From the NCBI GenBank assembly GCA_009746045.1, contig RPFO01001819.1, positions 27,901 to 91,900 of the forward strand: a DNA stretch of 64,000 nucleotides, given 5' to 3'. The DNA is from Mesostigma viride (lineage: Eukaryota > Streptophyta > Mesostigmatophyceae > Mesostigmatales > Mesostigmataceae). The first letter of the stretch is position 1. The number at the start of each line of letters is the position of its first letter. Both the position numbers and the translations under genes were made by a program. Below are positions 1 through 64,000 of the stretch, piece by piece. The notes under the pieces were generated by a model that saw only the letters and a program-made list of their open reading frames with translations, made no database searches and was not told where the DNA came from.

Positions 1-2
1 CC

Positions 3-2357
3 CTGGCCAGCCCTGGGGTTGCGGGCGGCAGCGGCATATTCTCGGCGCCGCCCGTGGCGCTGCAGGCGTTCCACGAGCGGCTGAAAATAGAGGCGGACGA
101 CGCGGCACGGCTGGCTCGGGCCACCGCGGAGGGCATCTCCCGGCTGGCCAACCTGCGCGCGGAACTAGAGTTGGAGCGCCGCATGACAGAGGAGGCCACG
201 GCGGTGCGGGCAGGGCCCATGCTGGCGCAGCTCGTGGCCCAGGGGGCGTCAGGTGGCACGCGCGAGGCGGACTTTGAGGCTGGGATGATCGCTGCGGGGT
301 TTGTGGATGGTGCGTGATGTGCGGGGAGTTGGGTGTGCGCGGCTGCTCATGGTGGGTGGCTCTCTTTGCACAGGTAGTGTTGAAGTGGAACTGTACGGTA
401 GCCCATGGCTGGCTGTGGTGGGCCAGGAGGGCACTTGTTTTAACGGCAGTTGGTTTGTGTTGTGCGCATGGTATTAGGCACATCGTATCTGTGTTTAGGT
501 ACTGTGTAGGACTGGTGCTATCAACCCCAGCCAGCGGGAATGTGGCAGTGTGTGGGAGGGTGCAGAGTGGGGATCTGCCAGCGAGGCAGTGACAACGAAA
601 GGGAGGGAGGAAGAACCAAAAGCGATACTACCTTTGCTGGAGGCTTGTTAGGCTTCCTTCCACCAGTCTCCTTAGCCTTGTTAGCCTTTACCCTTGTTTA
701 CCCTTGTTGTTAGCCTTACTTCCGCCAGTCTCCTTACCCTTGTTAGCCTGTACCCTTGTTTACCCTTGTTGTTAGCCTTACTTCCACCAGTCTCCTTACC
801 CTTGTTAGCCTTAACCCTTGTTTACCCTTGTTGTTAGCTTTACCTCGGCCAGTCTCCTTACCCTTGTTAGCCTTGACCCTTGTTTACCCTTGTTGTTAGC
901 CTTACTTCCGCCAGTCTCCTCCAGAGGGACTGTTTTGATGGAGCCATTTGCGTACAAGGTTCCTGACGACAGTGCCTTTGCTGTCTGCTGTCTGTATCGC
1001 AATTCTCCTGCTACCCATCTCCCATGGATCAGGTATCCCGACGGCCCTACACGCTTGGCTGTCTATCTGCGGTTGAGGAACCCATCACACACCCGTGGGT
1101 GCCATGTTCTCCTGATAATGAACTTGGGGTCTCCCTACGTAAAGAAGATATGTGACAAGGTCGTGATTCGGTCGCCTGGAAACAACATCGGTCTCTGCCC
1201 CGCATGCGTGCCCTCCCACATTCCCGTCACTGCCCCTTTTACGTGCCCTCGCATATTCCTTCCGTGCACCCTTCCACAGGCTATGAGCTCGGGTTGGATG
1301 CAGGCCCCAACGCGCACCTGCCCGCAGAGACCGCGCTGGTGTTCGCCGATGGACGGTTGGAGCGGCTGGGCCATGGGCCGGGGGGGGGGAGGGCCACCAG
1401 GTAGTGCGGCCGGGCAGGGACGTGCAGGGGGGGGGAACCCAGCGTCCCGGGCCGCCAGCCGCGCAGCTGCCAAGGGCCCACCTGGCGACCCTCTGGGGGA
1501 CGCTGCGATGACGGGCCAAGGGGACTCGTTTGCGGGGGGGAGACGGGGGAGCGAGGCCGCGGTCCCGCCTGCCACCATGCAGCCCCGCAGCTTTGGTAAC
1601 GACGACGTCCCCATCGGTGCGCCGGGTGCGAGGACGAAGAACTTTAGCAACGACGACGTCCCTGTGGGGGGCCAGGGCGGGTGAGTGGCGCCGCGCTGCC
1701 TTCTGTAGCTGGTGATGGGTGAGGATGATATGCCGTCGTGGCCTGTCCCACTTGAGTAGCGAACAGAGCAGCTGAAGGACCCAAGTATGGTTTTTGTTGC
1801 TGGCACCTTTGCAGAGGTGCTGCGGCAAGCCTTGCCCACAGCTGGCCGCCGAGGTATCGCGTCGACTAGTCTTGTTGACATGTGGACGTGCGCGTACCAA
1901 CCTGCTAGGGTCAACACAACCCAATCGACACCCGAGGACACGAACACATGGAGAACCAGCCCTCTTTGTTGCAGTGAACCCAACTAGTGGACACCTCTCT
2001 ATAGAAACCTGCAGGGGGGGAACAGGTAGGGGCTTGCCAATGTCAGAGAAGGTGAGCGAGGAATGAGGAGCCAGCAGGCGGGCATCTGGTAGAGGGGACG
2101 TAGTTCATCCTTATCTGGTCCCAGTTGTCTACTATCCTGTAAACGGTTACATGTATGCCATGGTCGGTTGGAACTCTTGCTTGCTCTCACCTTTTTTCCT
2201 TTTCTTGCTTGTGCGCGTGCCCTTGTCTTAATCACGCAGGGGCCCAAAGCCAACTAGTTATGGGAACGATGATGTGCCAATTGGGGGCGGTAGAAGCAAA
2301 CCAAACAAACCGGATGGGGCGCCCAGGCCAAAGAAAGGGGAACTTCTCATCATCTAG
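3..2357 (+). CDS. 3' part of a spliced gene, NDDVP-repeat protein (partial)
   Basis: I do not recognise the family. Three exons fit with matching phases: an exon open from the window edge to 309 (5' splice site GTGCGT at 310), an exon 1280-1680 (acceptor TTCCACAG, donor GTGAGT at 1681), and a last exon 2240-2357 (acceptor CACGCAG, stop TAG). The first exon encodes an Ala/Glu/Arg-rich coiled-coil-like segment. The middle exon starts with a frame reading YELGLDAGPNAHLPAETALV, then needs a one-base shift in a 10-G run (1380-1389) to reach the frame encoding SFGNDDVPIG and NFSNDDVPVG. The last exon adds SYGNDDVPIGGG and a basic tail. The motif recurring on both sides of the second intron, in phase, is the best support that this is one real gene. 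The G-run shift may be a sequence error. The 5' end lies outside the window. Confidence 0.6.
651..920. repeat. 62-bp minisatellite, about 4.3 units
   Basis: Four to five head-to-tail units with a period of 62 bp (unit starts near 653, 715, 777, 839 and 901). Each contains CCAGTCTCCTTACCC and TTGTTTACCCTTGTTGTTAG with few differences. It lies inside the proposed first intron (310-1279) of the NDDVP-repeat gene. The TTACCC and TTAGCC words resemble telomere repeats but do not form a telomeric period. Confidence 0.9.
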
Positions 2358-3104
2358 CCTCCATCTGGATTGTGTTGGCATGCTAAAACTTGCGTACCGG
2401 GCACGCACTGTGAGCTCTACGTGCTTCTATGTATGAGCTACCTGGCTGGGAGCATAGTTGGTGTAGGTTTTTCGAAGCGACACATTGTCCAGAAATTTAA
2501 CCGTCTCGTCGGCTAGGTTGGCATGACCCTAGCAGTAAGAGACTGATTGCTGTACTGTGGCGCGAAATTCGAATTGATATGCTATGGCGGACATAAACGG
2601 CGATAACTACCAAGTTTGGTCCTCGAACTAGGTCGGATTCGTCACGACCCACTCGCCATTTCATTACGCATCGACCAAGCTCAGTCTTGACGATGGTTAC
2701 CTAGAAACCAGGGCGCAAAGAATTACCGCCTACTGCAGCTCGTGCAGGCGACGCCCCACAGGCGCCGTGTCGTATCATTATGTCCTAGACTATCACTTGG
2801 AAGACATATCCACAGCAATAGAGCACTCATGTGTGTGATCCACTATATTTTTCAAGGTGAAAATGATAGGTGTGGTCCATGACGGCACCACCACCTTCAT
2901 GACAGGCAGCGCAGCCAGCCGATTCTAAAGATTGCAATAATGCTTTATGATGAAAGCAATGTCCAAACAATTCATTCCATAACATTTGACAAGTTGCAAC
3001 AAATGCCGAGTTGTGCTGTCGCAATTGTAAGAGTAACTATCCTTGAGACCCATCGATATCGATCACAACAGACCGACCATGACGCCTCTGGGGCGCAACC
3101 GTGT
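2358..3104. other. intergenic stretch, nothing recognised
   Basis: Follows the last exon of the NDDVP-repeat gene and presumably starts with its 3' untranslated region. Only short unconvincing ORFs are present; no element ends or motifs were recognised. Confidence 0.5.
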
Positions 3105-3228
3105 TTCTATTCCCACTATTACCAATCCACCAACATTTGATTAAAACAATAAGTGGGCAATTACAGAACCCATGAGTGAGCCTGCCACGCTGCACCCATT
3201 TCATGATTGATTGTAGTTCTCGTTACCC
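3105..3228. repeat. repeat A, copy 1 (124 bp)
   Basis: Matches 3519-3642 essentially base for base at an offset of 414 bp, from TTCTATTCCCACTATTACC to TTCTCGTTACCC. No coding potential seen. Confidence 0.9.
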
Positions 3229-3262
3229 TAGAAACAAACACAAGAAGAGGGAGGGAGGGCGG

Positions 3263-3520
3263 GACAAGAAAAAGAGACCTAGAACATCGTGCAATTGGCA
3301 CTTTAGGGCGGCGTAGCCCGGGCTCGCCTCATGAGCCGTCAGCAACAGTAACTTAATTGCTACTTAACTTAACGAACTAGAAATGGCCATACAAAACTGG
3401 CCAACTAATTCTAACTCATGGAACCGGTCCAGCCCAAGGCCCACCGTCCCGTAGTACCACTCACATAGCGGCGTTCATTCTCATCTGTTATAAAGAAACT
3501 ACGTTCAGAGAACACCGATT
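3263..3520. repeat. repeat B, copy 1 (258 bp)
   Basis: Near-identical to 4646-4907, which has a 4-bp insertion in the GTAGCCCGG region. Starts GACAAGAAAAAGAGACC and ends AACACCGATT. Sits directly against repeat A copy 2. Confidence 0.9.
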
Positions 3521-3642
3521 CTATTCCCACTATTACCAATCCACCAACATTTGATTAAAACAATAAGTGGGCAATTACAGAACCCATGAGTGAGCCTGCC
3601 ACGCTGCACCCATTTCATGATTGATTGTAGTTCTCGTTACCC
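3519..3642. repeat. repeat A, copy 2
   Basis: Second copy of 3105-3228, abutting the end of repeat B copy 1. The A-B-A'-X-B' arrangement suggests overlapping duplication events rather than independent insertions. Confidence 0.9.
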
Positions 3643-4645
3643 AACCCCCCTTTCCTGGTGCTTTATCTCCAAAGCTCCGCCAACCACTTTCGCTCAGTGG
3701 CTCTCGAGGCTGCCCTGCCGCAACGGTCACGACCATTACAATCGCCGGCGGCTGTAGCGAGCCTCATGCACGATAACCCTTCGCAGGGCCCCCCCCAGCC
3801 TTCCACCCTCGGCCAGTAAAAGAGGGTGTTGAATGTGCACGCAAAGACAAGGAAGAAGACGCCTCGTTTAACGATCACGGACCTCCCTCAAAGGCCAGTG
3901 CCGCCCTAACGTGACGACAACTTGTAGGACGACACCCGATGCCACCATATCTCGATTACTGTCAACGTTGTCACCTGGGGGAGTAACTTTCCATATTTCA
4001 GGTTTTAGTTGATGAGCAGGCTCTCATCACACACCCCAGCGGCCGATAAAGCGCAAGCGCAACTGGGCCGGCCAAAATATTTGGTCCTGCCCGGCCCAGG
4101 TCCGTCTGTTAAACTGGCCCCTTAAGTCTCGGTCTGAATCGAAATATTGCATAATTCCGGAATTCGTCCCCACCACATTCCCGAGACCTCACGCACCCAT
4201 AAGAGCGGATGCTGGTAAATATTTTTCTACTTTCGCGAGGGCCGACAGATTTGTCGTCCATCACAGTGCCCACTAAAAGTAACCCGACCACCCTTCCTTC
4301 GGCAGTCAGCAGTCAGGAACTGCAACCCTGCTGCGACATTCCGCAGCAAAGCGGTAGGCACTGCAGCGTGGCACGGAAATCTTACTCATGGTTTCAGAGT
4401 TCCGTACAGGTGCCACGCGCAGGCAAACGCGAAGTATTTTATAGTCTCTCGTCGGCCAAGAACCCAGCTGCGGGGAGAAAACCGACGAGGGTAATTTTAA
4501 TTTCTTTTTCACAGTCACGTGACTGTTCAAGCTATGTCAGTCACGCGCCATCTCTAATCGGCCACCGCCAGCCAAATAGGCTGACGCGATTAGGGCAGCA
4601 TTAAATTTCTTGTAATCCGCCATACCCATACCCCATACATCCGAT
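3643..4645. other. spacer between repeat copies, no gene recognised
   Basis: Contains a 131-codon plus-strand ORF (4209-4604) with no recognisable domain and biased composition; I do not support it as a gene. No element ends seen. Confidence 0.4.
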
Positions 4646-4907
4646 GACAAGAAAAAGAGACCTAGAACATCGTGCAAATGGCACTTTAGGGCGGCGTAGC
4701 CCGGCCGGGCTCGCCTCATGAGCCGTCAGCAACAGTAACTTAATTGCTACTTAACTTAACGAACTAGAAATGGCCATACAAAACTGGCCAACTAATTCTA
4801 ACTCATGGAACCGGTCCAGCCCAAGGCCCACCGTCCCGTAGTACCACTCACATAGCGGCGTTCATTCTCATCTGTTATAAAGAAACTACGTTCAGAGAAC
4901 ACCGATT
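4646..4907. repeat. repeat B, copy 2 (262 bp)
   Basis: Second copy of 3263-3520, identical apart from the added CCGG near 4702. Downstream sequence diverges immediately after ACCGATT. Confidence 0.9.
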
Positions 4908-5787
4908 ACTTTCGTCATAATCTATATCAACTGCGTGGCTCTGCGCTCATGTCCCAGCTACTGGCACGCTGGCCAACAACGAACCGACCCTTTCCCAGGA
5001 CTGTTCCCGAGTCAGCAGAACGTTTCTCGTCCACAATGCAAACAACATCCCTTAAACGGATCAAACCACTGTCAATCCTATCAACCATCGGACGTCATGG
5101 CAATGACATGCAACCACTCACGGGGGCTGCTCCGGGCTGTTCAAGAAGTTTAACCCCATGAAGACAACAACTGACTAGTTGTGAGGGAGAGAAACGAGCG
5201 AACAATGACCTCCATGGCCAAGGCTCGTTCCCTTTATCTATTTTCAAAAGTGCTGCCGACGCCATAGCACTAGCTGTCAAATTCTGGCTGCGTGCGCGCC
5301 ACACTATGTGTGCGCATTTCCCAGCAATACAGCAAATCGTATGTGCTGCCAATCCTGCCTGCTTGTCACAACAAATTTCAGGCTTTGGCGCGCTCATGCG
5401 ATGAGCGACGAGTGTGCGCATCAATCAAATCAGTCTGCGCAGCAGCAAGACAATAATAATTACGCGTGACGCTCAGTCATCATTAAACATAGTGACTGTG
5501 CTGTCCGATATCTATTAACGGTAGACTGTACATACTACAATTAAAGAAAATATTCAGCCACATGCGTCGTAGAGTTGGGTACTAGCATCCGGCGCGGCGC
5601 TTCACACTGGCCTGTATATACCCAGACTTGAACAAATCCAAGCCAAACGGCTACTGCGGCACCAAACCAACGGAACTGAACAAGACGTAAATGATTCGGT
5701 GAACAGCCGTTTCTCGAGTGCATGGATCGACTTAGATCACGGACGTGACAGCCGGCTATAGAAGAAGGAACGGGCTACGCTCAGGCT
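4908..5787. other. intergenic stretch, nothing recognised
   Basis: AT-balanced sequence with short ORFs on both strands and no domain, element end or repeat that I can identify. Confidence 0.4.
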
Positions 5788-8700
5788 ATGGAATCTGCCG
5801 CCAAGAAACATGGGCTTAGATCTCCCCGAGGCCACACTGGAATGGCCCGGGCCCTGTCATTCGCAGCCCCTGCCGACTCGGGGAACACCGCTACTAAAGT
5901 CCATAATGCACCCTTCGACGCTGCAGCATTTGCTAACGGCACAGCTGATGTGCAGGTCTTTCTGACCCTGTCTCCTCGGCAGCACCTAGTGGAATTGCTC
6001 ACAGAGCTTATGCGGCAAGGCCGCCCCCTACTTTGGCCTCACGGCCACCGCCTGGGCTCTCTGCTATCACTCTGGTCTCCGACCCTTGATCAAGACCTGG
6101 CCTCGCTGCATAAACGTGCATGAATTGCGCGTCGTTGCCACCACGCTGCTGGGAAATTCGGAGCTGCTGTCAGTACCCGGATCTGCGGCAGCAGCAGCCC
6201 TTGTCGGTACGGTGGCAAAGAAGATGGCCACAGAGCTAACAAATTCTGATTTCGCGGGCCTGCACTTGCCTGTGGCGCTCGAGGACAACGTGGTCAACAA
6301 GGTGGCGGCCCACTGAGGTCGCCGGCACACAGACGGAGACGGTCGCCGGCTGCCACCCTAGCGGCACAGGTGGCCGGCAATTTAGCGGACAAAGTGGAGG
6401 CGCAGGTGGCAAAGGCGGCCCCGAGCTACGAATTCATGGCTAGCAATCCCATTCAGGACATCGCAAGTACCACCGCCCAGGCGGTCTCCCAGAACTTTGC
6501 CGACCGGGACACCAGAGAGCGGCGCGGCCGCACCATTAGGCCTCCGCAATGTGGCGGCCAGTTATTCCCCCGCAGGAGACGGGGCTGAGCCTATCAAGCA
6601 GACAACCATCATGCCTTAACTCTGATCTCGAAGGAACTCATCAGCAACTTCCGCGCCTAGAGGACAGTGTCACAGTTGATGACACCGTCTGCCGCCTACC
6701 AGGACGCGCAGACGCGCCGGTGGCGCTCGTGCTTACGTGCCCCATCAGCATGCAAGCATTTTATACACTGACACCGGACCAAGCTACCAAGGAGCTTGGG
6801 TTGGAGCCTCAATGACGATCTGACCCCGGAGTAGCTTAGCGCCCGCCGGGCCCGGCTGGCCGCGGCGGCACAGGAGGACGCGAAGAAGGCCCTCGCTGAC
6901 TGCACAAAGAAGGTGCGGCTGTAGTGGAAGGACAACGCATGGAAAATGGAGCTAGGTTACCTCGCGGGAGGTCCCCACGCCGAGGGCGGACACGCGGCGG
7001 GGTAGGGAGTAGGCCCTCCCCGCCGGCCCCACACCGCGATCGAGCAGCTGCCGGGGGGTTGGCCAGTTATACCACCCCCCATATGTACCCGTCGTCCGAT
7101 GGCCCGGCTGAGCATGTCTTGGATAGCCCAATCTCACGGACGACGCAACGGAGTCAAAGCTCTGACCTTAATCGCCAACTTCGATCGTTAGGAGCGCCTC
7201 AGTGGCAGCTGGCTTTTGCCACCCGGCACTCCCAACAACAGTATGCTGCATTCTTTGACCCCAAGACCAGGCGCGCAAGTTGCGCCGCTCGCTTGGAGGG
7301 TCACTGCCATATGCGCGTTGAAAATTGCTACGTTATCTCACGCCACACACACCCCGCCAGCCTCTCCCCAACCCCCTGCCGAAGTGCCGATACCGCGGCC
7401 GGTCCCCGGCGGCGCCCCTTGCTGGGTCATTGCCGGCACCACTCGCTACCCATCGCTACCTACCTTGCTTGATTGAGGTCCGCACCGGCGCACCCTGCCC
7501 AGGGGGGATGCCCCCCCTGCGGGCCAACGAGCTTGTCCACTGCTATACCGCCTATATGGAATTGATGTGCTCGGTGTTCAAGAGCACCGGCGCTCTAGGA
7601 GGGCCCGTTCAGCGTGTCACCCTTCTTCTACTACGATGGTAAGTGCTGTGCCCGGCCCAGCGCATGCGCCGGGTCAAGGGGGCCGGCCGGGGTGGGCTTG
7701 TTGTGCCGTGCTCCCCCGGTGACCGCTGCCGCCCAACTCGTGCATGGACCAAAAAGTTTGCTCTAATCGGATCCTTCAGTGCACTTTCCGCTCCCGCTTG
7801 AAGGACGGAACCCCATTATGCTCTCAGCCATTGTCGGCTTTGCCCCGCATTCTGGGCACCCTGCATGCTGAAGACCGCAAAGCGTTTTTCAACCAGTTGC
7901 TCGACCTTGAGAGACAGATCCCACACGTCAATACATCGTTGTGCCATCATCAGTTGGATGCCAATTGATGCGACGTCCCTGCCCGTGGGCTGCCGGGGCT
8001 GCATCATTGTACGCACTGCGCCTAAAGTGATAGTAATGCCAACACCCCCCTCCTATACTCACCGAGGGGGACTTTACAGCTGCCAATAATACGTACGCTG
8101 TTTGCTAAGCCGCCTGATGCGCTAGTGACCTTTGTGGGCCCCGCGCGCAGCCGGCGGCTGGCTCGGTACTCCCCCACTGCGGCAGTGTGTTTGCTTGGCC
8201 GGACTATGATACTTGTGCTCAAGTGCTGGCGTTCTTCCGTCATCGATGCCTGTACGCTGACCACCCTGGAATTGTCACATAGGATCAGGAGTGCCGCATG
8301 GTCACCGCAATTAACCTTGCGCCTAGCCGCCTACTCACCCTACTGTCATCATGCAGGCCCCCGGGCGCTGCCGCCCACGCCCACGCCCTGATTGGACCTG
8401 CCTACGCCCCGTCCGCAGGCGCCGGGAGAAGTGGTCAGAGGAGGAGAAGCGTTGCGACGCAATCAGGTCCGCCTGAAGTCGTGGCTGCGCAACTGTTGAT
8501 GTACCTGGATGCCGAACGCGGCCCGGACCTCACGCCACCGGCTACGAACCATGTTCATGCGATCAGAACGTGGATTGTTGCTCTCATGCGGTCGCTGAGT
8601 CCCTGATCGAGCAACCCGGCGCCCGCCCAGGGCTCGATCCCCGCTATACGTGCGCGATGCCCGGGTGGTCGCCGCCCGGCTGGGGCTAGCACAGGCCAGT

Positions 8701-9140
8701 CGGCCGTCGCCACGAGGAGGACCTGTACCCGTACCGTTATGACCGACTACGGGTATCCGGTATACAGGCTATGCTATCCTAGATCGAGTGATGAGCGGCT
8801 CATTGAAGTGCTCTAGTGCATATACCACCGCACACGCGGAGGAGGTGGAGACACTTGCCGCAGAGATCAATCGCCACACGGCCGCCAACCAGCACAAGGC
8901 GGCATTGCGGTCTCTCGACTGTCTCACCGGATGACGGGAAACGCAAAGGGATGACATCCCGGGCACTCCCAGTAAACGCCTTGAGCTAATTTGGTTCATG
9001 CAGCTCCCACTTCCCAGGCCGGCAAAACTATCGGGGGCTCCGACCTGGACTGCCCCCCGGCCCGCTGGACCCCGCTGCCGCTGCACGCCCTGCCGGCTAG
9101 CCGCGGCGGACCTATTGCTTACCAAGATTGTGTGACTCTG
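5788..9140 (+). pseudogene. decayed GC-rich coding region, family unknown
   Basis: A run of GC-rich sequence with fragments of plausible protein in changing frames, all plus strand. Examples: an Ala-rich segment from 5788 (MESAAKKHGLRSP...), a segment near 6200-6316 with SAAAAALVGTVAKKMATEL, an amphipathic piece near 6361-6520 with LADKVEAQVAKAAP, a charged piece near 6838-6927 (AAAAQEDAKKALADCTKK), and a 74-codon ORF at 7744-7968. Frames are broken by stops and shifts every 150-300 bases. The pattern fits an old retroelement or host gene under no constraint. No catalytic motif is visible, so I assign no function. The composition contrasts sharply with the AT-rich flanks. Confidence 0.35.
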
Positions 9141-9190
9141 CAATATGTATTAATCTATCATTCTCAATGAATATATATATTAAAAATTAC

Positions 9191-9437
9191 GTTTCCATTG
9201 GTCTTATCGTAGTATAGAGCTTTGACATGGCTCTGTATATAGGTTTATAGCTGGGCGTTTGCTTTGGTTTGAGTGATTTCACTCTGCTGTAAGTAATTAT
9301 ATTTTTAATATATATATTAAAAATATAATTACTTACAGCCAAGTGAAATCACTCAAAGCAAAGCAAACGCCCAGCTATAAACCTATATACAGAGCCATGT
9401 CAAAGCTCTATATAACTACGATAAGACCGATGGAAAC
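9191..9437. repeat. 247-bp long inverted repeat (foldback)
   Basis: Two arms of about 120 bp, from GTTTCCATTGGTCTTATCG at 9191 to CGATAAGACCGATGGAAAC ending at 9437, meet at an AT-rich centre (TAATATATATATTA, about 9314). Only a few mismatches and small indels separate the arms. It may be a foldback MITE, since the whole length is terminal inverted repeat. I could not find a convincing target-site duplication. A transcript would make a long near-perfect hairpin. Confidence 0.9.
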
Positions 9438-9505
9438 TCCTAACGGGAGGAACCTAATAGCCCTGCTTCACCGCAACATCAGCCCGCGTACGGCGGAGCA
9501 TGATG

Positions 9506-9787
9506 TCAGCCATGGCCCGAGTCAGCGCCACCGACAAGCGCTGACGCCAATATGATGTCCAGGTCCGCGCCGACCATGGGGCCCGCTGGCCCTCCAGGTC
9601 CAGCCGGTCCGGCCTCCCGGAGCCGGCAACACTCCTTGAAGAAGGCGGAGGTCAGGGGCCCCATGGCCCCAAACTCCTCCAGGACAAAGGGCACCACACG
9701 ATGGTGCCCGACGTCGCCGTAGGCCAGGAGCTTGGCCCGCTCCGCCCAGTCCGCCGTGTAACCTGCCGTGAGGGAGGCCCCAGCCAC
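9506..9787 (-). pseudogene. LINE reverse transcriptase C-terminal fragment
   Basis: A 93-codon minus-strand ORF encodes ASLTAGYTADWAERAKLLAY followed by HHRVVPFVLEEFGAMG. This pattern (KxxxY, then hydrophobic VPFVxExxGxxG) is typical of the region after the RT domain in plant and algal L1-like LINE ORF2 proteins. The N-terminal RT core is absent, so this is a truncated fragment. Gly/Pro-rich residues near its end (AGPAGPGGPAGP) look like low-complexity linker. No tail or target duplication was identified. Confidence 0.55.
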
Positions 9788-10240
9788 GTGGCTATGTATA
9801 TATTATTATCTGGATTCTGCCAGGTTGGCCTACAGTGCGCTGTCTTGAGAGTGGTGAAGGAATCTTACCTAAGTTGAGATCCTGTGACCTGATGATTGGT
9901 CCATTTCAGGCTAACGTTGGAGCATACTCGACAATCTACATGCACGTTGATATCAGCATGTCTGTGTCGCCATTGTTGGAACGTTTGTTGAGACCAATTT
10001 CGTCATGGTACCTATAGTAAAGCTAAGCTTTATTCGTCCATTCCCCAAGCTCCCTTGCTCATTGACCCTATTATGTCCCACAGATGGTATCAAGGATATT
10101 GCTTGTCTCAGACTAGTTGTGTCTGCAAAGGGGCGTGGTACCCAATCCACGAGCTGTGGAATTATCATTTCAACATTTCTCTGGCATAATAAGTGAAGTC
10201 TTCACTCTCAAGAAACCAATCCAGGTGAAGGAGTTATGTT
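9788..10240. other. gypsy insertion flank, ends in a LINE-like 3' end
   Basis: No gene. The last bases, GGAGTTATGTTCCTAA, match the 3' end of the LINE UTR near 40,361 (GGAGTTATGTTCCTAATTAA). The gypsy element therefore appears to have inserted into a LINE 3' end. Confidence 0.5.
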
Positions 10241-10387
10241 CCTAATGTTACGTCCCAGCCCAGACACTCCTAGCCTGGGCTACGTAGCGAAAGACCCTCC
10301 TTGCCGGAATTAGGAATAATCCAAGATGGCCTAATGTAAGTTGCGCTTCACGACGAGAGTCGTGAGATATCTGGCATCACGGCTTAA

Positions 10388-12086
10388 CCCCTAAATGGGC
10401 AGAAATACTGCCGATGCATCGGCTGTAACTTCACAATTTTGCAAACCAGATGCCATCCAACCCACCCATATCCAATGGCTGTCCTTGGGGGCCAAGCATG
10501 TCCATGAGTTGCCCTTCGGGTTGGTATATCACAACCTTACATATATGCAGGGTAGGCCATGTATAACTGCCGTCAAAGTCAGGGGGGTCAAGACGAGCGT
10601 TTTCATTTTTGGTAGAATGTGCATTTTGAATTATGTTGTAAGAGCTAGGCACCTACCACTTCAGGGATGATAAACAATTAGTTGCTGAACAGTTTGAGCC
10701 ATTGGGGTCATCATTTGGGTGGGTATGCCAGCAGTTACACCCAGTACAGCCCATAGGGGTACCGTTGGTAAAAAGCAACCAAGGGGGTAGGAGTGGGCAT
10801 ACTACCTACTAATACCTACTAATATGGCCCCCAACCATGCCACACAATACATTTCCCTTCCACAATGATGGGGAAACATAACTGCATCATCACACTGCCC
10901 TTACATGGCACCTATGTGCAGGTGCCACCTTGTCCATGCACGTAGGTAACGTGGTACGGATACCCTACGTAAGGCATGCATTCTAGGAGGCAGCCACCAA
11001 CAAACTAGTGATTTTAAGCCTATTTCAGCTTGCCCTAGCAAGGATAAACTAGGCCTAAGCTGCTATAGCTTGCCAGGTGATGGCCAGCACACCTGGTGGC
11101 ACATGCTGACAATGGGAAGCTTCTACTCACCGGTTACATGCTTGATGATGCCACAGAGACCAGCCAACTGCCTCACACTCATGCAATATGTGTGTGGGAA
11201 ATGTATAACAAACATATATGGAGGTATTCAAACCCATACAGCCTCTAAAACTTATCACCATCACACTGTGGCAGGTCAACTGACTGAGGGAAGCATCTAA
11301 GAAGGGTGTTTTAGAAAGGGGCCAGGCCAGGGTCAAGAAAGAGCATGAATAATGCAAAAAGAATGTGCTACACCAGCTAGAACGTATATATAAACGTCAA
11401 ACATCGATAGGAAAACGATGCTGAAGCTTTACCAGGCATGGATGGCGTTACCTTGGCCCAGGCGGTGGCCGCAAAATGGCGCATTTCGGCACACCAAAGT
11501 TGTGCAGCATGGTCGCTGGATTCGGCGATTTCTGGCCACCCTTGCACGTTTACGACTACTATGTATCATAAAAAGTACAAATAAACCAATATATCCTTTA
11601 AAATACGCCGGAAAGGTATTGCTGTCAACGTTTCTATCGTCCGGCCTGATCGCAGTTTTTTCCAGCAAGAACGCTGCCGACACCTATCAAATGGCATTCC
11701 CGCGGTCCAAAAATTGGCCTGTGTGATCTTTAGGACGTATAAAATCAATTTCCTAAGTTTGGTCAGAAAATTCGAACGCAAACGTAAATGCCATGCGTGG
11801 GCGCAAGCCGCCATGGCCAGGTCGTCGTTTTCCGGAATGCACGTTGGACGTGAAAAAGTACCCTGACCCCTTGTACTTTGACCGGCCAGAACACCTCTAT
11901 AACTTTGTCAGAAGTATGCAAACCCTAGTACCATGCTGTGAGGAAAATTATAAACTTTCGATCTTCTCAGCTAAACTTTTCCTAATTCTCAATAGTTTTC
12001 GCGGCATTTGGTCCCCCGAGAAGGGGCCGACGTGTCGGCTGTAACTCAGTTTTAGGCGGAAAATCGGCAGCCAGACCATTTAGGGG
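10388..12086. mobile_element. non-autonomous piggyBac-like element, family 1 (1,699 bp)
   Basis: Flanked by TTAA at 10384-10387 and 12087-12090. Ends are CCCCTAAATGGG on the left and CCATTTAGGGG on the right. The first ~380 bp match 14689 onward and the last ~200 bp match the end at 18408, so it shares both ends with the transposase-bearing element there, but its middle is unrelated and contains no transposase. The other gypsy LTR keeps the unoccupied site at 30203-30206 (GGCTTAATGCC), which proves the insertion boundary. The subterminal palindrome GCCGATGCATCGGC occurs at 10410-10423, and its variant GCCGACGTGTCGGC at 12026-12039. Confidence 0.92.
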
Positions 12087-12195
12087 TTAATGCCAAGCTA
12101 ATTGTACACACTTATAATGGCTAGCAAGACCAATTACAAATGGATAATTGCCCCGGGCTCAATGTGTAGGCGTATTCGCACTTATCATTCATTAA

Positions 12196-14278
12196 CCCTT
12201 CAACTGTCAAAACTCGAACCACGAGAACGGACTGAGTTTGGGTATCTTTGTGCGCCTGAGAGTAACTAGCCAAATAACATTTTCTGGCCCACCCTTGGAA
12301 CCAAGCATGCTTTTATATCAAATAATGTTTGGGAAATTTGGTTGGTCGCATATCCATGCCGGCCCTACACCTGCTAAAAATAGCACCCCCCTCAGGGGGG
12401 TACAGTGCAAATGGGGTTGGAGACATATATAATGCATTATCGACCATTTACACAAATCAGTTGGCCCTGGCCTTTTAAAGGCAGTTTATTATAATCATAG
12501 ACATGCCATCAATGCATTCAATACATGAAATGTCACAAAACTGTGAACGCTAGCTACAAAATGGCCAAAGCCAGCTGGCACCGTTATAACGGTGCCAGCT
12601 GGCAGGGGTATAAATGGTAGCATAACAACACAAAGCTTTATTCCAATTGGCATGAAACAACAAGGGATGCCCAAATGGGCATAATGCACCATACCCAGGT
12701 GATAAAACAAGAGACCATGCCATATAACATATGCCAACATGCCACAAGGGGCCAAAATGGCACTAGCGCGCGCGCGCGGCATATATTGCGCATGACTAGC
12801 CAAGGGTGTAGCTAACTGTCAATTAGGCTACCTGGCTGTATGCCAAACTACGGATCGCGCCTCTGGGTGCGCAGATACTGCCTCCTACGAGGCCCTGTCA
12901 GCTGGGTGCCAGCTGCCAGCGTGCGGGTCGTGCGGCCATTGGCCTCAGCCCACACGCGGCCAGCCGGGCTGCGGGCTGACAGGGGCTGCATGGCACGCTG
13001 GCGGCGGGCGTCGTCGTCGAGGCCAGCCACTGGTCCAGCGTGGAACCTGAGATAAGCCAGCATATAAGACACAAGACCATGTTTTAAAATAGGTGAAAGG
13101 CTCATTAATCAAGGCCTCAAGCGCGCGTCAAAGGGGTGGCAAGGAGCTGCATCACTAACGCACCCAATGAATGACAAAACACCTCCACGTTCTTTGCAAC
13201 AATAAAGAAAACAAAAGGAACAAGTTGGTAATGCTTCCATGCAAACAGGTATTGGGTATCTCCATGTTTGTCACATGCAATGGATGCAAAATAAGAAGGT
13301 GGGCGTTGGCCAGCAAAACAAGAAGCCATGCCTAAAACTGGTCAGAAAAGAACTTTTCTCGGGCTGTTTGAGCCAGGAAAAGCATTGGGTAATCACCTTT
13401 ACCATATTACTAACCAACACCAACCGTTATCACGCTATTTCCGTTGCAGCCTCAGCTAACAGCGACCAAACATGGTCCAAAATCTGCTTGACCTGATGGT
13501 ATTCCACAACCATGACAAGCCGATGCGTAGAGGGAGCAAAACAACAAAATGACAATCAAAAGCCCTCGATTATAACCCTGATATTAGTTATAAACGATAA
13601 CACAACCATATACGGTTAACGGAACACGCTAGGAGGCTAGAACGTACCAGGTCGGAACAGCAGATTACCTTTCCTGCGGGAGCCAGCACGCCCGATTCAT
13701 GGACGTAGCCTCGAGCCTTTCCTGGCTGCCAGTTCTAGCAAATCTGGTTGGGAACAACGTCAAAGGTTTATCCATGCGCAAATACCTCGAAAATCTCCGC
13801 CTAGCAACATGCAGCACTCGCACTGTCACCGCCTGGCCGCTAACATGAATTGCTGCGCCGACCAGCACCCCGATGACCCATCTACGCATCTTCAAACGTT
13901 CCATGGCTAGGGATAAAACCTTTTTAGGACTTAAAAATCATGCCTACAAAATTTGAGTCCATTATGTCAAGCCATTTTCTCGTACCAGTCAGTTGTGTGC
14001 ACCGCCATAGCCGTGCGTGTCAATATTTTTCATGCACGTCGGTCCCGTTAGACCATGGTACCCCCCTATAACTTTGCTCAAGCATATCTCCCTGGGCAGG
14101 TGTCCAAAGTACGGTCTGAATAGTGCCAGGCATAGCTTACGTCTAGATCTTTCGATCCCCCCAGGTTTGACCGTTAAATTATTATTGGCGCGGCGCCTGG
14201 TTCTGCCACAAACTCAGTCCGTTAGAGTGGCGCGAGTTCAACTGGCGCCACGAAAACGGACTCAGTACAGTTTAAGGG
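12196..14278. mobile_element. TTAA element, family 2, copy 1 (2,083 bp)
   Basis: Flanked by TTAA at 12192-12195 and 14279-14282. Ends are CCCTTCAACTGTC and ACAGTTTAAGGG; a subterminal inverted repeat CGGACTGAGTTTG occurs near both ends. A second copy lies at 36802-38885 with nearly the same length. Small ORFs on either strand are shared between copies but show no transposase motif, so it is likely mobilised in trans by a piggyBac-type transposase. It contains a perfect 34-bp palindrome at 12570-12603. Confidence 0.9.
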
Positions 14279-14618
14279 TTAAACCAAGAGGACGAGACTC
14301 TCGTCCTCGGACCAATTTAACCTAGGTTGATTGCGGCGCAGATACACGCCAATTTCCCTAGAACAATCCAAGTCACTCATTCCACGTAAGATCCGGGCCG
14401 ACATCGACCCTCAACTATAGGATCCACGCCTAGAACTACGGACGGACTCAGAACGGCGCGGCGCCACGGCACCGGCCCCTAAAAGGGCAACCTAGGACCA
14501 AAATAACTAGTCCAATTCACACAATGGCCAAGGTCCATAAAACCCAAATACAATAGACCAAACAGCCTTAGTAATTTATTCCATTGTTACGTCCGACCAA
14601 AAGGGCTGGGACGTAACA

Positions 14619-14630
14619 CTCCTCCCCCCC
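14619..14630 (-). other. gypsy polypurine tract
   Basis: Immediately inside the 3' LTR the minus strand reads GTGGGGGGGAGGAG and then the LTR start TGTTACG. This position and composition are expected for the second-strand primer and confirm the minus-strand orientation. Confidence 0.8.
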
Positions 14631-14688
14631 CACGGGGGTCGGTAGTCCCTACCGTACAAGTTAGAATGGTAAAACAACGCTACTATAA

Positions 14689-17600
14689 CCCCTAAATGGG
14701 CGAAAGTACTGCCGATGCATCGGCTGTAACTCAGCACTTTTGCAAACCAGATGCCATCCAACCTACCCATACCCAAAGGCTGTCCTTGGGGGCCAAGCAC
14801 GTCCATGAGGTGCCCTTCGGGTTGGTATATCACAACCTCATATATATGCAGGGTAGGCTATATATAACTGCCGTCAAAGTCAGGGGGGTCAAGACGCGCG
14901 TTTTCATTTTTGGTAGAATGTGTGTTGTGAATTAGGCAAAAATACCTAGGCACCTGCCACTTCAGGGATGATGGAGAATTAGTTGGTGAATAGTTTGAGC
15001 CATTGGGGTCCATGGTTGGATGGGTATGCCAGTAGTTACACCCTGTACAAGAAGGTGCCGATGCATCGGCAGTACTTGTTTCATGTACGTGTCACATGCT
15101 ATCTCAAGGGTGGCTGTCATTATTGTAGGTCCTGGGACCCAACTAATAGCATAGACGTGAAATATGAACTTCCTTGATAGTTTTGACTCATTATATGCAA
15201 TAAAATGGTTTATTATGCTTGCAAATAAAAGCGCCATGAGTAGGGGCCGCTGGCATGCAACGATGTTCATCACAAGACAAGGTCACATCCCCAACCTAAT
15301 TATTGTCCATCTAAGCTCAAACTGGGTGCACTAGACTGGCAACACAAGGTGGCAATGTAAAATAAACTGGCTCGGGGTGGAGACACTGCTTGGCTATATA
15401 CCATTCACGAGGCTGAGCGATGAGCCTACAAGTGAGATACACCACCATGCACATATAACACCACCAACACATTACATGCTCATCCATGTGGCAATCAGAT
15501 GTTCATGCCCTACAAACTGATAATGGGCACACATGCACAATTAAAATAAGCAACACACAAGCCTCTCAAGAGGAGCCACTATAGTGTGCAAACTGCCTAT
15601 GGCGTACAATACACCCAGTTTATGATGGGGTGGTTGACTTCTTCTTCTTCTTCTTGTTGATGGGGCAGTTGGCCTTCAGCCAGGCCTTCCTAGCGACCCC
15701 TTGCAGGGTGGAACCAGGCCCTGCCGTCCTGCGGGTCTGCCTTTGTCCTGCCCAGGTCCTCCCCGGCTCGCTCTTCTCGGTGAGTTTCTTGGAGTGCCTG
15801 GCGTCAGGGGTTGACTCCCCTGGAATCACGTCCAGCCCTGGCACTTGGCCTGAGTGGAAAATCTGGAAGCACGGATAGTCCACGCTGCTGCACAGAGCAA
15901 TGTCACACTCTGGGCACCACGAGCTTGTGCGCTTGCGGGCACCGGTGGTGGTTGTGGCGGAGCAGACCGCGCAGTCAGCCTCGATCACGAAGGGAATGCG
16001 CTCAGGCTGGTGGTTGCCATCCCACCGTCCCTCCCTGGTTGGTGTGAGGGTGAGCTGCCTGACAGGGGCAGGCGCCCCTGGCCACTTGTTCTCGCCCAGC
16101 TGGGCTGCCAGCAGGGACAGGAAGGTGTAGTGGGTCATGGTGGACTTGCCGCGGTTGACGAAGGTCATCAGCAGGTATGAATTGGTGATGGCATTCACCA
16201 GGTGGGCCCCAAAGGCCCTGTGCCACCACACCCTGCTCACCAGGGCCCTGCCCACGTCATACTCTGCAGCCAGCTGGTCAAACAGGTCGACTGCTTTGTA
16301 GCATGACCAGTAGTTGGGGACGGCTGACGGTGCTGGGACGTTCACCCTCGCATTGCCACGCCCGCCGTGGCGGTCCACCAAGACCTCCTGCAGGCCATAC
16401 CCCTTCTGCAGCAGGTACACGAGCTTGCGGTCCATCCACACAAGCGCCTGCAGCCCCGTCTCCTCGTGCACTGCCCACGCGTAGAAGCCCTGCTTGAGTG
16501 CCTTGCCCTTGGGGATGAGCATCTTGAGCTCAGCCCAGGGGATGCCCCTGCGGTTGGGCACAACCGTGCCGACCACGTTGTGGCCCTGCTCATGCAGCCA
16601 CTCCACGGCTGGCCGGCTGGTGTACCACCTGTCCATGGCCACGTCCATGGGGTGGGGCAGGGTCTCCCCCAGGAGCTGCACCACCTTGACCGTGTGCTGC
16701 TCCTCCGGCAGCTTGTCGTACGTGTGGTAGTGCCACAGGTAGCCGCTGGGGTGGCCACACGCGGAGTACCCCAGGATGTGAAAGGGGGCTGGCTTCAGTG
16801 GGTTGAAGCAGCGAATGCAGCAGTACTTGTGGCCGGTGCCCACGCAGCGCTCGTCGATGGCGCACTTCCCCCCGAGCGTGCAGTACTTCTTGTACGCCTT
16901 GTTGAGGTGGATCTCAAGCCACTCGAACTGGTAGAGGCGGTACTCGCGGCACTCGGTGTTGGCTGGCTTGAAAGCACTGTCCCTGAAGTGCAGGAAGCGT
17001 GTGATCTGCTGGAAACGCTTGAATGACATGGCGTGCTGCAGGCCCGGGGCTGTGGACATGCCCACCTTGCGGTCAGTGAAGTAGAGCTGTGCGTTAGGCA
17101 GGCGCCCCAGGCCCATGGTAACCAGGATCCCCAACCACTTGGCCAGCTCATGGATGGTCAATGGCGTCCACTCACGTGCCTGGGGTGGCAGAGTGGCCAG
17201 CTTCATGTTGGCATACCTGTTTGTCTCCTCCACAATTGGGCCCAGCACCTCATCTCGTGTCCACAGCAGAGCAAAGATGTCGATAGGGCTCTCTTGGTAC
17301 TTAGTCTGGTTGCCGCCAGGCAGCTTGGCCTGCTCAGGAGTTGGCATGGCAACGTCGACAGCAATGTTTGTCGACAAAGACTGCACATGGCCGTCGGGTG
17401 CTCCCACCCCCAAAACCCACCCTCGTGCAGGATCCGAGACACTCCCCTCATCAGCAGGCTCATCGTCGCTTAGCACCGGATCGCCCACATCCTGCTCAGG
17501 CATGTCCTCCACGCCATCGGACTGCTTTTGCAGATGTTCCTCCTCTTCCGGGTCAGAATCCGGTGCCCGCGCGGCCAGCGATTTGCGGCCTTTCTTTCTG

Positions 17601-18408
17601 CCCCCATCGATCCTCTGGCGCCGGGGGGGTGCTTGGCAGCTTTCTTGGCTCGTGAACGCTTGCGCTTCTTCACCGGAGACTCCTCGATGTCCTCATCATC
17701 ATCCTCGCCGTCATCCTCCTCCTCCTCCTCGTATTCCTCCTCAGACCCAGCGTCCGACTGCTCCACCTCATCCGCCTCAGGGGTCGCCTCCCGCGCCTCT
17801 GCCGGGCCAGGAGTTTCATCGGCACCATCCCCCACATCGTCAGCAGCCACCAGATACTCAAAAACCTGGTCCTTTGTGAGTGGGAGCGGCCTTTTATCGC
17901 CATCGAACAAGCAAAATGCCTGCGTTTTGTCTCGTGTCACCCGCGTTACTGTCCCTGGTATGCGCACATTCGCATAATTTTCACCATATTTATCCTCTGC
18001 CCAGTCAGCCCCGAACAGGACCGCAGGAACGCTAACTCTAAGGCCCCTAACGAGCCGCCCTGAGGCTGCCATGGTCGTGGGCGCGGCCGCCATGCACGGG
18101 CTGTCGCACAAGAAAATCACGTGCGAACGTGAATTTTGCGTCGTACGTCGGTACCGACTGCACCCAAAAGTACCCAAAAAACCCTGTACCCCCCCACCTT
18201 GGACGGTCCAGAACATGGGTTAAACTTTGTCAGAAGTATGCAAACCCTAGTACCATGCTGTGAGGAAACTTATAAACTTTCGATCTTCTCAGCTAAGCTT
18301 TTCCTAATTCTCAATAGATTTCGCGGCATTTGGTCCCCCGAGAAGGTGCCGACGTGTCGGCTGTAACTCAGTTTTAGGCGGAAAATCGGCAGCCAGACCA
18401 TTTAGGGG
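14689..18408 (-). mobile_element. autonomous-looking piggyBac-like element, family 1 (3,720 bp)
   Basis: Ends CCCCTAAATGGG and CCATTTAGGGG match the non-autonomous copy at 10388-12086. It carries a piggyBac-family transposase on the minus strand. The flanking 4-mers are ATAA on both sides (14685-14688 and 18409-18412) rather than the canonical TTAA. The palindrome GCCGATGCATCGGC occurs at 14711-14724 and 15057-15070, and GCCGACGTGTCGGC at 18348-18361; these are candidate transposase binding sites. The element sits between ORF3 and the polypurine tract of the gypsy element, so it does not break a gypsy gene. The stretch 14690-15619 is non-coding. Confidence 0.92.
15620..18093 (-). CDS. piggyBac-family transposase (one frameshift)
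   Basis: Catalyses cut-and-paste transposition. The long frame (15620-17512, 630 codons) has the DDE_Tnp_1_7 pattern: first Asp in CAIDERCVG (about residue 220), second in VAMDRWYTSRPAVEWL (294), third in CYKAVDLFDQLAAEYDVGRA (409). A C-terminal cysteine-rich domain follows (CAVC...CPEC...C...C...H, 514-553), and the protein ends in a Lys-rich tail. An upstream frame starts MAAAPTTMAASGRL at 18093 and encodes a small domain (GADWAEDKYGENYANVRIPG), a long acidic tract and a basic KKRKRSRAKKAAK segment. The frames join if one base is added at the G7 run 17623-17629, giving about 824 residues. That single homopolymer break is either a real inactivating deletion or a sequence error. All visible catalytic residues are intact. 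Confidence 0.9.
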
Positions 18409-18412
18409 ATAA

Positions 18413-18562
18413 GAGTACTATGTCCCAACCTCGGTTCACCCGCAGGTCAGTAATACCAGTTCCTCTAGAAGTTGATACACAGGACCAACCCTGACGTAGT
18501 AGCAAGACTCTGATGGTGACTGGATCAATCCGCTATCCGTCACAAAAACTTTCCTAACCACT
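18413..18562. other. gypsy sequence between ORF3 and the piggyBac insertion
   Basis: Short non-coding remainder of the gypsy internal region; it continues at 14619-14684 on the other side of the piggyBac-like element. Confidence 0.6.
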
Positions 18563-21103
18563 CTAGCTTCCGCCGCTGGTGGCACGCCGCTGCGACAGGG
18601 CTTCAGTGAGAGCCCTACGCCCCGCGTGGGTCATTTGCGAAGTCATCATCCCGGGGTGCGAGCACAGGTCACACTCAAAGGCCACCTGGTAGGGGGACAC
18701 CCTCTGCCGGCCCATCCTGGACAGCTCCACCCACGAACCCCCGGGCCACATGGACAGGAACCCAGCGAGGTACTGGGGATGGGTGAATAGAAGTGTCAGC
18801 GCCGACCGATCCACCACCCCACAACGGTGCTCGCGAACAAAGTGCACCCCCATCATAAAAACCTCCGTACGCACGTGATCATCGTTGATCGACGCCGTCC
18901 GTGCCCCTGCAATATCGGGCACCACCAGATTCAGAAAGGCACGTCCCTCCGATGGGGCCACCTTGGGAGGCGTCACCACGTGCCCCACCCCATCGACCAG
19001 ATATCGCCAATCCCACCAGTCTTCGGACCCGAACCGCACAGTATGCCCCACCGCAAGGGGAAAACGAGGGTCGTCGGGTTGCGGCAGGGGCAGGGGAACC
19101 TGAGGAAGGAAGGTGATCTCTACCTGTTCCCAGTAAGCCCCGCGATCCACAGCGAACCAGGGACCCGCTTGAAACACCAGAGGAGCGGGTAGATGCGTAC
19201 CAGGGGGGACCTGGAAAGACGGAGGTCCCTCGAACGTCACACACAGCTTCTCCGTGCGAGGTCCTGGCCCACCATACCTCACCGCTCTGCCCAGTGCCGG
19301 CCGTATGAAGTCCCCCAACGACCACTCCTCGTGAGATGACCCAGGAGCTCTGGAGGCCGCATCATAGCCCACTGAGGTGGCGGCAGAATGATCGCCTTGG
19401 CGACCGTGCTGGACCAACAAGCGCTGTATCAGGTCCTGTCCTGATTGTACCGCAGCCACGAGCTCTTCCAAGCGCACCACGGGCTCCGCTGGTACCAGAA
19501 TGCCCGTCCCGCTGGGGCCTTCCGCGACCCGAGGTCGCGTCTCTGCCATGGTGTGTAGACACGGTTCCTCCGCGGATCGGTGCGAGGTGGGCCTGCTGTG
19601 TCCCTCCGCGGGACGCAACATTGACGAGCCGGCTTGTGCAGGCCGGGGACGTGGTTCCAGGGAGACTAGGAAGGTAGGCTCCGGTGGATCCAGGGAGACA
19701 AGGAAGGTAGGCTCCCCCTGGCCCGCATCCGTCGGAGGATCTGCGGGGGCCGCATCCGAGGGCTCACCCTCGGCCGACTGTTCTGTCCTAGTAGCCGCCG
19801 CAGCTCCCGTCGTATCCGGCCGCGGTCGCCGAGACTCTCGCTCCAACTCCAGCGCCGACCCCCACATGCGCTCCCAGTGACGATCAGCCGGGCGACGAGG
19901 TGGTGGTGACGCTCGGCGAGCAGTTCGTACCTCCGTTCCCGAGTGCGAACGGGAACGCGAACGCGAGGGCGGTGATGGCGAGCGACGACGTGCAGGTCGT
20001 TCCGGAGCACGCCGAGAAGCTGGTTGACTGCCCCCGCCCCATCCCGTGGACCGCGGGCGGGACTCGCGCCCAGGTGGTCGCCCCCAGCCCGTCGCCGGCG
20101 GTGGCGCCTCAAAACGCGTCACAGGACGGTGTCCTGCGCCGCCCTCCAAGGAGCCCCGAGAAGGTGGGTCCCTTGGAGGAGAACGAGGGAGAGGGCGTGG
20201 AGGGTAGTCATCAGAATCGGAGTCGTCACCCTCGCTCCCATCATCCTGGTCTTCGTCATCCATAGTCGCAATGCGATCCAGGGCCTGCCGTAACGAATAC
20301 TGACCCGCGCGCATACACTTCTCGCCCCGCAACGCCCCCTCCAACGGGAGGTATCGAGGAAAGTAGTGCTCCAGCTGTTTCCGCACCTCGGGTGGAATTA
20401 GGAGGAGCAACAGCCGTGGAAATGCCAGACCCGCATCCAGCGTGTTCATGCACGCGTGACAAGGGCACTCCCGCTCATGGGTTTCCCAGTCTGTACCGAC
20501 CACCACGCCGTCGCTCTCGGCGGTGCGGGTCTCGATCTTGAACCCCACATTTCTTCGCACGAACCGTCGAAAATCCTCCAGCTTAGCTGGGCTGGCCCGC
20601 ACCAGAATGGAATCGGCGCGGAGTTCCGACGGCATCTGGTTACGGCGCCGACGACGTCGCTCCACCAAGTCACCCTCCCGGCCATAGTCGCGCAAGAACA
20701 TTCGGGGGTTCAATGTCTCCTCATTCAGCTCCTTCACTAGCTGCAACGTGCGCGCGTCCGGTGCTCCGGGTCTGGACGACGTCTCGTGCCGGCCACCACC
20801 TCCCGAGCCTCCGGCCCCTAAAGCACCCCCTCGGACTGCAGGCTCCCCGCGAGCTGTCTGCGTCCTCGCATCCTGTTCTGGTTGAGGGACCTCAGGGTAG
20901 TCTGATGTGTCCATGTCCACCAGATCTTCCTCACTCGACTCCCCGTCTGCTTCCCGGATTCCTGTCTCTGCAGCCTCCGCGGCGCTGACGGAAGTCTGGC
21001 CCCTGGGAAGCGCCTCCGCGGCGTCCCCCTGCACAGCCCACACACAAGAGGCCAAGGCATTAGTCGGCGTGTACCTAGTATCCGGCTCACACACCACTCT
21101 CAC
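18563..21103 (-). CDS. gypsy ORF3, 846 aa, env position, unknown function
   Basis: An uninterrupted frame starts 29 bp after the pol/chromodomain stop and lies inside the LTR-bounded element, so it belongs to the retrotransposon. Composition by residue: acidic N-terminus (50-80); an Arg stretch (149-154); a conserved-looking block 160-280 with ECPCHACM (212-219); a second acidic run (282-299); a Pro/Arg-rich stretch with an SR-type segment (SPSPPSRSRSRSHSG, 375-389); a tandem duplication of EPTFLVSL (464-482); and a folded-looking C-terminal region (590-830) rich in Trp and aromatics, ending with CDLC...H. No signal peptide or convincing membrane segment is visible, so it does not look like a standard envelope protein. 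I do not recognise the family. Its intact length in a recently inserted element argues for selection. Confidence 0.85.
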   Translation of the reverse strand: MRVVCEPDTRYTPTNALASCVWAVQGDAAEALPRGQTSVSAAEAAETGIREADGESSEEDLVDMDTSDYPEVPQPEQDARTQTARGEPAVRGGALGAGGSGGGGRHETSSRPGAPDARTLQLVKELNEETLNPRMFLRDYGREGDLVERRRRRRNQMPSELRADSILVRASPAKLEDFRRFVRRNVGFKIETRTAESDGVVVGTDWETHERECPCHACMNTLDAGLAFPRLLLLLIPPEVRKQLEHYFPRYLPLEGALRGEKCMRAGQYSLRQALDRIATMDDEDQDDGSEGDDSDSDDYPPRPLPRSPPRDPPSRGSLEGGAGHRPVTRFEAPPPATGWGRPPGRESRPRSTGWGGGSQPASRRAPERPARRRSPSPPSRSRSRSHSGTEVRTARRASPPPRRPADRHWERMWGSALELERESRRPRPDTTGAAAATRTEQSAEGEPSDAAPADPPTDAGQGEPTFLVSLDPPEPTFLVSLEPRPRPAQAGSSMLRPAEGHSRPTSHRSAEEPCLHTMAETRPRVAEGPSGTGILVPAEPVVRLEELVAAVQSGQDLIQRLLVQHGRQGDHSAATSVGYDAASRAPGSSHEEWSLGDFIRPALGRAVRYGGPGPRTEKLCVTFEGPPSFQVPPGTHLPAPLVFQAGPWFAVDRGAYWEQVEITFLPQVPLPLPQPDDPRFPLAVGHTVRFGSEDWWDWRYLVDGVGHVVTPPKVAPSEGRAFLNLVVPDIAGARTASINDDHVRTEVFMMGVHFVREHRCGVVDRSALTLLFTHPQYLAGFLSMWPGGSWVELSRMGRQRVSPYQVAFECDLCSHPGMMTSQMTHAGRRALTEALSQRRATSGGS

Positions 21104-21131
21104 CCTACACCGCTGTACCGCATGTGGCCTG

Positions 21132-21425
21132 TTAGTGCAACTGGTGCGTCTTCTTGTACGCTTCCAGTAAGCGGGCGCACCCAGCTAACTCAGTAGAAGT
21201 GCGCCAGGAGTCCTCCGACTCATGCTGCGCGAATCGCCATCGCACCCGGTACTGTCGCTGAGTCCCCCGACCCCGTTTGACATCCCGGTGTCCCACGATC
21301 GCTGCCACCTCATCCTCCTGTTCCCCCGTGTCCGGATTGAACTCCAACGGGGCCGGGGGATTGACCCGGCCCTGGATGGTGTTCTGGTGGTACAACTTGA
21401 GCTGGTCACGATGGAAACGGTTGGA
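21132..21425 (-). CDS. integrase C-terminus with chromodomain (3' piece of pol)
   Basis: The minus-strand frame reads LTSNRFHRDQLKLYHQNT, then a chromodomain-like block (VAAIVGHRDVKRG, QYRVRWRFAQHESEDSWRT, then a C-terminal helix with LLEAYKK), then stop. Chromodomains on gypsy integrases direct insertion to marked chromatin. The piece is separated from the integrase core by the hAT insertion at 21434-22740. Removing that insertion and one 8-bp duplication joins ...SWNLT directly to SNRFH in frame, which confirms it as the same ORF. Confidence 0.88.
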   Translation of the reverse strand, partial: SNRFHRDQLKLYHQNTIQGRVNPPAPLEFNPDTGEQEDEVAAIVGHRDVKRGRGTQRQYRVRWRFAQHESEDSWRTSTELAGCARLLEAYKKTHQLH

Positions 21426-21433
21426 CGTGAGGT

Positions 21434-22740
21434 CAGTGAACAGCCATACGGCGTATAATACGCCGTATGGCGCGTATTATACGCCATACGCAAGATTTCC
21501 GTATGGAAATGGGGAAAAAAATACGCACTGCGTATTTTTTGCGTATTGCGTATTTTTTGCGTATTTTTTGCGTATTTTTTGCGTATGAACCGCGTTCGAA
21601 GTAGCTTCTGGCATCATTTTGGACGGCAGTGGAGCCGGAACTAGACTGTATCTAGGCGACCTGGAACTCCGCGACAAATAAACGACATGCAGGTGCCAAG
21701 CTGGCCGTGCATGTACGACTGTACGTGCATTGCTGCAGATTGCTGCGTGTCGGACTAGGGTCTAGGAGACGAAGGACGAGGAAATTAGGTGACGAAGTTA
21801 TGTTGTCTGCCAACAAGGGCGCGCATCTGGCACCTAACATTTAATCGTAGCACAATTGACATCCAGGCACCATGGCTAGCGACGGTGATGGTGTGGGTCT
21901 ATGGAACACGATGATGACTGGGCCGACGAGATGCAGGCCGTATTCGAGACTGTCTGGACACACATCGTGAAAGAACAGACTCTCAACAAGAAAGGGCAGC
22001 CGACAGGTAACTACAAGCTAAGTGACGTGCACACTTTTGGATGCAGAATTCTCGGGTTCTACCACCCGAGCAAGGCTAGCACCCGCCATATCATGGGCGC
22101 TACGTACGCGAAGGAGGCAAGAGTGAGCGAGTGCAAGAGGCCGCCGGAGGCATTACGTCGCAGGCTGCGGGGTATTTGGTGTGACTCGCGATGCACATAA
22201 ATGCCTTATTTAGCCATGCAGGCTGCTGCTAGCCAGCCACCGTACCATATGTGTTAATGGTTTAGGGAAGCTGGGTCGGGTTGCTGGCATGCATGGTATC
22301 CTGCACGCTAGCCACATTGTTGGCAGCCCGTATGGATTCTTGCTTCATGTAGATCAATATTGCATGGTGGCCTACCACGAGTAGGCAAGATGTCTGTTTC
22401 TGGCACGATGTTTTATTACTTTTGGCAAGTTGGCCGACTGACCGTGTGCTATTTACAGACATTATTAGTAACAACAGATGTACAATGCTTGTATTTGTAG
22501 GCATGCAGCGACGGCAACGGCAATATTATGTGATGATGTGTTAAATAAAGGCAAGTGGTGTTGCAAGAACACACAAAAAACATGCCTGATTGGTCAGAAT
22601 GTTGAAGAACCCCCTGAACCATGCAAAAAACAGCATTTTCAAGAGTCCCCGTATGATTTGCGTATTATACCCCGTATGGCGTATTATACACCATACCCAT
22701 GGGCCCCGTATGGTTGCGTATTGCGTATGGCTGTACACTG
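21434..22740. mobile_element. hAT-type non-autonomous element (1,307 bp) in pol
   Basis: Flanked by a perfect 8-bp duplication CGTGAGGT (21426-21433 and 22741-22748), the hAT length. Termini CAGTGAACAGCCATACG and CGTATGGCTGTACACTG are inverted repeats with one mismatch and start with the hAT-like CAGTG. Subterminal regions are packed with CGTAT/ATACG words, including repeated GCGTATTTTTT near 21528-21585, typical of transposase binding clusters. No transposase is present. A 99-codon plus ORF at 21901-22200 (MEHDDDWADEMQAVFETVW...) is unrecognised and may be captured host sequence; a possible donor CAG/GTAACT lies within it. Confidence 0.93.
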
Positions 22741-22748
22741 CGTGAGGT

Positions 22749-23694
22749 TCCATGACACTGGGACGTCCACCTGGAACATGACATCGTCAAACTTGGTGAG
22801 AACCTTGTAGGGGCCCAGGAACATGGGACGAAGCTTAGTCTTCAGCTCCTTCTCCACCTTGTGTGAAAATCGTCCGATCTGTGGGCCCTCCACCAGGACC
22901 CAATCGCTCACCTCAATGGACGGCGTTCGGTTATCCCGCTTGCCGGCTGTCCTCTCCAGATACCGCTCTGTCGCTGCGCGGTAGCCCTGGACTGCACTGT
23001 TATGAGCCTGGTGCATCCGCTGCAGCAAACGATCAACCCCCTGGCGTGTGTCCAGCTTGACCTGATCCTCTCCCAGTCCGGGGCTCATAAGCAAGTCGGG
23101 CGGCGTGAGAGGGTGCCGGCCAGAGTTGAGGAAAAAGGGGGTTAATCCATGGGCGGCCTGGGGGGCATTGTTCAAGGAGAACTCCACCAAGCCCAGAAGT
23201 TCCTCCCAATTGCTGCCCACCGCGTCGGTGTAGTGTCGCATGGTCTCTTGCACTGTGCGGTTCAACCGCTCCACCAGATGTGACGACGAGCTGTGGTAGG
23301 CCGTGCCCAGCGACACCTTGGTGCCCAGCCGTTCGAAAAACTCCTGCCAGAATTTGGCCGTGAAGAGCTTGTCGCGGTCGGAGATGAACTGTCGGCTGAG
23401 CCCGTGGAACCGAAACACGTGCGTCAGGTATATCTTGGCGCACTCCTCCGCTGTGAGGTCGGCCGGACACGGGGCCAAGTGACACATGCGCGTCAGGCGG
23501 TCCACGAACACCAAGACCATGCTGTTGCCGCTCTTCGTCTTCTTGAACGGGCCGATGAAGTCCATCATGATAGAATCCCAAGGACCCATCGGATCAGGTA
23601 ACGTCTTGGGGACGGCTTGAGAGCCCGTGTTCCTGGACTTCATGATCTGGCACGAGGGGCACTGGCGCACATATGTCTCAATATACTCCTTCAT
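22749..23694 (-). CDS. gypsy integrase core
   Basis: Inserts the cDNA into chromatin. The frame begins FYWPGMKEYIETYVRQCPSC (Cys pair of the HHCC zinc module; its His pair lies upstream in the pol frame at HDSLLGGHQG). The catalytic triad is D45 (MMDFIGPF), D106 (FISDRDKLF) and E142 (SHLVERLNRT) counted from MKEY, with DD35E spacing. A one-base shift near 23733 separates it from the RT/RNase H frame. The 3' end runs into the hAT element, after which host reading is lost. Confidence 0.92.
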
Positions 23695-26600
23695 CCCGGG
23701 CCAGTAGAAATGTTTGCGGTCCGAGGAAAGAGACGGTGGCTTCCTTGATGTCCGCCTAGAAGCGAATCGTGGAGCTCGTGAAGCAAGGCGGCCCTACAAA
23801 GCTCCGGGACATACAGCCGCCATTCCTCCGGCTGGACACTCACGAACAGGCGTCCATCCTGGAACTTGCAAGGGTAGGCACCCATCTGCTGGGGATGCGC
23901 CCGGATGGCTTCAAGCGCCGCTTCCTCCGTGACCGTGAAACGACTGATCATCGTCTCCAGGTCCGACGTGACTGTGAACGCGTCCACGGCTGGGTCTGCC
24001 TCCGCGCTCGCCTGGTTGACGAATTCGGAGAAGACTGTGGGCGGGCCGATCGGCTGAAGCTGAAAAATTCCCTGGGGCGGCACCGCATGACTAAGGGGTA
24101 TGCGCGTATGCGATCCCTCCCCCTCCCCGGGGGTGTCCACGTCCTCGTGGGCACTCGTCTCCTCCAGGAGAGGTGACAAGGCATCACTGGTGGTGTGCCC
24201 CAGATGAAATAGGTGGCGGGCCCGGGCAGACCGTGGCTCCACGCCGTAGGCGGTCCCCGGGGCGGCCACGGGTACGCAGGTGGTATGAAGCACATCCATG
24301 TCCTCGTAGAACCAATAGTCCGCCCGTCGCGAGAGGGCGTCTGGCACCACGTTGTCCGCGCCCTTGACATATTGGATCTTGAACGGCGCAAACTGTGACA
24401 AGTACTCCATCCACCGCGCTTGGCGGGGCGTCAGGTTGGGCTGCACCAGGAGGTGGGTGAGCGGCCGGTGGTCGGTGTGGATCACAAGGCGGTGGGGGTC
24501 GAGATCCCCCTGCTCACTAATGGCCACCGAAAACTGGGCCCCCAGAAGATGATGACGCCACGTGTGGCAGCTGTAGACTACTGCCAGGAGCTCCTGCTGA
24601 TGCACTGGGTAATTCCGCTCCGCCGGAATCATTGTGCGTGAGATGTACTCGATGGGCTGAAGGCCCTTGCCTTGGTCCTGCAGGAGAACACCCCCGATGG
24701 CCACCTTACTGGCGTCCGTAGCCACGACGAAGGGAAGGGACGGGTCCGGCAGGACGAGGACCGGCGCTGTGGTGAGGTGGCGCTTAAGTGCCTCGAAGGC
24801 CTGCTGGCACTGCTCAGCCCAAAGGAACTGAGTACCCTTCTTGAGAAGAGCGTTAATCGGGGCGGCGATGGTGGCAAACCGCGGAATGAACCGCCGGTAG
24901 TAGGAAGCCAACCCCAGGAAACTGCGCACCCCTTTCACGTCCGTGGGGACCGGCCATTGCTGGACGGCCTCGATCTTCTCCGGGTCAGTCGCGATACCAT
25001 CCGCCGACAGGGTATGGCCCAAAAAGGGCACACAGCGGCCGGCGCGCACCTTGGCCTTCCTCGCCGACAGGTGCTCGTCTTCCATGATCTGAAGCACTGC
25101 GTCAACATCCTCCAGGTGCTCCTCGAACGTCTTGGAGTACACCAAGATGTCGTCCAGGTACGCCAGCGCGCACGTGCGCTTGTAGGTCCAGGGTGGGCGC
25201 GCCCCCTTCTGCGGGTCCGTCAGATCCTTGGAGACCTGCGGCAGGTGGGCCGTGCCCATCACCGGACGGAGGATGTCGTTCATCAGCATCTGGAAGGACG
25301 CAGGCGAGTTGCACAGCCCCATTGCCGCCACCCGAAACTGGTAGTGACCGAAGGGCGTAGCGAACGCGGTCTTGTGGCAGTCTTCGGGCGCGATGCGCAG
25401 CTGCCAAAACCCGTCCGCGCAGTCGATGACGGTGAAACACGTAGCCCCTTGGACACGGTTGAAGATGTCGTCAATCCGCGGTAGAGGATACCGGGACTTG
25501 ACGGTGATGGCGTTCAGCTTCCGGTAGTCAGTCACCAGACGCCACTTGCCCCCTGGCTTGGGAACGAGCAGCACGCCCGCTGAGAAGGGGCTGTTGCTGG
25601 GTTCAATGAGCCCGGCGTCGAGCAGTGAAATGAGAATCTTCTTGAGCTCCACCAGCTCGACTGGGCCCATGCGGTACATAGGAGACGCTGTCGGTCCTGC
25701 GCCCTCCTGGACCTGGATTCGGTGTAGCACCGACCGATTGGGAGGGAACTGTGGGGTGCGATCCGCGAAGAGAGTAGCGCGCTTCTCCAGGACGGCGTTG
25801 AACCGCGCCAGCTCGTCCGGAGTGAAGCCGGCACCGATCTCGTTCAGCATGGCCTGGGTGCTGTCCAAGTCGATGCGGTACATCGCATACTCCTTCCCCT
25901 TCCGGAGCTGGCGGGCCAGCGTCTTGCTACTCATCAGGATCTGGGACGCTGGACGAGGCCCGTCCGCCGAGCGCTCGTGTGTAATGTTATGGACCTCAGC
26001 AGCCTGTGCCCTGTACTCGCTGTCGGGGCACCAGAAGGAACCGTCCGGGAACCAAACTACCCGTCGGCGCACACTGATGTCCACATCCTGCTTGTCCAAC
26101 CAGTCCACTCCAATGATGATGTCGGCAGCACCCAGCGGCGCAATAGTCGCCACCAGGTCCACCGGCGTGCCCTGCAGCACCCCCTTGATGTCGGCGAGGC
26201 CTGGCGATTGGTGTCGCCGGCCATCCGAATACGTGACATACACTGCCGTGGTGTGGGGTCGCGGGACCAGGCCCAGCCGGCGCACCAGGGCCTCGTTGAT
26301 GAAGGACGTGGAGGCACCGGTGTCGACCAGGAACTTCACGTCCATGACCGTTTTCTCCTTCAAATACGGATCAAGGACGGTGGGAGGAACCAGTAACCCT
26401 CCACTGAAAAGAAACAAATGGCGCGAGCCTCCTTGCGCCGCACGCGCCGCCGGTTGGGTGGCCGCGTCTGAAGCCACGTTATTGACGTCTACCTCTATTC
26501 TAATTGACTCCGCGTCAGGGCTACTATCTGATTTCTCTACCCTATCCTCTCCCCCGGGCCCAAGCCCATGGGCAAGGCTACTACTCCCGAGGAGCGGTGG

Positions 26601-26948
26601 GACGGGAGGCCGCCTCGCCCGACCGCCCGCCCTCTTCCCCCCCCTCCTCCTCTTCGTCAGCCTCCTCCTCGTCGTCATACTCGTAGCCGGCCACAGCGTA
26701 CGTCTGGCCGGAAGAGGAGGACTGTCGCCGCGCCTCAATCTCGTTAACCGCACGTAGCACGCCCTTGGTAGAGCTGGTCGCGGGCGGTCGCGGCTGCTGA
26801 TACTGAGTCGGAACCTGTCTGGCATGCTGCAGGCGAGCCGCACGCTCGCCCGCGTTGCGGGGTCGGTCCCGGGGACCGGAGGAGTCGGGGCGGCTGCCGA
26901 AGGCTGGTCCAGAGAAGCGAACGCTGGGTTCCATATCCCCTGCACCAC
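23691..26948 (-). CDS. gypsy pol: protease, reverse transcriptase, RNase H
   Basis: Polyprotein frame of 1,085 codons; the first ~120 overlap the nucleocapsid frame and are probably not translated in this frame. Aspartic protease: FLVDTGASTSF (209-213) with IIIGVDWL (277-284). RT: FTVIDCADGFWQLRI (D509), FGHYQFRVAAMGLCNSPASF, YLDD (597-600). RNase H: VVATDASKVAIGG (D745), QQELLAVVYS (E786), HTDHRPL (D826), NVVPDALSRR (D870). The integrase zinc-module His residues follow (HDSLLGGHQGSHR). Relative to the nucleocapsid frame it is in the +1 frame. All main catalytic residues are present. Together with near-identical LTRs this suggests the element was active recently. Confidence 0.95.
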   Translation of the reverse strand: MVQGIWNPAFASLDQPSAAAPTPPVPGTDPATRASVRLACSMPDRFRLSISSRDRPRPALPRACYVRLTRLRRGDSPPLPARRTLWPATSMTTRRRLTKRRRGGKRAGGRARRPPVPPLLGSSSLAHGLGPGGEDRVEKSDSSPDAESIRIEVDVNNVASDAATQPAARAAQGGSRHLFLFSGGLLVPPTVLDPYLKEKTVMDVKFLVDTGASTSFINEALVRRLGLVPRPHTTAVYVTYSDGRRHQSPGLADIKGVLQGTPVDLVATIAPLGAADIIIGVDWLDKQDVDISVRRRVVWFPDGSFWCPDSEYRAQAAEVHNITHERSADGPRPASQILMSSKTLARQLRKGKEYAMYRIDLDSTQAMLNEIGAGFTPDELARFNAVLEKRATLFADRTPQFPPNRSVLHRIQVQEGAGPTASPMYRMGPVELVELKKILISLLDAGLIEPSNSPFSAGVLLVPKPGGKWRLVTDYRKLNAITVKSRYPLPRIDDIFNRVQGATCFTVIDCADGFWQLRIAPEDCHKTAFATPFGHYQFRVAAMGLCNSPASFQMLMNDILRPVMGTAHLPQVSKDLTDPQKGARPPWTYKRTCALAYLDDILVYSKTFEEHLEDVDAVLQIMEDEHLSARKAKVRAGRCVPFLGHTLSADGIATDPEKIEAVQQWPVPTDVKGVRSFLGLASYYRRFIPRFATIAAPINALLKKGTQFLWAEQCQQAFEALKRHLTTAPVLVLPDPSLPFVVATDASKVAIGGVLLQDQGKGLQPIEYISRTMIPAERNYPVHQQELLAVVYSCHTWRHHLLGAQFSVAISEQGDLDPHRLVIHTDHRPLTHLLVQPNLTPRQARWMEYLSQFAPFKIQYVKGADNVVPDALSRRADYWFYEDMDVLHTTCVPVAAPGTAYGVEPRSARARHLFHLGHTTSDALSPLLEETSAHEDVDTPGEGEGSHTRIPLSHAVPPQGIFQLQPIGPPTVFSEFVNQASAEADPAVDAFTVTSDLETMISRFTVTEEAALEAIRAHPQQMGAYPCKFQDGRLFVSVQPEEWRLYVPELCRAALLHELHDSLLGGHQGSHRLFPRTANISTGPG

Positions 26949-27243
26949 GACTGGCGTGCTTGCTCCGGAGCTTGGGGCAGTCGCGCTTGAGGTGTCCCAC
27001 CTCGCTGCACATGAAGCACCGCGCCTTACTAGCGTCGATCGCGTTTACACCCTGGTCAGTGTAGCCATCATCAGGGTCGTCGAGGTACTCCTCCTCCTCC
27101 TCGCCGGCGAGCTCGGTGGAGTACATCTGGTTCACCCGTCGCGGGGGAGCTGGCCTGAAGAAACGGCGCACCGAGGGGCGCGCCCGCGAGACACCACGTC
27201 GGCCACCTGCAGAAGGTATCTCTGGATATTCAGGATGTCCCAC
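26581..27243 (-). CDS. gypsy nucleocapsid segment (CCHC)
   Basis: C-terminal part of gag in a frame shifted by one base from the capsid part. It contains one zinc knuckle CFMCSEVGHLKRDC (C-x2-C-x4-H-x4-C), flanked by an acidic tract (AGEEEEEYLDDPDDG) and basic Arg-rich segments, and ends with Glu/Gly-rich residues. The capsid and pol frames are the same (frame shared by 28844 and 26948), so the two frame changes around this piece compensate each other; they could be sequence errors in one continuous gag-pol or real frameshifts. Confidence 0.8.
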   Translation of the reverse strand: MGHPEYPEIPSAGGRRGVSRARPSVRRFFRPAPPRRVNQMYSTELAGEEEEEYLDDPDDGYTDQGVNAIDASKARCFMCSEVGHLKRDCPKLRSKHASRGAGDMEPSVRFSGPAFGSRPDSSGPRDRPRNAGERAARLQHARQVPTQYQQPRPPATSSTKGVLRAVNEIEARRQSSSSGQTYAVAGYEYDDEEEADEEEEGGEEGGRSGEAASRPTAPRE

Positions 27244-28452
27244 TCCTTCCAGGGGACCTCAGCGTAGTGTTTGAATACCTCGTCCTGCAGCTCGGGGCTG
27301 AGCGCCTCGATGAATCTGATCTTGTACTCGTACCAGGTCATGTCGGTTAGATAAGCGGCGCTGGACTCAAACTTGGACAGAAACTCGCGATATGGGGTGG
27401 TCCCCTGGCGCAGCTTGCCGAAAGCGATCCGCTCGTGGAGCTCCGCGTCTGGGGGTATCAGCTTGCGGCGCACCCGGTCCATCAGCTCCTCCACGGTTTG
27501 CGGGTATGACTGGGATGCGATGCTCTCACAGTTCAAGATGCTCACCACCGAGGGGTCCATGCAGGTGTTGACCACATGTGGGATCAAATCACAGGTGGCC
27601 AGTTCCCAGCTGTTGTGAATGCACCAAACGGTATACTGCTGTTGCCACATGCGTCCCCATTCGTCGACCTCTCGCGGTTTCATATCCGCGTGCAGCTTGG
27701 GTACATTCTTGAAGGTAGGCATCGGTGGGGCCTTTATCGTGTTAAGCTTAGGCCCACCGACCTCTCTGTATGAGATGGAGCCGAATGCTGGAGGCTGCGA
27801 CCGCGGGAGAGATCCGGATCTGTCCGGTGTGCCGTGTGTCCGGCGCACCTGTACCGACGAGGGGTGTTCGTACCCCGGGTCATCCAGTGCCACCCTGCTG
27901 AAATTCAGGTTACCGACGGCCGCGGGCGAAGGGACCACGCTGCTGTCAAGCGCCCGTGGACGCTGCGGCTGGGGTACCGGACGCTGGACGGGCGTATGAG
28001 TCTCCTCGCCTCGGGTAGTGGCGCTGCTTCTGTCGTCCCCTGGCCTGGTCCAAGGTCTATGAGTACCAACAGGCGGGCCCTGAGTAGCTGGACCCTCATC
28101 AACCTCGCCCATCCCGTCCAGATCGTCGAACTCGCCATCTGCCCCTGGAATCTCACCATCCTCATCCGAAGTCCATAGCGCCGTGGGCAACAGGGAAGTA
28201 CTGCCGAAGGACACTCTGCGTCTGCCCCGGTGAGTGGGGACCGGCGGAGGTCCCTGGGGACGCCCCCGCCCCGCCCAGGGATGCAATGGCCGCCCTGTGG
28301 CTGGCTGCTGATAACGGTAGTGCAGGGCATCTTCATTCTCGTCTCCCTGCTGCTCTGGATCAGGTGGTAGCCATTGTGGTCTCGTCTGGGGTTGTGGTTG
28401 CTGCATCCGGGGTTGCTGCTGTAGCCGTTGCTGCTGCTGTGACCGTTGCTGC

Positions 28453-28511
<59 letters not shown>

Positions 28512-28844
28512 CTGTTGCTGTTGCTGCTGCTGCTGCTGCTACTGCGAGTACTCTTGGAGCCTCTCTTGGTCACTCCTGTCATCTCCCTGCCTTGTTAAGG
28601 CGTCTAGATTGTCCCCATCCGCTGGGAACCTAGGGTTCTGATCTCTTGATCGTGGGAAGCCTTCCGCAGGTCTCTCCATGACCTCACCTGTACCTGTCCC
28701 TGCTTGGACGTGCAGTGGTACCTCTAGCCCCTCTGTACCGTGCTCGTGGTTGTCTACCGGTTCTACCTCTGTAATTTCTGGGTCTCTTTCTCTGGTCTCA
28801 TCCTCTGTCTCTCTGGCGTTCCTTGTTTGGGACCGTGTTGGCAT
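27132..28844 (-). CDS. gypsy gag, capsid part, with in-frame TAG in polyQ
   Basis: The start codon at 28844 (MPTRSQTRNARETE) gives 101 codons, then an in-frame TAG at 28536-28538 and a long glutamine run encoded by CAG/CAA, continuing to the capsid region in the same frame. The capsid-like block includes PPMPTFKNVPKLHADMKPRE, YTVWCIHNSWELAT and PYREFLSKFESSAAYL, a typical retrotransposon gag fold pattern. The stop lies within CAG repeats, so one C-to-T change (CAG to TAG) explains it. The product packages element RNA. The Gln tract and stop are discussed as a finding. Confidence 0.85.
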
Positions 28845-28974
28845 GGTGCTCGTACCGGTACCTTACACTGCAGGCAACACCTCCCCAGGAAGAAAGAGAG
28901 AGAGAGAGAGGGCAACCACGTGCTATAGATCTATAAATATAGAACCTAGTATTACTCCCTAGTATTAGTCTCCT

Positions 28975-29316
28975 CTACTGTTTGCTAGGGCCAATGGTCA
29001 ACTGAGAGAAGGTCACTGTAACTGCTGTCCCCTCCCCCTGACTGCTGAGCGTGGGTGGCTTAGAGCATTCACGAGTGGTGTGCATCCCCTCAGGCAATGG
29101 CATGTGTTCCCTAACAAACCTATCTGCATCAGTGATGTTATCAAACCCCTTCCACTTAGCACTAGAGTCTCTGGACATTATCTTATCCTTGATGTGTTCT
29201 TCACATGCCTTCCAACTATAAAATATGGCTGGTCTACCCTCGCCTCCATCATGGGCCACAGCATAGTAAGGAAAACCAGACTGACCACCCTTATTTATTC
29301 TGTTGCGTCTAGGCAT
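28975..29316 (-). CDS. leader ORF with RNase H1 N-terminal / viroplasmin-like domain
   Basis: A 113-codon frame upstream of gag, same strand, inside the element. Residues 16-69 read YYAVAHDGGEGRPAIFYSWK, then a Cys-Glu-Glu helix, then SSAKWKGFDNITDADRFV. This matches the pattern of the hybrid-binding domain of eukaryotic RNase H1 and of the caulimovirus viroplasmin family: YY-V--G---GIY-SW--C, then A-(Y/W)K-F----A-F. Members bind RNA:DNA hybrids or dsRNA. In a retroelement it could act on the reverse-transcription intermediate; that role is inference. The tail after residue 75 is Ser/Thr-rich. It precedes the gag start by about 130 bp, so translation of gag would need re-initiation or splicing. 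Confidence 0.72.
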   Translation of the reverse strand: MPRRNRINKGGQSGFPYYAVAHDGGEGRPAIFYSWKACEEHIKDKIMSRDSSAKWKGFDNITDADRFVREHMPLPEGMHTTRECSKPPTLSSQGEGTAVTVTFSQLTIGPSKQ

Positions 29317-30050
29317 GATACATCATAACCTGGTAGAAGCTTGCAAGCAGGAGAAAAAGGGGAATCCCAGGCTACCTCTAAATGCAGTGACCTTTACCAA
29401 ACAAACAAGGGAGAAGCACGGAGCCTAACACAGCACACGCCCGAGCTTTCCGCGGAACGGGCTATACGCACACAAGGAGGTAAACACCGTCAACACAGTC
29501 GGCAACAGCCAGACGGTATCCACCCCCACGACCCCTTGCAGGTCAAACAACGAATGTCCGTCTCCGCGACGTCCATGGGCTCCAACGACAATCACAACCT
29601 ATAGAGGGTACAACATAGAACATAAACCCCCTACGCGTGCGGTTCCGGAGAGAAAGCGAGCTCACCAGCTAGCCTTCAGCAGGCGTAGCTTGTAAAGAAG
29701 AATTCTAACTAGGGGACATACCATCTTCGATGACGTAGATCCCTCCTGAGCTGGCCGCCACCCGGTGTCGTTGAAGGCAAGCCCTGGCCGCCACTAGGTG
29801 TCGTTGAAAACAGGAGAGCTGAACGCTATCGTTGACAGCACCTCACCACAGGACTATTGCTAGCCCCGCCGAGTATCCCAGACTGGCCGCTTGTTGTCTA
29901 GGTCGTCGTTGAATCCCTTTACGGGCTGGCCGCCGACCTGTCAGCAATCGTTGAATTCCGGAACCTCTACCTACGCCAAGCTCCGCCTTGGTATCCTAAT
30001 TGGCTCACTAACCCTCTCCGCGAGAGTTAGCTAACCTTTCCAGCACATTT
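29317..30050 (-). other. gypsy 5' leader, non-coding
   Basis: No convincing ORF. Contains imperfect direct repeats of TGGCCGCCAC and TGTCGTTGAA (about 29,740-29,950), possibly RNA structure or packaging signals; that role is a guess. Confidence 0.5.
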
Positions 30051-30063
30051 CCTCCGATAACCA
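30051..30063 (-). other. gypsy primer binding site (putative)
   Basis: One base inside the 5' LTR, the minus strand reads TGGTTATCGGAGG, which would pair with a tRNA 3' end of CCTCCGATAACCA. Position and TGG start are canonical; the tRNA species is not identified. Confidence 0.6.
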
Positions 30064-30064
30064 G

Positions 30065-32547
30065 TGTTACGTCCCAGCCCAGACACTCCTAGCCTGGGCT
30101 ACGTAGCGAAAGACCCTCCTTGCCGGAATTAGGAATAATCCAAGATGGCCTAATGTAAGTTGCGCTTCACGACGAGAGTCGTGAGATATCTGGCATCACG
30201 GCTTAATGCCAAGCTAATTGTACACACTTATAATGGCTAGCAAGACCAATTACAAATGGATAATTGCCCCGGGCTCAATGTGTAGGCGTATTCGCACTTA
30301 TCATTCATTAAGGGGAGGGTCCCATAGAAATATATCAAAACTTACCCCCCCTAATAACTACAGAAATGCAACTGACAACCACTGAATGATGTTTGGGGAC
30401 CATAAACATGATGTTTGGGCATGCATACCACCACTTGTTGGGGGTACTACCCCCAGCCATACACCGGCTATGAGCTAAAAATAGAAAAAAACGCTGTCCG
30501 GGGCACATCTTGCCCAGAACAGTGGGATAACCAGTTGCATGAAAAAAGTAATACCCATATAAAAATGTCATGGGACATGGTTTCTACCTAATTGGATCAA
30601 CAAAATCAGCACATCCCTTTGAGTTATTAATTTTTGGGCCAAAAATACGCTTTTTAAGGCGGGGCGTCCCCATACACACTCATAACACATCAATTAGGCC
30701 TAAAAAGTAATAGTCAAATTCTGTCATGACCATAGAAGGCACTGTCAAAGTTTGGTGGCATTCTGAGCTCAGCTGTAGCAGTTATTAATTTTGGCAGTTG
30801 GCCACCTGTGCAGACGCTAAGGAAGGCATTAGTGAGTATTAAGGCACACTAACACTTCCTATGCCATCCAAAAGGCTCCTGACCATGCCCAATTCGACCA
30901 CAATGTACAAGGAGGTGGCTGGGCACGTCATGTGCCCTTGCCTTACCTCGACACGGGCAACCTGTTGCGTGTGTGCACAACAATGAGGCAGGTAGCTCTA
31001 CATGCCTAGCCAACACTTCTAAAGCATATTCCAGGCTTATGGTGTGGGCATCATCCCAAAACCAAGCTCAAACACACCCTAGAAAGCCATATCCACTAAT
31101 TGCCCAACAAGGGTAACAACAGACAGTCCACAGAGAAAGCAGAATTATCATACATGCTGATTGCCAAGGCTTCTTACCATGGTTACCTTGCCTTGCTAGC
31201 ATATGAATTAGGGCTCTCCCATTTTTATAGTGGGAGAAAGGCCAACAAGACAACGATAACCCCTACCTACGTGCAGTTCCACCCATGCAGTATGCCCCTT
31301 AGAAAAACCACTGCCACCTTTCTTTCCAGCGCAATTGTTTGCCAAGAAACAAACTCAAGCTTGTGAGCCTCTAACCACAATGAAGCCTCTGCTAAGAAAG
31401 GCCGCGTCAATATTCACACAAAACTGAGTGCTGTTAGCAATCTCCTTCCAAGAAACCACTCAGCAAATCCCTGACAACTTGACGATATGCCACGGTAACG
31501 CTTGGACACATCCCAGCCATGCAACGTACATAAAAACCACTGAAAGGTGCCAGGAATCTGGCGATGCGCAGCACGGAATGGCATTATACCTGGCGCTAAC
31601 TGCACGGAAAGAAGCCGAAAACTTGCGTTGATAACCCATAAAGGAAGCGAAACATTCATAGGGTCACGTTGATCACACGATCGTACCATTACCGGCATTG
31701 TCCTTCGCCCAGCGGCGCAAGAAAGAACAACCTTCCATGGAATAATAAGACGCGCCTCCCGCGAGCCTGGAGAGTGTCTTACCGATCATGACGGAAATCT
31801 TGCCGAAACCCAGCAAATTTTTTAAAGCTTTACCAATAACGATTTAAACGCATCCTTGACGCTAGGTAAAGCCCATAAAACCTGACAATCACCGCCGCCA
31901 GCGTGCATTCTAATTTATTCCTCTCGACGAAAACATCAGATTGGACCCCCGTGGCGATGGTCATCAATAAAATCATCGACACTGCAAGAAACGCGAACTC
32001 CGCTACGAAGTGGTATCATTTACTCATCGTCTTTAAGATTCGCTCAGTTTCTCTGCATTCCGCGAGCTATCTTTTTCTACTCTGCCTGAAAGCACGTCGC
32101 CATGGCCAGCTCCGGTAGGGGTGCGCGCCCCGTGCACCACTTTTTCACGGTACGGACGGGTACCGCGAATTTTTCGGCGCCAAAATATTCGCGCCGGGAC
32201 CGTCCCCTTAAACCAAGAGGACGAGACTCTCGTCCTCGGACCAATTTAACCTAGGTTGATTGCGGCGCAGATACACGCCAATTTCCCTAGAACAATCCAA
32301 GCCAAACATTCCACGTAAGATCCGGGCCGACATCGACCCTCAACTATAGGATCCACGCCTAGAACTACGGACGGACTCAGAACGGCGCGGCGCCACGGCA
32401 CCGGCACCTAAAAGGGCAACCTAGGACCAAAATAACTAGTCCAATTCACACAATGGCCAAGGTCCATAAAACCCAAATACAATAGACCAAACAGCCTTAG
32501 TAATTTATTCCATTGTTACGTCCGACCAAAAGGGCTGGGACGTAACA
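30065..32547 (-). repeat. gypsy 5' LTR, split by one TTAA element
   Basis: LTR sequence at 30065-30311 and 32212-32547 (583 bp together). It retains the empty TTAA (30203-30206) that is filled by the family-1 element in the other LTR. Confidence 0.92.
30312..32207. mobile_element. TTAA element, family 3 (1,896 bp), non-autonomous
   Basis: Flanked by TTAA (30308-30311 and 32208-32211). Termini GGGGAGGGTCCC and GGGACCGTCCCC form 12-bp inverted repeats with one mismatch. It shares no visible sequence with families 1 or 2. Only small unsupported ORFs inside. It occupies exactly the LTR TTAA that family 2 occupies in the other LTR. Confidence 0.88.
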
Positions 32548-32670
32548 CCTAATTAATCAATAATACTCCGTGGCATGCCCATGCGCATGACACGCAAGTA
32601 CGTATACTTCTTGCTCACTTATTGCTGTGCTGTGGTAGCGTGTAGTAAAGTTATGTTCCTTGATGAGATA

Positions 32671-32968
32671 TTAAATTAAATTAAATTAAATTAAATTAAA
32701 TTAAATTGAATTAAATTACATTACATTACATTACATTACATTACATTACATTACATTACATTACATTACATTACATTAAATTAAATTAAATTAAATTAAA
32801 TTAAATTAAATTAAATTAAATTAAATTAAATTAAATTAAATTAAATTAAATCAAATCATAGTCCGCTGACCCATTTTAAACACTTTCTTACCCCTGAAAA
32901 TGAAAAAAATCATAACTCACAAGCCACAACTCCAAATACTTTAAATTAAATTAAATTAAATTAAATCA
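32671..32968. repeat. (TTAAA)n and (TTACA)n pentanucleotide arrays
   Basis: TTAAA units from 32671, switching to about 13 TTACA units (32716-32780), back to TTAAA to about 32850, then a shorter TTAAA tract at 32941-32968. On the minus strand this lies 3' of the LINE ORF2 fragment and could be its expanded tail. Confidence 0.9.
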
Positions 32969-32999
32969 AATCAGTTATAACATGACTCCGTTGGAAGAT

Positions 33000-33903
33000 C
33001 ATGTAGCACATAATTCTTGCTGGATGGGTGCAGGTGGGCGAAGCCGCGTAGTCGAACTAAGCTAACTCTAAGCTATCTAGTCTAGAAAATCCTAACTACA
33101 CTACTCAGCAAAGCGCCCCTTCCGCTTGGGGGGAGGGGGCTTGCCCACAGGGGCTGGCGTGTGAGCCCGGACAATTCTGCCACCTCTTCTTGTTCTGCAT
33201 AGCATGCAGTCCAAAGAAGAGAGAGGGAGTGAATGCGGTGTTCAAACTGAGCTGGGACCACTATGTAGGTCAGCCAGCAACATCTGGATGTAGTTCATGG
33301 CAGGTTTACCCAGCTTTCTAGGATTCAATGTTGTCCTTGGGGCGCGGCCAGGCCAGGTCAGAATGTGCTGCCCTCGTTCGCCAAGCCGTTGGGGGCCGGC
33401 CAGACCAAGGGCGGTATCTACCTGAGTAACCTAACTGGTGCGAGCAAGATGTCCTACAAATGCTATCCTACGCTGCCTATAATATGTAATCTCGTCCGAA
33501 ATGCGAGGCATACCCCAGGATACAAAGACTCTATAATGACCTATGCGTGGAAAACCCTACATTCAGGACCTGTCAGAGCATCCTGTAAACCGTGCCGTCT
33601 AGCTTGTGCGGCCAGTGTGTCCGTGAGTGTCCATGCCCCGGCGCCATACGTAAGCAGCGTGAGGACGAGGACCTTGAAGAGCATGCGCTTGTGGTGCTCG
33701 CCCATGCCCTTCGAGCGCCAGTAGGTGTTGAGCGAACGAAGCCTAGCCCAGGCTAGGCCGATGCGGATGTCCACATCGACCGCGGTGTCGGGGAGCATGC
33801 TCCCTAACAGTTTGAAGCGATCACGGAACGGGACCTCCGTCCCGTCTAGCAGCCGCGGCAGGGGCGGGCGACTGGAAGCCCCAATCACCATCGCCTCAGA
33901 TGA
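33000..33903 (-). pseudogene. 5'-truncated LINE: ORF2 C-terminal part and 3' UTR
   Basis: The frame 33891-33541 encodes VPFRDRFKLLGSMLPDTAVD, then SLNTYWRSKGMGEHHKRMLF and VLTLLTYGAGAWTLTDTL. This matches the region after the RT domain of LINE ORF2 (F-YLGS, LFK--VL--LLYGAE-WTLT). A stop follows at 33541, but similar coding (GVCLAFRTRLHI) continues, so it is a nonsense-mutated copy. A later Pro/Lys-rich tail near 33,110-33,160 resembles 59,160-59,220, apparently a second copy. Homology stops near 33,903, the likely 5' truncation. Confidence 0.75.
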
Positions 33904-34413
33904 GATAATTTGATGAGAAGAAGATTGATGAGATATACCAACAACTTATTCATCCAATCAAGCGATGCATACTACCAAATATGTTACTTATTCAGGACGC
34001 ATTTACCGACAACGATAAAGGTTTTTTTTTTCCGAATAATGTACTGCACACGCACACGAGTTGAGCACCACGGCCTTCGAGCAACTGTTCAAGCCATCCT
34101 AATTCCCATCGGCTTCTTGGGGTGATATCCAGAGCTCTGAGAAATAGTAGGCGCAGTGCTCAGCCGGCCGGCATGCACGCGTATCGATCCCCGATACATG
34201 GGATATTTTCCCCTCCCTGGATGAAGGCCACGAGCCACGAGGTAGCCATGGCTGACGGCGGAGCTCATAACTTTCACGTTTGAGCACCGAATTTAGCCGT
34301 GAATATCACAATCGATGCGTCTTTCTACGACGCACATGCTGATATAATTTTCCGAAGCTATTACGCAATATATACGATGAGCAAACGCCTCTCGACGCAA
34401 CGCAGCCGGCCTG
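33904..34413. other. intergenic, nothing recognised
   Basis: AT-rich sequence with a T-run at 34,023-34,031; no ORF or element end supported. Confidence 0.4.
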
Positions 34414-34888
34414 GTGGCTGCGTTCGGCAATGAAAATACGTCTGCGGCCTCGGCAACGGTGACACTAGTCGTGCACTGGTGCTCGCCCAGCCTCCCGGGC
34501 TTGCCTCGCCATCTGCATCGCCTGAACCTAACTAAGCGCAGTCGCTCTGCTGAGCCGCCCTGGGAAGAGATCACCTTTGACATCAACGCCTCCAGCTACT
34601 GGCAACGCAGCCCAGGAGCCTTCATGGACGACGTGTTTTTCGACACGCACGCCTCGCTCCTAGCCCTGTCGGTGCACCTCACGTCCCATAACCGCGGCCG
34701 CTGGCCTGGTGATGGCCAGCTTCAATGCCGACCCCGCCGAGGCTCTCCCAATCGTTCACCGCATGAATCGCCCCAAGCTCCAACGCTACGCCCTCTGCTC
34801 CCTCCTTGGACGCTCCGAAACCGCGATCTGGACTCCCTCACCGCCCCGCCCCACCTTCCCCACCGAAGCCACCATCCCGCACCCTTAA
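34414..34888 (+). pseudogene. coding remnant of unknown family, frameshifted
   Basis: A plus-strand frame reads PPWEEITFDINASSYWQRSP and SLLALSVHLTSHN; near 34,695 a different frame takes over with LVMASFNADPAEALPIVHRM and LQRYALCSLLGRSETAIWTP, ending in a stop at 34,886. Both parts look like real protein and are joined by a single shift. I do not recognise the family. The stop falls a few bases before the 26-bp palindromic motif, so an inserted element may mark the border. Confidence 0.35.
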
Positions 34889-34893
34889 ATGGT

Positions 34894-34948
34894 ACTGGTA
34901 CCTATTTCTAGTTACCAGTTTTACTGGTAACTAGAAATAGGTACCAGT
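34894..34948. repeat. perfect inverted pair of a 26-bp motif
   Basis: Two 26-bp arms (34894-34919 and 34923-34948) are exact reverse complements around a TTT loop. The motif has the form ACTGGT-N14-ACCAGT and recurs at 36590-36615 and 39026-39051. Confidence 0.95.
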
Positions 34949-36615
34949 TTTAGAACCGAGCTGGCGCGAATGCCAGAAGTAGTATCCATGATATTATTAG
35001 ATCTGCTGCTAGATCTAGATGTGTACTACAGCTTGCAACCGGACATCACTATATTTGGACAAGTGTACAGGGAGGTATGAAGTACCAAAGTACAGGGGGT
35101 ACCCAGTAAAATGGGACGAAACGTGGATGTAAAATATTGACGTGTATGCAAATTCGAGGCTATGGCGGTGCAGAAAATTGATTGGTGTAGGAGCATCGAT
35201 GCGTGGATCCGTTCCAAATTTTGTAGGCATAATTTGTACGTTATAAAAATGCTGTAGCCGCAGTCACGCAACATCTAATGATGCGCGCAGTTTTCTCGGG
35301 CTGGATTTTATTGCGGCAGGGCGCGTTTTTTGCCTGGGCGGTGATGATGGAGCTAGATCTTGTTGTTTGACGTCGTATCATGGGGTGTTTCGCCACGAAT
35401 AGTTTTTATATATTGTGTTTCGCATATTCCATTAGCGCTCATTGGCCGGGAAAGTCGCGAGGCACCTTCTTGCCTCCGGCGTGCTAACTCCCGCAAGACC
35501 CATAATTTGCGGTTTCGACCTGGCGCAGTTTAGTATCCCAGCGTCGGCCATCGACAAGGTAAAGCTGTTCTATCGTTCGGTAAGTAATCTTGGACCTGTA
35601 ATAAAAAATTTGATAGGCTTAAAGTCACTATTTTACTACTCTATGGATTGGTCAATGGTGGTTGTTGCACACAACCACTGCGATCAGTTTTTCATCCGTT
35701 TTCTTCATGATTAGCCGTGTTTACACCAAATATACGAAAATAACGATTGATATAACATTTAGAAAAGTGGTTTATGGTATCACGATGGTTTTTACTGCCT
35801 AAGAACTTCAAGACAGTTGGTATTCTGACCTGTTTTAGGTTGGCCTTTTTGCTTTGCTAGTATGGGAAGCCTGCGCCATTGTGCAGTCACTCCATGTAAC
35901 AAGCATGGAAGCCCCAGTGCCTTGCTGGCATAAAATACAATGTCAGTGCATTGTCTCTATATTCTTTCACTTCGGCCATGCACGTGGAGGTCGTTTCTAA
36001 TGTTTTGGATGCATGTGTAACACAGCCCCTTGCACCCCCTTGCTACATGTGCACTTGGGCCTTGGTGGCATAGTGTCATACTTACTATTAGCCCTTGCTA
36101 GCTACCATATGGTTTTATTTCTTCACACCAACATGAAATATAGTTGAAGCCGCACGTTAGTGATGATTTGAGCTATACATGGCAACATGTAAAGCTCAAA
36201 GATCACCACTACCGTGACAATGCCTCTTGTTGCTGTGTTGTTCAGCTTCGTACGATTAGCAGCTAATATAATCAAGCCCAGCATAAAATGAGCTTCAACT
36301 AGCATTGTCACCATGCTAGGCCTTTTGGAACACGCTTATTAGAGCATCGCCATGTGAGAAAAATGAGCATGTGGTAGTTAGTGTGTTGGCTATAGTCTTC
36401 GCCCTTGTACCATGCCATGATACGTAGGAGTGCAGCTGTCCATTGGCGTTGTGATCTATGTTTGGATGCTATAGTGCATGTTCTGTAGGCTGGGATTGAT
36501 GAAACTATGCATGCCTTGCCATCTATGATGTTTTTTGACGATGTGGACTAGGAAACTTGCCTTGTAATGATAGCAATTGTACCAAGGAAACTGGTCCCTA
36601 TTTTTAGTCACCAGT
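34923..36615. mobile_element. possible DNA element bounded by 26-bp inverted repeats
   Basis: The ends ACTGGTAACTAGAAATAGG (left) and the motif at 36590-36615 (right) are inverted copies matching at 23 of 26 positions. No clear target duplication and no transposase were found. An exon-like stretch near 35,435-35,558 (LLASGVLTPARPIICGFDLA, donor GACAAG/GTAAAG) may be captured host sequence. The rest, about 35,700-36,580, holds no recognisable feature. Confidence 0.4.
36590..36615. repeat. 26-bp motif, third copy
   Basis: ACTGGTCCCTATTTTTAG then TCACCAGT. Same length and same ACTGGT/ACCAGT borders as the pair at 34894-34948. Confidence 0.9.
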
Positions 36616-36801
36616 TATTTTTAGATCTGCCTGATGGGTCCCTGGGACAACCTCCGGTGTCAGTGTTCAGTAGCCATGCCCAGCTACCTGTGCAACTGCC
36701 TTTACGAGGCCAGGGTCAACTTCACCGTCTAAACGTCCAATAATGCATGATAAGTGTGTCATGTCTCGCACCCAGCGCCCCCCCCTGGGGGGGGTCCTTA
36801 A

Positions 36802-38885
36802 CCCTTCAACTGTCAAAACTCGAACCACGAGAACGGACTGAGTTTGGGTATCTTTGTGCGCCTGAGAGTAACTAGCCAAATAACATTTTCTGGCCCACCC
36901 TTGGAACCAAGCATGCTTTTATATCAAATAATGTTTGGGAATTTTGGTTGGTCACATATCCATGCCCTACACCTGCTAAAAATAGCACCCCCCTCAGGGG
37001 GGTACAGTGCACATGGGGTTGGAGACATATATAATGCATTATCGACCATTTACACAAATCAGTTGGCCCTGGCCTTTTAAAGGCAGGTTATTATAATCAT
37101 AGACATGCCATCAATCCATTCACAACATGAAATGTCACAAAACTGTGGACGCTAGCTACAAAATGGCCAAAGCCAGCTGGCACCGTTATAACGGTGCCAG
37201 CTGGCAGGGGTATAAATGGTAGCATAACAACACAAAACTTTATTCCAATTGGCATGAAACAACAAGGGATGCCCAATTGGGCATCATGCACCATACCCAG
37301 GTGATAAAACAAGAGACCATGCCATATAACACATGCCAACATGCCGCAAGGGGCCAAAATGGCACTAGCGCGCGCGTGCGGTATACATAGCGCAAGACTA
37401 GCCAAGGGTGTAGCTAACTGTCAATTGGGCTACCTGGCTATGTGCCAAACTACGGATTGCGCCTCTGGGTGCGCAGATCCTGCCTCCTACAAGGCCCTGT
37501 CAGCTGGGTGCCAGCTGCCAACGTGCGGGTCGTGCGGCCATTGGCCTCAGCCCATGCGCGGCCAGCCGGGCTGCGGGCTGACAAGGGCTGCATGGCACGC
37601 TGGCGGCGGGCGTTGTCGTCGTCGAGGCCAGCCACTGGCCCAGCGTGGAAGCTGAGATAAGCCAGCATATAAGACACAAGACCATGCTAAAAAATAGGTG
37701 AAAGGCTCATTAATCAAGGCCTCAAGCGCGCGTCAAAGGGGTGGCAAGGAGCTACATCACTAACCCACCCGATGAATGACAAAACACCTCCACGTTCTTT
37801 GCAACAATAAAGTAAACAAAATGAACAAGTTGGTAATGCTTCCATGCAAACAGGTATTGGGTATCTCCATGTTTGTCACATGCAATGGATGCAAAATCAG
37901 AAGGTGGGCGTTGGCCAGCAAAACAAGAAGCCATGCCTAAAACTGGTCAGAAAAGAACTTGTCTCGGGCTGTTTGAGCCAGGAAAAGCATTGGTTGGGTA
38001 ATCACCTTTACCATATTACTAACCAATACCAACCGTTATCACGCTATTTCCGTTGCAGCCTCAGCTAACAGCGACCAAACATGGTCCAAAATCTGCTTGA
38101 CCTGATGGTATTCCACAACTATGACAAGCCGATGCGTAGAGGGAGCAAAACAACAAAATGACAATCACAAGCCCTCGATTATAACCCTGATATTAGTTAT
38201 AAACGATAATACAACCATATACGGTTAACGGAACACGCTAGGAGGCTAGAACGTACCAGGTCGGAACAGCAGATTACCTTTCCTGCGGGAGCCAGCACGC
38301 CCGATTCATGGACGTAGCCTCGAGCCTTTCCTGGCTGCCAATTCTAGCAAATCTGGTTGGGAACGACGTCAAAGGTTTATCCATGCGCAAATACCTCGAA
38401 AATTTCCGCCTAGCAACATGCAGCACTCGCACTGTCACCGCCTGGCCGCTGACATGATTTGCTGCGCCAACCAGCACCCCGATGACCCATCTACGCATCT
38501 TCAAACGTTCCATGGCTGGGGATAAAACGTTTTTAGGACTTGAAAATCATGCCTACAAAATTTGAGTCCATTATGTCAAGCCATTCTCTCGTACCAGTCA
38601 GTTGTGTGCACCGCCATAGCCGTGCGCGTCAATATTTTTCATGCACGTCGGTCCCGTTGGACCATGGTAACCCCCTAACTTTGCTCAAGCATATCTCCCT
38701 GGCCAGGTGTCCAAAATACGGTCTGAATAGCGCCAGGCATAGCTTACGTCTAGATCTTTCGATCCCCCCAGGTTTGACCGTTAAATTATTATTGGCGCGG
38801 CGCCTGGTTCTGCCACAAACTCAGTCCGTTAGAGTGGCGCGAGTTCAACTGGCGCCACGAAAACGGACTCAGTACAGTTTAAGGG
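36802..38885. mobile_element. TTAA element, family 2, copy 2 (2,084 bp)
   Basis: Flanked by TTAA (36798-36801 and 38886-38889). Near-identical to 12196-14278 over its full length, with scattered substitutions and small indels, including the 34-bp perfect palindrome (37172-37205). No transposase. Confidence 0.92.
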
Positions 38886-39025
38886 TTAATATGTACCCAT
38901 AGGACAGTGCAACATGACCAATGGCATGACCCCCAAGTAACTATATATATGTGTGTGCTTTGGTCCCAACATGGATAGTAAAATTGTTATTAGGTTGGTT
39001 TGTGGACCTTATAATGCAAAGTGCA

Positions 39026-39051
39026 ACTGGTAACTACTTTTAGGAACCAGT
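39026..39051. repeat. 26-bp motif, fourth copy (inverted)
   Basis: ACTGGTAACTACTTTTAG then GAACCAGT. Lies just upstream of the LINE ORF1 region. Confidence 0.85.
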
Positions 39052-39116
39052 TGGACACCATCCAAGGGTTAAGGAAGCTTTCGAGCAACACGTGACCCCC
39101 CAAGGTTGCCGCAGAT

Positions 39117-39937
39117 GTGGCGGCAGTTGGAGGCACGCTGGCTGCTGAGCTTCCCACCATCCCCACCGCCACCGCCACCCTCCTCGCCTCCCCCCCCCCG
39201 GCCCCCCCTCCGCCTCCACCGACTCCATCACCGCCCAGCTCCGCGACATCGACCAGCGCCTCAAGGATAACGCAATCGCTATCGAGGTCCTGCAGAACAC
39301 CGCCGGCCTCACCGCCCAGGCCGTGAAGGCCATTGCCGCCAAGCCAGCCCCTGCTGGCCTGGCCGGCTATGCTCCTCCCATCACGACCTGGGCGGACATG
39401 CTTAAGCAACATACCACCTCCACCACCTCCGCCGTCGCAGCCCAGCTCCAACGGCAGACGCTTGACCTCCGCGAGGAGGCCGGGCTCGCCAAGCGCAGCC
39501 TCAACGTCATCGTCAAGAACTTCGACATGGAGGAAGGTGAGAATTCCGAGAAGCTTGCACGTGCGTTTGAGAGCAAAATCCTTGCACGCATGGGCCTCCT
39601 TGGTGAGATTAAGCTGACCGCCCACCGCCTCCCCCGCCCGCGGGGTAAGGCCGTGGCGCCTCCGCTTCTTCTCATCTTTGAGAGCCCAGCGGACAAGATT
39701 TCGTTTCTCAGACGCCGCAAGCGGCTCGAGAAGACTCACTTCACCCTTGACGACGACTTGACCCTGGCGCAGCAACAACGGCGACGGGAGCTATGGCCGA
39801 CCTACCTCCAGCTCCGGCAGACCAAGGCGGGCCAGCCGGTGTACTGGAAGGGGGCGGCCATCTACGTCGGCCACAAGCCCTGGCACGCGACCCCCTCGAC
39901 CACCGCGGCCCCAGCGACCCCAGAAGCCCCAGCCTAG
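39117..39937 (+). CDS. LINE ORF1-type RNA-binding protein (5' broken)
   Basis: The frame ending at 39937 reads DIDQRLKDNAIAIEVLQNTA (coiled-coil-like), then ITTWADMLKQ, SLNVIVKNFDMEEGENSEKL, LLLIFESPADKISFLRRRKR and LDDDLTLAQQQRRRELWPTY. This is the RRM-like ORF1 pattern of many L1-type LINEs (NVIV-NF, then the strand with RRRK, then DDLT--Q--RR-L-P). It normally binds element RNA as a chaperone. The frame is open from about 39,215; upstream coding (AAVGGTLAAELP, Pro-rich) is in another frame separated by C-runs. A Gly-His-Lys-Pro tail and stop TAG close it. No ORF2 follows. Confidence 0.75.
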
Positions 39938-40376
39938 GGGAATACATCAGCAGTAGTGTAGAATAGTTAGACAGTGGCCTTGTACATGCCCGCCTACTCC
40001 AGGCACTATACCAGCTTAGGCCTAGCCTTTTATAGTCATGTACATGTGTGCCTATGATGAGCCACCCCCCAGATGATGCCTAGCTTTATTTAATTATGCA
40101 GTGCCCATGCAGGGAGTCACTCCCTGCTGAGAAGCTATGCCCTAGCTCTCTCTTGTATAGCTATGCTGATATTCCCCACCTATGACGGGCTCCCCTTATT
40201 AGCTGGGAGTTGCCCAAGACTCTGGGTGGTGCAGGTGCCCTAGGGCACCTAGAGCAAGTGTTGTCTACATTCCCACGGTCCTTGCAGGAAGTAGCTTAGA
40301 ATGTATTATAGGCCATATGCCCCTTCTCTGGGCTATGTGCTACATATACTCCCAACGGAGTTATGTTCCTAATTAA
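39938..40376 (+). mobile_element. LINE 3' UTR following ORF1 directly
   Basis: Bases 40225-40376 match a second copy at 58646-58801 (GGTGGTGCAGGTGCCC... to CAACGGAG(T)-ATGTT), which ends in an AATTAATTAA tail and is a 5'-truncated LINE insertion. The copy here also ends with AATTAATTAATG. ORF1 plus 3' UTR without ORF2 makes this a non-autonomous derivative. Confidence 0.75.
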
Positions 40377-40379
40377 TTA

Positions 40380-41067
40380 ATGGGATATTTTGCATGAGGC
40401 AAACAAGCCATAGACGGACATTATCGATACGAAAGCCCGTAGGACAAACCTGGAAATGCAAGCCTATATAGCATATTGAGATGGTTGCATGTCGCTGTGA
40501 AGTATCGAGAAGCCAAGTGCTGCAAATAACCTCTGATCCTAGCTAGGGCGCTCAAGAATTTGCAGCTGTTGCAGTTGGTTGGAGACCCATCTAGGGTCCA
40601 CATGGGTCCTCAGAGATAGAGGATCTTGTACAGATTACTACAATATACTTTATTGTAGTATTGGGCCAATGGCTGTACTTCACTAGTACTCGCCAATGGG
40701 ATAACGCCACGTAGAATATGTGGGCGTCTCCCAGGCCTCCACGTCACCGGCTGGTCAAGGGCCGGTGTAGTACTGTCAATAGGACTGAGCCGACTATCGG
40801 CCTATTATGTATGCGCATCTGCCTTGGTACCTCCTAGAGGATTCTAGAAGTATCTAACACGCGGCATGCACTGAACTACACGGAATGCATGTCCACGTAG
40901 GATATTCAGCAAGACTGATGAAGGTGCCAAGCGCAATAGAATATATGCGCAACGAAGACGAATTATGCAGCAACGACAATAACGTATGAGAACAATAAAC
41001 ACAACGTTCATTTCATGCTTTCTGATTTACATCGCATTCCATTTATTTGCAACTTGTATTCATTGCA
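40380..41067. other. leader or 5' flank of copia-2
   Basis: No ORF. It precedes the copia-2 gag start at 41068 and may contain that element's 5' LTR and leader, but no matching 3' LTR was found, so borders are unknown. Confidence 0.4.
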
Positions 41068-41112
41068 ATGTCTTCGGACGACAATCTTTCAGAGCAGAGG
41101 TCTGGCCCTGGT

Positions 41113-41809
41113 AGTTAACGTTCTTCGCACACGCAATGTGAAGGATATGGTTGCAATGCAGCAATGTGTGAATATGGTTGGAAACGGAGCTTTGTTAAAT
41201 CGGATAATGTTTACAGCGCTCAACACTTGAGGCTTGCACACGAGCTTGCCAAGTCAAGGCACAACACGTGAGGCGGGCTCGCAAGAGATATCCATTTGGC
41301 ACTGGCCTATTGTTTATATACTTGTGCACTGTGCTTGCTAGTCCTGAGCAGCCTAGGAGGCCTGCTCAGTAATAACACTCCCGGTACAGTATTCACTACC
41401 TGTACAGCGCCCAGCTCCTATACAGTAGGTCTGCCATACAGGCACAGTGACCACAGAGTACAGTCACCACAGTGATTATTGCATCTGCACCTAGAAGTCC
41501 AGGACTAAGCCTGCGGTACCAACAGACCACAGGTTAAGGTTCCTATTTCCTGCGTACGACGTATTAATCCAATACCGTCGTAGGTACAGCACCTAATTCC
41601 TGTCAGCCCAGGAATTACTGTCGACCCCATATGTCGTCGGCAAATATTCACGTCCGACTTAGAAGAACAGCCGGCTCGCGCTCGCGCGCGACCGGGAAGT
41701 CGGAACGCCATAACTTTCTTGATACTTGTCGGAATGAACTCGTTCCGGTGCCGCTGGAATCGCAGAGATATGCCGAATCAGGATCACGCCAATGCGCTTG
41801 GCGTTAACT
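41113..41809 (-). repeat. copia-1 3' LTR (697 bp)
   Basis: Near-identical to 48446-49141. Contains CTGAGCAGCCTAGGAGGCC and several CTGTACAG/GTACAG words. Terminal inverted bases AGTTAACG/CGTTAACT. Confidence 0.93.
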
Positions 41810-41830
41810 CCAATCCTTTCTTTTCTTGAG
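41810..41830 (-). other. copia-1 polypurine tract
   Basis: Next to the 3' LTR the minus strand reads CAAGAAAAGAAAGGATTGG and then the LTR start AGTTAACG. Purine-rich and at the expected place, it fixes the minus orientation. Confidence 0.7.
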
Positions 41831-42555
41831 CTGTAGCAGCTCACACAAGTCTACATACAAACACACACAATGGGTACTGGATATCCTCCCCAGACTACAA
41901 GTCACAACCCGCTGGGCATGACAGTCAGCTTGGATTCCTTATTATATGTACATAGCACCCATACTGGCTCAGGAGCACAAACAAATTACAATGAGTCCCT
42001 ATCCCTTCACGGGAGGCTCGTTGTGTTACCCATGTACAAGAGGTTGGCCAACTGTGGCAGCCCATAGGTGTTCAGTTAAGAACTTGAGAAGTATGTACAA
42101 CCTTCAGGACCTTAGGCGAAACCCCACAGATCACCCACAACAGCTCATCAGAAAACATTGCTGACCCCCAGACGGGAGTCGGCGCCGGTCTGCTGCCCCT
42201 TATCGAACCAGACACAACATCTACGCGAAGCACATGCAAAACACAAGCTCCTACTCGTTCCAACCGTGGAAAATCAGGGGACCTGTCGCCACCTCACCAG
42301 CATGGTGGATGGGTCAGCCAGTCCGTGAAACTCCGCCTTAAGACGGCACCAGGGAATCGAACCCCGCCCACAAACCACAGATCTGGGGAAACCTCAGACT
42401 GAGATGAAAACCCCAGATAGACATCTCTCCATCAGAGACAATGTCAGACATTCCCACACCAGAGACATGTCTCACCCCTCAAGGTGTGCTCAGGATTATG
42501 TACAATCAAGCTCCCAGCCTGATATCCAGAGACTTAAGCACCCAGCTCTCAGCTT
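41831..42555. other. copia-1 sequence between pol stop and polypurine tract
   Basis: About 0.7 kb without a supported ORF. It includes a hairpin TGAGCTGTAGCAGCTCA near 41,828. Unusually long for a copia 3' non-coding region. Confidence 0.6.
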
Positions 42556-45500
42556 TTAGACAGATAGACCGACTTGACAGTCAGCATTCATGAGCTTCCT
42601 CAGTACATTGTACTGGGCTGGGGCCTTGTGTGGCAGCTTTGTCAATGCATCAGCAGGGTTCTCCTCGCCAGGGATATGCTTCAAGTCAACCAAACTGGCC
42701 AACTCCTTCAGCAACAAATAATCCAGGTCCCGGCTCCTGGCCAGCTGCTTGTGAACAAACTGGACCATACCCATGCTGTCTGTTAGCAACAACGTCTCCA
42801 TCTGCAAGGTCCAAGGGGTAACTGAAGCCAGCTCCAGCATTAACTCCTTTATGTACAGGCTGGACTGGATCCCCTCGCATATGGCCCTGCATTCTGCCAC
42901 ATCTGAACTGATACAGACCCTCTTCTGCAGTCTGCTGTACCAGCTGAACAAACTTGCCCTGCTCTGATAAAAAGCAAACAGAGCAGCAGATCTCCCCCTG
43001 ACCTTGGTAACCTGGCGAGCATCCATGGAACTGTCAACAAAGATCTCCAAGGTGATAGGCTGGGCAAAGTCAATCCCAGACAAAATCAGATCAGGGGTAC
43101 TCTCCACCAACCGGGCTATGACTCGAGGCTTCTCATCCTCAAGCACCTCATCAGGCATTCTGCTATGGACCATCAAAGACGGACCACAGATGCTGGCAAA
43201 CCAGGCCCACATGCCTCTCAACTCAGGTCCTGCAGCCTGGGTGATCTTCTCTGGCAAGGCCTTCACAATGGTCTGTTTATAATCTCCTCCAGCCTGAAGC
43301 CTGATACTCCACTCCCCGTCCCTCCTGAACAGGGTAGCCTGCATTCCACAGAACACTACAGGCTTGTTGGGCTCCTGCCACAGCTCCTTGCCCAGTGAAA
43401 ACTTGCCACTGATGACAGGAATAAACTTCTTCAGCCAGGTCGTGGGGGCTAGCAAATGCAGATCATCTCCATGCAAACTAGCATACACTGGCAGACCCTC
43501 CCATTGGGCCAGCAGCAAACAGGGATCAACTGAAGACACTCTCAAGCCACACTCACTGATCAGAGCTTCCTGCAGCGTGAGTCTCCAGATGATTGGGCTC
43601 GACCTGAGTCCTTCCAGGCCCTTCAGAATAACCAGGAATTGTTGATGCAGCTCCAGCTTCCAGATGGCAGGCACCTCAACACAGTAAGGCTCATCCTGCT
43701 TCCACACCCTCCTGGCCACTTCTGGATCAGATTTTAAAAATGCCCTCTTGAAGTCCAGCAGCACTGATGACATAGCTGCTCCCCTGTTCAGCAACCCCAC
43801 GTAGAGACATAGCAAAATTCTCCATGTGTCGTGTAGCATCCCTGGCGTGTATAGCTCCTCTCCTGGCAGACTCCCCGTGCCGTGATACTCATTCAGGACA
43901 GGCCTGACATGGGGCACTGATACCTCATCCACAACCTTCCTCTTCAGCACAAATCTCAAAGCAAGCTTCCTTGATGCTGGGGGACGTCTGTCTGTTGGTG
44001 CAGCACACTCAAACTGCAACCACTCCTCCAATGCCTTGGAGAAGGCGAGCTTCCAAGCCTCAAACAAAGTAGGCGAGCTCATCTCTTGGACCAGCTGGTC
44101 ATATGTCAAAGGAGAGTGTGCAGCAAGGCTCCTGTGAGTTATGCCAATACTGCTGGGGTGCAACACAGCTGGAATAACCAAACTGGCCGCTGGGGGCACC
44201 TCCCCTTCATCCCATTTTACACCCTTGACCGGCTTGGCCCTGCACCTGACTGGAAATGTTGTCCTGAAATTTTCTAGGGGAATCATCCCCCAGCCATCTC
44301 TTCTCAGAGCTGTAGCTCTGATAGAAATCCCAGGATTGCCCAGAAAATTCTGACCCAAAATCACAGGGCCATCATAGTCCTCTAGGACAAGGAAGGTCAC
44401 ATCCACACCCATGACAGGGGCAGTAACCTCTCCCAACACCCTTAGATGCGTCCTACCACTGAAATCAGACACCCAGGGGCAACTTGGTTCTCCGACCAGC
44501 AGTTCTCCTGTATGCTGAGGTCCCATGACAGAAACCTGTGCATTGGTATCTATCTCCATGGCAGCTACCTCAGGTTCATCCAACTGGACAAGCTTGGACA
44601 CCTTAGGCTCCTTCTTGGCTCTTTGCAAAGCCTGTACAATATCTGATAGACGCACACCCCTAGGCCTGGTGTCGGGCCGTTCCGGAGGTGCAGCCTGTCC
44701 GCCTGCTTGCCCAACCACCGTATGTGAAGGTACCCCAGGGGCCGGGCCAGGGTCACCCTGAGGGCTCGATACAGCTGTAGCACCCTGATCAGGAAGCTCC
44801 ACGTCACCCCCGCCTTGTACACCAGCGGGCACCTGGAAGAGGTCTCCTTGATTACCTCCCCGGGGACGGATCTTTGACCAGGACAGACGGTGCACTGCTT
44901 GGGAGCCATCAATGGCCACCCAGCACTTATGGCCAGCGGCTTCTACTCGGGTCACCACCCCATCATGCCAGCTGCCACGTTTCCCTGGAAAGCTTGGTTC
45001 CTTCCACACAACAACCTGTTGTCCAACGTTAGGTTCTAGGACACTCCAGCCCTTGTCTTTCTGCCTCAGCTTGAGGAACTTGGCCTCTAGCTTCTCCTTC
45101 CATGCCTGCTCAGCATCAGCTGGCAGCATCCTGGTATGCAGCATAAGAGGATTGATGGCAATGTCACCAAAGAACATGGGAGTCCTCAGGTTCAGCCTGT
45201 CCTCCACAGAACGTAGCCATGCAGATGTCACAATGGCAGATGACGTCCTTGGAATCCTCTCCACCAGCAGCACAGTCTTGATCTCTTGGATGGCTCTCTC
45301 CACCACCCCTTGCTGGCCGTGGCTCTCCCTGGGTGTAATCAGCAACTCTGGAAACTCTGGCAGGTTCTCACAGCACTCAAACTGAATGTCACACTGCAAC
45401 AACTCCAACCCAGGGTACCTGCTCCTTGTCAACTTCAGAGCAGCAATCAATGTAGGCTTCTCCATGTCAGGCAGGATCTCTAGGGTCTTGTACTTGGTAT

Positions 45501-46149
45501 ATCTGTCCACTGCCACCAGCAGCTTCAAACCCCTGATTCTCTGAATATCTACCTGCACATGGCCTGGCTGCAAAATAGGAGTCCTGGCATGAGACTGCTT
45601 GGGCTTTCTAGCAACTAGCCTGCACTTGCAAGCTTGAGCAACCTGTTGGCAGATGGAGTACAACTCACTTCCTCCCAGCCGTCTAGCAACTTGCAAAGAC
45701 TGAGCTGCATGGCCAAACATGGTATGCAACCTTGAGGCAATGTCATACAAGAGAGAAAACCTTTTATTGTCATTATTAGCACTCAAGGTATGTACAGATC
45801 CCTTATGTACAGGAGGCACCAGGGTCGTGCCTGTCAGACTGTCTCCAGCCCTATCCTCATCCTGACCATCCTGTGCCAGTCCTGCACGGTCAGAATGCTT
45901 CTGAGATCCACCTGGGTCCACATCACCAGGTCCTACCTCAGGCTCAGCACCGCCATGGCGGGCACGTTGGCGAGTAACCACTGCAGCTACAGCTGGCATA
46001 CTCTCTGTGGTAACCAAGCTTGCCCCATCGTGTCCAATAGGCTCTTTCACTAGAGCATGGGGCTGCCCCTCACTGCTGTCACTAGCAGCTTCATTACACA
46101 CCCCTGGGGGCACCCTCCAGGGTTCAGGGATGTGTGCAGGCTCAATCAA
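42556..46149 (-). CDS. copia-1 pol: integrase, protease, RT, RNase H (1,197 aa)
   Basis: One intact frame. Residues about 140-176: HHCC-type module (LHTMFGHA...C...C). Integrase core: D201 (HVQVDIQRI), D254 (LLQCDIQFE), E284 (GQQGVVERAIQEI); the last two are 29 residues apart, not the usual 35. Residues about 500-615 look like an aspartic protease: MEIDTNAQVSVMG (D534, DTNA for DTGA), THLRVLGEVTAPVMGVDVTF, VILGQNFLGNPGISI. RT: VLLDFKRAFLKSD (D799), LHGDDLHLL (D895-D896, HGDD for YVDD). RNase H: IFVDSSMDA (D1039), SSDVAECRAI (E1086), LLTDSMGMVQFV, NPADALTKLP. Gag overlaps by a few bases in a -1 relation (gag ends CATTGA). The order integrase-protease-RT is not the classic copia order. Confidence 0.93.
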   Translation of the reverse strand: MIEPAHIPEPWRVPPGVCNEAASDSSEGQPHALVKEPIGHDGASLVTTESMPAVAAVVTRQRARHGGAEPEVGPGDVDPGGSQKHSDRAGLAQDGQDEDRAGDSLTGTTLVPPVHKGSVHTLSANNDNKRFSLLYDIASRLHTMFGHAAQSLQVARRLGGSELYSICQQVAQACKCRLVARKPKQSHARTPILQPGHVQVDIQRIRGLKLLVAVDRYTKYKTLEILPDMEKPTLIAALKLTRSRYPGLELLQCDIQFECCENLPEFPELLITPRESHGQQGVVERAIQEIKTVLLVERIPRTSSAIVTSAWLRSVEDRLNLRTPMFFGDIAINPLMLHTRMLPADAEQAWKEKLEAKFLKLRQKDKGWSVLEPNVGQQVVVWKEPSFPGKRGSWHDGVVTRVEAAGHKCWVAIDGSQAVHRLSWSKIRPRGGNQGDLFQVPAGVQGGGDVELPDQGATAVSSPQGDPGPAPGVPSHTVVGQAGGQAAPPERPDTRPRGVRLSDIVQALQRAKKEPKVSKLVQLDEPEVAAMEIDTNAQVSVMGPQHTGELLVGEPSCPWVSDFSGRTHLRVLGEVTAPVMGVDVTFLVLEDYDGPVILGQNFLGNPGISIRATALRRDGWGMIPLENFRTTFPVRCRAKPVKGVKWDEGEVPPAASLVIPAVLHPSSIGITHRSLAAHSPLTYDQLVQEMSSPTLFEAWKLAFSKALEEWLQFECAAPTDRRPPASRKLALRFVLKRKVVDEVSVPHVRPVLNEYHGTGSLPGEELYTPGMLHDTWRILLCLYVGLLNRGAAMSSVLLDFKRAFLKSDPEVARRVWKQDEPYCVEVPAIWKLELHQQFLVILKGLEGLRSSPIIWRLTLQEALISECGLRVSSVDPCLLLAQWEGLPVYASLHGDDLHLLAPTTWLKKFIPVISGKFSLGKELWQEPNKPVVFCGMQATLFRRDGEWSIRLQAGGDYKQTIVKALPEKITQAAGPELRGMWAWFASICGPSLMVHSRMPDEVLEDEKPRVIARLVESTPDLILSGIDFAQPITLEIFVDSSMDARQVTKVRGRSAALFAFYQSRASLFSWYSRLQKRVCISSDVAECRAICEGIQSSLYIKELMLELASVTPWTLQMETLLLTDSMGMVQFVHKQLARSRDLDYLLLKELASLVDLKHIPGEENPADALTKLPHKAPAQYNVLRKLMNADCQVGLSV

Positions 46150-47330
46150 TGATCAGCAGCCTTGCCCTTGCCCTTGTCCTGGGATGGACCAGCCTTGTCC
46201 TTGCTGCCACCCTGAGCTGGCTTGCTCTGACCTTCCTGCCTCAGGTACGAGGGACACTCATTCCTGAAGTGACCCTTCCCCTGGCAGAAATAACATTCCA
46301 CCTGACTGATGTCCCGTGAGGTCCCACTGCTGGGCCCAGCCTTGGGAGGACCACCCACCCTCTTGAAGTCAAACTGGGACTGTGGATGTCCCGACTTCGG
46401 CGGGGTCCCCCGTCCAGCCCTTCTGTCACGCCCCCTCCTGGACCTTCCTCGACCCCTTGAAGAGGTCTCAGGCCCTCTCGAGGACGCTGGGCCCCCGTGG
46501 CCCGATCCCCTCATGGACTTAACCGTGGGTTCAGTGGCCTCCTCATCATTCTGACGAGGGCGCTTACCCCCACGTACTTGCCGCTGAAACACTCATACAA
46601 CTGATCCGTCATGGCTGCCCAGCCATGGACCTGTCGCATGTGGATGGTCACATTATCCATGGTGACCGGATCCAGTGCAGCGACTTGAGAAAGTCGCCCA
46701 TGGCCATCCGATCTGCGACGAAGAAGCCCTTGGCCATGGCGTCCTCCCTCAGCTTGACGAAGTCTTCAAAGGCGTGGACCACTAGTTGCCCCTTGATGGG
46801 CTTGTAGTCCAGGTATTCTTGCTTCAGGTGGGACCCATCTATGGTCCTCTTGTCACTCAGGAACACCTGAGTCGCGTCATAAACGCCGCCCAGGTGTCCC
46901 CCGCCGCGTGTCGCTCCCGAACAAACTTGAACAGCCGCCTCGCCGACTGCCGTATGTAGGCACTAGACGCCAGGATGCGAAGCTTGTCACCGTTGTATAT
47001 CTCCGTGTACAAGTTCATGTCCTCTAACATCCTCTCAGCATCCCGGGGCTGCCAATTGTCCTTGATGGACTGAAACTGGCCTAGCACCGCGTACCCCTCA
47101 GCAACGGTTGGTCGCTTAGGCGCCGCTTGATCTGCGGCTGGCGCGTGCTGCCCGCCCTGCGATCCTTGGCTCTGATTATCTGGCACCTCAGCCTGGTCTC
47201 CCAGCGCCTGGCCGTCCCCGCGTCCATCGCGTCCACCGCGTCCATCGCGTCCATCTCGTCCATCCAGCCCAGCGCCGCGCCGTCCGAAGCCCATAAAGCC
47301 CGCTTGTTGGTTGATAGCTCCATCCTCCAT
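46146..47330 (-). CDS. copia-1 gag with zinc knuckle, several frameshifts
   Basis: Starts MEDGAINQQAGFMG at 47330, with an Asp/Arg/Gly repeat (DGRDGRDGRGGRDGRGDG). The capsid-like part includes FQSIKDNWQPRDAERMLEDM and SARRLFKFVRERHAAGDTW, then continues in another frame from about 46,870 (VFLSDKRTIDGSHLKQEYLD, AMAKGFFVADRMAMGDFLKS), then through a third frame to the C-terminal part (46592-46146) with the knuckle CYFCQGKGHFRNEC and Lys/Gly-rich end. The first and last parts share a frame, so the shifts cancel. One break sits at a five-G run. Either the copy has decayed or the sequence has indel errors. Confidence 0.8.
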
Positions 47331-47432
47331 GATGGCCTCTGTTCAGATCTGCTACAGCCAGCCAAGTGGCCAAGCAGCAATTAAAGCAATATAAGCTACT
47401 GAACAAGAAAGGAAAGTGCCAAGTGTTACCAC

Positions 47433-48352
47433 TCAGGCAAGACCACCACGGCTGGCCCCAGGCGCGTCCTGGTTCTCCTTGTCGCTGTCGTCGTCGCTGT
47501 CGCTCACCACAATCAGCTCTGGTACCCTGCTACCTGCTGCGCCGTCGTCGACCCGCTGTCGGCCCGCGATGACTGAATCGTCACCGTTGGTAAAGTAGAC
47601 AGGTGACAACCCGTCGTTGGCACCTCGCGGATTGTACGTTGGCACCTCGTGGTCGCCGAGTGCCTCGTCGCCTAGCCCAGCGACACCCCCTGCTCCTACC
47701 TCAAGGTCACTCTCGTACCTAAGAGGTGCAAACTCCTCCCAACGCGTCACACGAACGCGAAGGGGCGGGGGCAGTTCCTGAAAAGGAACTCTTACTCGCT
47801 CTGGAAACCTGCCGACTCTTGTCGCGCGCGGTCCTCCGGCGATGGCTTCCGCTGTCGCCCCGACCTCTGCAAGCCGCCTGTGATGCTCCGCTCCGCGTCG
47901 TTCACGCCTAACTGGCCCGCTGCAACACCCTCGTCGCCGATGCCGCCTGCGAAAGCACGTGGTACTCCCGCGCCCGCTACTGTCGGCACAAACTCGTGTC
48001 GCCCTGCGCCAGCTGCCTCCGCAACCTCGCCTCGCCTTGCTGCCAACTCCGTCCGCACTCGCTCTGCTACTGCAGTAATCACCGTCTGGATGCCGACCAA
48101 CCCGTGAAGCTCCTGCTCAAGGTCGTCGATGCTCCGGTGCTCCGGAATGACGATGGTTTGTACGTGTCGCAGAATTCGCTCCCAGTCTTCGACCTGGTCG
48201 TCGACGAATTGCACGAAGCTGCGATTTACAGGCGGACGATCTGCAAGCAACAAAGATAGATCCCGAACGACACGGCGTAATTCAGGAGAAATCGAACCCC
48301 CAGCAGACTGCCGAAACCGGAAATCCTGCTGCCGTTGTTCCTCCTGCACCAT
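47433..48352 (-). CDS. copia-1 ORF0, leader protein upstream of gag
   Basis: A 186-codon frame (48352-47792, MVQEEQRQQDFRFRQSAGG) and a second frame to 47433 join by one shift near 47,800, where the second frame reads GRFPERVRVPFQELPPPLRV continuing to TRWEEFAPLRYESD. Together about 300 residues. The N-terminal half is helical-looking (LRRVVRDLSLLLADRP, FVDDQVEDWERILRHVQTIV, AVAERVRTELAARRGEVAEA); the C-terminal half is acidic, ending VVSDSDDDSDKENQDAPG. No family recognised. It precedes the gag start by about 100 bp on the same strand, inside the LTR-bounded element. It could be an N-terminal gag extension or a separate accessory protein. Confidence 0.65.
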
Positions 48353-48445
48353 TCACCACCGGACGAGCTCCTCTCGTCGTCAAAGCTGCACACCGCAACC
48401 GGCAACGACCCTCCTGGCCGTTCCGCTGAGACTGGTTGTAATTTG

Positions 48446-49141
48446 AGTTAACGTTCTTCGCACACGCAATGTGAAGGATATGGTTGCAATGCAGCAATGT
48501 GTGAATATGGTTGGAAACGGAGCTTTGTTAAATCGGATAATGTTTACAGCGCTCAACACTTGAGGCTTGCACACGAGCTTGCCAAGTCAAGGCACAACAC
48601 GTGAGGCGGGCTCGCAAGAGATGCCCATTTGGCACTGGCCTATTGTTTATATACTTGTGCACTGTGCTTGCTAGTCCTGAGCAGCCTAGGAGGCCTGCTC
48701 AGTAATAACACCCCGGTACAGTATTCACTACCTGTACAGCGCCCAGCTCCTATACAGTAGGTCTGCCATACAGGCACAGTGACCACAGAGTACAGTCACC
48801 ACAGTGATTATTGCATCTGCACCTAGAAGTCCAGGACTAAGCCTGCGGTACCAACAGACCACAGGTTAAGGTTCCTATTTCCTGCATACGACGTATTAAT
48901 CCAATACCGTCGTAGGTACAGCACCTAATTCCTGTCAGCCCAGGAATTACTGTCGACCCCATATGTCGTCGGCAAATATTCACGTCCGACTTAGAAGAAC
49001 AGCCGGCTCGCGCTCGCGCGCGACCGGGAAGTCGGAACGCCATAACTTTCTTGATACTTGTCGGAATGAACTCGTTCCGGTGCCGCTGGAATCGCAGAGA
49101 TATGCCGAATCAGGATCACACCAATGCGCTTGGCGTTAACT
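48446..49141 (-). repeat. copia-1 5' LTR (696 bp)
   Basis: Pairs with 41113-41809. A plus-strand ORF can be read out of its end into copia-2 gag, but that is an accident of insertion. Confidence 0.93.
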
Positions 49142-49146
49142 CTGGT

Positions 49147-50344
49147 GAGCACGGACCGGCTCAATTTTCTGTCGACCCTGGCCCAGGCGAGCACAGGGAT
49201 GACAATAAGAATATGTCCGACCAGCCCCGGGAGGAGGGCTGCGGGCAGGGAAGTACTAGTAGTGACAACCAGCGTGCGCGTGATAAAGTGCTTCGGCGGG
49301 AGACCTTGCTTCAAGAGGCGAAGCTGCTGTCGGCAATCAAGAAATGGGTTCCAGCCCCGCTGGTGCCTGGTGCTATTCAAGCAGACCGGGATCGCTTTGT
49401 AAGCTCTCTTGGGCCGTTTTTCCGCAGGCTCGCGGGCAACCGAGACATCATTCCGGACTGGCTGGAGTTTCTTCGTGGAACCCCGCTGGGAGACCGCGAG
49501 AAAAACCACCCAGAGTGGATTTCGCTGCTGGATAGAGCACAGCGTCTGCGGTGGTCGCCGTTCGAGTTTCTGCGCCGAGCGAGGGAGACTTTTCTTCGTT
49601 CTATCACTGGCCAAAACCTGCGACGAGATCGAGGAATTTGTAGATGCAAAGCCGAAGCCCGGGCAGACCATCATCGAGCACCTCAACTCTTACTACGACA
49701 TGCTGGAGAAGCAGGGGCTCCGGTGGCCTGACGAGGCGGTGAATCTCCGATGGATCCAAAACTGTGCTCTGTCCGAATCCGAGAAGCGGAATTTGGTCGC
49801 CAACTGCCGCGGTTACCTGTGCGACACTCACCGATGCAGAGCTCACCTCAAGGAGCTCCTGACGAATCAAACCCGTGTTTCCAGAGAAGGAGGTGCCGCG
49901 GAGGTGCCTCGTGTCGCCATGGTGATGGAGCAGCAACGGGAAATCTTCTGCTACAACTGCGGGCAGCCCGGGCACACACGCCGCGCATGTAAGGGTAAGG
50001 TTGTCGCTAATTCTGAGTCCTTCCCTCCCTGCACTTTCTGTAATAGGACTAACCATCTGGCTAAGGATTGCTACTTTCGCAAGTGCAAGTCTTGTGGCAA
50101 TTCTGGACATGATGCGTCTGCCTGCAGGAGCAAGGCGGGCGCTGGACCCAAGGATACCCAGATGGAGGTCCTCAAGCTGCTGCAGCAGATCTCCCAAGCC
50201 GTCAAGAGCGGTGCCCTTCGTGGTGGCGACGCTTCTCAGCCGCGTGGTGGTGACGCTTCCCAGCCGCGTGGTGGTGATGCTTCTCAGCCGCGGGGTGGCA
50301 ATACCTCTCGTGGCCGCAAGAGGAAGCAGCAGCAGAAAAACTAG
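49147..50344 (+). CDS. copia-2 gag with three zinc knuckles (5' exon-like piece at 41068-41112)
   Basis: Encodes a capsid-like N-terminal region (EAKLLSAIKKWVPAPLVPGA, WLEFLRGTPLGDREKNHPEW), a one-base shift near an A4 run at about 49,613, then EEFVDAKPKPGQTIIEHLNS and three C-x2-C-x4-H-x4-C knuckles: CYNCGQPGHTRRAC, CTFCNRTNHLAKDC and CKSCGNSGHDASAC. The tail has four near-copies of RGGDASQP and a basic end. The true start is at 41068 (MSSDDNLSEQRSGPG); copia-1 insertion separates it from the rest. Knuckle number (three) is higher than in copia-1 gag (one). Confidence 0.85.
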
Positions 50345-50382
50345 ATGATCCTCTCTGTTTATATAACCCCTACAGCGTCCTT

Positions 50383-52068
50383 ATGGATGCTGATGAGAGT
50401 GGACTCATGGCAGATGAGGCCTGCCAGGTGGTAGGGGCTCCAGCAGTAACCCCTACTGACCGTAAAGCTGCCCCAGTGAGCAGCAGTAAAAGTGCCCCTG
50501 TTTGTGGCATTCCTATCCATGCCTGGAATAAAAAGAGTACCCCAGAGGGAACTCTTCCTGTAAATAATACATGTGGATCTGCTCCTGGTTGTAGACAGAT
50601 GCCACATGGTGTTGCCCAGGTGAGCAACGTATCTGTGAACAATACATGTGGTGCAGCTCCTGTTTGTAGCCAAGCACCCATTGATATTGTTAACAGTCAA
50701 GCTCCTCAGAGCAATAATCCTTGTTATATTGATAATAAAAACTTGGACTCTTGCTCTGCCAGGAACGTGGATGCCCGTCCATGTCCTGAAGAGCCTGAGC
50801 CTAATGATTGTATTAATCTTAGGACTCTGGCTAAGAGTTTGCATGATGCCTGTGGCCATGGAAACAATGCCATTAGGCTTGTTCAAGCCATTAATAACAA
50901 GGCTCTCTGGCAGGCTTATCAAGATGTCAGAGAACATTGTGTGTGCCAATTGTGTGCTAACAAGCCTTCCAAACGTCATGCAAAGCATCCTGCAGATGGT
51001 AGGGGTAATCTACAAGCTGATATCCTCTACTTCACCAATTACAGGCAATTGCCTTACTTGGTGGCTGTGGATGAATGGTCAGGCTACATTCGAATTGAAC
51101 CTATGGCAGCAGGGGATGAGAATACTCTCCATGCCGCAGTTCTTGTTATTCTGCAGAAGTTTGCAGTTATTCATAAGCTGCAGATGGACTTGCAGTTTAA
51201 CTGCCTGACCAAATACTCTGATCTGCCTTTCCTAAGGATTGTGGGTCGTGAAGATCACCAAGCCCAAGGCAAGGTTGACAGATATATACAGGAGCTTAAG
51301 AAGTTGGTAATATCCGGGGACTATCCTGAGATGTTTAAACCAACTTTTGCTGTCAGGTGTTTGGGTGCTGCAAAAGTGGAAAACACCATGAACAACCGTT
51401 TTCATACTATCAAGGTGCGTGGTGTTCCACGGCTGGTCTCACCTCGTGGACTAGCAGGTGGCCTCTACCCTGATGACATCATGCAGGCATGGAGTAAGCA
51501 GAGGTGGGCACAGTATGCTCATCTCTGTGAAAAGGATAAACAGAGAGGAGAATCATTAAAATTTGAGGTGGGAGACCAGGTGATCTTCCACAAAGAAAAT
51601 GCTCCTGGTAAACGTGGTTATTGGCAGGGTCCAGGGACCATAACCTCAGTTGACCTGGAGATGAAAACTGCTGATGTGGTCTGGAATGGGACCACTTATC
51701 ATCTGGCTTGGAATAGATTGAAGAGAGATCCAATGAACGTTCAAGAAAATCCCCTGGAAATTATGGCCCCTGAAGAGGCACTTGGATCTCCCAATCTTTC
51801 CTGTCCACCTTTGGCCAGTGAACAGGCTGGACTCCAACTACCAGAAAGGGCGGCCTCCCATCAACTGGAGCCTACTACTCAGCAAGCTCAGCCTAAGACA
51901 TTGACTGGGATATCACAGGATGATATGGATGAAGCTGACTTGTTGGATAATAGGGTGTCTGATCAGCACCGGAAGCTCCGGCCGTTGGAACATGGGCTTG
52001 AGACCCCTGGGCAGGTGGATAACATATTTCAGTCTGAACAGCCAAAGCTTGGATCCAATTACCACTAG
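50383..52068 (+). CDS. copia-2 integrase ORF (561 aa), no RT
   Basis: Starts MDADESGLMADEACQ 39 bp after gag stop. Low-complexity N-terminus with repeated VNNTCG-AP-C motifs. HHCC-like module: SLHDACGHG with CVCQLC (about 154-191). Core: D213 (LQADILYFTNY), D269 (LQMDLQFN) and D299 (GKVDRYIQELKKL) where Glu is expected, again 29 residues apart as in copia-1. A C-terminal domain follows (FEVGDQVIFHKENAPGKRGY, GPGTITSVDLEMKTADVVWN), like the integrase chain end in copia-1 (VGQQVVVWKEPSFPGKRGSW). Stop at 52068. No protease or RT follows. The E-to-D change may impair catalysis. Confidence 0.85.
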   Translation: MDADESGLMADEACQVVGAPAVTPTDRKAAPVSSSKSAPVCGIPIHAWNKKSTPEGTLPVNNTCGSAPGCRQMPHGVAQVSNVSVNNTCGAAPVCSQAPIDIVNSQAPQSNNPCYIDNKNLDSCSARNVDARPCPEEPEPNDCINLRTLAKSLHDACGHGNNAIRLVQAINNKALWQAYQDVREHCVCQLCANKPSKRHAKHPADGRGNLQADILYFTNYRQLPYLVAVDEWSGYIRIEPMAAGDENTLHAAVLVILQKFAVIHKLQMDLQFNCLTKYSDLPFLRIVGREDHQAQGKVDRYIQELKKLVISGDYPEMFKPTFAVRCLGAAKVENTMNNRFHTIKVRGVPRLVSPRGLAGGLYPDDIMQAWSKQRWAQYAHLCEKDKQRGESLKFEVGDQVIFHKENAPGKRGYWQGPGTITSVDLEMKTADVVWNGTTYHLAWNRLKRDPMNVQENPLEIMAPEEALGSPNLSCPPLASEQAGLQLPERAASHQLEPTTQQAQPKTLTGISQDDMDEADLLDNRVSDQHRKLRPLEHGLETPGQVDNIFQSEQPKLGSNYH

Positions 52069-52082
52069 GAGTTAATTTGAAG

Positions 52083-52400
52083 CCCCCGTAACCTGTCCGG
52101 TAACTTCGACGCCCCCGTAACCTGCCCGGTAACTTCGACGGGCCAGGTTACGGGTCCGTATTCGTTGGCGGTTTGGGTTACCGGACCGGTTACGGTACCA
52201 TTCGGAATATTGGCCCCGAGATTCGGTACGGCCCAGTAACTGGGCCGGTTATGTTTACGGGGGCGTGAACGGCTTCGGTTCAGGTTACGTTGGGGTATAC
52301 GGGACGGGTCAGGTAGTGGTTACGGCGCCATAGCTGCCCCAATATTAGGCACTGGGGTGGTTACGGAGCCGTTATCGTTAACTGGATCGTAAACCGCGAC
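52083..52400. repeat. cluster of GTTACGG/CCGTAAC words
   Basis: A tandem 30-bp repeat containing CCCCCGTAACCTG and CCGGTAACTTCGACG twice (52083-52140) followed by about ten further GGTTACGG-like words in both orientations. This density looks like the subterminal region of a DNA transposon; the other end was not found. Confidence 0.7.
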
Positions 52401-53270
52401 ATAGCTGGCAGCTCAGCTTGTTCGTTATAATATTCCCGAAAACGTTAGTGTTTTCGTTTTTTGAGTTTCGCTTTTAATTGTCCGGCATTGACGTGAATAA
52501 ATATGGGGGTGCGAAATCCGTCTGTTTCTTGCTTCATGCAATGCATATCTTTGTCGTCAGATAATCAGCTCTTTAGGCTATGCCCGACCTTCCTATACTG
52601 CCAGCCTGCGGCAATGAGCCAGCAGAAGATATGGCGTGCCCAAGATTCCGCGCGAAGGCCGCTAATGGTCTTCCGGATGTGCAGTAAGTGCGGTAAAAGC
52701 TGCGAAAATTGCTTATAATGCCTGTAGGAAGCTCTTTGCGACAGTGTTTCCAAGCGAGTTCATTGTTCTTTTGACGCCAGATACAAAAGGCAAAGGGGGG
52801 CATCGTTTTTATTAGTCGGCAGTGCGGTTTCGAGAAGTGATGAGTCGGGCAGACGACCTCGCCACGACACCCTCGGCCCAAGCTTCGCATATCCCGGCAG
52901 CCATAAAGAAGCGCAGATTAAGCCAGGTGAGCGAGCCAGAGGGCCCAGAATCGTTGCTAACGCAAGGCAGCTTCTAAAAGGGTAGAAAGCTGGGTTGTTA
53001 AGACTTTCTCAAGAGCATGGTGCAGTGGTTATTGCCACCTTGTCCAGAGATTTGCCCTTGTCTTTCTGATTTAAAGACTGTTTTAAAGAGGGATGGGAGA
53101 ACGTTTCCAACGTTGTAGCTTATTCATTACTGTGAAGAAAGAGCCTTTTCAGTTGCTGACAATGAGATGGAAGCTGTCTCATGCAAATTAACCAGGCAAT
53201 GCAAGTGATGCAAGGTGAGGCCATGCATGGCTGATATTGCCTTCATGCGTGAGTTGAGCAGGAGACTGGC
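52401..53270. other. intergenic, nothing recognised
   Basis: Short ORFs only; no motif or repeat end supported. Confidence 0.4.
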
Positions 53271-54480
53271 TGGGTGTGTGGCTGGCTAGGTGAGCGGGGC
53301 GTGTATGGGGTGTTGCAATGGTGAGGGCATGCGAGGCGGGCACATGCCTGGCTGGTTTGGGTGTTGGGTAGTTAGGTGGTTCGGTGATTGTGTTGTTGAG
53401 TGGTTAGGTGGTTAGGTGGTTGTATAGCTGGGTGATTGGTTGTTTGGTTGTTTGATTGCCCAGAGAGCCTTGGGTGGGAGGCTTGGGCTATAGATGCTTC
53501 AAGGGATGCCTAGGCGTGGGTGGGTTCAATGGCAGGTGGGTGGCTGATAGGTGGATGCTTTGGTAAATGGCTGGCTGCGTAGGTGGGAGCACAGGCAGTT
53601 GGAGAGGGTGGGTGGCTGGCTGGCTGGTCATGGTGGGTGGATGAGTGCAAGGGCGGTCGGTTATTGGCAGATGCCCAGGTGGCTGGGTGATGATAGGCTT
53701 TGGGGACTTTGAAGTGGGTGGGTTGTTGGATGCATGAGTGAAACAACTGCACGTTTTTGAGGGTGGTGTGTTGGTGGTTGGTTGGTTAGGGATGTATGTG
53801 TGTGTGTGGGTTGGTGGGTGGGCCATTGGTGGCTGGTGGCTGGTGGATGTGTAGATGACTAGATGTGGGTGGGTGGGTGGGCGAAGGGACGGGTAGATGG
53901 ACGGGTGGGCGCACAGATATGGATGCGTGGATGGGTTTATGGTTGGGACCGACTCACCTATCACGGGTGAAGGGCTGTGCAGGTTTGGGGTGAGGTAGGT
54001 GCCGGGGTGCTGGCTGAGAAAATGCATGTGTGGGTGGGTCAGTGGGTGGGTCAGTGGGTATAAGGGTGTGGGGGCAGTGAATGGTTGAGTGGGTAGGTGC
54101 GTGGGTGGGTCAACTGTGGGTGGCCGGACGGGTGCATATGGGGCCAGCTGGCTGGGTGTTTAGGTGGTTGGGTGGTTGGGTGGTTGGCTCATTGGATGGG
54201 GGAATGCCTGCTTATTACCTAGTTGGTGTGTGGGTTGCGCAGGTGCCTTGGTGGGTGGGTGGATGTCCAAGTGGGTTGGTAGGTGGTTGGGTGCCTAGGT
54301 GCACGCATGGTTGTATAAGTTGGGTAAGCACGTGCGCGGCTGGCTTGGTGGGTGGGTCACTGGGTGGGAGGACAGGTGGCTGTCTGGGTGCACGGGCGCG
54401 CGAGTGTGTGAGCAGTTGTGTGGGTGGGTGGCCAGGTAGCTGCATGGGTGGGCGACTGCATGGGTGGCTTGGTGCGCACA
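53271..54480. repeat. G-rich degenerate TGGG/TGGT minisatellite
   Basis: Plus strand dominated by GGTGGGTGG, TGGTTGGG and similar words; minus-strand frames give His/Pro/Thr repeats that are artefacts. Largely matched by 57230-58030. Confidence 0.85.
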
Positions 54481-55330
54481 AAGTGCAAGAGATGGAGACA
54501 TGGGATATGCCAATGCCATATCATGTGAGCATACGTGGATGCCAGGTGACATGTGCCAGCGTTGGGGTCACTGCACCTTGATATGCTCGCTCGGCATATT
54601 CTCGACATGTATTACTGTACACGCAGTGTATATCATGCATGGTGCGTGTTGGTAGCATTCAAATGGCTGTGTTAGTGATGTGGCATGTATTATTCACCTT
54701 TCCTTCCCATTTTGCAATGTGCCAAGTAGTTTAGAGGCACGGTGTCATGGGGTATACATATGGACATGCACTGCACATCACAGCTTTGTGGCATACTGGC
54801 AATGCCTACCTTACATGATGGATTCTGCTAGCAATGGTCACCACTCAGGCATTCACATGCACCAAGGTTTTGCACACTGTTTGTACTAGTCATTCTTGAG
54901 TTGCCTGCAAAGATTTAAATGATGCGCCCCAGCTTGGAGAATGTTTTGGTGGGTAATGTTGTTAAAATTGTGGGTAAAAAAGCAAAAAATGGTGACAATT
55001 GCTGGCAAATGTCACCATTTTGGGCTCTGCATGATCTGAATTTCTGCTCATGACTTGTTGAGACCTTGCTTCAGGTGCTGGCATGATGGCAATAAGTTTT
55101 GGTGGCATTCTGACATTATTTGGGTTAAATATTGATTTTAAATGGCCATTAATGACAAATGCTAGCAAAATTTTGCTAGCATTTGTCACCAACTAGGGCT
55201 CCAAATGGCGTAGAACTTTGTACAAGGTCAGAACAACTATTATTCATCACCACTGCAAAGTTACAGCATAATCTGAGATCAACTATTGTTTCTATGCAAG
55301 TGCAAGTGGTTTAGGTGGCCAGTTTTGGCC
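53625..55330. repeat. segmental duplication, copy 1
   Basis: Diverged but collinear with 57230-59000. Shared landmarks: ACCGACTCACCTATCACGGG / TCGACTCACCTATCGCGGG, ACGTGGATGCCAGGTGACAT, and CATTTGTCACC...AGGGCTCCAAATG. This copy lacks the LINE insertion present in copy 2. Confidence 0.85.
55153..55188. repeat. 36-bp perfect palindrome
   Basis: TGACAAATGCTAGCAAAA and its exact reverse complement with no spacer. Within duplication copy 1; copy 2 has lost most of the left arm. Confidence 0.92.
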
Positions 55331-55830
55331 TTGGATCTGGAGTTAACTTAAGCAGGGAGTACCATGTAAACTTAACATTTTGACTCAACTACTCCACCAC
55401 TAGCCAGACACATCCCGGGGAGTGGTGGGATCCAATCCTAGGTCAATCGGACAATAAACTTGCCATGGGCCATAATTTATGTAAAAAAAAGGCCATTTCA
55501 AGGTGTTGTGTCCATTGGCCATGTTTGTTGCCCATGTCAGTTAGCGCAGTTTAGGATGTGTTGTTTTGTTGTTTAGCTGGGTTTGCATAGGCCTTACACT
55601 CTAACCCAGGGGAAACAGAGAAAATGCTTGTTAGGCATGTGAATGCTACCATCAGTGTTCACATGGTTGCCATGCACCCAGTGCATTGTCGTGTCTGCCT
55701 CAGCATCTGCCAGTTCACCATGCGTTGATTTATGCCTTGTTCCCCCGCTCCGCATTCGTTGGCATTCCGTTTTGGCGTTGCCGTTGAATACAGGTGAGGG
55801 AATGCAAAGAACCGCTTGACTTCTCTGCAG
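55331..55830. other. spacer before the broken gene
   Basis: No ORF supported. Sequence up to the acceptor TTCTCTGCAG at 55821-55830. Confidence 0.4.
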
Positions 55831-57052
55831 CATCAGCAAAGTATGATGTACATGGCAACCCATGGAAGCGTGCGGCGGGGGCAAAATATATGCTACAGGA
55901 ATTGAGAAAATGGCATCAACAAAATCGCACGCTGTGGAAGAGCCTTAAAGTGGTAAAACAACGCCACAATGGAGGTGTGACCAGTCGGCTTCAGGGAAGA
56001 GTAGCGGTGAGTCACTCTCTTATTTTAGTTGGCGGCAATTCATTGCTGTGATGCAGGCTGCCATGCCAGCAGTCTTCCCTAATGTGTATGGTAGGAGTAC
56101 AAGACTAAGGCAGTTATGTTGCTGGCCTCTGCACTGACCCTCCCGCTACATTGTTGGTAATGTTGCTGCTTGGTTGGCTTTCCTTTGACGTGCATATCGT
56201 CCAATTCTGTGATGCAGATTGAACGCCTAAGCAGCCACATCTATATCTGGAGCAAGGCATGAACGGCAGCAGAAAAGAGAGAGGAAGAGAGGGAAAGAGA
56301 GGCTGCGGAGAAGCGCGAGGAACAGCTAAGATGCAAGAGGCAACGGGTGGAGGAACATGGCAACGAAGCCAGCGGTAGTGGGAGCTGCGAGCGAGCACGT
56401 CAACTGCGGTGGATGCACACGTGGGGGAGGCACATGCGGGGCAAGCATGTGTAGGCCTGCAAATCGTGCCAGGGCCCACCGTGATTGCAATTGCCGAGTT
56501 CCTGCTGAAGCGAGCACTGGCCTCCTTTCCGCAGTTGGCAGCCAAGGACGCGACAATCACGCTTGTGGAGAGTTTGTGTAAGGAAGAACCTGGACTCGGC
56601 ATCGGGCAGTCCAGCGGTGGACCTGCTGAACAACACAGCCTGTGCCCTTGCGAATGCCGCGCTGCAGTTGGTCTCCAACTCCGTCCATCCATGTTGATGG
56701 CAAGGTTAGTTGTGCCACATTTTCTTCCTGTTTTGGGTATGACGCATCAATAATTGCCCCTTGTATGTACGGGTGCGGTCGATTGACCTCCCTCCAGCAA
56801 CATTGCAACATCCGTTACTGACGTCCACTGCGGCGGATGCGTTCCTCCAGCATGTTAGTTGCCTTGTGAGCTGTAATTGTGCAGGGTGTCGTCAGTACAT
56901 CCGATGAGAAGGATAACAAGGAGCTCAAGTGTCACTGGTGTTGCCTGGTTGATGGCGCGCGTAATATCCATGGGCATCAGCATATGGTCCCAAACACACT
57001 CAAACGGCTGGCCGAGTCGCTGGGAGAGGCAGTCCACATGCAGTTGGAGAGG
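55831..57052 (+). pseudogene. broken spliced gene, family unknown
   Basis: Exon-like 55831-56006 (YDVHGNPWKRAAGAKYML, WHQQNRTLWKSLKVVKQRHN) ends at donor GTGAGT and joins in phase 0 to an exon at 56218 (acceptor TGATGCAG; IERLSSHIYIWSKA). There an in-frame TGA interrupts, followed by a strongly charged coiled coil (TAAEKREEEREREAAEKREE). Further on, another frame gives VIAIAEFLLKRALASFPQLA and TITLVESLCKEEPG; donor near 56,705. A last piece from 56885 has CHWCCLVDGARNIHGHQHM and VPNTLKRLAESLGEAV, a possible Cys/His zinc site, then runs into the GGGA array. The stop and frame breaks indicate a pseudogene, though the spliced structure is clear. I assign no function. Confidence 0.5.
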
Positions 57053-57070
57053 GTGGGTGGGTGGGGTGGC

Positions 57071-57222
57071 GGGAGGGAGGGAGGGAGGGAGGGAGGGAGG
57101 GAGGGAGGGAGGGAGGGAGGGAGGGAGGGAGGGAGGGAGGGAGGGAGGGAGGAGGGAGGAGGGAGGGAGGGAGGGAGGGAGGGAGGGAGGGAGGGAGGGA
57201 GGGAGGGAGGGAGGGAGGGAGG
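57071..57222. repeat. (GGGA)n microsatellite
   Basis: About 37 near-perfect GGGA units with two GGA interruptions. Any Arg/Glu/Gly protein read from it is an artefact. Confidence 0.95.
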
Positions 57223-57229
57223 GTGGGTG

Positions 57230-59000
57230 GGTGGTTATGGTGGGTGGATGGGTGCAAGGGTGGTTGCTTATAAGTGAATCGCCAGGTGGCTGGGGGATCG
57301 ACGGGGTTTGGGAACTCCTAGGTGGGTGCATTGTTGGATGCCTGAGTGAAACTGTTGCATGGGCTGGAGGATTTGCACCGTTGGTTTGTGGCGGGTGGAT
57401 GTGTAGCTGTGATTAGAAGTGGGTGGGGTGAGCGATGGGGAAGGTAGATGGGTGGGTGGGTGCACGGATATGGGTGGGTGGGTGGTTTTGTAGTTGGGAT
57501 CGACTCACCTATCGCGGGTGGAGGGCTGTGCATGTTAGGGGTGAGATGGGTGGGTGACTGGCTGAGAGGATGTGGATGTGTGAGGGTGAGTGGGTGCAGG
57601 TCGGTGGGTATAAGGGTATGGGGGGAAAGAGTGGTCGAGTGGGAAGGGGCGTGGGTGGGTCAGGGGTGGGCGGCCTGGTGGGCACACATGGGGCCAGCTG
57701 GCTGGGTGGTTAGGTGGCTGCGTGGTTTTAGTAATGGGTGCCTGGATAAAAGGATGGGTGAATGCCTCCTTATTGCCTAGGTGGGTAGATTGCATATGTG
57801 GCTAGCTGGGTGGGTGGATGTCCCAGTGGGTGGGTATGTGGCTGGGTGCCTGGGTGCACGAGTGGTTAGATAGGTTGGTTTAGTAGGTGCGTGGCTGGCT
57901 GGCTGGGTCACCGGGTGGGTGGACCAGTGGGTGGCTGGGTACTCAGGTGCGCAAGTGTATGAGTACTTGTGTGGGTGGGCCAGGTGGATGCATGGGTGGG
58001 TGACTGCATGGGTGACTCGGTACGCACAAAGGGCAACGGATATAGACATGGGGATATGCCAATGCCTTGGGGTGAGCATACGTGGATGCCAGGTGACATG
58101 TGCCAGCCTGTCGCAGTTATACTATACCTTGGCGTTTGCTTGGCGTGTCGTTGCCAATAATTTCACACAGGATGTACATGGTACGTGTTGGTAGCAATCA
58201 CATGGCTGTGTTAGTGAGTGATGTTGCATGTATTGTTCAGCTTTCTTTCCCATTTTGCAATGTGCCAAGGTTCTTAAGTAGTTTAGAAGTATGGTGTCAT
58301 GGGGTATACATCAAGGAGACAACCAGCGCAGGCCAGAAATCGGGAGAATCCGGACCATGGTAGCTCACATGCATGTGCACTGCACATCACACATTTGTGG
58401 CATACTCGCAATGTCTACCTTACATCTTGCATTCTGTTAGGAACAGTCGCCACTCAGGCATTCACATGCACCAGGGTTTCGCTCACTGTTTGTGCTGTAG
58501 TCATCGTTAAATCAAAAATCTTTACAAAGCCTGGCAATTGTCATAATGTTGGGCTCCTTATGACATGAGATTTTGCACACGAAGTTTTGCGACCATGCTT
58601 CAGATGCTTGCATGATGACGACCAGTTTTGGTTGTAATATGACATGGTGGTGCAGGTGCCCTGGTGCACCTAGAGCAGGGGTAGCTTACATTCCCACCCT
58701 TGCATGAAGTAGCCTAGAATGTATTAAAAGCCATATGCCCCTTCTCAGGGATATGTGCTACATTTACTCCCAACGGAGTGATGTTGATAACTAATTAATT
58801 AATGACATCATATTAATTTTTAAAATCATTATTGATAGCAACACTACCTTGTTAGCATTTGTTACCATTCAGGGCTCCAAATGCCCTGAGGCGTTGTACA
58901 AGGTCTGAACAACCGTAATTCATTGTGGCTGTTAAGTTCCAGCTTCGTCGGGCATAATTCGTCTAACTATCTAAGTGCAAACGTTGTTTGGAAGGGACTC
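57230..59000. repeat. segmental duplication, copy 2
   Basis: Collinear with 53625-55330. The GGGA array lies at its start and a LINE 3' fragment (58646-58801) interrupts it. Confidence 0.85.
58646..58801 (+). mobile_element. 5'-truncated LINE insertion, 3' UTR only (156 bp)
   Basis: Matches 40225-40376 and ends AATTAATTAA. Flanked by ATGACAT on both sides (58639-58645 and 58802-58808), a target-site duplication. Duplication copy 1 near 55,105-55,115 shows the corresponding uninterrupted sequence. Confidence 0.85.
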
Positions 59001-59119
59001 GATCATTTTGGCCTTAATTAAGGATCTGGAGCAGGAGCACGTATTCCATGGACTGATGGGGGTGGGTGCATTAGAACTGAGCCGCGAAGACTAGCTGATC
59101 TCACTCTAATCTTATATAC

Positions 59120-59235
59120 AAAGTTGTCTCCTTGATAATATACAAAGTTGTCTCTCTTAATACAAAATCCTAACTACTCTACTCAGTCACGCACCCCTTC
59201 CTCCTGGCGTGGGGGAGGGGGGGCTCTTACATCGC
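59120..59235 (-). mobile_element. LINE 3' UTR/ORF2-end fragment
   Basis: AAAATCCTAACTACTCTACTC followed by a C/T- and G-rich stretch resembles 33,083-33,140, the end of the LINE copy there. Small fragment; borders unclear. A short direct repeat TATACAAAGTTGTCTC also occurs here twice. Confidence 0.5.
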
Positions 59236-59292
59236 CATGCGTCCAGGCATGATTTGTCTCGCTTCATGTACCATGATTGCCTTTAATTTGAC

Positions 59293-59350
59293 CATTAATT
59301 AATTAATTAATTAATTAATTAATTAATTAATTAATTAATTAATTAATTAA
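59293..59350. repeat. (TTAA)n microsatellite
   Basis: About 14 ATTA units. Confidence 0.95.
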
Positions 59351-59363
59351 GAACATCCATCCA

Positions 59364-59591
59364 TCCTCCCTCCCTCCCTCCCTCCCTCCTCCCTCCCTCC
59401 CTCCCTCCCTCCCTCCCTCCCTCCCTCCCTCCCTCCCTCCCTCCCTCCTCCTCCCTCCCTCCCTCCCTCCTCCCTCCCTCCCTCCCTCCCTCCTCCCTCC
59501 CTCCCTCCCTCCCTCCCTCCCTCCCTCCCTCCCTCCCTCCCTCCCTCCCTCCTCCCTCCCTCCCTCCCTCCCTCCCTCCCTCCCTCCCTCC
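59364..59591. repeat. (CCCT)n microsatellite
   Basis: About 55 CCCT units with CCT interruptions; complementary in sequence to the GGGA array at 57071-57222. Confidence 0.95.
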
Positions 59592-59807
59592 ATGATGAAA
59601 TTTGGTCGGGTAAATTGCAATAGACTCGCCTTTTGATGACGAACACGCCGATCTAATTTTTGGCAGCCATCGCCCAGGATTTCGCAAGTTATCGCCAGCG
59701 GCCTGCCCAGCAGATCTCGCTATTTTTCTGCACATTATGGCGGCACCACGCACGTGATCAGTGTGCCTGCGCCCCCTGCCCTCGTCTAGGTGCTATTAAA
59801 CGTAGCT

Positions 59808-60255
59808 ATGGAGGTCCCCGCATCGTCTTCAGCTCTTGCCGCCGATTCTATTGATGCCCAGATTGCTGCAAACAAAATCGCCCACGACATTGTCGTCGCC
59901 AAGAACGCCGCTAACAAGCGATCCAAGACTTCGGAAGCAACTTCGGAAGCAACTCCGATAGCTGCTGAAACCTCCTTGCCGGACGCCATTTCTTCCTCAT
60001 TCTACATGCCAGGCCAGCGTTTGAGCCTGGCAGACATCGATACCTTACTCGCCTACAATGACGCCGCTGTGACAAGCGTGCTGAAGCTCCGCAACGACAA
60101 CGACGCCCCGATTCGCCACCCTAAGAGCGGCCAGGTTATGGAGGCTGCTTCGGATGAATGGCCTCATTGGGATGAGCGCCAGCGTCGGCTTGCCTGTCTT
60201 ATTTCGTGCTGCCCTGAACTTGTCGAGCTGCCGGCGACGACCATCGCCATCTTGT
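59808..60255 (+). CDS. probable first exon of an unknown gene
   Basis: ATG at 59808 opens MEVPASSSALAADSIDAQIA, a helical Ala-rich segment with a basic stretch (NAANKRSKTSEATSEAT), then MPGQRLSLADIDTLLAYNDA, LKLRNDNDAPIRHPKSGQVM and WPHWDERQRRLACLISCCPE. A strong donor GTGTAAGTTAG follows at 60256, so the coding exon likely ends there in phase 1. No acceptor could be assigned; the hairpin tandem repeat starts about 140 bp later. The family is not recognised, but codon use is even and the residue mix is protein-like. Confidence 0.5.
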
Positions 60256-60293
60256 GTAAGTTAGGGTCTTAGGGGCAGTGCAGCTTGTCTGGA

Positions 60294-60390
60294 CGATGAT
60301 TACTCTGATGATTACTCTGATGATTACTCTGATGATTACGCATGATTACGCATGATTACGCATGATTACGCATGATTACGCATGATTACA
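60294..60390. repeat. ATGATTAC-based microsatellites
   Basis: Four 12-bp units ATGATTACTCTG followed by about six 10-bp units ATGATTACGC. Confidence 0.9.
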
Positions 60391-60393
60391 CCG

Positions 60394-60985
60394 GTATTAC
60401 ATAGGAAGGAGTGACTATGTACTCCACCCTATGTACTCCAAGAGTACATAGGGTGGCACACTATGTACTCCAAGAGTACATAGTGTGGAGTACATATGAT
60501 CCGGGATTTTCGAATAGGGGACTGCCGACGCGGTGAGACACGCCCGTATTACATAGGAAGGAGTGACTATGTACTCCACACTATGTACTCCAAGAGTACA
60601 TAGGGTGGCACACTATGTACTCCAAGAGTACATAGTGTGGAGTACATATGATCCGGGATTTCCGAATAGGGGACTGCCGACGCGGTGAGACACGCCCGTA
60701 TTACATAGGAAGGAGTGACTATGTACTCCACACTATGTACTCCAAGAGTACATAGGGTGGCACACTATGTACTCCAAGAGTACATAGTGTGGAGTACATA
60801 TGATCCGGGATTTCCGATAGGGGACTGCCGACGCGGTGAGACACGCCCGTATTACATAGGAAGGAGTGACTACCTATGTAATCCACACTATGTACTCCAA
60901 GAGTACATAGGGTGGCACACTATGTACTCCAAGAGTACATAGTGTGGAGTACATATGATCCGGGATTTCCGATTAGGGGACTGCC
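60394..60985. repeat. 152-bp tandem repeat of hairpins, four units
   Basis: Units start at 60394, 60546, 60698 and 60849. Each has two copies of CTATGTACTCCAAGAGTACATAG (stem-loop with CAA loop), extended by flanking CCACACTATG/CATAGTGTGG arms, then TGATCCGGGATTT and GACGCGGTGAGACACGCCC. Units are almost identical. Confidence 0.93.
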
Positions 60986-62008
60986 GAACTCGAGGCCCCC
61001 AGAGTACTAACTAGGCTGACTATGTACTCGAGTCACGACGCAGTGAGATACGCCAAGCCGCCCGAAGCAGATCTCTGCATGCGCCACGTGTAACGAGGGT
61101 TCTGCTTGCGAATTCGAATTGCGATGAGCCGTTGCAGACGCGCCGCCTAGATGTTTGAATTCCATCAACGAGCCTTGAACGAGCTGGTAAAGTTTGCCTG
61201 CCCTTGCATCACCTTGCGCTGGCTATGCCGATTGCAGTCCAGCCGACTGATAGTGGTGCAAGAATAAGCGCCCCCCTAAACCCGCATGCTCACGATGCTT
61301 GAAGAAAAAAAAGCAAAAGGCGCACCAGGATGCATGACAAGCCCTTTTGGAGCCCCAGTTTAGCATGATTCGGTCATCCGTTTCCAGCCATCGGCAGCGC
61401 CAACTCCGATACAGCTTACTATGGCGTAGTCGGTAGCCAGCTACACCGCTTTTCTTGCCTTTGTTACTACATGCAAACTTCAATTCGTTACATCGTGCGC
61501 CTGCGGCATATTTAAGAAAGCGGCTGCAAGCGCACCTTGCTGAGCCAGGTACACAATGTCTTCAGTCAGCGACCGCGTATGCATGCCACGTTTAGTCGCA
61601 TCGAGTCGCGTAGACAATGCGTTCCGGATTAAATTGTTCACCGTTCAATTGCTCAGCGCTGCCTGAATGCAGCGCGCTTTATTACTGATTCTGTCCTCTT
61701 TGCATGCATTGCAGTGGATTGTATGTTATTTTCACGTTGTCCATCTTTCCACTCGCTTTCATTGTTTACCAGATACCAAAAGTCTCCCACGAGGTAGGCG
61801 ACACTTCAATCTCGCTTATTTTACACCTGGCACACCTGGGCTTCTCTGTATGTGCCGATGCCCATCGTAAGTTGTTGAACGTTTTTTGCCCTCCATGGTT
61901 TCCAATTTTACTAGGAGTTCTTAGGAGCTCTCTCTCCATTGACTTCTCTGTCTCTTTTGCTTTGGCCATGCCATGTTAGGGTAATGTCTTCCTTGCTGCC
62001 ATGCTAGC
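60986..62008. other. no gene recognised
   Basis: Unsupported ORFs on both strands. No repeat or element end recognised. Confidence 0.4.
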
Positions 62009-63270
62009 GGGCCCACGTGCTTGTTCCTTGTCAAAGTAGGGAGGCTCGCGGGGTAGGTGGCTGGTAATGCTTGTACCTTATCAAGGGAGGGGCCCACGTA
62101 GGGTAGGTGGGTGGGCATGCGTGTACCTTGTCAAGGGAGGGATTCACGTATGGTAGGTGGGTGCACGAGCTTGGTCCTTGTCAAGAGTCACATACGTAGG
62201 GTAGGTGAGTGCACGTGCTTGTTACTGGTCAGGGGAGGCATGGATGTGGGGTAGGCATGTGCACGTGCTTATTCCTTGTCAAGGGAGGGACGCACGTAGT
62301 GTAGGTGAGTTCATGTGCTTGTTCCTTGTCAAAGGAGGGGTGCACACAGGGTGGGTGGGTGCACGTGCTCGTTCCTTGTCAAGGGAGGCATGCATGTGGG
62401 GTAGGCATGTGCACGTGCTTGTTTCATGTCAAGGGAGGGATGCAGGTAGGGTAGGTGGGTGGGCTTGCTTGTTCCTTGTCAAGGGAGGGATGCACGTACG
62501 GTAGATGAGTGCACATGCTTGTTCCTTGTCAAAGGAGGGGGGCATGTGGAGTAGGAATGTGCACATGGTTGTTCCATGTCAAGGGAGGGATGCAGGTAGG
62601 GTAGGTGGGTGGGCATGCTTGTACCTTATCAAGGGAGGGGCGGACATCGGGTAGGTGGGTGCACGTGCTTGGTCCTTGCCAAGGGAGGGATTCACGTACG
62701 GTAGGTGAGTGCACATGCTTGTTCCTTGTCGAAGGAGGGGGGCACTTAGGGTAGGTGGGTGCACGTGCTTGTTGCTTGTCAAGAGGCACGTACATAGGGT
62801 TGGTGGGTGCACGTGCTTGTTCCATGTCACAGGAGGGATGCACGTAGGGTAGGTGGGTGCACGTGCTTGTTACTGGTCAGGGGAGGCATGGATGTGGGGT
62901 AGGCATGTGCACGTGCCTATTCCTTGTCAAGGGAGGGACGCGCGTAGTGTAGGTGAGTTCACGTGCTTGTTCCTTGTCAAAGGAGGGGTGCACACAGGGT
63001 GGGTGGGTGCACGTGCTCGTTCGATTCTTGTCAAGGGAGGCATGCATGTGGGGTAGGCACGTGCACGTGCTTGTTCCTTGTCAAAGGAGGGGGTGCACAT
63101 AGGGTAGGTGGGTGCACGTGCCCGTTCGATTCTTGTCAAGGGAGGCATGCATGTGGGTGGGGCATGTGCACGTGCTTGTTCCTTGTCAAGGGAGGGACAC
63201 AACAGGGTATGTGGGTGGTTTTGCTGGTTCCTCGCCATGGGAGGGACGTAATAGGGTAGGTGAGTGCACG
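62009..63270. repeat. ~51-bp minisatellite, more than 20 units
   Basis: Units built on GCACGTGCTTGTTCCTTGTC, AAGGGAGGGATGCACGTAGG and GTAGGTGGGT, period about 50-54 bp, with unit variants arranged in a higher-order block: 62,200-62,420 and 62,860-63,060 share the same variant order. ORFs through it are artefacts. Confidence 0.92.
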
Positions 63271-63284
63271 CATCATTTTTTTCC

Positions 63285-63545
63285 TTATTCTCAGCCCATC
63301 AACTAGAACTTTCAGCTGCCAGTCCTCACTACTCTACGACCGTAACTGCATTCGGGTTCATGTTAAATACGTTGCGTTTTTCTTGGACGGCATGGAAGAT
63401 GCTGTCATTTTCAAGAGAGGGATGCACGTACGTATTGGTGGTGGTGCACGCATCGTCCCTTTTCTTACTAGTTGCCTGTGTACTAGAAATTTCAACTGCT
63501 ATTCCTCGCTACCGTATGGCCGTAACTGCATTCGGGGCATTTTGC
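63285..63545. repeat. two related ~75-bp segments
   Basis: ACTAGAA-TTTCA-CTGC...CCTC-CTAC...CCGTAACTGCATTCGGG occurs at 63,302-63,356 and 63,481-63,535. No coding assigned. Confidence 0.7.
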
Positions 63546-63665
63546 GTTTTCTGTGAGTGCGTGACAGTTGCTGTCTTACTTGGACAAAGGCGGAATGAAC
63601 TGCAGGTAATCCGGAATGATTAAGACGGGAAGTTGGTCAACTCGCACCAAAAGCGGAGCCGCCAT

Positions 63666-63779
63666 ATGGACGGCGGTACCTTTCAAATCAACATGGGCGA
63701 TTACCCCTGGCCGAGCGGACTTGAGGGTGACAACAGCTTCAAGACGCCACCCTCATCGGCCAAGGTTCTACTGCCGTAA
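63666..63779 (+). CDS. short ORF or exon, unknown
   Basis: ATG at 63666 encodes 37 residues (MDGGTFQINMGDYPWPSGLE...) ending at TAA. Composition is protein-like, but there is no homology cue or splice context to confirm it. Confidence 0.25.
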   Translation: MDGGTFQINMGDYPWPSGLEGDNSFKTPPSSAKVLLP

Positions 63780-64000
63780 CGGCTTGATTTATTACCTAAG
63801 ATGTTCCGTGAACTTCATGTGCGTCATCTCCACGATTTCATCATGAAGCCCACGTTGACAACATCGGATGGAAGTGATTCGTGCAATTGATTATTAATGA
63901 CTTCTTAAACATTTTAATGAAATGCCTAATTCAAAAATGCATCTTGAAAAGCACCATATCATGCAAGCCACTCACCATAGCCGGGGTCAATGCATTTTAA

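Follow-up and report, generated by a model that had tools for sequence, protein, structure and literature searches.

The minus strand of the window, the 64,000-nucleotide stretch of Mesostigma viride DNA analyzed here, very probably carries the pol of a young LTR retrotransposon with a Ty1/copia-type reverse transcriptase (RT) and RNase H and with domains that follow an order fixed across its lineage: integrase, retropepsin-like block, RT, RNase H. A sequence-only reading of this DNA had proposed that order, and we saw it in the window pol and in one member each of four other lineages. Three of these come from the host genome (L048, L047 and Copia-2, at 48%, 34% and 31% pol identity to the window), and the fourth is a public protein from a separate record (P0001, 62%). 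Because the layout is common to such divergent relatives, it points to an overlooked branch of the copia group rather than a damaged copy. We do not class the element with the ordinary copia members, because it shows neither the order that defines them nor a copia-type protease.

The pol belongs to an 8.0 kb LTR retrotransposon on the minus strand, in the region 41113–49142, with the following features outside pol.

48446..49141, minus strand: 5′ LTR, 696 bp, starting AGTTAAC and ending GTTAACT (blastn self-match)
41113..41809, minus strand: 3′ LTR, 697 bp (blastn self-match)
49142..49146, no strand: target-site duplication ACCAG on the 5′ side of the element, read from the sequence
41108..41112, no strand: target-site duplication ACCAG on the 3′ side of the element, read from the sequence
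41814..41827, minus strand: polypurine-tract-like run preceding the 3′ LTR, found by eye
46857..47330, minus strand: gag capsid-side fragment, interrupted in the window copy, with no Pfam match
46146..46592, minus strand: gag frame with a CCHC zinc knuckle (PF00098, E=3.7e-5)

In the blastn self-match, the LTR pair is 99.3% identical across 698 columns. The sequence directly after the 5′ LTR begins CAAATTACAACCAG, where the tRNA primer site was judged by eye only; such sites pair with a tRNA of the host, typically the one for initiator Met, according to passages of one source (PMC8515867). Excerpts from another (PMC12440569) give 4–6 bp as the target duplication of most LTR retrotransposons and TG...CA as their usual termini. 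Like Ty1/copia elements, the window element has LTRs, a 5-bp target duplication, a CCHC gag and an integrase ahead of RT-RNase H. Unlike them, it has LTRs that end AG...CT, not TG...CA.

Small indels distinguish the gag regions of eight genome copies, the window copy counted, which were taken as the best pol matches and hence are not a gag sample. An uninterrupted 277-aa gag stretch is present in two of the eight; in all of them the end of this stretch, the knuckle and pol occupy three different frames. We scanned two frame overlaps of the window element and one of Copia-2 for canonical slippery heptamers, and none turned up. A splice-donor-like GGTAAG lies at 46568.

Pol itself is a single intact frame at exactly the position first proposed, on the minus strand, which the earlier reading had left unstated. 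It stays open for 1198 codons from stop to stop (42559–46152), and the plus-strand reading of the same DNA has many stops. With the codon at 46149 as residue 1, the frame divides as follows.

42556..46149, minus strand: pol open reading frame, 1197 aa, uninterrupted, stop codon included
45622..45726, minus strand: integrase N-terminal H-H-C-C region, residues 142–176 (H142, H147, C174, C176)
45250..45567, minus strand: integrase core, residues 195–300 (D201, D254, E284 or E289)
44860..45027, minus strand: integrase C-terminal SH3/Agenet-like region, residues 375–430 (Agenet E=0.0055, which misses Pfam's cut-off)
44260..44568, minus strand: displaced retropepsin-like block, residues 528–630 (D534 of DTNA at 44550, ILGQNFL at 597–603)
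43270..44187, minus strand: RT, copia type, residues 655–960 (HGDD at 893–896)
42634..43062, minus strand: RNase H, copia type, residues 1030–1172 (hhalign to host copia)

In the integrase, H142, H147, C174, C176, D201 and D254 are invariant in three aligned sequences. A three-sequence profile, with a best E of 0.0043, retrieved 91 PDB sequences at E<=10, and every name among the top 60 of these 91 rows is an integrase or Pol. The PDB alignment places the catalytic glutamate at E284, a position held by D in Copia-2 and N in L047; E289, the other candidate for the catalytic residue, is invariant in all five lineages. Pfam's rve model matched two of three members (best E=0.018). Neither the host copia integrases (P=0.5) nor that of the window gypsy (P=0.15) matched the integrase profile significantly, and an NCBIfam search gave only weak IS481 transposase matches.

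The C-terminal half of pol ties the element to copia. When three lineage sequences were compared with three host copia sequences by hhalign, RT matched at P=2.3e-7 over 236 columns and RNase H at P=8.3e-9 over 107 columns; neither matched the window gypsy (P=0.62 and 0.37, respectively). Even so, and unlike Ty1/copia, the lineage is almost invisible to Pfam copia models. RVT_2 was matched in one of three members (E=0.0028), and the whole window pol returned a weak Agenet match only (E=0.077). P0001 fared somewhat better, with RVT_2 at 0.014, gag-asp_proteas at 0.086 and rve at 0.15, arranged along the protein as rve, protease, RVT_2. The PDB held no match for the whole pol or for the RT-RNase H profile. 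The earlier reading took HGDD as a replacement of YVDD. HGDD is indeed at the RT active site, but the baseline is different: the three canonical host copia elements read VHVDD there, so in this host the change is from HVDD to HGDD.

An RT tree placed the five lineages and the three canonical host copia families on either side of fully supported branches. We left the gypsy row out of this final tree because its long branch had spoiled the first one, and the tree shows two separated groups, not whether the lineage roots beside copia or within it. Together with the shared domain order, this split bears out the proposal of a distinct lineage.

The block between integrase and RT is the feature that sets the lineage apart. 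In the window pol, MEIDTNAQVSVMG...VILGQNFLGNPGISI (residues 531–610) contains D534-T-N-A, a DFSG at the expected flap position and, 65 residues past D534, ILGQNFL. DTNA had been noted at the active site from the first, and we found that the glycine of D[TS]G is replaced in all five lineages (DTN, DTN, DTK, DSQ, DTN). Every one of them keeps the aspartate, its neighboring Thr or Ser, a flap-like DF.G stretch and, toward the C-terminus, the ILG motif (as ILG, LIG, IIG or LLG). From these motifs, the block is very probably an ILG-type retropepsin.

Profile searches point weakly in the same direction. With the P0001 block as query, the best of 24,736 Pfam models is gag-asp_proteas (E=0.003), followed by Asp_protease_2; with the window block, an unrelated DUF slightly outscores the protease model. 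Only two of the five members reach gag-asp_proteas at E<=10, the other three have no Pfam protease match, and Pol_BBD matches the block in none of the five. A five-sequence block profile found only two PDB entries at E<=10. These are tethered retroviral proteases (E=0.82 and 2.7), and each half of the dimer is aligned from the flap as far as ILG; a four-sequence profile had no PDB match. Against the window gypsy protease, the four-sequence block aligned in register over 94 columns (hhalign P=0.023), a score equaled by 11 of 500 column shuffles, none of which exceeded 80 columns. Its alignment to the host copia proteases was short and out of register (P=0.015, 22 columns). Adding the fifth sequence gave P=0.052 over 97 columns for gypsy (25 of 500 shuffles scored equally) and P=0.05 over 53 columns for copia, with the aspartate in register (15 of 500 shuffles). 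These comparisons weakly back an aspartic-protease domain and, being nearly equal for gypsy and copia, do not choose the source of the block.

The low scores across Pfam and the PDB, along with an AlphaFold pLDDT of 34 for two block sequences, a value uninformative about the fold, would also fit a linker domain that is no protease and mimics the motifs by chance. We regard this as improbable: two motifs at retropepsin-like spacing are conserved in five lineages, and the PDB matched nothing but retroviral proteases, with each half of the tethered dimer covered by the alignment. A retropepsin fold is the likely one, assigned from the motifs and the weak profile matches.

Whether the fold still cuts is a separate matter, and the lack of the motif glycine in every lineage (N, N, K, Q, N) puts the putative protease activity in doubt. 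The block might be a dead protease kept for some other job, such as forming a Pol dimer or spacing integrase from RT, with a host protease cutting Gag and Pol, or little cutting taking place. This is possible rather than probable, given that the aspartate, the adjacent Thr/Ser, DF.G and ILG persist in five of five lineages. The glycine is also missing elsewhere in the genome: two of the three canonical host copia families read DSAA (the third DTGA), and both are multicopy with open frames. We lean slightly toward the block being the element's own processing protease, a predicted dimer built around D534, despite Asn, Lys or Gln in place of glycine.

Two Copia-2 copies that are 88% identical (L042 and L043) allowed an estimate of constraint on the block. 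From this one pair, in which the L043 block contains a disturbed stretch, dN/dS is 0.16 for the block and 0.10 for RT, compared with 0.34 and 0.32 for the adjoining linkers. Judged by these ratios, the block is under purifying selection between the two sister-family copies.

As the earlier reading had stated, the protease-like block occurs only between integrase and RT. We scanned all six frames of the element (41113–49142) with the patterns D[TS]G and D[TS][GN][AS] and obtained seven matches. Only one of them, the DTNA at 44550, belongs to a long open frame; the open stretches around the remaining six measure 7–60 aa. Nor did a protease turn up in gag, either in the window element or ahead of three other pols, where D[TS][GANKQ][AS] was absent from 1500 upstream bases in L040 (Copia-2), 300 in L047 and 600 in L048. 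Within the pols, that pattern also picks out a DSAA close to RNase H in L047 and, in L048, a DSGS in the N-terminal part.

An unexpected domain order invites the suspicion of misassembly or an isolated chimeric copy; a large plant survey, in the portion of it that we draw on, dropped all elements of unexpected order as likely wrongly predicted (PMC6317226). We searched the host assembly (439,911,974 bases, 2243 contigs) with the window pol, and all 39 copies scored, of 10,176 candidates, were uninterrupted and approximately 100% identical. The P0001 query gave 38 of 38 uninterrupted copies (of 10,017 candidates) at places differing from the first 39; one of these was compared with the window pol and matched it at 1190 of 1196 residues. 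Such counts are lower bounds.

The relatives make the same point. The earlier reading noted that Copia-2, which is also present in the window, starts its pol with integrase, and this proved correct.

50278..52068, plus strand: Copia-2 pol frame, truncated copy, integrase part only, 31% identical to the integrase of the window pol

This copy stops before RT, and a complete genome copy has the same order as the window element. That copy, L042, reads integrase, VDTKAEVSV...LIGQPFL, RT with HGDD, and RNase H; L040 and L041, followed through the block, likewise read integrase and then VDTKAEVSV...LIGQPFL. Among 80 listed genome matches to Copia-2, a second family of the same lineage, 46 have an open frame that measures exactly 1344 aa. 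L047 (1301 aa, VDSQAEVSI...IIGQPFL) and L048 (1208 aa, VDTNSQVSI...LLGQNFL) share the order, as does P0001, and L049 is a truncated L048 relative whose frame begins past the block. A short RT query, with 150 matches scored of 4,446 candidates, showed further families at approximately 54% and 49–46% identity; L047 and L048 are one long frame from each of two of these. With 39 of 39 scored copies, three further genome families and a public protein from another record in agreement, misassembly or chimerism is very improbable, and we rejected it because independent lineages have the same order.

Beyond the host, the lineage was scarcely seen. A search of 5.8 billion proteins with the window pol matched P0001 alone (8000 candidates scored), the protease-RT part of P0001 recovered only P0001 among 7709 scored, and the Copia-2 pol found no relative among 8000 scored. 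Since these searches require shared exact words, distant relatives may escape them. Viral contigs and prokaryote genome contigs contained no relatives.

Where the block came from depends on how its C-terminal motif is read. Copia proteases usually have ILS and nearly all others ILG, according to parts of a clan AA study (PMC2642776). The three canonical host copia families conform, with PR-IN-RT order, proteases matching Pol_BBD at E 2e-9 or better and LLS after the barrel. Against this host background of ILS-type proteases, ILG in five of five lineages makes an acquired ILG-type protease possible, and the displaced block may be one. The alternative is that the original copia-type protease was relocated behind integrase by an internal rearrangement and its C-terminal motif drifted to ILG. 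The copia-type RT and RNase H favor such a move, as does the in-register aspartate when five block sequences are aligned to the host copia proteases (P=0.05). We nevertheless hold it to be a possibility of lesser weight: ILG in every lineage is set against LLS in all three host families, and Pfam returned gag-asp_proteas and Asp_protease_2, never the Pol_BBD that host copia proteases match so strongly. With ILG in place of the usual copia ILS, the block is not necessarily a copia protease that has moved. We place just short of even the proposal that an ancestor shed the copia-type protease that opened its pol and took up an ILG-type one behind integrase and ahead of RT; this was lowered from about even because profile comparison does not favor gypsy over copia. 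The full scenario, a new copia-like branch in which the copia protease was replaced by an ILG-type (gypsy/retrovirus-like) retropepsin that works with a glycine-less D[TS][NKQ], is put forward only tentatively.

Set beside known systems, the lineage resembles Ty1/copia in the RT and RNase H type found by profile comparison, and differs in that its protease lies behind integrase rather than ahead of it, in ILG versus ILS, in the replaced D[TS]G glycine and in HGDD versus HVDD. It shares with Ty3/gypsy the ILG-type motif and a weak gag-asp_proteas similarity; unlike Ty3/gypsy, it has an RT and RNase H that do not match the window gypsy and an integrase that precedes RT instead of following RNase H. 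Gmr1-like gypsy elements also have a changed pol order, with integrase in front of RT; their RT is of the gypsy type and their protease still comes first, whereas the protease of the window lineage is behind integrase. Troyka, as characterized in excerpts of PMC12440569, is likewise a divergent LTR lineage with non-TG...CA termini, but its order is the gypsy/BEL one, RP-RT-RH-IN, and its duplications are 3 bp long. We found no description of an INT-PR-RT-RH order in the open-licence literature.

The element should work as a copia retrotransposon does. Most likely, the path would lead from transcript to Gag particle, through the cutting of Pol into its enzymes and reverse transcription, to integration with a 5-bp duplication. 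Pol domain order is a main criterion for classing LTR retrotransposons, and a stable different order with many uninterrupted copies and five divergent members means that order filters can hide real elements. Sections of a fungal survey report greater variability in the protease than in the INT-RH-RT set and raise the possibility of its exchange (PMC3248453); the lineage is a candidate case of such an exchangeable protease, here at a changed position. With D[TS]N, D[TS]K and D[TS]Q all occurring naturally in it, the family also offers a setting for asking whether aspartic proteases need the motif glycine.

The main element, a minus-strand copia-like retrotransposon at 41113-49141, has LTRs that end in AG...CT (AGTTAAC...GTTAACT) rather than TG...CA, and TGG is absent from the start of the stretch directly 3' of its 5' LTR. 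Its gag lies in two frames:

46146-46592, minus strand: gag knuckle frame
46857-47330, minus strand: gag capsid frame

These two and pol form three separate frames in all eight copies compared, and the overlaps of the element's gag and pol frames contain no canonical slippery heptamer. A member of Copia-2, a second integrase-first family, lies next to the 5' LTR on the opposite strand:

49403-52068, plus strand: Copia-2 copy

This copy ends after the integrase, and its gag frame is 313 aa long, compared with the longer frame of 427 aa upstream of L040, another Copia-2 copy elsewhere in the genome.

The window also holds a Ty3/gypsy element, which served as a control in our comparisons. Its domain order is the usual one, with integrase last. 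Further features are a transposase frame, whose domain we take to be piggyBac-like, and repeats.

Other features of the window
22687-27044, minus strand: Ty3/gypsy element (gag-asp_proteas, RVT_1, RNase H; next frame, H2C2 and rve integrase)
15623-17692, minus strand: transposase frame, 690 aa (DDE_Tnp_1_7, E=1.4e-40)
12189-14282 and 36795-38889: direct repeat, 2.1 kb, 96.5% identity (self-match)
57049-57234, 59356-59591, 60388-60987 and 62014-63270: tandem-repeat arrays (dense self-matches)

Two canonical copia families of the same genome, L044 (G000:C557) and L045 (G000:C113), carry DSAA in place of DSGA at the active site of the protease, and despite this their long frames are uninterrupted. 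At the glutamate position of the usual integrase motif, GxxER, Copia-2 (complete copy L042) has D and L047, from a further integrase-first family, has N; a glutamate five residues past that position is invariant in all five lineages (the main element, the public protein P0001, Copia-2, L047 and L048).
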